Source: Paracoccaceae bacterium
GTDB lineage: Bacteria > Pseudomonadota > Alphaproteobacteria > Rhodobacterales > Rhodobacteraceae
DNA length: 37,964 nucleotides
Direction: 5' to 3'
NCBI GenBank assembly: GCA_007694945.1
Contig: REER01000074.1
Coordinates: forward strand, 1-37,964
How positions within the stretch are numbered: position 1 is the stretch's first letter; each line of letters opens with the position of its first letter. A program made the position numbers and the translations under genes. Positions 1-37,964 of the stretch are shown here, piece after piece. Below the pieces are notes generated by a model. The model worked only from the letters and a program-made list of their open reading frames with translations, searched no databases and was not told the origin of the DNA.

Positions 1-1042
1 GCATCAGGATGTCCGAGATCATGCGGCACTTGACCGGGTCTCCGATCATGACCGGGATGATATGGCTCTCATTTGCCATATGCGGAATGCCCTTGGCATC
101 AAGCCGCGCGCGCAACCGCGCGACGCGGTCGCGCTGTGCCATCCGTTCGCTGTCGGACTGCTTCAGATGCCGGATCGAGGTCGTCGCGGCTGCGGCAACA
201 GCGGGTGGCAATGCTGTGGTAAAGATGAAACCCGAGGCAAAAGAGCGGATGAAATCGCACATCGCGGTCGAGCCGGTGATATACCCGCCCATCACGCCAA
301 ATGCCTTGCCCAAAGTGCCCTCGATCAGGTCGATCCGGTGCGCCAGCCCGCGCTCCTCCGAGATGCCACCACCGCGCGGCCCATACATGCCGACCGCATG
401 CACCTCATCCAGATAGGTCAGCGCACCATGCGCCTCGGCCACCTCGACGATCTCGCGCATGGGGCAGATATCGCCATCCATCGAATAGACGGATTCAAAC
501 GCCACGATCTTGGGCCGGTCGCCCACGGCTTTCAGCTTGCGGTCCAGATCGCGCCAGTCATTATGCTTCCACAGCACCTTGTCCGCGCGCGAGTGGCGGA
601 TGCCCTCGATCATCGAGGCATGGTTCTTCTCATCCGAGAGGATCACCGCATTGGGGATCTTCGCACCCAGTGTCGAGAGCGCGGCCCAGTTCGAGACATA
701 ACCCGAGGTAAAGAGCAGCGCTGATTGCTTGCCATGCAGGTCGGCGAGTTCTTCCTCCAGCACCCGGTGCGCATGATTGTTACCAGAGATGTTGCGCGTG
801 CCCCCCGCACCCGTGCCGCACGCCGCAACAGTACGCACCATGCTATCAACCACTTCAGGGTGATGGCCCATTCCGAGATAGTCATTCGAACACCAGACGG
901 TGACTTCCTGCACACCCGGTCCGTTGAAATGCTTGACCCTTGGGAAGGCTCCGCATTGACGCTCGACCTCGGCAAAGATGCGGTAATTTCCCTCAGACTT
1001 GAGCTTGTCCAGTTCGGCGGCGAAAAGAGCGTCGAAATTCAT
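1..1042 (-). CDS. hemA: 5-aminolevulinate synthase HemA, C-terminus beyond window edge
   Basis: Condenses glycine with succinyl-CoA to 5-aminolevulinate, the first committed step of tetrapyrrole synthesis in alphaproteobacteria; a cytosolic PLP enzyme. Read leftward from the ATG at 1042, the protein begins [20 protein letters not shown] and contains the family segments [14 protein letters not shown] and [11 protein letters not shown]. The PLP lysine lies in [13 protein letters not shown], at about residue 246. The frame is open to the edge, giving 347 of the usual roughly 400-410 residues, so only the C-terminal part is missing. Its ATG overlaps the puhE stop as ATGA, which implies translational coupling and places it at the end of the bchF-to-hemA gene string. 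Many alphaproteobacteria carry a second isozyme (hemT) elsewhere; the PGC position supports the hemA name. Confidence 0.96.
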
Positions 1043-1857
1043 GGGGTCCCCCTCGGGTTCGTTCTTGACTTGCGGGTCGTGGGCGCGGTGATCATCCAGC
1101 GCCAGAGTTTGTCGTCGCGTACGCGCCAGACCATGAACCAGTGTTCCAGAAGTGCTAGAGCGGTGAGCATCGACAGAAGCGTGAAGCCGATGATGCTGCC
1201 CTGGTCGCCCGCCTGTGTGGCGCGCCAGAGCCGTTCGAGAAAACAGCCCACGGCCAGCGAAAGAAGCGTGACCGAGAGCGGAAAGAAGCCGCTGATCGGG
1301 CCTTGGCGGAAGTAGCTGGCCAGATGCGAGAGCGGCGAAGGCAGAAAGTCGGAGTTGATCCGTGGCACGCCAAGATAGAGGTTCAGCTTGGCCGAGATGC
1401 GTGCAAGGAAGAGCACGAGAAAGGTCCAGAGCGCGAACAAGTTCTCTGCACCCCACGCCGTCGTGATCAATGCCACGACGATCCCCGCGAGCAGCAACTC
1501 ATGATAGGCGACGGTGCCGAAGGCGGCCCAGAATCGTGCCTGCGGGCTCAGCCCTGGTGCGCAAACGCGCGTGTTCGGCCCAGTAATGATGCCCGACAGA
1601 AAGGCCAATTCCACCCAGCCCCATAGCGCGAGAGCAGACAGGAAAGCGAGCCAGACCCCTTGCGGGCTGGGGTCGTTCAGTGTGGCACTGACCCCGAGCA
1701 TTCCGAGCGCAAAGAGCGGTAGCGACAGGATCACTGACCAAGCGTGCTGGTCCGGCCCGCCTCGGTCGGCGACATGCACCCGCCACAAGAGGATGCCGGT
1801 CGCGAACCACCACAGGAAGAGCGCGGCAAGGGCAGCGATCCAGGGGGTCTCGAACAT
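1039..1857 (-). CDS. puhE: photosynthetic complex assembly protein PuhE
   Basis: Membrane protein of 272 aa with about seven hydrophobic segments, matching the PuhE family (putative photosynthetic complex assembly protein 2) found between acsF and hemA in Rhodobacter-type clusters. In that family it influences reaction-centre/LH1 assembly and bacteriochlorophyll supply; its biochemical activity is unknown. I chose the ATG at 1857 ([17 protein letters not shown]) over an upstream in-frame start because AAAGGAG lies 6 nt before it. The upstream extension would also run into a strong hairpin. The stop overlaps the hemA start (ATGA). It is separated from acsF by 58 nt containing the 14-bp hairpin described separately. 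Confidence 0.9.
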
Positions 1858-1876
1858 ATGGTACTCCTTTGCGGGG

Positions 1877-1908
1877 CAGTAGGGCCGGGGCAAACCCCGG
1901 CCCTACTG
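1877..1908 (-). other. perfect 14-bp intercistronic hairpin between acsF and puhE
   Basis: The arms CAGTAGGGCCGGGG (1877-1890) and CCCCGGCCCTACTG (1895-1908) are exact reverse complements around a 4-nt loop. On the transcribed strand the structure begins about 7 nt after the acsF stop and ends just before the puhE ribosome-binding site. No U-run follows, so it does not look like a simple intrinsic terminator. A role in RNA processing, 3'-end protection or attenuation is inferred. Confidence 0.85.
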
Positions 1909-1915
1909 AACAGAG

Positions 1916-3010
1916 TCAATAAGCCGGCTCCAGCCGCACCGAGGCCGGGGGCGTGCTCTTCTTCACCGGGATGGTATAGAGCGCCACAAAAGCCCAAGCC
2001 GCAGAGGCCCCTGCGGTGAACTTCGCCATTTTCCCGGCGACGCCGCCCGTTTTCTCGGCGGCTTCTATCTTGCGGAACGCGTGCTCCATCCGCTTCAGGT
2101 TCGGCATCCAGCGCGGGTGGTCGATATCCAGCTCCATCGGGAAGACCTGTTTCGCAATCTCCGAGGTCTTGCGGAACACTTCCTGATCATACCAGTCAAT
2201 ATCGACGCCCAGTGCTTCGTGGAACGCCGGGCGCGCGTGGTCGCGCACATACATGGTCGAATAGACCGCTGTCAGGAAGAAACGGATCCAGAGCTTGTTG
2301 GCGAAACTCTCGGTCAGCTTGGGGTCCGTACGCATGAGAAGCGCAAAGGCCTCGCCATGGCTGAACTCATCATTGCACCACTCGCGGAACCACTTGAAGA
2401 TCGGATGGAACCGCTTGTCGGGGTTCGCCTCGAGGTGCCGGTAGATCGTGATATAGCGGGCATAGCCGATCTTCTCAGACAGGTAGGTGGCGTAGTAGAT
2501 GAATTTTGGCCGGAAATAGGTGTATTTCTTGGCCTTGGTCAGGAACCCCAGATTGACGGCCACGCCCGCCTCGCGCAGCGCGTCATTGATGAAGCCAGCA
2601 TGACGTGCCTCGTCGCGGGCCATGTAGTTGAACAGCTCGCAGATGTCGGGATTGTTGCCGCGGCGCTTCATTTCCTTGTAGAGCACGCAGCCTGAGAATT
2701 CGGCAGTGCAGGAGGACACCAGAAAGTCGATGAACTCACGCTTGAGTTTGGGCTCCATGTTGTCCCAGTCGACCTTGTCCCAATCGGCATTTTTCTTGAA
2801 ATGCCCCTTGTTGGGGTCGGATTTCATCTGCGCGATCAGGGTGTCCCATTCGTCACGCACGGGCGTGACATCGATGCGATCAAGCTCATCGAAATCCGTA
2901 GTGTAGAAACGCGGGTTCAGCAGGGTGGATTCCTGGGCCATCGCGTCAGTGTCGAAGCGATCGCCGATCTCGGCGGCGAGTTCTTCATGTGTGGTTGCAT
3001 GCACGTTCAT
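1916..3010 (-). CDS. acsF: aerobic Mg-protoporphyrin IX monomethyl ester cyclase AcsF
   Basis: Oxygen-dependent oxidative cyclase that forms ring E, converting Mg-protoporphyrin IX 13-monomethyl ester to protochlorophyllide-type product; a diiron monooxygenase. The 364-aa length fits the family. Candidate iron ligands are visible: Glu in TAEFSG (about residue 104), DEARH (133-137) and DEFSH (214-218). The start ATG at 3010 overlaps the stop of the upstream bciE gene (ATGA), so the cyclase and its small partner are translationally coupled. The O2-independent enzyme BchE is encoded in the same window, so the organism appears equipped for ring E formation with or without oxygen. Confidence 0.97.
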   Translation of the reverse strand: MNVHATTHEELAAEIGDRFDTDAMAQESTLLNPRFYTTDFDELDRIDVTPVRDEWDTLIAQMKSDPNKGHFKKNADWDKVDWDNMEPKLKREFIDFLVSSCTAEFSGCVLYKEMKRRGNNPDICELFNYMARDEARHAGFINDALREAGVAVNLGFLTKAKKYTYFRPKFIYYATYLSEKIGYARYITIYRHLEANPDKRFHPIFKWFREWCNDEFSHGEAFALLMRTDPKLTESFANKLWIRFFLTAVYSTMYVRDHARPAFHEALGVDIDWYDQEVFRKTSEIAKQVFPMELDIDHPRWMPNLKRMEHAFRKIEAAEKTGGVAGKMAKFTAGASAAWAFVALYTIPVKKSTPPASVRLEPAY

Positions 3011-3303
3011 ACGCTCATCTCCTCCGAGAACGAGAATTCACAGAGTTCCATGAATTCGAAATCACCTGTCAGCCGGGTCCAAAGCCGCTCCAGCGCGTTG
3101 GCGCGAGTGATGACGGCGGTCCGGTCTTCGCTGATCACCTCACCCCAGGCGGCAAGAACGGGCGGACCCTGAACCTGCACTTCGTCGCCAGGATGGACGA
3201 CAGAGCCGTCATTGAAGCGCACATGGGCGTGGAGGCTTTCAAAGCGGTGGCTGACTTCGACAGTGCAGGGCACGTGGTCGATCTTTCGCGAGAAGAGTGA
3301 CAT
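3007..3303 (-). CDS. bciE: BciE, small auxiliary subunit of the AcsF cyclase
   Basis: A 98-aa soluble protein immediately upstream of, and ATGA-coupled to, acsF. Position, size and residues typical of the alphaproteobacterial open reading frame at this locus (a KIDHVPCTVEVSHRFESLHAHV segment near the start, FEFMELCEFSFSEE near the end) match BciE, which is required for cyclase activity of AcsF in alphaproteobacteria such as Rhodobacter sphaeroides. I see no catalytic motif; a scaffolding or electron-transfer-assisting role is inference. SD-like AAGGGAAT precedes the ATG. A 45-nt gap separates it from puhC. The name rests mainly on locus and my memory of the family, so it is less certain than that of acsF. 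Confidence 0.8.
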   Translation of the reverse strand: MSLFSRKIDHVPCTVEVSHRFESLHAHVRFNDGSVVHPGDEVQVQGPPVLAAWGEVISEDRTAVITRANALERLWTRLTGDFEFMELCEFSFSEEMSV

Positions 3304-3348
3304 TTCGGGATTCCCTTTTTTGTTTTCGTAGTTCCGGTAGTGGTGGTT

Positions 3349-3831
3349 TTAGTCGATCTTCAGAAGCTGCTGGAACGCAGCCAGATTGTCCTGACCGAAC
3401 TGGGTCAGTTCGACCCGGTAAGGGGTCAGCGGGTCGATAGCGGCCAGCCGACCATTCTCGAATTGCACGATTTCGAGTGGCAGGGTCGGGTCGATCCCGT
3501 GGCGGCGGCGCATGGTCATCAGGCCATTCTCGATCACCGTGATGAAGCCGCCATGATTCAGATCAGCCAGCAGGTTGCCCTCGGCATCAAAGACCGAGAC
3601 GGCCTGCGCATCATGGCCGACAAGGCTGATCGTCCAGCTCTGTGCCACGGGGGCCGCAGGCGGGATGGCAACCTGTTCCCGGTTGGTAAGCGTTGCGTAG
3701 CTCACCAGGATCAGTGCCGCGACTGGCAGCGCGAACATCATCCGCACCAGTCCGATGGGGATCATGTCATTGTTGTCTTTCCGCTTAAAACCGGGCTGGA
3801 AGGGCTTTTGCGGATTGGGATCGGTGGTCAT
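3349..3831 (-). CDS. puhC: photosynthetic complex assembly protein PuhC
   Basis: About 160 aa with one N-terminal membrane anchor (IPIGLVRMMFALPVAALILVSYA) followed by a periplasmic domain. This matches PuhC, needed for efficient reaction-centre/LH1 assembly in Rhodobacter. Two starts are possible: a GTG at 3843, overlapping the puhB stop, and the ATG at 3831 (MTTDPNPQKPFQPGFKRK). I favour 3831 because it starts the usual short cytoplasmic tail and has GAGTGAGG about 6 nt upstream. The GTG would add only four residues. It lies in the puhA-puhB-puhC series. Confidence 0.9.
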   Translation of the reverse strand: MTTDPNPQKPFQPGFKRKDNNDMIPIGLVRMMFALPVAALILVSYATLTNREQVAIPPAAPVAQSWTISLVGHDAQAVSVFDAEGNLLADLNHGGFITVIENGLMTMRRRHGIDPTLPLEIVQFENGRLAAIDPLTPYRVELTQFGQDNLAAFQQLLKID

Positions 3832-3839
3832 TTCGGGCC

Positions 3840-4481
3840 TCACTCGGCTGCGACCAGACCGCCTGCCGAGGCAGGGGTCTTGCGTTCAAGAACAGGTTGC
3901 GACACGCGCGCTTCGGCGGCATCGGCGAGGATCTGCGCGACGTGGGCCGCATCAGGGATGCAGCGCAGCGCAGGCTTGGTCACGCGCACATGGCCGGGGC
4001 GGCAATGCGGCCAGAGAACCAGGTAGGAGAATTTCGTCTCTCCCAGCGTTTCCAGCGAAATCGTGCCGGTGCCATTCTTGCTCAAGCTGAGGTCGGCGTT
4101 GGCGATCTGGCGGAAGGGCAGATTCAGCGTCACGTTCAGTGCAGCGCCGATGCGCATGGCCACGCGCGCCGTGGTGATAGTGTAGACTGTGCTACGCGCC
4201 ATGGCGAGGGCGAGCACCGCAATGACAGCCATCGCCGCCGCCCACAGCCCGACATAGGGCAGACCGAAGGCAATCGCGCCCGCCAGCCCCCCATCGATGC
4301 TTCCGACACTTGCGCGCCAGACAACGACTATCGCGAAATAGGCAGTTATCCAGTTTATCTTGAGGGCTTCGCGCCCCAGCTGCCAGGTATCAGGCTGGCC
4401 CTGCCACAGGATGCGTTCATGTTCTGGGGGCCGTTCGGGCAACCCATTTACAGGTTCAAATGCGAAATCATCGTGCGACAT
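3840..4481 (-). CDS. puhB: photosynthetic complex assembly protein PuhB
   Basis: A 213-aa membrane protein with three hydrophobic segments (roughly residues 43-60, 65-85 and 80-100, the latter two closely spaced) and a PH-like domain of the bacterial YdbT/PuhB type in the C-terminal half (STVYTITTARVAMRIGAALNVTLNLPFRQI). PuhB is a dimeric assembly factor acting on reaction-centre assembly and, secondarily, on LH1. The neighbours puhA upstream and puhC downstream match the conserved puhABC order. An AAAGGA-type ribosome site precedes the ATG at 4481. Confidence 0.92.
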   Translation of the reverse strand: MSHDDFAFEPVNGLPERPPEHERILWQGQPDTWQLGREALKINWITAYFAIVVVWRASVGSIDGGLAGAIAFGLPYVGLWAAAMAVIAVLALAMARSTVYTITTARVAMRIGAALNVTLNLPFRQIANADLSLSKNGTGTISLETLGETKFSYLVLWPHCRPGHVRVTKPALRCIPDAAHVAQILADAAEARVSQPVLERKTPASAGGLVAAE

Positions 4482-4524
4482 GGGCCGGTTCCTTTATTCT
4501 TTATGGGTCGTTCTTGGTAGTGGC

Positions 4525-5319
4525 TCAGACCGGATCGGTCAGAGCCTTGCTCAGGGCTTTCAGTTCCGAGGCGCGTTTGTCAGCGGTGTAGAGATAGCCG
4601 CCCGCGACATAGCCCGAGACTTTATCCTCCTCGAGCTTGGTGATCTGCGCGTCCGAGGCAATGACGGGGATCCCCGCAAAGCTAACGGAATCCAGTGCGT
4701 TTACGACCACCCGGTCGGCCTTGATCTTGACCATGGGCATCGGCACCAGCCGTTTTCCACCATCATCGAGGGTGACTTCAAGATAGCGGACCAGTTGTTC
4801 GGGTACGTCCACCCACATGTCGCTGACCTTGCCAGGTGATTTACGGTCATGGCAGACTACCTCTAGCCCGCGCGGATCGCGCCCCGCGGCGACGGCAAAT
4901 TCACCGGCTTTTGCCATCGGTTGGATCTTGGGATGTCCGTGGCCGTCAAGCTCCGGCTCATCGCGCCGCGCCGCCCATGAGGCGGGACCGACCCCGTCCT
5001 TCATAGCGTCACCCGTCGGAGCAAATGGGAAACCTGTCCCGCCCGACGTCGGTGCCAGTGCAAGATCGCGCTTCTCACGCTCGAAATCGGGGGCTTTGTA
5101 TTCGCCGCGCCCGTGGGGGAGATTGAAGGTCTTGGGCTCGGGGATCGACAGCAGTGAATTAGCGTGGCTGCCATCCTCGTTCTCCAGCGGATAGCCTTCG
5201 CGCATGTTCTCGCGCTGGATGTAGTAGACCAGTCCGGCAAAGAATAGCCAGAACAGGTAGAGCGAAATCAGCGCGAGGTCGAAATTGCCGAAGAACAGCC
5301 AGCCATAGGGGGTATCCAT
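4525..5319 (-). CDS. puhA: photosynthetic reaction centre H subunit PuhA
   Basis: The H subunit caps the cytoplasmic face of the L/M core and organises proton delivery to quinone QB. The ATG at 5319 gives [20 protein letters not shown], the conserved periplasmic start and single transmembrane helix, then [15 protein letters not shown] and a roughly 220-residue cytoplasmic PRC-barrel-like domain ending in KALTDPV. At 264 aa the length is normal. A strong AAGGAGG lies 7 nt upstream; a longer in-frame extension is not used because the conserved N-terminus starts here. The partner L and M subunits (pufLM) are not in this window. Confidence 0.97.
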
Positions 5320-5338
5320 GGGTTTTCCTCCTTGAGGG

Positions 5339-6775
5339 TCAGGTTGGGAAATCGGCAAGGCCGATCCGTTGGTTACGTTGTTCAGGTGTGGTTACGATAC
5401 GGGTCCGAACGAGCGGGCCAAGAATGACAAGCGTCAGGAACAGAAGTGCGATCTCGATATGGTAGACGACGGAATAACCGATATCCGGGGTCATGAGGCC
5501 GGGGCCAAGATGGCCCGCGTTGGCCAGCCCCTGCACTGTATCCCGAATGCCGCCACCGAGCGCTACAGCAACCCCTGCCGCCGTGGCCTGTGCCGCACCC
5601 CAGGCGCCGAGCGCCATGCCGCCGCCAACAATGCCACGCTTGGGCATTTCCATCGCTGCGGTCAGCGTCGCGACCGCGAACAGCCCCAGCCCCAGCCCGA
5701 TGCCCCAGGCACCGGCGAAGAACAGCGGTGTCGAGAGCAACGGTCCGGCGAAGATGACGGCCGCAAAGGCGAAGATGCCGACAAGGATACCACGCGCTGC
5801 CATGCGGAACTGGTCCATGCCATCGGCCAGCCAGCGCGCAGCGAGCCAGAATCCCAATAGCGCGCCAAAGGCCCAGACCGCCGTCAGTGTGGTGGTCGCC
5901 GCGACCGACAGGCCAAGGATCTCGCCGCCATAAGGCTCCAGCAGCACATCCTGCATGTTGAAGGCCAGGCCACCGACAAAGACCACGGCCAAGAGCCGGC
6001 CGGCCTGCCCGCCGCTCGTGTAATCGCGCCACGCATCCTTGAAGGCAGGCTTGGGAGCCTCGCGCTCTGCGCGGGTCATTGGCTTGATCTTTTCCTGCCG
6101 CCAGAGCGCGATGATATTGAGCGCCAGCGTCGCCACGGCACAGCCCTGCACCACCTGGATCAGCCGCAGGTCGCTGAAATCGCGCAGCAGATAGCCCACG
6201 ATCAGCGCAGAAATCGCCATCCCGACGAGGAAGGTCACATAGAGCAGCGCCACTACCCGTGGGCGGGTCTCGTCATCGGCACGATCCGCGGCCAGCGCAA
6301 TGCCCGCAGTCTGCGTCATGTGCAAGCCGAAGCCGGTCATCAGGAAGGCCAGTGCGGCAATAACTTCACCCGCAAACGGTACCTCGTGCACCACGTCGCC
6401 GGTCAAAACCAGGAGCGCGAAAGGCATGATCGCCAGCCCGCCAAACTGCCACAGCGAGCCGAACCACAGATAGGGCACGCGCTTCCAGCCAATCGCCGAG
6501 CGGTGATTGTCCGATTTGAAGCCCAATAGCGCCCGGAACGGCGCGATCAGCACGGGCAGCGCGATCATGAAGGCCACCAGCGAGGCCGCCAGCGACAGCT
6601 CCACGATCATAACGCGGTTGAGCGTGCCCAACAGCAGCACCGAGGCCATGCCGACCGACACCTGAAACAGGCTCAGCCGCAGGATCTGCATCAGCGGCAA
6701 GCCTTCGGAGGACGCGTCCGCAAAGGGCAGCCACTTGGTGCCTATCGATTTGAACATCGACTTGGGGATGATCAT
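5339..6775 (-). CDS. lhaA: LH1 assembly protein LhaA (PucC family)
   Basis: A 478-aa polytopic membrane protein of the bacteriochlorophyll-delivery branch of the major facilitator superfamily (PucC/LhaA). About 12 hydrophobic helices are visible, with the family segments [35 protein letters not shown] and [20 protein letters not shown]. It is thought to deliver pigment to LH1 polypeptides. I chose the ATG at 6775 ([12 protein letters not shown]) because it forms an ATGA overlap with the bchM stop and gives the family length. The next gene, puhA, starts 19 nt after its stop. Confidence 0.95.
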
Positions 6776-7445
6776 GGCCGCACCCTCAGACATTCCGAGA
6801 TGTAGAACCCGCGCGAGACCCGACCGACCTTTGCCAGCCCGGAAACATCCAGCCGCTTCCAGTCCTGCGGGATCATCGTTGGTGAGCGGTCCGCGCGCGG
6901 AAAGGCCTTCCCCGCGTGCCACATTGCCATCAGCAGCGGAGTGCGCGGTGCAACGGTGAACACCACCTGCCCCACCCGCGCGGCCAGACTGTCAAGGGCG
7001 GACTCGAGGTCGGGCTGTGTGTAATAGATCAGGCTGTCCATCGCGATGACGTGGTCGAAGCGCCCGAGATCGGCGGCCAGCATATCCCCCGCGCGAAACT
7101 CCACCCGCCCCGGCAATCCCTCGGGCAGACGCGTACGTGCGATCTCGACAAGCCTGGGCGAAATATCGATGGCTGTCACATCCGCCCCGCGCGCGGCCAG
7201 TTCCGCACTGGCCGCCCCGGTGCCGCAACCAGCATCCAAGACCCGCGCCCCTCGTAGGTCCTCAGGCAGTTGCCCAAGCATCAGCGCGCGCATCGCATCG
7301 CGCCCTTCGCGAACAGTCTGGCGGACACGCGAGACCGGCGCATCAGAGGTCAGTCGCTCCCAGACCCGCGTTGCCGTGCCATCGAAATAGCTGGCCACGC
7401 GCGTCCGTGTCGCGTCATAGCTGCCGGAGGGAGCGAGGTCACGCA

Positions 7446-7446
<1 letters not shown>
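6772..7446 (-). CDS. bchM: Mg-protoporphyrin IX O-methyltransferase BchM
   Basis: Transfers a methyl group from S-adenosylmethionine to the 13-propionate of Mg-protoporphyrin IX, producing the cyclase substrate. The 224-aa protein shows SAM motif I, VLDAGCGTGAASAELAARG (about residues 69-87), then TAIDIS and the later DMLAADLGRFDHVIAMDSLIYY segment. Its start overlaps the last base of the bchL stop (TGATG), and its own stop overlaps the lhaA start (ATGA). Such coupling is typical of the bchH-L-M-lhaA series in Rhodobacter. Confidence 0.96.
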
Positions 7447-11974
<4,528 letters not shown>

Positions 11975-11985
<11 letters not shown>

Positions 11986-13537
11986 AGTGGGCTTTGGCCT
12001 CGTAGAGGGTGTCAACGGAAATCTCGTGAAGGCCTTTCTCTGAGGCAAATTTTTCAGTGTTGCGCCGCGCCTTGCCGCGCACGAAGAAGGGAATCTTCTT
12101 CAGCTCGCGTTCAGCGCAGGTCAGCCAGATCACGTTATCAGCGGAAGGGGGGGCGGCGGGCGGGGGCGCCGAGCCCCCTTCCGCCGCGGCCGCTGGCGCG
12201 ACCGGCGCCCCGAGGTCGCGGATCTGTGCCTTATGGCCGTGATGCGAAGGGCCAGCTTCATCGTGGAATTCGAAATCCTCACGGAACATCGCAAGAAGAT
12301 GCTCTTCGAGACCCATAACCAGCGGATGGACCCAGGTATCGAACAGGACATTCGCGCCCTCAAACCCCATCTGGGGCGAAAAGCGAGCAGGGAAATCCTG
12401 CACATGGACGGGCGCCGAAATAACGGCGCAGGGGATGCCCAGACGCTTGCCAATATGGCGTTCCATCTGGGTGCCGAGGATCATCTCGGGCGCGGCCTCC
12501 TCGATGGCGCGCTCAACCTCGAGATAATCGTCGGTAATCAGAGCGGTGAGGCCGAATTCCTTGGCCAGCGCGCGCAGGGGCCGGGCCTGTTCGCGGTTGT
12601 AGCAACCCATGCCGCAGACCTCGAAGCCCATTTCGTCGCGCGCGACTTTGGCCGCCGCCATGACATGGGTGCCATCGCCGAACAGGAAGACACGCTTGCC
12701 AGTGAGATAGGTAGAATCAACGCTGGCCGCCCACCAGGGCATCCGCAGGCGAGACTCATCCACAGGCAAGGTGCTGCCCGAGAGCGCACGCACTTCCTCG
12801 ATGAAGGCGCGCGTGGCAATGGCACCGATCGGGATGGTTTTTGTGAAGGGCTGGCCGTGGTCGCGCTCCAGCCAGCGCGCTGCCGATTCGGAAGTTTCCG
12901 GGTAGAGCAGCACGTTGAAATGCGCCTGCCCCATGCGCGCGATATCTGAAGGGCTCGCGCCCATTGGCGCCGCGACATTGACTTCGATCCCCATCTCGGA
13001 CAACAGTCCAGTGATCTCCTGCAGATCGTCACGGTGCCGGAAGCCAAGCGCTGTCGGGCCGAGGATGTTGCAGGTGACGCGGGCCGTGCGCTCCATCGGG
13101 CGGGCCAGCGCGCGGCAAAGCTGCAAGAACGCCTCGTCGCAGCCGAAATTCTCCTTTCGCTGGTAGCTCGGCAATTCAAGCGGAATGACTGGCACCGGCA
13201 GACCCATGGTTTCGGCCAGACCGCCGGGGTCGTCCTGGATCAGTTCTGCCGTGCAGGAGGCGGTGACGAGCAGCGCCTCGGGCTTGAAGCGCTCATGCGC
13301 ATCGCGCGCCGATTGCATGAAGAGCCCGGCTGTGTCGGCGCCCAGATCGCGCGCCTGAAATGTGGTGTAGCTGACTGGCGGGCGGTGGTCGCGCCGCTCG
13401 ATCATGGTAAAGAGCAGGTCGGCATAGGTGTCGCCCTGCGGGGCGTGCAGCACCATATGAAGATCGCGCATGCCGGTGGCGACGCGCATCGCGCCGACAT
13501 GGGGCGGGCCTTCATAGGTCCAGACGGCGAGCTTCAT
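11975..13537 (-). CDS. bchB: light-independent protochlorophyllide reductase subunit BchB
   Basis: NifK-like subunit of the BchNB catalytic component that reduces ring D of protochlorophyllide. From the ATG at 13537 ([22 protein letters not shown], with GGAG upstream) it is 520 aa. The conserved catalytic region and cluster-binding N-terminus are present; in this family an aspartate near residue 36 replaces one cysteine ligand of the NB cluster. A low-complexity Ala/Pro-rich linker ([20 protein letters not shown]) joins the core to the C-terminal PCP-reductase domain ([23 protein letters not shown]). The long N-terminal extension open in the same frame was rejected because it overlaps bchN and is unlike BchB. 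The gene ends inside the bchH start region. Confidence 0.96.
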
Positions 13538-13583
13538 GGCAGACTCCGGATATTGAGTTTTTTCGGCAAGAAAATGAGGCGAG

Positions 13584-15361
<1,778 letters not shown>

Positions 15362-15394
15362 GTGGCAGCCCCCAAAAACGCGATTCTTGCCCAA

Positions 15395-15424
15395 AGCTTA
15401 GCGCTGGACAGCGCAAAGTGTCAA
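15395..15424 (-). promoter_or_regulatory. candidate sigma-70 promoter of the bchF operon
   Basis: On the leftward strand TTGACA (15424-15419), an 18-nt spacer and TAAGCT (15400-15395) form a reasonable -35/-10 pair. The -35 hexamer lies inside the PpsR box at 15419-15436, so PpsR binding would block RNA polymerase. The bchF ATG is at 15361, leaving a short leader. Confidence 0.55.
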
Positions 15425-15436
15425 TTATAATTTACA
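15419..15436. promoter_or_regulatory. PpsR/CrtJ box upstream of bchF
   Basis: TGTCAATTATAATTTACA is a perfect TGT-N12-ACA palindromic operator with an AT-rich centre. It lies in the 327-nt region between the divergent bchF and ppaA genes and overlaps the -35 element facing bchF. Confidence 0.85.
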
Positions 15437-15560
15437 CTATTGTAGTGGTAAGTCGGCAAGAATTTTTTACATCCTGGCTTCATGTATGGGGCAGAATAGT
15501 CAATAATAGTTGGAGTATTTCACTCAGCTATCGCATGAGATCAGTTGATGCGATCAGAGG

Positions 15561-15578
15561 TGTAAGTTTCTTTTGACA
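15561..15578. promoter_or_regulatory. PpsR/CrtJ box upstream of ppaA
   Basis: TGTAAGTTTCTTTTGACA fits TGT-N12-ACA exactly. It is 142 nt from the bchF box, on the ppaA side of the divergent region and about 110 nt before the ppaA ATG. This suggests PpsR controls its own antagonist, perhaps with looping between the two boxes. The rest of the 15362-15688 region shows no gene. Confidence 0.8.
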
Positions 15579-15688
15579 TTCATCTCCAATACTGCGACGC
15601 TTATAGCCGCTTCATGCCATGGCGAGTCGATATGGAGACGCAGCCGGTGCAAAAGTCGAATAACTGCTACGGGGGATAGTGGGGAGCC

Positions 15689-16486
15689 ATGGACAGTCTT
15701 ATCCATATGCATGAATTCCGGCGCCGACCGACCAATTCGGTCCTCACGAAATTCGCGATGCGCGTTGTCTCTGAACTGACACGAAGCGATCGAATCGAGG
15801 CCGGCAAACCACAAAGCGACGTTCTGGACCTGTTGATACGGCACTCCCGTTGTGGCGAGCAAACGTCGCTCTCGAAGCTTTATGCAGAAATGAAGCATCG
15901 CGGAATATCGGCTGAACAGGTGATCGACATCTATTTTCCGGCAGCGATCGACTGGATCGGAGCGGAGTGGCACGAGTCTGAATTCGACATCCTGCAGACC
16001 TCGATCGCGCTGTCGCGCTTGCAGGTGCTGCTGCGTGAGATGGGCCGAGCCTGGGCTTCGGATCGTGCCGGGCAGAGGGTCGGGCACTGTGTCCTTCTGA
16101 CACTGCCCGCCGGCGAGCAGCACACCTTGGGCGCGATGATCGCTGCAAATCAAATGCGCCGGATGGGTGTCTCGGTGAAGGTGGCCTTCGTGCCCGGTCC
16201 TCTCGAAATGCGAAGAATTCTCAAGGAAAGCCGCTTTTCTGCGGTTTTTGTGTCATTGTCGAACCGATCAAACCTTGCGTCTTGCGGCGATTTGATAAAA
16301 ACCATCCGCGGAGATACCGGAGGGGATGTGCCCGTGGTTTGTGGCGGCGGCATCGTGGCAGAGATGGGGCAGGTGATGAGTTCAAGCGAGCTTGCAGACA
16401 TGGTCGGGGCGAATCTTGCAACATCCAACATCCCTGAGGCGCTAGCTCTCATGGGAAATCAGGTCAGACACTACGCTGCCGAATGA
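15689..16486 (+). CDS. ppaA: PpaA/AerR, cobalamin-binding photosynthesis regulator
   Basis: A 265-aa regulator that acts with PpsR/CrtJ as an antirepressor or co-regulator, depending on species and on bound cobalamin. The N-terminal helical region (about residues 40-120, including FPAAIDWIGAEWHESEFD) precedes a B12-binding domain of the SCHIC type. The residue equivalent to the cobalamin-ligating histidine of Rhodobacter capsulatus AerR is seen in PAGEQHTLGAM; it is H145 when counted from this ATG, which supports this start. GGGGAGCC precedes the ATG. It lies directly before ppsR, the standard pairing, with a 56-nt gap. Response to light through cobalamin is known for the family, not shown here. 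Confidence 0.93.
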   Translation: MDSLIHMHEFRRRPTNSVLTKFAMRVVSELTRSDRIEAGKPQSDVLDLLIRHSRCGEQTSLSKLYAEMKHRGISAEQVIDIYFPAAIDWIGAEWHESEFDILQTSIALSRLQVLLREMGRAWASDRAGQRVGHCVLLTLPAGEQHTLGAMIAANQMRRMGVSVKVAFVPGPLEMRRILKESRFSAVFVSLSNRSNLASCGDLIKTIRGDTGGDVPVVCGGGIVAEMGQVMSSSELADMVGANLATSNIPEALALMGNQVRHYAAE

Positions 16487-16542
16487 TCTGTCTGGACTAG
16501 ATAGGCGGTCTCGTGCGGGCCGTCATAAGGAGCGGGCCGAGC

Positions 16543-17970
16543 GTGTCCAATGATGAAACGAATATCCGAACGCATGGGAACGACCCCATCTTGCAGGATC
16601 CGGTAGTCTCATCGGTCACTTCGGCTCTTGCCGATTATGCGCTGACGTTGGATGCAGAACGCATTGTCACTGTCGCAAGATCGCGCCAGCCCTCTTCCTT
16701 TGCGGATTATGTAAAAAGCATGGTCGGCATGGAGTTTGCAGCCTTTCTGGACAGTGAATCCCAGCGCAGATTCGAACAGCGCTACTCCGATCTGCAACAG
16801 CGTGCCGCCCGTGGCGAGGCAGTGCCGTTCCGCTGGGTCGAGCTCGAACACCAGGACCGCAGCGGTGCGACGGTCCCGGTTCGGTATGCCATGCATCTGA
16901 TACAGGCCAGTGGCGACCTGCTTCTTCTCGGACAAGACCAGCGGCCCGTGATCGAGATGCAGCAACAACTGCTCAACGCGCAGATTGCGCTGGAGCAGGA
17001 TTACGAAACGCAGCGTGAGATGGACACGCGCTATCGGCTGTTGATGGATTTCACATCCGATGCGATTGCGCTGGTCTCGGCGACGACTGGACGCATCGTC
17101 GATATCAATCACAACGCGGCCTCGCTTTTCGGGGCCGCTCGTGCGGATCTGCTCGATAAGTTGTTTGCGGATCGCTTCGTCAGTCAGGGCAAGACGGGCC
17201 TGATTACCGCGCTTACCTCGCATGTCGCACTCGAAGCGGCGGCACCGATTGATGTCGAGTTAAAGGACACGCAGCGCCATTTACTGCTCAGTTCCAAACT
17301 GTTCCGCGCCGCTGGTGAGCAACTCATACTGGTCCGCCTGACCGACCCCGAGTTCGGGTCCGTTGCCGATGGACGCTTGGTCGCGAATCTGCGTCAGCTT
17401 TTTTATCGTGGCCCTGACGGGATGGTCTTCGTCGATCGCGATGGCAATATTCTCGAGGCCAATGAGACTTTCCTCAATCTCGCAGATATTTCGAACATGA
17501 GCGAATTGCGCGGTGTCAGCGTCTCGGAATTTCTCGCGCGTGGCACTGTTGATCTGAAGGTCCTGCTGGAGAACGCACAGCGCGCCGGACAGTTGCGGAT
17601 GTATGCCACCAAGCTCAAGACCGGTTTCGAGGCGCAGATCGCAGTCGAGATTTCGGCGACTTGGCTTGATGATCGGGTAGATCCGGTGCTGGCGCTGGTC
17701 ATTCGCAATGCCTCGAGCGTGTCGGCCAGCCGCTCTGACCCGGTCTCTTCAGAATCGGATATGCGCGGCATCATGGAGCTGGTAGGGTCGTCGACGCTGA
17801 AGGACATTGTCTCGGACACCACCAATGTCATCGAAAAAATTTGCATCGAAACGGCCATTGAGCTCACGCGCAACAACCGCGTAGCCGCGGCCGAGATGCT
17901 AGGGCTCTCTCGCCAGTCGCTCTACGTCAAGCTGCGTAAATATGGCATGCTCAGCCGCGAGGACGAGTAG
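16543..17970 (+). CDS. ppsR: photosynthesis repressor PpsR/CrtJ
   Basis: Redox-responsive repressor of bch, crt and puc genes under oxic conditions. The protein has an N-terminal domain, a glutamine-rich helical linker (about 138-160), two PAS domains and a C-terminal Fis-type helix-turn-helix (ELTRNNRVAAAEMLGLSRQSLYVKLRKYG). I prefer the GTG at 16543 (MSNDETNIRTHG, 475 aa) because AAGGAG lies 10 nt upstream and the length is closer to known PpsR; a GTG at 16513 would add 10 residues. The only cysteine is C434, before the helix-turn-helix. Where classical PpsR has the second redox cysteine, near residue 251, this protein appears to have serines (LLLSSKLFRAAG). Confidence 0.95.
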   Translation: MSNDETNIRTHGNDPILQDPVVSSVTSALADYALTLDAERIVTVARSRQPSSFADYVKSMVGMEFAAFLDSESQRRFEQRYSDLQQRAARGEAVPFRWVELEHQDRSGATVPVRYAMHLIQASGDLLLLGQDQRPVIEMQQQLLNAQIALEQDYETQREMDTRYRLLMDFTSDAIALVSATTGRIVDINHNAASLFGAARADLLDKLFADRFVSQGKTGLITALTSHVALEAAAPIDVELKDTQRHLLLSSKLFRAAGEQLILVRLTDPEFGSVADGRLVANLRQLFYRGPDGMVFVDRDGNILEANETFLNLADISNMSELRGVSVSEFLARGTVDLKVLLENAQRAGQLRMYATKLKTGFEAQIAVEISATWLDDRVDPVLALVIRNASSVSASRSDPVSSESDMRGIMELVGSSTLKDIVSDTTNVIEKICIETAIELTRNNRVAAAEMLGLSRQSLYVKLRKYGMLSREDE

Positions 17971-17993
17971 GTATCTAGCGTCAGCTTGATCCA

Positions 17994-18011
17994 TGTCAAA
18001 TACAATTGACA
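17994..18011. promoter_or_regulatory. PpsR/CrtJ box 1 upstream of bchE
   Basis: TGTCAAATACAATTGACA fits TGT-N12-ACA exactly and contains TTGACA (18006-18011), a possible -35 element. It lies between the ppsR stop and bchE. Confidence 0.85.
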
Positions 18012-18018
18012 CATTAAC

Positions 18019-18036
18019 TGTCAGCCTATGCTTACA
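18019..18036. promoter_or_regulatory. PpsR/CrtJ box 2 upstream of bchE
   Basis: TGTCAGCCTATGCTTACA is a second exact TGT-N12-ACA, 7 nt after box 1. Tandem boxes 7-8 nt apart are the known arrangement for cooperative PpsR/CrtJ binding. Box 2 ends 15 nt before the bchE ATG. Confidence 0.75.
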
Positions 18037-18051
18037 AACGCGGAGGTTGGC

Positions 18052-19752
18052 ATGCGTATCGTTTTCGTTCATCCGAACTATCATTCCGGCGGCGCCGAGA
18101 TTGCGGGAAGCTGGCCGCCTGCTTGGGTCGCTTATCTGACTGGCTCGCTCAAGGCAGCCGGGTTTGACGATATCCATTTCATCGACGCGATGACCAATCA
18201 TGTTGATGATGACGCCCTGCGCGCGCAACTCGCCGCGCTAAAGCCCGACGTGGTTGGCACCACAGCGATCACACCGTCGATCTATGTTGCCGAACAGGTG
18301 TTGAATATAGCCCGCGAGGTCGCACCTGACTGTGTGACCGTTCTGGGCGGTGTGCATGCGACCTTCATGTTCCGTCAGGTGCTGACCGAGGCACCTTGGG
18401 TCGACGTGATCGTGCGCGGCGAGGGTGAGGAGATTGTGGTCAACCTGATGAACGCCATTGCCGAAGGGCGCTGGCCAGCGGACAAGCACAAGATCCAAGG
18501 GCTCGCCTTTATCGACAGGGGCGAAATCAAGGCCACGCCTGCTGCCTCGACCGTCAAGAACCTGGACGGCATCACGCCCGACTGGTCGATCCTTGAGTGG
18601 GACAAATACATTTATGTCCCGCTGAACCGCAAAGTCGCCATCCCCAACATGGCGCGCGGCTGCCCATTCACATGCTCTTTCTGCAGTCAGTGGAAATTCT
18701 GGCGCGATTACCGTGTGCGCGACCCCAAGAAAGTGGTCGATGAGATTGAGGATCTGGTCGAGAACCACGGTGTCGGTTTCTTCATCCTCGCCGACGAGGA
18801 ACCCACGATCAACCGCAAGAAATTCATCGAATTCTGCGAGGAGCTGATCGCACGCGGCCTACCTGAAAAAATCCAGTGGGGCATCAATACCCGCGTGACC
18901 GATATCATGCGCGACAAGGAGCTTCTGCCCTTCTACCGCAAGGCCGGGCTGGTGCACGTCTCGCTCGGCACTGAAGCTGCCGCGCAGTTGAAGCTCGACC
19001 AATTCAACAAGGAAACCACGGTCGCGGATAACAAGGAAGCAATCCGTCTGCTGCGCGAGGCCGATATATTCACCGAAGCGCAATTCATCGTCGGGCTCGA
19101 CAACGAGACCGCCGAGACGCTGGAAGAGACCTTCCAGATGGCTTGGGACTGGCAACCCGATCTGGCCAATTGGGCAATGTACACACCGTGGCCATTCACC
19201 CCGCTATTTCAGGAATTGCGCGATCAGGTCGAAGTATTCGACTATTCGAAATACAATTTCGTCACGCCAATCATGAAGCCCAAGGAAATGTCACGTGGCG
19301 GATTGTTGGAAGGTGTGCTGAAGAATTATCGTCGCTTCTACATGCGCAAGGCGCTGTTCCACTATCCGTGGCGCGGCACAGGCTATCGGCGGAAATATCT
19401 GCTTGGCTGTCTCAAGGCCTTCCTCAAGGCCGGGGTGCAAAGACAGTTCTACGACCTCGGCAAGACTGATTATTTCAGCATGAAATCGCGCGACGATCTC
19501 GATTTCGGCTTTGATATGACCCGCACCATCGCCGATGCACAATTGGCCGACTGGGAAGACCACGCCGACAAGAAGCGCAAGGCGCAAGAGCGGCGCGAAG
19601 CGCTGCGCGCGCAGGGCAAGGCCCGCGCGGAAGAGCGCAACGCGATCAAGGCTTGCGGCGGCGGCGGCCAGTTGGAAGAACTTGAGACTGGCCAGCGCGC
19701 TTTCCGCATGCCCAATGGCGCGCAGCCGGTACTGCGGGAACCTGCGGAGTAA
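18052..19752 (+). CDS. bchE: anaerobic Mg-protoporphyrin IX monomethyl ester cyclase BchE
   Basis: Oxygen-independent ring E cyclase using water as the oxygen source; a cobalamin-binding-domain radical SAM enzyme. The ATG at 18052 ([20 protein letters not shown]) has GGAGG 6 nt upstream and is preferred over an ATG 24 nt earlier that falls in a PpsR box. The 566-aa protein has an N-terminal B12-type domain, then the radical SAM cluster motif CPFTCSFC (C204, C208, C211). The C-terminus is charged and lysine/arginine-rich. It is paired functionally with AcsF at 1916-3010 and begins the rightward bchE-to-idi gene string. Confidence 0.97.
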
Positions 19753-19757
19753 GGCCC

Positions 19758-20336
19758 ATGGCCGCGACAGCCCGGATCGGCCCCAATGCGATCCTGCAGC
19801 ATCTGCCGGTGCTTGATGCCGAGATCGGCGAACGGCTGCGCGGTGCGTTGCTGCACCGCGCTGGGGTCGAGGAACCTCCCGCGGATGCGGGCATGCTTCC
19901 AGAAGAAGATGTCGCGCGGCTGCACCATGCCGTGCGGCTATTCCTGCCCGACCGTTTTGCGCGCATCCAGCGTGCAGCGGGGCTGGCGACAGGAGACTAT
20001 ATTCTCGCCCATCGTATCCCGAAGCTCGCGCAGCGTCTCATCCGTGCATTACCCGCCGCGTGGGGCGCGCGCGTGCTCACCATGGCGATTGCGAAACATT
20101 CATGGACTTTCGCAGGCTCTGGGGTTTTCCGCATTTGCGGCTTCGCCCCTTTGACGCTCGAAATCGTCGAAAATCCGCTGGCGAGTCACGCGGCAGACGC
20201 GCCGATCTGCGACTGGCATGTGGCCGTGTTCGAGCGGCTCTATGGCGCTTTGGTCTGGTCGAAGCTGAGCGTGAGAGAGGTGGCTTGCAGCGCACATGGC
20301 GTAAACGCCTGTCGTTTTGTCATTACGCCGCACTGA
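19758..20336 (+). CDS. bchJ: BchJ, V4R-domain bacteriochlorophyll synthesis protein
   Basis: A 192-aa soluble protein 5 nt after bchE. It matches BchJ: a helical N-terminal half and a C-terminal V4R domain, with conserved Cys/His positions in ICDWHVAVFERLYGALVWSKLSVREVACSAHGVNACRF. BchJ was once called an 8-vinyl reductase, but later work on the family assigned that activity to BciA/BciB; BchJ is better seen as assisting pigment biosynthesis, possibly in substrate delivery. A 13-bp hairpin follows its stop directly. Confidence 0.9.
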   Translation: MAATARIGPNAILQHLPVLDAEIGERLRGALLHRAGVEEPPADAGMLPEEDVARLHHAVRLFLPDRFARIQRAAGLATGDYILAHRIPKLAQRLIRALPAAWGARVLTMAIAKHSWTFAGSGVFRICGFAPLTLEIVENPLASHAADAPICDWHVAVFERLYGALVWSKLSVREVACSAHGVNACRFVITPH

Positions 20337-20338
20337 CG

Positions 20339-20389
20339 GACCGGCATTCACAACGCCCCGCCCACCCTCCCACATCGTGAATGCCGGTC
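20339..20389 (+). terminator. 13-bp hairpin immediately after bchJ, possible terminator
   Basis: GACCGGCATTCAC (20339-20351) and GTGAATGCCGGTC (20377-20389) pair perfectly around a 25-nt C-rich loop. The structure begins 2 nt after the bchJ stop and is followed within 10 nt by CTTTTT. The loop is long for an intrinsic terminator, so partial termination or 3'-end stabilisation is equally possible. It separates bchEJ from the bchG promoter region. Confidence 0.6.
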
Positions 20390-20406
20390 TTCATACACTT
20401 TTTGAC

Positions 20407-20424
20407 TGTAAATCTAAATTTACA
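20407..20424. promoter_or_regulatory. PpsR/CrtJ box upstream of bchG
   Basis: TGTAAATCTAAATTTACA is a near-perfect palindrome fitting TGT-N12-ACA. It lies in the 142-nt bchJ-bchG gap, 55 nt before the bchG ATG, which indicates that bchG and the genes after it have their own PpsR-controlled promoter. Confidence 0.85.
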
Positions 20425-20478
20425 CTTGCTCGACTCAAAAATGGAAGGCAAAGTTGACAGCAAAAGGGAACCAGACCG

Positions 20479-21399
20479 ATGACTGACAGCACCTTCACCC
20501 CCTCGGGCGCAATGCCCCAATCCAGACGCAACACGCCCGAACCACGGGCAGCGCTGGAACTGATCAAGCCGATTACATGGTTCCCCCCGATGTGGGCCTA
20601 TCTGTGTGGCATCATCTCGGTCGGTGTCTGGCCGGAAAGCTGGGCGCTGGTGGTGCTCGGTGTGCTGCTGGCAGGTCCCATCGTCTGCGGCATGTCTCAG
20701 GCCGCCAATGACTGGTGCGACCGGCATGTGGACGCGATCAACGAACCTGACCGCCCGATCCCCTCGGGGCGTATTCCGGGCCGCTGGGGGCTTTACATTG
20801 CACTGGCGATGACGGTGCTGGCGCTGGTGGTCGGTTGGCAGCTTGGCCCGTGGGGTTTTGGCGCGACTGTTGTCGGTGTCATCGCGGCTTGGGCCTATTC
20901 CGCCGAACCCATCCGCGCCAAGCGCTCGGGTTGGTGGGGGCCGGGGCTGGTTGGGCTCAGCTACGAGACATTGCCCTGGTTCACAGGCGCGGCCGTTATC
21001 GCTGCTGGTGCGCCGAGTTTTGAGATTGTGGCGATTGCGCTGCTCTATGGACTGGGTGCCCATGGCATCATGACCATCAATGATTTCAAGGCCATCGAGG
21101 GCGACCGCCAGATGGGTCTAAAGTCGCTGCCCGTCACGCTTGGCCCGGTTGATGCCGCGACTGTCGCGGGCACCGGGATGATCATGGCGCAACTGATCGT
21201 GGCTTGCCTCTTGGTGATCTGGGGCGCACCGATCCACGCCGCAATCATCACGCTGGGCATCGCGGTGCAGGTCTGGGCGTTCAAGCGCTGGCGGCAGGAC
21301 CCGGCACGGCTTGCACCATGGTTCAACGGCACCGGCGTCGGCCCTTATGTGCTGGGCATGATGGTCGCGGCCTTTGCGCTGAGAGGGATCGGCGCATGA
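20479..21399 (+). CDS. bchG: bacteriochlorophyll synthase BchG
   Basis: Integral membrane prenyltransferase of the UbiA family that esterifies bacteriochlorophyllide a with geranylgeranyl diphosphate (or phytyl diphosphate). The 306-aa protein has about nine hydrophobic segments and the two Asp-rich motifs of the family: NDWCDRHVDAINEPDRP (about residues 76-92) and NDFKAIEGDRQMG. AAAGGGAAC precedes the ATG. Its stop overlaps the next gene as ATGA. A PpsR box upstream indicates control separate from bchEJ. Confidence 0.96.
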   Translation: MTDSTFTPSGAMPQSRRNTPEPRAALELIKPITWFPPMWAYLCGIISVGVWPESWALVVLGVLLAGPIVCGMSQAANDWCDRHVDAINEPDRPIPSGRIPGRWGLYIALAMTVLALVVGWQLGPWGFGATVVGVIAAWAYSAEPIRAKRSGWWGPGLVGLSYETLPWFTGAAVIAAGAPSFEIVAIALLYGLGAHGIMTINDFKAIEGDRQMGLKSLPVTLGPVDAATVAGTGMIMAQLIVACLLVIWGAPIHAAIITLGIAVQVWAFKRWRQDPARLAPWFNGTGVGPYVLGMMVAAFALRGIGA

Positions 21400-22664
21400 C
21401 GCTCTCCTGGGCGCAGATCTTCCGCCTCGGGGTGGTGCAAGCCTGCCTCGGCGCCATCGTGGTGCTGATGACCTCTACGCTCAACCGCCTGATGGTCGTG
21501 GAGCTGTCGCTTCCTGTGGTGCTGCCGGGCTTTCTGGTGGCGCTGCATTACGGCGTGCAGATCACTCGGCCCAACTGGGGTTTCCTGGCCGATCAGGGCG
21601 GTAATCGCACGCGCTGGATCATCCTTGGCATGATCATGCTCGCACTTGGCGGGCTGAACGCCGCTCTCGCCATTCCGCTGCTCGAGACGAACCTCGCGCT
21701 TGGGCTTGCTGTTTCGGTCGTGGCCTATGCGGTCATCGGTCTGGGCGTGGGCGCTTCGGGCACATCGCTGCTTGCACTACTGGCGACCGGCACCGCTGAG
21801 TCCCGCCGCCCTGCGGCCGCGACGATCACCTGGCTTATGATGATCTTCGGCATCGCCGCTACGGCCATAACAGCGGGGGCGTTCCTTGATCCTTACAGCC
21901 ATGCGCGGCTGCTGGTCATTGTGGCCATCATCTGCACTGGCGCAGTCGCGCTGACAGTGCTCGCTGTCTGGGGCATTGAGCGGCGCGTGATCACGCGCCC
22001 CGCCCCACCGCCCGCACGCTTCCGCGATGGGATCCGTGAGATCTGGGCTGATACTCGCGCGCGGAATTTCACTTTTTTCGTGTTTCTGTCGATGACCGCG
22101 TATTTCATGCAGGAACTGATCCTCGAGCCCTACGCTGGTCTCGTCTTTGGCTTCACGCCCGGGCAATCCACCTCAATGTCGGGCGCGCAGAATGGCGGCG
22201 TGTTCCTCGGCATGGTGCTGGTCGGCGTCGCGGCTTCGGGGCTGCGGCGCGGCTCGCTCCGCTTCTGGGTGGTCACGGGTTGCATGGGCTCTGCACTGGT
22301 GCTGATGGCGATTGCCTCGGCCTCGGCACTTGCTCTTCCGTTGGTACCGCTGGTCATCGCGCTTGGCTTCTTCAACGGTATGTTTGCCGTCGCCGCCATC
22401 GGCTCGATGATGCAGCTCGCAGGCGAGGGCCGGGACCGCCGAGAGGGCACGCGCGTCGGCCTCTGGGGCGCGTCGCAAGCCATCGCAGCAGGCTTCGGGG
22501 GGCTGACAGGTGCGGCGCTCGTTGACCTCGCCCGCAGCCTGATGCCGACTGCCGAGGCCTTTGGCGCGGTCTTCTCGATCCAGGCTGCAATATTCGTAGC
22601 GTCAGCGCTTCTCGCTGCCCGCATCATGGTGCCACGCGCACCGCAACTCGTTCCGGGGGAATGA
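21396..22664 (+). CDS. PucC/LhaA-family transporter-like protein between bchG and bchP (orf428 homologue)
   Basis: A 422-aa polytopic protein with about 12 hydrophobic segments and PucC-family segments such as STLNRLMVVELSLPVVLPGFLVALHY and MQELILEPYAGLVFGFTPG. This is the locus occupied by the PucC-like orf428 gene of Rhodobacter capsulatus. Its position between bacteriochlorophyll synthase and geranylgeranyl reductase suggests a role in handling the finished or nearly finished pigment, which is an inference. I chose the ATG at 21396 because it forms an ATGA overlap with bchG; the longer open frame upstream lies within bchG. It is a paralogue of LhaA at 5339-6775. Confidence 0.9.
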   Translation: MTLSWAQIFRLGVVQACLGAIVVLMTSTLNRLMVVELSLPVVLPGFLVALHYGVQITRPNWGFLADQGGNRTRWIILGMIMLALGGLNAALAIPLLETNLALGLAVSVVAYAVIGLGVGASGTSLLALLATGTAESRRPAAATITWLMMIFGIAATAITAGAFLDPYSHARLLVIVAIICTGAVALTVLAVWGIERRVITRPAPPPARFRDGIREIWADTRARNFTFFVFLSMTAYFMQELILEPYAGLVFGFTPGQSTSMSGAQNGGVFLGMVLVGVAASGLRRGSLRFWVVTGCMGSALVLMAIASASALALPLVPLVIALGFFNGMFAVAAIGSMMQLAGEGRDRREGTRVGLWGASQAIAAGFGGLTGAALVDLARSLMPTAEAFGAVFSIQAAIFVASALLAARIMVPRAPQLVPGE

Positions 22665-22667
22665 TTC

Positions 22668-23849
22668 ATGAGCTTTGATGTCTTTGTCGTGGGCGGTGGC
22701 CCCTCTGGCGCAACTGCTGCCGATGACCTTGCCCGGGCGGGCCGCAAGGTCGCGCTTTTGGACCGGGCTGGTCGTATCAAGCCGTGCGGGGGCGCCATCC
22801 CGCCGCGTCTGATCGCGGATTTCGAGATCCCCGAGGATCAGCTTGTCGCGCATATCACCACAGCGCGCATGATCTCGCCCACGGGTCGCGCGGTCGATAT
22901 TCCCATCGAGAACGGCTTTGTCGGCATGGTGGATCGCGAGCATTTCGACGAATTCCTGCGCAGCCGCGCCGAGAGCCATGGCGCGACCCGCCTGACCGGC
23001 ACGTTTCTGCGCATCGAGCGCGATGCGGAGGGCACCCATGTCGTGTGGCGCGACAAGACGAGCGGAGAAGAGCGCCGCAGCCTAACGAAATTTGTGATCG
23101 GCGCGGATGGCGCGCGCTCGAATGTGGCCCGCGCCGAGGTGCCAGGTGGCGACAAGATCCCCTATGTGATTGCCTATCACGAGATCATCAAATCTCCGCC
23201 GGCCAATGATGTCTACGACCCCGACCGCTGCGATGTGATCTATGATGGCCGCATCTCGCCCGATTTCTATGGCTGGGTGTTCCCGCATGGGAAAAGCTGC
23301 TCGGTCGGCATGGGCACGGAGAAGCCGGAGGCCGATCTGAAGAAGGCCACCGCGGCATTGCGCGAAATGTCAGGGCTGAGCGGCTGCGAAACGATCCGCC
23401 GCGAGGGCGCGCCGATCCCGCTGCATCCGATGGATCGCTGGGACAATGGCCGCGATGTCGTGCTGGCCGGTGATGCTGCGGGGGTGGTTGCTCCGTCTTC
23501 GGGCGAAGGGATTTATTACGCCATGGTGGGTGGTCGCGTAGCAGCAACGGCTGCTCAGGCGGCGCTTGCCTCGGGAAAGGCGAAAGATCTCTCACTGGCG
23601 CGCAAACTCTTCATGCGCGAACACAAGACCGTGTTCCGGGTGTTGCGCCAGATGCAGGATGCTTACTACAAGTCTGACGAACGGCGCGAGCGTTTTGTCA
23701 GCTTATGTCATGACATTGACGTGCAGCGTCTGACCTTCGAGGCCTACATGAACAAGAAACTGGTGGCGGCGCGCCCGCTGGCCCATGTCAAGATTGGCAT
23801 CAAGAACCTGATGCATCTGAGCGGCCTTGTGCGACCGAGTTATACATGA
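22668..23849 (+). CDS. bchP: geranylgeranyl reductase BchP
   Basis: Flavin-dependent reductase that saturates three double bonds of the geranylgeranyl tail to give phytylated bacteriochlorophyll a. The 393-aa protein opens with the FAD-binding motif VVGGGPSGATAADDLARAG (about residues 7-25) and later has GWVFPHGKSCSVGMG and the second FAD segment DVVLAGDAAGVVAPSSGEGIYYA. The ATG lies 3 nt after the preceding stop, and its own stop overlaps idi (ATGA). Confidence 0.96.
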   Translation: MSFDVFVVGGGPSGATAADDLARAGRKVALLDRAGRIKPCGGAIPPRLIADFEIPEDQLVAHITTARMISPTGRAVDIPIENGFVGMVDREHFDEFLRSRAESHGATRLTGTFLRIERDAEGTHVVWRDKTSGEERRSLTKFVIGADGARSNVARAEVPGGDKIPYVIAYHEIIKSPPANDVYDPDRCDVIYDGRISPDFYGWVFPHGKSCSVGMGTEKPEADLKKATAALREMSGLSGCETIRREGAPIPLHPMDRWDNGRDVVLAGDAAGVVAPSSGEGIYYAMVGGRVAATAAQAALASGKAKDLSLARKLFMREHKTVFRVLRQMQDAYYKSDERRERFVSLCHDIDVQRLTFEAYMNKKLVAARPLAHVKIGIKNLMHLSGLVRPSYT

Positions 23850-24403
23850 GCTGGCTGATCCCGGCTTGGGAAGACGGCACGCTCAAACCCGTCGACAAGA
23901 TGGAGGTGCATCGGCGCGGGCTGAAGCACAAGGCGATTTCGGTCTTCGTGACTGAGGGCGACCGTGTGCTAATCCAGCGCCGGGCGTTGGCGAAGTACCA
24001 TACGCCCGGGCTTTGGACGAATACCTGTTGCACGCATCCGCATTGGGGCGAGTCAGATCTGGACTGTGCTACGCGGCGGCTTGAGGAAGAGATGGGCATC
24101 ACGGGCCTGCCACTGACCCATGTGACCGAAATCGATTATCGCGCCGAGGTCGGTAACGGGCTGATCGAACATGAAGTGGTGCAGGTCTTTACAGCGCGTG
24201 CGATGCCCGATCTGGTGGTTTCACCCAACCCTGATGAGGTCGTTGATACCGACTGGATCAACCTGACAGCATTGGCGGCTGTCGTCGAACGCCTCCCCGA
24301 GCGCTTCACCCCTTGGCTGCGAATCTATCTCCGCGATCATGCGCGCACGATTTTCGGCCCGCAGGCTGCGTGGCTCGATCTGCCGATCGCGGCGAACCAG
24401 TAA
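23846..24403 (+). CDS. idi: isopentenyl-diphosphate delta-isomerase, type I
   Basis: Interconverts isopentenyl and dimethylallyl diphosphate, feeding both carotenoid synthesis and the pigment tail. The 185-aa Nudix-fold protein has the catalytic Cys region LWTNTCCTHPHWGES, the Nudix-like glutamate segment ATRRLEEEMGI and YRAEVGNGLIEHEV. It is ATGA-coupled to bchP. It converges on tspO with only 4 nt between stops. In the classical Rhodobacter order the puf-bchZYXC-crtFEDC block would follow here, but it is absent. Confidence 0.95.
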   Translation: MSWLIPAWEDGTLKPVDKMEVHRRGLKHKAISVFVTEGDRVLIQRRALAKYHTPGLWTNTCCTHPHWGESDLDCATRRLEEEMGITGLPLTHVTEIDYRAEVGNGLIEHEVVQVFTARAMPDLVVSPNPDEVVDTDWINLTALAAVVERLPERFTPWLRIYLRDHARTIFGPQAAWLDLPIAANQ

Positions 24404-24407
24404 GATC

Positions 24408-24866
24408 TCAGGCAAATTGCGGGTTGCGCTGCCAGACCGAGAAGTTCAGCGCCCCCGCAATAGTGACCCATAGCAGGTACGGCGCGAACAATGCCCCAGC
24501 GATGGGGTCGAGCGCCCAGAAGCTGATCATCGTAGCGGCGACGAAGACCCAGAGGAAACACAGGATCACCATCGCCGCACGCATCCGCTTGAGTCCGAAA
24601 AATACTGGTGACCAGAGCGTGTTGAAAGCAATCTGTGCGGCCCAGAAGGCAAGTGCCTGCTGCGAGCCTTCGAGCAGTGCGACGCGCATGGCGGCATAGG
24701 ACATCGCGATATAAAGCGTCATCCAGACCAGTGGAAACACGAGGCCCGGCGGTGTCCAGACCGGTTTGTCGAGATCGCGATACCATTTGCCAGGCTCGAA
24801 CATTGACCCGGTCGCCCCAGCAGCCCCGCAGGCGGCGAGAAAGGTCAGAAACAGCATCCAGTCCAT
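24408..24866 (-). CDS. tspO: tryptophan-rich sensory protein TspO (CrtK)
   Basis: A 152-aa outer-membrane-associated five-helix protein of the TspO/MBR family, formerly crtK. It is rich in Trp and aromatic residues (FEPGKWYRDLDKPVWTPPG, AFNTLWSPVFFGLKR). In Rhodobacter it restrains photosynthesis gene expression under oxygen, apparently by influencing tetrapyrrole efflux or levels. AGAGGGAAAG precedes the ATG. It lies after crtB in the same direction, separated by a 115-nt gap with two hairpins, so it may have partly independent expression. Confidence 0.93.
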   Translation of the reverse strand: MDWMLFLTFLAACGAAGATGSMFEPGKWYRDLDKPVWTPPGLVFPLVWMTLYIAMSYAAMRVALLEGSQQALAFWAAQIAFNTLWSPVFFGLKRMRAAMVILCFLWVFVAATMISFWALDPIAGALFAPYLLWVTIAGALNFSVWQRNPQFA

Positions 24867-24893
24867 CAGCTTTCCCTCTTGCGCGGTCTGACC

Positions 24894-24918
24894 AAAAGGC
24901 GCACCCGTTACGGGTGCG
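24894..24918 (-). terminator. intrinsic terminator-like hairpin after crtB
   Basis: CGCACCCG (24900-24907) and CGGGTGCG (24911-24918) form an 8-bp stem with a 3-nt loop. Read leftward, CC and a run of four T follow. This fits a modest Rho-independent terminator of crtIB, or an attenuator before tspO. Confidence 0.6.
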
Positions 24919-24931
24919 AGATCTCACTTGG

Positions 24932-24949
24932 GCGCCCGTTGCCGGGCGC
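24932..24949 (-). other. second hairpin in the crtB-tspO gap
   Basis: GCGCCCG and CGGGCGC pair with a 4-nt loop between crtB and the terminator-like hairpin. It has no T-run of its own. Two tandem stems may set the ratio of crtB to tspO mRNA, which is inference. Confidence 0.5.
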
Positions 24950-24981
24950 GTTTGGGAAGACCCTTCGTTAGAGAGCATAGC

Positions 24982-26019
24982 TCAGGCGCTGCGCCGGTCC
25001 ATGATGTGATAGGCATTCCGCGTTTTCAGGTCATGTTCATGCAGTCGCGCGAGCACGTCGATCAGGGCTTCCGAACGGGGCAGTTGCGGGGCGTCTATAG
25101 CGGCCGCTTCCACAAGGAAGGCTGTCTCCGGGCAGGGGCGGGCGTAGAGCGTCGGCATACGCGGGACCAGCAGCGAGGCACCGGCCTGCACTCCGGCAAG
25201 GGCCAGCCAGCCGAGTTTGCGCTTATGCGCGGTGACGGCGCGGCGTGTAACGGAGTCAAAACCCTGGTCACGGATCACCCCCCCGATCCCGTCATAGATG
25301 TGGCGCGCGGCGTAGATCCCTGGACGGCAGGTCGGCGGCAGTGCCGAGATGCCGGGGTCGGCACGCTGATAAAGGCGCGTCGCCTCGCGCAAGAGTCGCT
25401 TGGTCATGTCGCGGATTTCGGGCAGCGGTTGGGGTGCGCGCACAAAGGCGGCCTGGTCGATCCCGGCCTCATCGAACCACTCCAGCGGCAGGTAAATCCG
25501 TCCGCGCCGTGCATCCTCGCCGACATCGCGGGCGATATTGGTCAGTTGCATTGCCAGTCCAAGGTCGCAAGCCCGAGCCAGCCGATCGCGATCGCGCACG
25601 CCCATCAGCACGGACATCATCACGCCCACTACGGCAGCGACGCGTGCCGAATAGGCGCGAACATCCGAGAGTGTGTGTAAGCGGCGCCCCTCTGCATCCC
25701 AGGCGAGCCCCTCTAGCAAAGCGTCAGGGAGTGCGCGGGGAAGGTCATGCGTGTCGATCAGGCGGGTGAAGGCGCGGTCAATCGGTGCCTCCTTGGGGCG
25801 GCCTGCATAGGCGCGGTCGAGCCGGTCCTGCAAATGCAGGACTGCCGCGACCGGGTCACGACCCTCATCAACGGCATCATCCGCGAGGCGGCAAAAGGCA
25901 TAGAGCACAAGTGCCGGGTCGCGCACCTTTGCGGGCAAGAGCTTGGAGGCCGCGTGAAAACTGAGCGAGCCCGTGCGGATCGCGGTCCGGCAGGCTGCCA
26001 TATCCTCCGCGGCGCTCAT
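24982..26019 (-). CDS. crtB: phytoene synthase CrtB
   Basis: Joins two geranylgeranyl diphosphates head to head to give phytoene. The 345-aa all-helical enzyme has the two Asp-rich substrate motifs, FCRLADDAVDEG (about residues 42-53) and LTNIARDVGEDARRGRIYLP. Its ATG overlaps the crtI stop (ATGA), the usual crtIB coupling. CrtE, which supplies geranylgeranyl diphosphate, is not in the window. Confidence 0.96.
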   Translation of the reverse strand: MSAAEDMAACRTAIRTGSLSFHAASKLLPAKVRDPALVLYAFCRLADDAVDEGRDPVAAVLHLQDRLDRAYAGRPKEAPIDRAFTRLIDTHDLPRALPDALLEGLAWDAEGRRLHTLSDVRAYSARVAAVVGVMMSVLMGVRDRDRLARACDLGLAMQLTNIARDVGEDARRGRIYLPLEWFDEAGIDQAAFVRAPQPLPEIRDMTKRLLREATRLYQRADPGISALPPTCRPGIYAARHIYDGIGGVIRDQGFDSVTRRAVTAHKRKLGWLALAGVQAGASLLVPRMPTLYARPCPETAFLVEAAAIDAPQLPRSEALIDVLARLHEHDLKTRNAYHIMDRRSA

Positions 26020-27548
26020 TCTGCAGCCATCCGCAATGGCGCTACCGGCGCTGCATCGGGCACAAGTTGGGCCAGAACTTCCGCGGTGCCAATCACCCCC
26101 GGCACCCCGGCCCCCGGATGCGTCCCCGCCCCGGCGAGGTAAAGCCCGGGCACCTCTTCCGAGACATTATGCGGGCGGAACCATGCGCTCTGAAGTATCC
26201 GCGGCTCGATCGAAAACCCCGCCCCCAGTGGCGAGAGATAGCGGTCGCGGAAGGTTTCCGGCGTGAAGACAAGGCTTTCGGTCACGTGCTCTGACAGACC
26301 GGGAAGCAGCCTCTCCTCCAACATAGCCAGCATTTTCGCTCGGTAGGGCTCAGCCTCTTTGGCCCAGTCCACACCATTGTCATGCCCCAGATGCGGCACG
26401 GGTGAGAGCACGTAGAAGGTGTCACCCCCCTCGGGTGCGACGGATGGATCGGTGACCGAAGGGCGATGCACGTAAAGGCTCATGTCATCGGCCAGATGCC
26501 CGCGAATGAAGATATCCTTGATATGCTCGCGATAGCGCGGTCCGACGACAATCGAGTGATGCCCGACATCGCGCCACATATCGCGCGTGCCCTTGGTGCC
26601 GAAATACCAGACATAAAGCCCCATCGACCAGCGGGTTCGTTTGAGCTTCGCATCGTTCCAGCGCCGTTTGGGCCTGTTACGAAGCAGCCGAGTGTAAGTA
26701 TGGCCCGCATCGGCATTCGAGACAACGATGTCGGCTTGGATCTCCTGACCATCGTGCAACCGTACCCCGGCTGCTCGCCCGTCGCGCACAAGGATTTCAT
26801 CCACTTCAACTCCCATACGCAACAAGCCACCCTGATCCCGGACAACTCCCGCCATGGCCTTGGCAATCGCCTGCACCCCGCCCATCGCGTAATGCACACC
26901 AAAGGCTTTTTCGAGGTGGCTCACGAGCGCATACATCGAGGTCACGCGGAACGGATCGCCCCCGATGAAAAGCGGATGGAAAGAAAAGGCAAAGCGCAAC
27001 CTCTCATCGCGAAACCGCCGCGCGGCATGGGCATAGACCGAGCGATCGGCGCGATACCACGCGAACTTCGGCAAGACCTTGATAAGCTCCCAAAGCTGGT
27101 TCATCGGACGGCGGCCAAGATCTTCATATCCAAACCAGTAGCGCTTCTCGGCATCGGCCAGGAATTTGCGGTATCCGTCCAGATCATTGGGCGAGAGCCG
27201 CGTGATTTCGGCCTCCATCTCGGCCTCACCATCACGCATGGTGAAATGCGAGCCATCCGGCCAGCGAATCTCGTAGAAGGGCTCCATCGGCTTCAAGGTC
27301 ACATCGTGGTCGAAATCGCGCCCGCAAGCCGCCCAGAGGTCGCGCAACCCTTGCGGCACTGTCACGATGGTCGGACCCAAGTCGAACCGGTGGCCGCCTT
27401 GCGTGATCGAAGACCCTCGCCCGCCAGGGAGGTCGAGACGGTCCAGAACCGTCACTTGATAGCCCTTGGCGCCAAGCCGCATGGCCGAAGCCAGCCCGCC
27501 AAGCCCCGCGCCAATGACAATCGCCCGCGTCGGTGCAGAATCACTCAT
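26016..27548 (-). CDS. crtI: phytoene desaturase CrtI
   Basis: FAD-dependent desaturase that converts phytoene to neurosporene or lycopene; the number of steps cannot be read from the sequence, but the presence of crtA suggests the neurosporene/spheroidene branch. The 510-aa protein starts MSDSAPTRAIVIGAGLGGLA, a dinucleotide-binding motif, followed by DLPGGRGSSITQGGHRFDLGPT. The C-terminal FAD/amine-oxidase signature is LYLAGAGTHPGAGVPGVIG. It is divergent from crtA; the 132-nt gap between them holds two PpsR boxes. Confidence 0.96.
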   Translation of the reverse strand: MSDSAPTRAIVIGAGLGGLASAMRLGAKGYQVTVLDRLDLPGGRGSSITQGGHRFDLGPTIVTVPQGLRDLWAACGRDFDHDVTLKPMEPFYEIRWPDGSHFTMRDGEAEMEAEITRLSPNDLDGYRKFLADAEKRYWFGYEDLGRRPMNQLWELIKVLPKFAWYRADRSVYAHAARRFRDERLRFAFSFHPLFIGGDPFRVTSMYALVSHLEKAFGVHYAMGGVQAIAKAMAGVVRDQGGLLRMGVEVDEILVRDGRAAGVRLHDGQEIQADIVVSNADAGHTYTRLLRNRPKRRWNDAKLKRTRWSMGLYVWYFGTKGTRDMWRDVGHHSIVVGPRYREHIKDIFIRGHLADDMSLYVHRPSVTDPSVAPEGGDTFYVLSPVPHLGHDNGVDWAKEAEPYRAKMLAMLEERLLPGLSEHVTESLVFTPETFRDRYLSPLGAGFSIEPRILQSAWFRPHNVSEEVPGLYLAGAGTHPGAGVPGVIGTAEVLAQLVPDAAPVAPLRMAAE

Positions 27549-27596
27549 CTTCGGTTCCCATCCTTGTTATTGGACCCAGCTTACACTGCGCCAAAG

Positions 27597-27614
27597 TGTC
27601 AATCAAGATTTACA
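27597..27614. promoter_or_regulatory. PpsR/CrtJ box on the crtI side of the crtI-crtA gap
   Basis: TGTCAATCAAGATTTACA fits TGT-N12-ACA exactly. Read leftward, its TTGACACTTTG end is nearly identical to that of the bchF box, so the crtI and bchF promoters look like diverged copies of one design. Confidence 0.85.
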
Positions 27615-27629
27615 TCAAGCTCTTTACAC

Positions 27630-27647
27630 TGTCCAGTCGTTGTGACA
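27630..27647. promoter_or_regulatory. PpsR/CrtJ box on the crtA side of the crtI-crtA gap
   Basis: TGTCCAGTCGTTGTGACA fits TGT-N12-ACA exactly, though its centre is less AT-rich than the others. It is 33 nt from the crtI-side box, about three helical turns, placing both on the same DNA face. A weaker variant, TGA-N12-ACA at 27643-27660, overlaps it. Confidence 0.65.
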
Positions 27648-27680
27648 ATCTGAGTTGACACTTGGAGGTTGGAATCGCCT

Positions 27681-28385
27681 ATGCAAACGGTCTCGCTCAG
27701 CCTGTTCCGCTTCGATCGTGCGCTCGCGCGGCTCTGGGTGCTGGGCCAGATGGGTGCCGCACGTTTTGCACTTCCGCGCGTCGAGGGGTTGCAATTCTGG
27801 AAGCTCTGTGGGTCAGGCACTGGCGAAGGCTTTACCCCGCGCCCGAACTGGAGCACCTGGGCTATTCTCGCGGTCTGGAGCGATCAAACGGCCGCGCGCG
27901 CAGGTCTGGAGCGACCACCATTCGCGCGTTGGCGCGCAAAGGCCGATGAAAGCGCCACCTTCTTTCTCGAACCCTTCTCCGCGCGCGGCCATTGGTCCGG
28001 CGCGCGCCCCTTCAGTCCCGAAGGCCAGAGCGACGGTCCGGTTGCCGCAATGACGCGGGCCACTGTCAAGCCCTCGCGCGCGCTGCGCTTCTGGGGGCGT
28101 GTCCCGGATATCTCGGCCAAGGTGGGCGCAGACCCCAATGTGCTGTTCAAGATCGGCATTGGTGAGGTGCCACTGCTGCATCAGGTCACCTTCTCGATCT
28201 GGCCCGACGCCGAAAGCATGTCCGCCTTTGCCCGCCGTGGCCCCCATGCTGAAGCCATCCGCGCCGTGCGCGAGGAAGGCTGGTTCAACGAAGAACTTTA
28301 CGCCCGCTTTCGCCTTGCCGGAGTAACGGGCACTTGGCAGGGGCGTAACCCTCTACCAAAATTGGAAAAACAGGAGGCCGCATGA
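27681..28385 (+). CDS. crtA: spheroidene monooxygenase CrtA
   Basis: Introduces the keto group at C-2, turning spheroidene into spheroidenone (and related 2-keto carotenoids) when oxygen is available. From the ATG at 27681 (MQTVSLSLFRFDRALARLW) the protein is 234 aa and carries the family segments FWKLCGSGTGEGFTPRPNW and KIGIGEVPLLHQVTFSIWPD. GGAGG lies 12 nt upstream; a TTG at 27669 was rejected because it falls at the ribosome site. Its stop overlaps bchI (ATGA). The substrate-making enzymes CrtC, CrtD and CrtF are not in this window. Confidence 0.94.
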   Translation: MQTVSLSLFRFDRALARLWVLGQMGAARFALPRVEGLQFWKLCGSGTGEGFTPRPNWSTWAILAVWSDQTAARAGLERPPFARWRAKADESATFFLEPFSARGHWSGARPFSPEGQSDGPVAAMTRATVKPSRALRFWGRVPDISAKVGADPNVLFKIGIGEVPLLHQVTFSIWPDAESMSAFARRGPHAEAIRAVREEGWFNEELYARFRLAGVTGTWQGRNPLPKLEKQEAA

Positions 28386-29383
28386 CGCCTTTCCCGTTCG
28401 CTGCCATTGTCGGGCAGGATGAGATGAAGACCGCGATGGTGCTCACAGCCATCGATCCAAAAATCGGCGGTGTGCTGGTCTTCGGTGACCGCGGCACTGG
28501 CAAATCGACCGCCGTGCGCGCCCTTGCGGCCCTGCTGCCGCCGATCAAAGCGGTCAAGGGCTGTCCTTGCAACTCGGCCCACGTGGACGATTGCCCTGAC
28601 TGGGCTGATGTGACCGACACCAAGATCGTTTCGCGGCCAACGCCGGTGGTCGATCTGCCCCTCGGCGTAACCGAGGACCGCGTGACTGGTGCGCTTGACA
28701 TCGAGCGCGCGCTGACGCGCGGTGAAAAGGCCTTCGAGGCGGGGCTGCTTGCGCGGGCCAATCGCGGGTATCTCTATATTGACGAGGTCAATCTGCTTGA
28801 GGACCACATCGTCGACTTGCTGCTTGACGTGGCGCAGACTGGCGAGAATGTCGTCGAGCGCGAAGGCATGTCCATTCGCCACAAGGCGCGCTTTGTGCTG
28901 GTCGGTTCGGGTAACCCCGAAGAAGGCGAACTCCGGCCACAACTTCTGGACCGCTTCGGCCTTTCGGTTGAGGTCAAAAGCCCCAGCGACATCGACACGC
29001 GCGTGGAGGTCATCCGGCGCCGCGATGCCTATGAGACCGATCACGATGGTTTCATGGCCGAATGGGAACCCCAGGATGCCGCGCTGCGCGACCGCATCCT
29101 GACAGCACGCACAGCCCTTGGTGATGTGGGCACATCGAATATCGCGCTGCATGATTGCGCCTCGGTCTGCCTCGCGCTCGGCTCGGACGGGCTGCGGGGC
29201 GAGTTGACGCTGCTGCGCACAGCCCGCGCGCTGGCCGCCTATGAGGGCGCAGGCGAAATCACACGCGACCATATTCGTGCCGCTGCCCCAATGGCGCTGC
29301 GCCATCGCCTCCGCCGCGACCCGCTCGACGAGGCTGGCTCCAGCGCCCGCGTCGCTCGCCAGCTCGCTGAAGTGCTGCCATGA
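28382..29383 (+). CDS. bchI: magnesium chelatase ATPase subunit I, BchI
   Basis: AAA+ motor subunit that forms a ring with BchD and drives Mg2+ insertion by BchH. The 333-aa protein has Walker A GDRGTGKST (35-43), Walker B LYIDEVNLL (131-139) and the GSGNPEEGELRPQLLDRFG sensor/arginine-finger region. It starts directly at FPFAAIVGQDEMK, so the N-terminal tail is shorter than in Rhodobacter capsulatus BchI. It is ATGA-coupled to crtA, so carotenoid oxidation and Mg-chelatase share a transcript. A small hairpin spans its stop codon. Confidence 0.97.
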   Translation: MTPFPFAAIVGQDEMKTAMVLTAIDPKIGGVLVFGDRGTGKSTAVRALAALLPPIKAVKGCPCNSAHVDDCPDWADVTDTKIVSRPTPVVDLPLGVTEDRVTGALDIERALTRGEKAFEAGLLARANRGYLYIDEVNLLEDHIVDLLLDVAQTGENVVEREGMSIRHKARFVLVGSGNPEEGELRPQLLDRFGLSVEVKSPSDIDTRVEVIRRRDAYETDHDGFMAEWEPQDAALRDRILTARTALGDVGTSNIALHDCASVCLALGSDGLRGELTLLRTARALAAYEGAGEITRDHIRAAAPMALRHRLRRDPLDEAGSSARVARQLAEVLP

Positions 29384-29399
29384 AGCCACACAGCTTCAT
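29380..29399 (+). other. 7-bp hairpin spanning the bchI stop codon
   Basis: ATGAAGC (29380-29386) and GCTTCAT (29393-29399) pair with a 6-nt loop. The bchI TGA is in the left arm. No T-run follows. It could tune ribosome release or transcript stability between bchI and bchD, which is inference. Confidence 0.45.
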
Positions 29400-29418
29400 C
29401 TTGCCCCAAATACTCGAG
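29394..29418. repeat. short dispersed motif, copy 2 (bchI-bchD junction)
   Basis: CTTCATCTTG, four variable bases, AAATACT and a CG-rich end, matching 8354-8380. Its end contributes the GAGG that looks like the bchD ribosome-binding site. Confidence 0.5.
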
Positions 29419-29425
29419 GCTGCGA

Positions 29426-31165
29426 GTGTCCCGCGGTCTGCTCAAGATGACTCCGTTTGACGACACCAGCGGCCTGCCCGGCCGTCCCCCGCCCCCAACT
29501 GACCCTTGGGCACAGGTCGGGCTGGCGCTCACCCTCTATGCCATCGAACCTGCCGGTCTGCGTGGTCTCTGGTTGCGCGCTCGCGCGGGTCCAGTACGCG
29601 ACCGGGTGCTGGCAGCGCTTGCAGCACTCACGCCGCGCAAATTGCACCCATTCGTCAGCGACGAAGCGCTCTTCGGCGGCATGGACCTGAGTGCGACACT
29701 TGCCACTGGCGAGATGCAGCGCCACGCCGGGCTGCTGGAGCAGCCCGGGATTCTGGCGCTCAGCATGGCTGAACGCTGTCCGTCAGGGCTTGCGGTTCGG
29801 CTCGGGCAAGCCCTCGACCAGCGTGCTGAGTTGAGCCTTGTGGCGCTAGACGAAGCCGCCGAAGAGGGTGAGGGCTTGCCTCCGGCGCTTGCGGACCGAC
29901 TGGGGCTGTTTCTCGAGCTTGACGGTTTTGCAATGGGCGAGACCTCCGAGATCACCTTGCCACAAGGACTTATCGAGACAGCGCGGGCCCGATTGAACCA
30001 TATACGCAAAGGCGAGGCGCAAATGCGCCTCGCCCGCGTCGCGCGGGATCTGGGTATAGAGAGCCTGCGCGCGCCCATGTTGGCATTGGCTTGCGCGCGC
30101 GCACATGCGGCATGGCGGGGGGCAGATGCTATAGAAGAGAATGATCTGGAACTGGCCGTTGCCCTGACACTGGCCCATCGCGCTTCGCAGTTTCCGGAAT
30201 CAGCGCCACCTCCCGAGGAGTCGCCGCCCGATACGCCACCCGATGCGCAGGACCCGGAGCAGGATCACGACCAGAGCCCGCTTGATCTGCCGGAAGAGAT
30301 GCTGATTGACGCGGCCCGGTCGGCTTTGCCGCCCGGGCTGCTGGCGCAACTTCAGGCCGCGAGTGTTGCGCGCGGTGCACCGAGTCAGTCGGGTGCCGGG
30401 GCCAAACGCAAGTCACTGCGGCGCGGGCGACCGATGCCTGCGCGGGCAGGCAAACCCGGCGCGGGCGCGCGGGTCGATGTGATCGCCACGCTGCGGCAGG
30501 CTGCACCGTGGCAGAAGGTGCGGCGCCGGATGATGCCGGAACGGGCTGATGGACGGCTTCTGCTCATGCCTGCCGATATCCGTATCAAGCGATATCAGGA
30601 CCAGACTGACCGCGTTCTGATCTTCGTTGTCGATGCGTCCGGCTCGAGCGCCCTGGCGCGGTTGGGCGAGGCCAAGGGCGCAGTCGAACTCATGCTCGCC
30701 GAGGCCTATTCGTGCCGTGATCATGTCGCTCTTGTCACCTTTCGCGGAACACAGGCCGATCTGGTCTTGCCGCCCTCGCGCTCACTCGTGCAGACCAAGC
30801 GCCGCCTCGCCGGGCTGCCGGGTGGTGGCGCCACACCGCTCGCAAGTGCCCTGCAAGTGGCCTTGGCCGCAGCCGAACAGGCTCGCGGGCATGGCATGAC
30901 GCCCACACTCGCGCTACTGACAGACGGCCGTGGCAATATCGCATTGGATGGCAGCGCCAACCGTGTGCAGGCTGCTGACGAGGCTGCTCAACTGGCCCGC
31001 GCAATTGCCGGACGGGGAATCCCCTCGCTCGTGATCGATACCAGCCTGCGCCCGAAACCGGCCTTGACCGAACTGGCGGCACAGATGCATGCCACTCTCA
31101 TCGCGCTCCCGCGCGCCGATGCGCGCACGCTCTCGGCGACGCTGGGCGCTGCCCTGAAAGGGTAA
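29426..31165 (+). CDS. bchD: magnesium chelatase subunit D, BchD
   Basis: Scaffold subunit linking the BchI ring to BchH. The 579-aa protein has a degenerate N-terminal AAA+ domain without a recognisable Walker A, a Pro/Asp/Glu-rich linker at about residues 256-290, a basic segment (about 326-345) and a C-terminal von Willebrand A domain with the metal-site motif DASGSS (403-408) and LLTDGRGN. I use the GTG at 29426 because GAGG lies 6 nt upstream; an ATG at 29447 (MTPFDD) lacks such a site. It is 42 nt after bchI and 3 nt before bchO. Confidence 0.95.
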   Translation: MSRGLLKMTPFDDTSGLPGRPPPPTDPWAQVGLALTLYAIEPAGLRGLWLRARAGPVRDRVLAALAALTPRKLHPFVSDEALFGGMDLSATLATGEMQRHAGLLEQPGILALSMAERCPSGLAVRLGQALDQRAELSLVALDEAAEEGEGLPPALADRLGLFLELDGFAMGETSEITLPQGLIETARARLNHIRKGEAQMRLARVARDLGIESLRAPMLALACARAHAAWRGADAIEENDLELAVALTLAHRASQFPESAPPPEESPPDTPPDAQDPEQDHDQSPLDLPEEMLIDAARSALPPGLLAQLQAASVARGAPSQSGAGAKRKSLRRGRPMPARAGKPGAGARVDVIATLRQAAPWQKVRRRMMPERADGRLLLMPADIRIKRYQDQTDRVLIFVVDASGSSALARLGEAKGAVELMLAEAYSCRDHVALVTFRGTQADLVLPPSRSLVQTKRRLAGLPGGGATPLASALQVALAAAEQARGHGMTPTLALLTDGRGNIALDGSANRVQAADEAAQLARAIAGRGIPSLVIDTSLRPKPALTELAAQMHATLIALPRADARTLSATLGAALKG

Positions 31166-31168
31166 GCC

Positions 31169-32065
31169 ATGAGTGAGCTGCCCTCGGACTGGCCACTGCG
31201 CGAACACTCCCGGATCATCCGCTGCCGTCCCCACGAATGGCATGTACAAGTTGTGGGTGAAGGGCCGGATGTGTTGCTTCTGCACGGGGCCGGGGCATCG
31301 GCGCACAGTTTTCACCGTCTGATGTCGCATCTGCCCGGCCATCGCCTGATCGCACCCGACCTGCCTGGCCAGGGCTTTACCCGTGCAGGCGGAATGCCGC
31401 GTCTTGGGCTTGATGAGATGGCCGATGACCTGACCGTGCTTTGCACCGATCAGGGCTGGCGCCCGATGGCGATTGTCGGCCATTCTGCGGGAGGGGCGAT
31501 TGCGTTGCGGATGGCCGAGATCATGCCGCATGGGCCGCATGCCGTGATCGGTATCAACGCAGCTCTCGGCCCATTCGACGGCTTCGCAGGCTGGCTGTTT
31601 CCGAAACTCGCCCGCGCAATGGCCTCGAGCCCTTTTGCTGCTGCTGTGGTCACGCGTCTGTCGTCGAACCGCAAGCAGGTGGAACGGCTACTCATCGGCA
31701 TGGGCTCGCAGATCGACCAAGGCGGGATCGATGCCTACCATCGACTGGTCAGTCGCACGGCACATATCGAGGGCACACTGGGCATGATGGCGCAATGGCA
31801 ACTCGAACCTTTACTGGAGCGTCTGCCGCAGATTGCTGTGCCCGCGCTGCTGATCGGAGCAACGCGCGACCGTGCCGTGCCGCCTGTTGTCTCGCTGCAA
31901 GCGTCGCGTGCTTTGCCGCGCGGCGAATATGCGGAGCTAGCGGATTTCGGGCATCTGGTACATGAAGAAGCACCGGGCGAGATAGCAGCACTGATACTGC
32001 CGTTTCTCGAGGCCAATCAGGCGGCAGTCAGCCTGCTGCCAGACAGACGACAGCAGCGGAACTGA
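31169..32065 (+). CDS. bchO: alpha/beta hydrolase BchO
   Basis: A 298-aa alpha/beta-fold hydrolase that always accompanies bchI-bchD in purple bacterial clusters. It was proposed to act around Mg-chelatase, but its substrate is not established. The oxyanion/His-Gly motif LLHGAGASAHSF, nucleophile elbow GHSAGG (Ser106), an acid candidate in GATRDRAVPP and a His in ADFGHLVHEEAPGE form a complete apparent triad. It is the last PGC gene; after it a 93-nt gap leads to the convergent regulator gene. A 7-bp stem with one G-U pair directly after the stop lacks a T-run. Confidence 0.93.
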   Translation: MSELPSDWPLREHSRIIRCRPHEWHVQVVGEGPDVLLLHGAGASAHSFHRLMSHLPGHRLIAPDLPGQGFTRAGGMPRLGLDEMADDLTVLCTDQGWRPMAIVGHSAGGAIALRMAEIMPHGPHAVIGINAALGPFDGFAGWLFPKLARAMASSPFAAAVVTRLSSNRKQVERLLIGMGSQIDQGGIDAYHRLVSRTAHIEGTLGMMAQWQLEPLLERLPQIAVPALLIGATRDRAVPPVVSLQASRALPRGEYAELADFGHLVHEEAPGEIAALILPFLEANQAAVSLLPDRRQQRN

Positions 32066-32158
32066 GGTTTCGCAGCATCGAAGCCGCGCCCGGTCAGGGT
32101 TTCCAAAACGGCCCTTCGCCTGCGCTGCATGCCCGTGCGGTATAGGCGGGGTATTGGC

Positions 32159-32623
32159 TCAGGCGAGCCGAAAATTCTGCTCGACCACAGCTTCCATCGA
32201 GACATGGCTCGATGTGTTGCTGACATGGGGCAGGACCGATATCTTTTCGGCCATGATGCGGCGGTAATCGGCCATATCGCGCGCGCGCACTTTCATCAGG
32301 TAATCACAACGCCCGGCAATGAGATAGCATTCCTCGATTTCGGGAATCGCCCGGACTGCGGCGTTGAACTGTTGGAGCGCCTGTTCGCGCGTGTCGATCA
32401 GATTGACCTCGACATAGGTTACATGGGTCAGGCCCAATTTCAGCGGCGAGAGAATAGCGCGGTAGCCAGTGATCAGGCCGATTTCTTCGAGGTGCTTGAT
32501 GCGCAGCGCGACCGGGGTTTTTGACAGACCGACGCGGCGCGCCAGTTCGGCGATGGGCAGGCGCGCGTTTTCGGTCAATTCTGCGAGGATCTTGCGATCA
32601 AGTGCGTCCAGCTTGGCATGCAT
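32159..32623 (-). CDS. putR: Lrp/AsnC-family regulator, probable proline-responsive PutR
   Basis: A 154-aa regulator with an N-terminal winged helix-turn-helix (LDRKILAELTENARLPIAELARRVGLSKTPVALRIKHLEEIGLI) and a C-terminal RAM effector domain (THVTYVEVNLIDTREQALQQF...). It is divergent from putA across 109 nt. In alphaproteobacteria such as Rhodobacter capsulatus an Lrp-like protein in this position activates putA in response to proline and represses itself. The name is therefore inferred from context, while the family call is secure. GAGG lies 8 nt before the ATG. Confidence 0.85.
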   Translation of the reverse strand: MHAKLDALDRKILAELTENARLPIAELARRVGLSKTPVALRIKHLEEIGLITGYRAILSPLKLGLTHVTYVEVNLIDTREQALQQFNAAVRAIPEIEECYLIAGRCDYLMKVRARDMADYRRIMAEKISVLPHVSNTSSHVSMEAVVEQNFRLA

Positions 32624-32647
32624 ACTGAAAACCTCTCTGAATTTGGT

Positions 32648-32666
32648 CTATTCGGCTATGAAATAG
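32648..32666. promoter_or_regulatory. candidate operator in the putR-putA gap
   Basis: CTATT and AATAG form an inverted repeat with a 9-nt spacer in the AT-richer part of the divergent region, a plausible Lrp-type site. A TGAAT/ATTCA pair flanks it slightly off centre. The assignment is weak. Confidence 0.3.
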
Positions 32667-32732
32667 CATTCACTCAGACACACTCACCAAAGCCTTTCTG
32701 ATAATCTTGCGGAACGGAATAAGGAGGTCCGC

Positions 32733-35700
32733 ATGTCTGCTGTCAACCCGACATCGCTCGAGAGCCTGTTCACCACCGAGGCCAAATTCGCCGATGAGGC
32801 CGACCTGCTTGAGCGGCTGGTCGCGCAAACCGGTCTGGCTCCCGCGACCCGCGCCGCGATGAGTGAGCGCGCCGCCGATCTGGTTCGCCGCATTCGCGCT
32901 GACTCGCAGCCCAGCCTGATGGAGCATTTCCTTGCAGAATACGGGCTTTCCACGCGCGAGGGGATCGCGCTGATGTGCCTGGCCGAGGCCATGCTGCGCG
33001 TGCCTGACCGCATGACCATAGACGCGCTGATTGAGGACAAGATCGCGCCCTCGGACTGGGGGCGGCATCTGGGCGCGGCCTCGTCCTCTTTGGTCAATGC
33101 CTCGACCTGGGCCTTGATGTTGACCGGCAAGGTGCTGGAGGAAGACCATGTCGGGGTCGCGGGCACACTGCGCCGCGCAGTCAAGCGACTGGGTGAGCCA
33201 GTGATCCGCACGGCAGTCGGTCGCGCCATGCGCGAGATGGGACGCCAGTTCGTACTGGGGCAGACCATCGAGGCAGCACTGTCGAATGCGCGCACACTGG
33301 AAGCGCAGGGTTACACTTACAGCTATGACATGCTGGGCGAAGCGGCGATGACCTCTGCCGACGCCGAGCGCTATCGGCAGGCCTATGCACAGGCTATCGA
33401 TGCAATTGCGGGCTCTTGCAAAGCGGCGAGCGTGGCCGAGAATCCCGGAATTTCGATCAAGCTCTCGGCGCTGCACCCACGGTACGAGGTGGCGCAGGAA
33501 GATCGCATCATGGCCGACCTTGTGCCGGTGGTGCAGACGCTCGCGCGGCAGGCCGCGCGCGCTGGAATGGGGCTGAATATCGACGCAGAGGAACAGGATC
33601 GTCTGGTGCTGTCGCTGCAGGTGATTGAGGCGGTGCTGGCCGATCCGGCGCTGGAAGGCTGGGACGGGTTCGGCGTTGTGGTGCAGGCCTATGGCAAGCG
33701 CGCGGGGCAGGTGATCGACTGGCTGCACGAACTGGCCACGCGGCTGGATCGGCGGATCATGGTGCGACTGGTCAAAGGTGCCTATTGGGACACCGAGATG
33801 AAGCACGCGCAGGTCGAGGGCTACCCTGATTTCCCGCTCCTCACCTCCAAACAGGCCACTGATGTGAGCTTCATCGCCCATGCCAGCAAACTGATCGGCT
33901 ATTCCGACCGAATCTATCCGCAATTTGCCACGCATAACGCGCATACTGTGGCGGCCATCCTCGAGATGGCGGGCGATGCGCAGTTTGAGTTCCAGCGTCT
34001 GCATGGCATGGGCGAGCGGTTGCATGATATCGTACTGCGCGAAACGCGCGGGCGCTGCCGGATTTATGCGCCTGTAGGCGCACATCGCGACCTGCTGGCC
34101 TATCTGGTGCGGCGGCTCCTGGAGAATGGTGCGAATAGCAGTTTCGTCCATCAGATCGTGGATGAGGCGGTGACCCCGGAAGAGATTGCCCGCGATCCAT
34201 TTGAAAACCTCTCGGAGGCCCGCGCTCCGCGCGGGCTTGTCGCGCCAGAGGCAATCTTCGGTGAGGGCAGACGCAATGCAAAGGGTTTCGACCTGACGGA
34301 TGCCGAGAGCCTCGCCCGCATTCGGGTCGAGCGCGAGGTTGCGCTCTCCGATGTCGAGCCTTTGACTGTCACGCCCCCAACTGGCAGCCAGCAGGACGTG
34401 ATCAACCCGACCACGGGGCAGAGTATCGCGCAGGTGCTGATGGCCGATGCGCAGACGGCACATCGCGCCGTTGCCGATGCGCTGATCTGGGACGCTCCGC
34501 CCCGCGAGCGGGCAGAGGTCCTGCGCCGCGCGGCCGATCTATACGAGGCCCATAGCGGGCCGATCTTCGGTATACTCGCGCGCGAGGGCGGCAAGGCCCT
34601 GCCCGATTCGGTGGCGGAATTGCGCGAGGCGGTGGACTTCCTTCGCTACTACGCGTTGCAGGGCGAGGACAGCGAACGCGACCCGCGCGGTATCATCGCC
34701 GCGATCAGCCCGTGGAACTTTCCACTGGCGATTTTCACCGGCCAGATCACTGCAGCGCTGATGGCCGGAAACGCCGTCATCGCGAAGCCGGCAGAGGCAA
34801 CTTCGCTGATCGCGGCGTATGCCACGCGCCTGCTGCACGAGGCGGGGGTGCCGAAAACGGCGCTGCAACTGCTGACCGGCGAGGGCGGGGTGGTCGGCGC
34901 GGCGCTTTCCTCGGACAGTGAGATGGCGGGTGTGGTCTTCACGGGCTCGACCGCGACCGCGCAGCGCATCGCGCGCAGCATGGCAGACCATCTGCGTCCG
35001 GGTGCGCCGCTGATTGCCGAAACCGGCGGGCTGAATGCGATGATCGTCGATTCCACCGCCCTGCCGGAACAGGCAGTGCGAGATATAATCAACTCCGCGT
35101 TTCGTTCGGCGGGGCAACGCTGCTCGGCGCTGCGGTGTCTCTACATTCAGGAAGACGTGGCGGAATCCTTCATCGAGATGATCAAAGGCGCGATGGATGC
35201 GCTGCGACTCGGCGACCCGCGCGAGCTGTCAACCGATGTCGGCCCTGTGATCGATCCGCGTGCGCAGAAAGACATCCTCGACTATATCTCCGCGCATCGC
35301 GATCGGATCCTGCATCAGGTGGATGCACCGGAAGAAGGGTATTTCGTGCCGCCGACAATGCTGCGTGTCTGCGGTATTGCCGATCTGGAGCGCGAGGTCT
35401 TCGGGCCTGTGCTGCATGTCGCGACCTACCGGGCCGAGCAGATGGACCAGGTCATTGCCGATATCAACGCGCGCGGATACGGGCTGACCTTCGGGCTGCA
35501 CACACGGATCGACTCGCGCGTGCAGGAGGTGGCCGAGGCGGTGCATGTCGGCAATATCTACGTCAATCGCAACCAGATCGGTGCCGTGGTGGGTAGCCAG
35601 CCTTTTGGTGGCGAGGGGCTGTCGGGCACTGGCCCAAAGGCGGGTGGGCCGCATTATCTGCCGCGTTTTTTCGCGCCGAAATCGCCGGATGCCGAGGCCA

Positions 35701-36152
35701 GAGAATGGCAGGGTGCTGCCGAAGGCGCGCGGCTTCGACGCGCGTTCGGCGACCCGCAAGCTGCGAAACTCTCGGAGACGATCATGCCCGGCCCAACAGG
35801 TGAGCTGAACCGCCTCGCGCTCTATCGCAGACCACCGGTCCTCTGCCTGGGACCGGGTGCCGAGGCGGCGAAAGCGCAGGTGGCGGCGGTCGTGGCTCTC
35901 GGTGGGCACGCAATCCCGGTCGACGGTACGCTTGCTTCCGAGGCTCTGACAGGGCTGGAGGGCCTGTCAGCCGCACTCTGGTGGGGTGATGCGGAAACCG
36001 GGCGCGCTTATGCGCAGGCACTCGCCGCACGCGACGGCGCCATCATCCCGCTGCTGACATCACGGCCCGACATCGCTCATCTTGTGCATGAACGCCATCT
36101 CTGTGTCGATACCACGGCAGCCGGAGGAAACGCAGCATTGCTTGCAGGCTGA
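32733..36152 (+). CDS. putA: bifunctional proline dehydrogenase / delta-1-pyrroline-5-carboxylate dehydrogenase PutA
   Basis: Oxidises proline to glutamate in two steps with FAD and NAD+. The 1139-aa protein has a helical N-terminal region, the proline dehydrogenase barrel (about residues 200-470, with VRLVKGAYWDTEMK, YPQFATHNAHT and YAPVGAHRDLLAYLVRRLLENG), then an aldehyde dehydrogenase domain with ISPWNFPLAIFTGQ, FTGSTATA, catalytic glutamate in LIAETGGLNA and catalytic Cys797 in GQRCSALR. There is no N-terminal ribbon-helix-helix domain, so it is not itself a repressor; control is expected from the divergent Lrp-type gene. AAGGAGG lies 5 nt before the ATG. The C-terminal 100 or so residues are more variable. 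Confidence 0.97.
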   Translation: MSAVNPTSLESLFTTEAKFADEADLLERLVAQTGLAPATRAAMSERAADLVRRIRADSQPSLMEHFLAEYGLSTREGIALMCLAEAMLRVPDRMTIDALIEDKIAPSDWGRHLGAASSSLVNASTWALMLTGKVLEEDHVGVAGTLRRAVKRLGEPVIRTAVGRAMREMGRQFVLGQTIEAALSNARTLEAQGYTYSYDMLGEAAMTSADAERYRQAYAQAIDAIAGSCKAASVAENPGISIKLSALHPRYEVAQEDRIMADLVPVVQTLARQAARAGMGLNIDAEEQDRLVLSLQVIEAVLADPALEGWDGFGVVVQAYGKRAGQVIDWLHELATRLDRRIMVRLVKGAYWDTEMKHAQVEGYPDFPLLTSKQATDVSFIAHASKLIGYSDRIYPQFATHNAHTVAAILEMAGDAQFEFQRLHGMGERLHDIVLRETRGRCRIYAPVGAHRDLLAYLVRRLLENGANSSFVHQIVDEAVTPEEIARDPFENLSEARAPRGLVAPEAIFGEGRRNAKGFDLTDAESLARIRVEREVALSDVEPLTVTPPTGSQQDVINPTTGQSIAQVLMADAQTAHRAVADALIWDAPPRERAEVLRRAADLYEAHSGPIFGILAREGGKALPDSVAELREAVDFLRYYALQGEDSERDPRGIIAAISPWNFPLAIFTGQITAALMAGNAVIAKPAEATSLIAAYATRLLHEAGVPKTALQLLTGEGGVVGAALSSDSEMAGVVFTGSTATAQRIARSMADHLRPGAPLIAETGGLNAMIVDSTALPEQAVRDIINSAFRSAGQRCSALRCLYIQEDVAESFIEMIKGAMDALRLGDPRELSTDVGPVIDPRAQKDILDYISAHRDRILHQVDAPEEGYFVPPTMLRVCGIADLEREVFGPVLHVATYRAEQMDQVIADINARGYGLTFGLHTRIDSRVQEVAEAVHVGNIYVNRNQIGAVVGSQPFGGEGLSGTGPKAGGPHYLPRFFAPKSPDAEAREWQGAAEGARLRRAFGDPQAAKLSETIMPGPTGELNRLALYRRPPVLCLGPGAEAAKAQVAAVVALGGHAIPVDGTLASEALTGLEGLSAALWWGDAETGRAYAQALAARDGAIIPLLTSRPDIAHLVHERHLCVDTTAAGGNAALLAG

Positions 36153-36254
36153 CGGGCGACGGGGCCTTGCTTGGTGGATGCTTGAAACCCTGTAGGAAAA
36201 TGCGCAAGCTGGCGGCAAAGAAGCGAGACGCGGAACGCAGCAGGGGAGGGGCTG

Positions 36255-37742
36255 ATGGGCTACATTCTGGCACTTGACCAGGGCACGACGTCAAGCCGTG
36301 GGATCGTGTTTGACGCGGGTATGACGATCAGGTCCGTCGCGCAGGAAGAGTTCCCGCAACATTATCCCCAATCGGGCTGGGTCGAGCATGACCCAATGGA
36401 TCTATGGTCCACGACTGCCTCCACAGCCCGCGCCGCAATAGAGAAGGCGGGTCTCTCGGCACGCGAGATTGCGGCCATCGGCATTACCAACCAACGTGAG
36501 ACGACGCTGGTCTGGGATCGCAGGACCGGAAAGGCCATTCACCCCGCAATTGTCTGGCAGGACCGCAGGACGGCAGATTTCTGCGCCACGTTACGCGCGG
36601 ACGGGCAGGAGGCGATGATCACGGCCCGCACAGGGCTGTTGGCGGACCCCTATTTCTCATCCACCAAACTGAAATTCATTCTCGATACAGTGGATGGCGC
36701 GCGTGAGCGGGCGCGCAAAGGTGAGTTGGCCTTCGGCACGGTCGATACCTGGCTTATCTGGAATCTGACTGGCGGCAAGGTTTTTGCCACTGATGCCACC
36801 AATGCCGCGCGCACCATGCTCTACGACATCCACAAGGGCCGCTGGAGCCAGACCATATGCGATCTGTTCGACATTCCGCGCGAGATGCTGCCTGAAGTGC
36901 GCGATTGCGCCGCCGATTTCGGAACAACGCGTGCGGACCTCTTCGGTCACGAAATCCCCATTCTCGGGGTGGCGGGCGACCAGCAGGCCGCGACCATCGG
37001 GCAGGCCTGTTTCAGGCCCGGAATGCTGAAATCTACCTATGGCACAGGCTGTTTTGCAGTGCTGAACACGGGGGAGACGCCCGTTGCCTCAACGAACAAG
37101 CTGCTGACCACGATCGCCTATCAACTCGACGGTAAACCCACCTATGCGCTGGAAGGCTCGATCTTCATCGCGGGCGCCGTGGTGCAATGGCTGCGCGATG
37201 GGCTCAAGGTGATCCGCGCCGCTCCAGAAACGCAAGCGCTCGCAGAGCAGGCCGACTCTTCGCAGGACCTGATCCTCGTGCCGGCCTTCGTCGGCCTTGG
37301 TGCGCCCTATTGGAAGCCCCAAGCGCGCGGCGCAGTGTTTGGCCTGACGCGCAACTCCGGCCCGGCGGAGTTTGCCCGCGCGGCGCTGGAATCGGTGGGA
37401 TACCAGACTCGCGACCTGCTGGAAGCGATGCAGGCCGACTGGGCGCGGGAGGGTGCGCAGCCCAGTTTGCGTGTCGATGGGGGCATGGCCGCGAGTGATT
37501 ACGCGATGCAATTTCTCTCCGATATCATCGGGGCACCGGTAGACCGCCCCGAGGTTCTGGAGACCACAGCGCTTGGGGCCGCATGGCTGGCCGGTCAGCA
37601 CGCGGGGGTCTGGCCCGAAATGTCGGAATTCGCCAAGGTATGGGCTGTCGAGCGGCAATTCACCGCCAGCATGGATGCCGCTGCCCGCGACGCTCGCTAC
37701 GCGCGCTGGAAACGTTCAGTGAATGCGGTGCTGGAGGTTTGA
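36255..37742 (+). CDS. glpK: glycerol kinase GlpK
   Basis: Phosphorylates glycerol to glycerol-3-phosphate; a cytosolic FGGY-family kinase. The 495-aa length is standard. Visible are the N-terminal phosphate-binding loop [16 protein letters not shown], the catalytic-region segment [24 protein letters not shown] and the C-terminal signature [30 protein letters not shown] precedes the ATG. It is 102 nt after putA with no glp transporter or regulator beside it, so it may be expressed alone. It has no known link to photosynthesis and marks the flank. Confidence 0.97.
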
Positions 37743-37861
37743 CGCACCTTAGGAATCCAAGCTAGTCCTAATATGGCATCGCCTCTGGAAATTCGGTATT
37801 TGGTTCGACCGCCCGCTCTGGAGGTGTAAGTAGCTGGTTCATCTGGATTCAACAAAGCAAA

Positions 37862-37893
37862 GCGCCGCCCTGCAGTTGCGGGGCGGCGCCTTT
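37862..37893. terminator. bidirectional intrinsic terminator between glpK and the convergent gene
   Basis: GCGCCGCCC (37862-37870) and GGGCGGCGC (37881-37889) form a 9-bp GC stem with a 10-nt loop, with A-runs on the left and CTTT on the right. It sits between the glpK stop and the stop of the leftward gene at the edge. The 119-nt stretch before it holds nothing I recognise. Confidence 0.8.
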
Positions 37894-37909
37894 CAACTAA
37901 GGCTTTCGC

Positions 37910-37964
37910 TCAGAAGAAGCCGAGCTTGTTGGGGTTGTAGCTGACCAGCATGTTCTTGGTTTGC
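37910..37964 (-). CDS. C-terminal end of an aldehyde dehydrogenase (partial)
   Basis: Reading leftward from the window edge, the last 17 codons give QTKNMLVSYNPNKLGFF and a TGA. This ending is characteristic of the acetaldehyde/aldehyde dehydrogenase group called ExaC, AcoD or similar, which typically ends in QTKN-(M/L)-LVSY-x-P-x-x-LGFF. The rest of the gene is outside the window, so family assignment rests on this short tail and context (a convergent gene after a shared terminator). Confidence 0.6.
   Translation of the reverse strand, partial: QTKNMLVSYNPNKLGFF

Follow-up and report, generated by a model that had tools for sequence, protein, structure and literature searches.

A photosynthesis gene cluster split at bchO/crtC in a Rhodobacteraceae genome and the repeated opening of this joint within the genus

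Results and Discussion

Gene content of the window

The DNA analysed here (the window) is the entire contig C145, 37,964 bases long, of genome G000, a draft assembly with 145 contigs, 3.18 Mb and a completeness score of 95%. Its gene order is hemA-puhE-acsF-puh-lhaA-bchMLHBNF, ppaA-ppsR-bchEJG-orf428-bchP-idi, a reversed tspO-crtB-crtI, crtA-bchIDO, a putR-like regulator, putA and glpK, with the following features:

1..15394, minus strand: hemA-puhE-acsF-puhC-puhB-puhA-lhaA-bchMLHBNF half of the photosynthesis gene cluster (PGC), from gene calls; hemA is cut by the contig end
15689..22664, plus strand: ppaA-ppsR-bchE-bchJ-bchG-orf428; ppsR, bchE, bchJ and bchG over the NCBIfam cut-off
22668..23849, plus strand: bchP (TIGR02023, 550 bits against a cut-off of 343)
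23846..24403, plus strand: idi (NF002995, 136.3 bits against a cut-off of 127)
24404..24407, no strand: idi/tspO inversion junction; 4 nt separating the stop codons
24408..24866, minus strand: tspO, one end of the segment inverted relative to outgroups (NF047825, 238 bits against a cut-off of 180)
24982..27548, minus strand: crtB and crtI (NF045921, 511 bits; TIGR02734, 654 bits)
27669..32065, plus strand: crtA-bchI-bchD-bchO, opposite end of the same segment, over the NCBIfam cut-off
32066..32158, no strand: actual split point, bchO/putR here and bchO/crtC in joined relatives, with a remnant element
32159..32623, minus strand: putR-like regulator of the Lrp type (gene call)
32733..37742, plus strand: putA and glpK, which genome G032 carries beyond the puf block (contig C61, 28.5-34.3 kb)

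Within 1..15394 the NCBIfam cut-offs were exceeded by acsF, puhA, bchM, bchL, bchH, bchB, bchN and bchF, and further along the window by bchP, idi, tspO, crtB, crtI, crtA, bchI, bchD and bchO. The names hemA, puhE, puhB, puhC and lhaA are putative, given from sequence and gene order, as are those of ppaA and orf428 (sequence and order) and of the putR-like regulator (sequence and its position beside putA). A close relative of this regulator adjoins putA in G032, G004 and G024. As stated in a preliminary description of this DNA, the block of bchC, bchX, bchY, bchZ, puf, crtC, crtD, crtE and crtF is absent from the contig, none of these genes being among the 30 open reading frames scanned.

The idi/tspO joint and the gene order of relatives

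The preliminary description had located the gap in the cluster between idi and tspO, taking this as the usual place of the missing block and pointing to the 4-nt spacing. Positions 24401-24410 indeed read taa-gatc-tca, so that idi and tspO are convergent and meet end to end with only gatc between their stop codons. We compared 37 genomes of the same genus (Roseinatronobacter/Roseibaca/Natronohydrobacter), in which tspO is found next to idi in 26 of 30 idi loci (own locus included), genomes with a one-piece cluster among them; the exceptions are G023, where the contig stops at idi, G031, which is without puf, G008 with an unrelated gene next, and the unreadable G020. Because this adjacency recurs so widely, an assembly join at 24404-24407, which had been named as a possible refutation, is very unlikely. 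The spacing is not remarkable either, as the stop-to-stop distance ranges from -13 to 100 nt and equals 4 nt in 4 of the 26 readable same-genus loci, own included.

A profile scan for BchO gave 83 named relatives, the best 80 of which were retained and read with one reference protein set. Among these 80, crtC/tspO was found in 30 loci and bchO/idi in 26, including Pseudotabrizicola, Gemmobacter, Tabrizicola and Rhodobacter kunshanensis, and the outgroup order is crtC/tspO-crtBI-crtA-bchIDO/idi-bchP. The classical content from idi to tspO is therefore bchODI-crtA-crtIB and not the block assumed previously. The joint idi/tspO was found in 19 of the same best 80 loci, all with at least 66% BchO identity to the window, and bchO/crtC in 17, namely 16 from this group of at least 66% identity and one from Aureimonas (44%). 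Both joints are the norm of the genus because the tspO...bchO segment is inverted there: as this comparison shows, one inversion of tspO-crtBI-crtA-bchIDO before the genus arose turned crtC/tspO and bchO/idi into idi/tspO and bchO/crtC, and the idi/tspO junction thus predates the genus. The window itself has idi/tspO and bchO/putR, and not the crtC/tspO and bchO/idi of the classical Rhodobacter-type order.

One could still imagine that idi and tspO, which are adjacent and intact, formerly flanked the block and that it was removed from this place, but this is scarcely credible: in none of the best 80 of the 83 loci does the block lie between them (10-kb reach), and the same joint is present in relatives with a one-piece cluster. 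The site of the split is bchO/crtC and not idi/tspO.

An unrelated gene follows idi in G008 and a different one follows tspO in G023 (L026 2099-3526; L153 9732-11308). In these sister genomes the idi/tspO joint is probably broken too, and the cluster there may therefore be in three pieces. G031 retains idi without tspO or crtB alongside.

The second part of the cluster in the same genome

A cleanly split cluster with its second part elsewhere in the genome had been favoured over a loss, and the whole-genome search suggested at that time bore this out: pufLM, bchXYZ, bchC and crtCDEF were all located outside the window contig, on contigs C131, C69 and C81, in the order metH-crtC-crtD-crtE-crtF-bchCXYZ-pufQBALMX-dxs. 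Whole-genome searches with Photo_RC and BchZ gave matches over the cut-off only on contigs other than C145: C69 has bchZ, pufL and most of pufM, C81 the end of pufM. C69 reads bchZ-pufQ-pufB-pufA-pufL-pufM' and C81 'pufM-pufX-dxs, where pufQ, pufX and dxs are presumed from sequence and order; of these three the family scan covered the pufQ frame, for which it gave no match. With a 5.2-kb DNA query from G032 we found crtC-crtD-crtE-crtF-bchC, continuing into bchX and bchY, on C131. This query was used for crtC because PF07143, tried as a marker, matches a different protein elsewhere in the genome. The NCBIfam cut-offs were exceeded by bchY, bchX, bchC, crtD, bchZ, pufL, the C69 part of pufM, pufB and pufA, whereas crtC on C131 falls short of its cut-off of 400 with 395.3, probably owing to a late start of its gene call; crtE and crtF gave only matches below the cut-off to related families and were named by similarity to relatives. 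A CrtC-domain (PF07143) protein outside the cluster was seen in 31 of the 37 genomes, including G018, G031 and G033 (loci L156-L185).

The end of C131 and C69 as well as C69 and C81, between which pufM is divided, share exact 55-nt overlaps and, when aligned to a single G004 contig, follow one another in this order; the second half therefore forms one path of ~50 kb. No end overlap was found from C145 to C131 or C81, the only contigs compared. C131 is a 43-kb contig carrying crtC-bchY plus metH, transketolase and aldolase genes; no replication genes were noticed in a non-systematic reading of its gene calls, and a plasmid location of a PGC part is not supported. In G036 a single 2.63-Mb contig holds both PGC parts, with 594 kb separating them. 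The small gene after dxs is tandemly duplicated in G000 and G004 (L005 = C81 2640-2935, 2953-3223; L117 of G004 3758-4715), and this duplication probably ended the G000 contig.

Both parts are present with open genes, and the PGC is thus complete as far as tested and split; puf and bchXYZ are found on contigs other than the window, and bchO and crtC each have other neighbours than in a single bch/crt/puf/puh cluster. A loss of the reaction-centre and chlorophyllide reductase genes, which their absence from the window might suggest, was rejected and is practically out of the question, since these genes are present elsewhere in the genome. Somewhat more room, although still very little, is left for a split that is an artefact of assembly or binning: G000 with its 145 contigs and G004 with ~270 are drafts, but both new joints, bchO/putR and metH2/crtC, are each present in these two separate bins with bchO-putR spacers that are similar and not identical, and bchO/crtC is also open in assemblies assigned to Roseibaca ekhonensis, R. 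domitiana and Roseibaca sp. Y0-43. For draft genomes of phototrophs with "missing" puf genes this means that a whole-genome search is needed before a loss is claimed.

Opening of bchO/crtC within the genus

In the window the split lies at 32,066, 7.7 kb beyond idi/tspO, and bchO is followed by putR-putA-glpK. Over the cut-off, bchO was found in 30 of the 37 same-genus genomes and is followed by crtC in 16 of them (G001, G003, G006, G007, G010, G011, G012, G013, G014, G017, G020, G021, G022, G026, G028 and G032). The contigs of G024 and G027 end at bchO, hence both were left unscored for this joint (in G024 they end 27 nt past bchO and 7 nt past putR). The joint is open in 12 of the 28 scorable genomes, namely G000 and G004 (putR), G015, G019, G025, G029, G034 and G036 (common set), G016, G002, G023 and G030, the last being readable after bchO for 1.5 kb only. 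In seven genomes pufL and bchO are on the same contig, 10.6-10.8 kb apart.

A tree of 40 taxa was reconstructed under LG+G4 with 1000 ultrafast bootstraps from a concatenation (3540 columns) of 11 proteins encoded in the bchG-bchO part. It contains a Roseibaca clade (100) and groups G000 with G004 (100), followed by G024 (100) and the joined G032 (99). Joined genomes also group with G016 (G001 and G013; 98) and with G002 (G011; 100). The partners of G023 are G008 (90) and G026 (95), the latter joined, and the first two lineages to branch are joined. Read on this tree, of which several nodes are weak (38-64) and in which G002 has a contamination score of 8%, bchO/crtC opened independently at least five times, G030 being left out. 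The neighbours of G023 fit a local inversion better than a removal. We suggest that the repeated opening reflects the nature of this joint: two convergent genes meet there end to end, outside the superoperons, and a break would cost little.

G018, G031 and G033, all with a completeness score of 100%, have neither a match to pufLM nor bchO over the cut-off, and a loss of phototrophy is likely in these three genomes.

The route of the split in this lineage

In G032, the closest joined relative, the order is bchO, crtC to puf, dxs, an exonuclease-like gene, a ligase-like gene, tkt-gap-fba-rpe ... metH1-metH2 and putR-putA-glpK, as read from contigs C46 and C61, of which the former ends and the latter begins within bchC. 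For G032, G000 and G004 the names of genes outside the cluster are putative, except where a family match is given; tkt, fba and metH2 of G000 are over the NCBIfam cut-off. G000 and G004 both have bchO-putR-putA-glpK and, separately, metH1-metH2/crtC...puf-dxs. In the lineage of G000 and its near relative G004 the cluster was opened at bchO/crtC, with bchO coming to lie beside putR-putA-glpK, crtC beside the metH end, and crtDC-crtEF-bchCXYZ-puf-dxs being left intact elsewhere. C131 of G000 carries, ~19 kb upstream of metH1, a tkt-gap-fba-rpe run with the same orientation. The next gene after the ligase-like one of G004 is not tkt but a Rid-like gene (RidA; below the cut-off).

Starting from the G032 order bchO-[crtC...ligase]-[tkt...metH2]-putR, the whole segment could have been excised as a circle, which would leave bchO/putR behind and create metH2/crtC; opening this circle again at ligase/tkt would give the order [tkt...metH2]-[crtC...dxs] seen today. 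We infer this circle excision with permuted reinsertion from gene order, and some of its tests failed. It assumes that G032 retains the older order, which is supported because bchO/crtC is widespread. In the gene calls at bchO/putR, metH2/crtC and the G032 joints, where few genes were family-searched, we noticed no integrase or transposase.

Two candidates were rejected. RidA adjoins murQ in 0 of 30 loci (own included, 1.5-kb flanks), which speaks against murQ/RidA as the reinsertion target; the murQ search gave 37 matches in 35 genomes, 30 of them given as loci. In other genomes murQ is only 64-78% identical to the query, and neither G004 nor G024 has a match to it, so this part of C131 probably represents local content. 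G016 had been considered as a second case of the same geometry, but none of the 14 loci read in 13 other genomes has a TRAP gene beside the cation-efflux gene, and G016 therefore remains an independent opening.

A dispersed hairpin element at 3' ends

Through cross-matches of the 5.2-kb G032 DNA query we noticed an element of the form AGCGCCCGCTC...CCCACCCACCC...GCGGGCGCT, with copies at the following positions:

Window, 32066-32158 (remnant)
L118, 19262-19350
L120, 13303-13394
L217, about 8470
L265, 1446-1538

Each of the 37 genomes has between 0 and 14 exact copies of its core and none has the reversed control pattern, and 22 of 26 aligned copies lie within 100 nt after a same-strand stop codon. 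The hairpin has a nearly invariant CCCACCCACCC loop and a mostly invariant stem, in which two inner pairs co-vary (A-U in 13 and G-C in 11 copies; G-C in 16, C-G in 7 and U-G in 2). Cells with changes on both sides numbered 20 compared to 7.3 in shuffles, a value that none of 500 shuffles reached; co-varying pairs (311/500) and pair types (499/500) were not more numerous than in the shuffles. A comparison of 7 element-bearing loci with Rfam 15 gave no match overlapping the element, the matches at E up to 1 being SAM_alpha (L264) and Hrs1 below the gathering score (L257), both outside of it. The element is possibly a terminator or a 3'-UTR RNA motif of the genus.

In the 62 kb of G032 that were examined, a loose pattern finds three copies only, all in one orientation, at bchO/crtC, ligase/tkt and metH2/putR, and these are exactly the three breakpoints which separate G032 from G000. 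Given the first site, the chance of hitting the two others among 51 gene junctions is 1 in 1225, an after-the-fact figure, as the 62 kb were picked because the breakpoints lie there. The bchO/putR spacer of the window reaches a score of 34 with the element core, compared to a maximum of 29 in 500 shuffles, and of 45 with the full consensus, a value attained in 1 of 1000 shuffles; between its right part and the G032 metH2/putR spacer the score is 48 (highest of 1000 shuffles, 37). A remnant of the element thus lies in this spacer. The match of the window spacer to the G032 bchO/crtC spacer is at chance level (132/1000). At the reopened ends the element was not detected, as shuffles scored as high in 381/500 cases for G000 X/tkt and in 56/500 for ligase/RidA of G004. 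For metH2/crtC no significant match was obtained with the element consensus (155/1000 in G000, 331/1000 in G004) or with the G032 metH2/putR spacer (343/1000), and the match with the G032 bchO/crtC spacer is weak (31/1000).

Recombination between direct copies of the element, as they are found at the three G032 sites, may have caused the event in G000 and G004, and we give this about even odds. The loose pattern has no match in the opened genomes G002, G016, G019, G023, G025, G029 and G036 (G015, G034 and G030 left out) and is present at bchO/crtC in 5 of 11 joined genomes (G001, G003, G006, G013 and G032), therefore it cannot be the general cause of the openings, for which the odds are low. 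An equally balanced case can be made for bchO/crtC opening only because a break is harmless where two 3' ends converge outside of both superoperons, crtEF-bchCXYZ-puf and bchFNBHLM-puh; ordinary inversions and translocations would then suffice and the hairpin would be a mere terminator. The terminator-like position of most copies, the seven opened genomes without a copy at the break and G023, which resembles a local inversion whose left end is the same, all fit such a harmless break, as does the uninterrupted crtEF-bchCXYZ-puf-dxs in the loci read, many of whose contigs end inside it. Against it stand the coincidence of three same-strand copies with exactly three G032 breakpoints and the remnant at the window junction. 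Rather unlikely in our view is the more far-reaching proposal that the element, which is not in Rfam 15, acts as a recombination substrate by which the crt-bch-puf superoperon is lifted out as a circle and re-enters elsewhere, making it a module of soda-lake Rhodobacteraceae that relocates repeatedly, with bchO/crtC as its fixed left border. Taken as a whole we are quite confident in reading the window as one half of a two-piece PGC that arose by an old inversion and the opening of bchO/crtC, with the circle as its putative route and the element as a candidate participant.

Relation to known photosynthesis gene clusters

In two surveys (Zheng 2011, PMC3176799; Brinkmann 2018, PMC6052148), Rhodobacterales PGCs have the same gene sets and the same blocks bchFNBHLM-lhaA-puh, crtF-bchCXYZ-puf and bchIDO as found here; in contrast to them, tspO...bchO is inverted and the cluster is open at bchO/crtC. 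"bchOP" appears as a conserved region in Zheng (PMC3176799), whereas in the window idi and the inverted segment separate bchP from bchO by 7.3 kb. Section 12 of Brinkmann (PMC6052148) calls the PGC order of Rhodobacteraceae conserved with little reshuffling of superoperons, and according to the text of that paper its Table S4 covers 44 Rhodobacteraceae clusters including the Rhodobacter-Rhodobaca group. Clusters in two or more pieces are likewise described for other aerobic anoxygenic phototrophs, such as Ph. sulfatitolerans, Ac. multivorum, Loktanella vestfoldensis SKA53 and Methylorubrum extorquens, in a review (PMC12654162). Split PGCs as such are therefore already known, and of interest here is that, unlike in the cases given there, the same joint opens repeatedly within one genus and the exchange in this lineage can be read joint by joint. 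A partial literature search gave no published account of the bchO/crtC gene order in this genus, and an earlier description is possible. The PGC of Roseibaca (R. ekhonensis, R. domitiana and Roseibaca sp. Y0-43) shares the same inversion, the same opened joint and an intact crtDC-EF-bchCXYZ-puf-dxs elsewhere, but its neighbours differ on both sides and the tree suggests a separate event.

With at least five independent openings of one joint in one genus, it becomes testable what holds the cluster together, and a comparison of sister species could show where it breaks without loss of function.

The putR of G000, G004, G032 and G024 (window 32159-36152; G032 C61 28.5-32.5 kb) is 91-100% identical to that of the window, compared to 53-56% in the 32 other genomes with a match, each genome having one match; this distribution points to a likely replacement or transfer of putR at the base of the subclade. 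In G036 the other putR-putA type lies just past hemA, at the opposite end of the cluster (L221 5593-13373), an arrangement also suggested for G019, G025 and G029 by the positions there.
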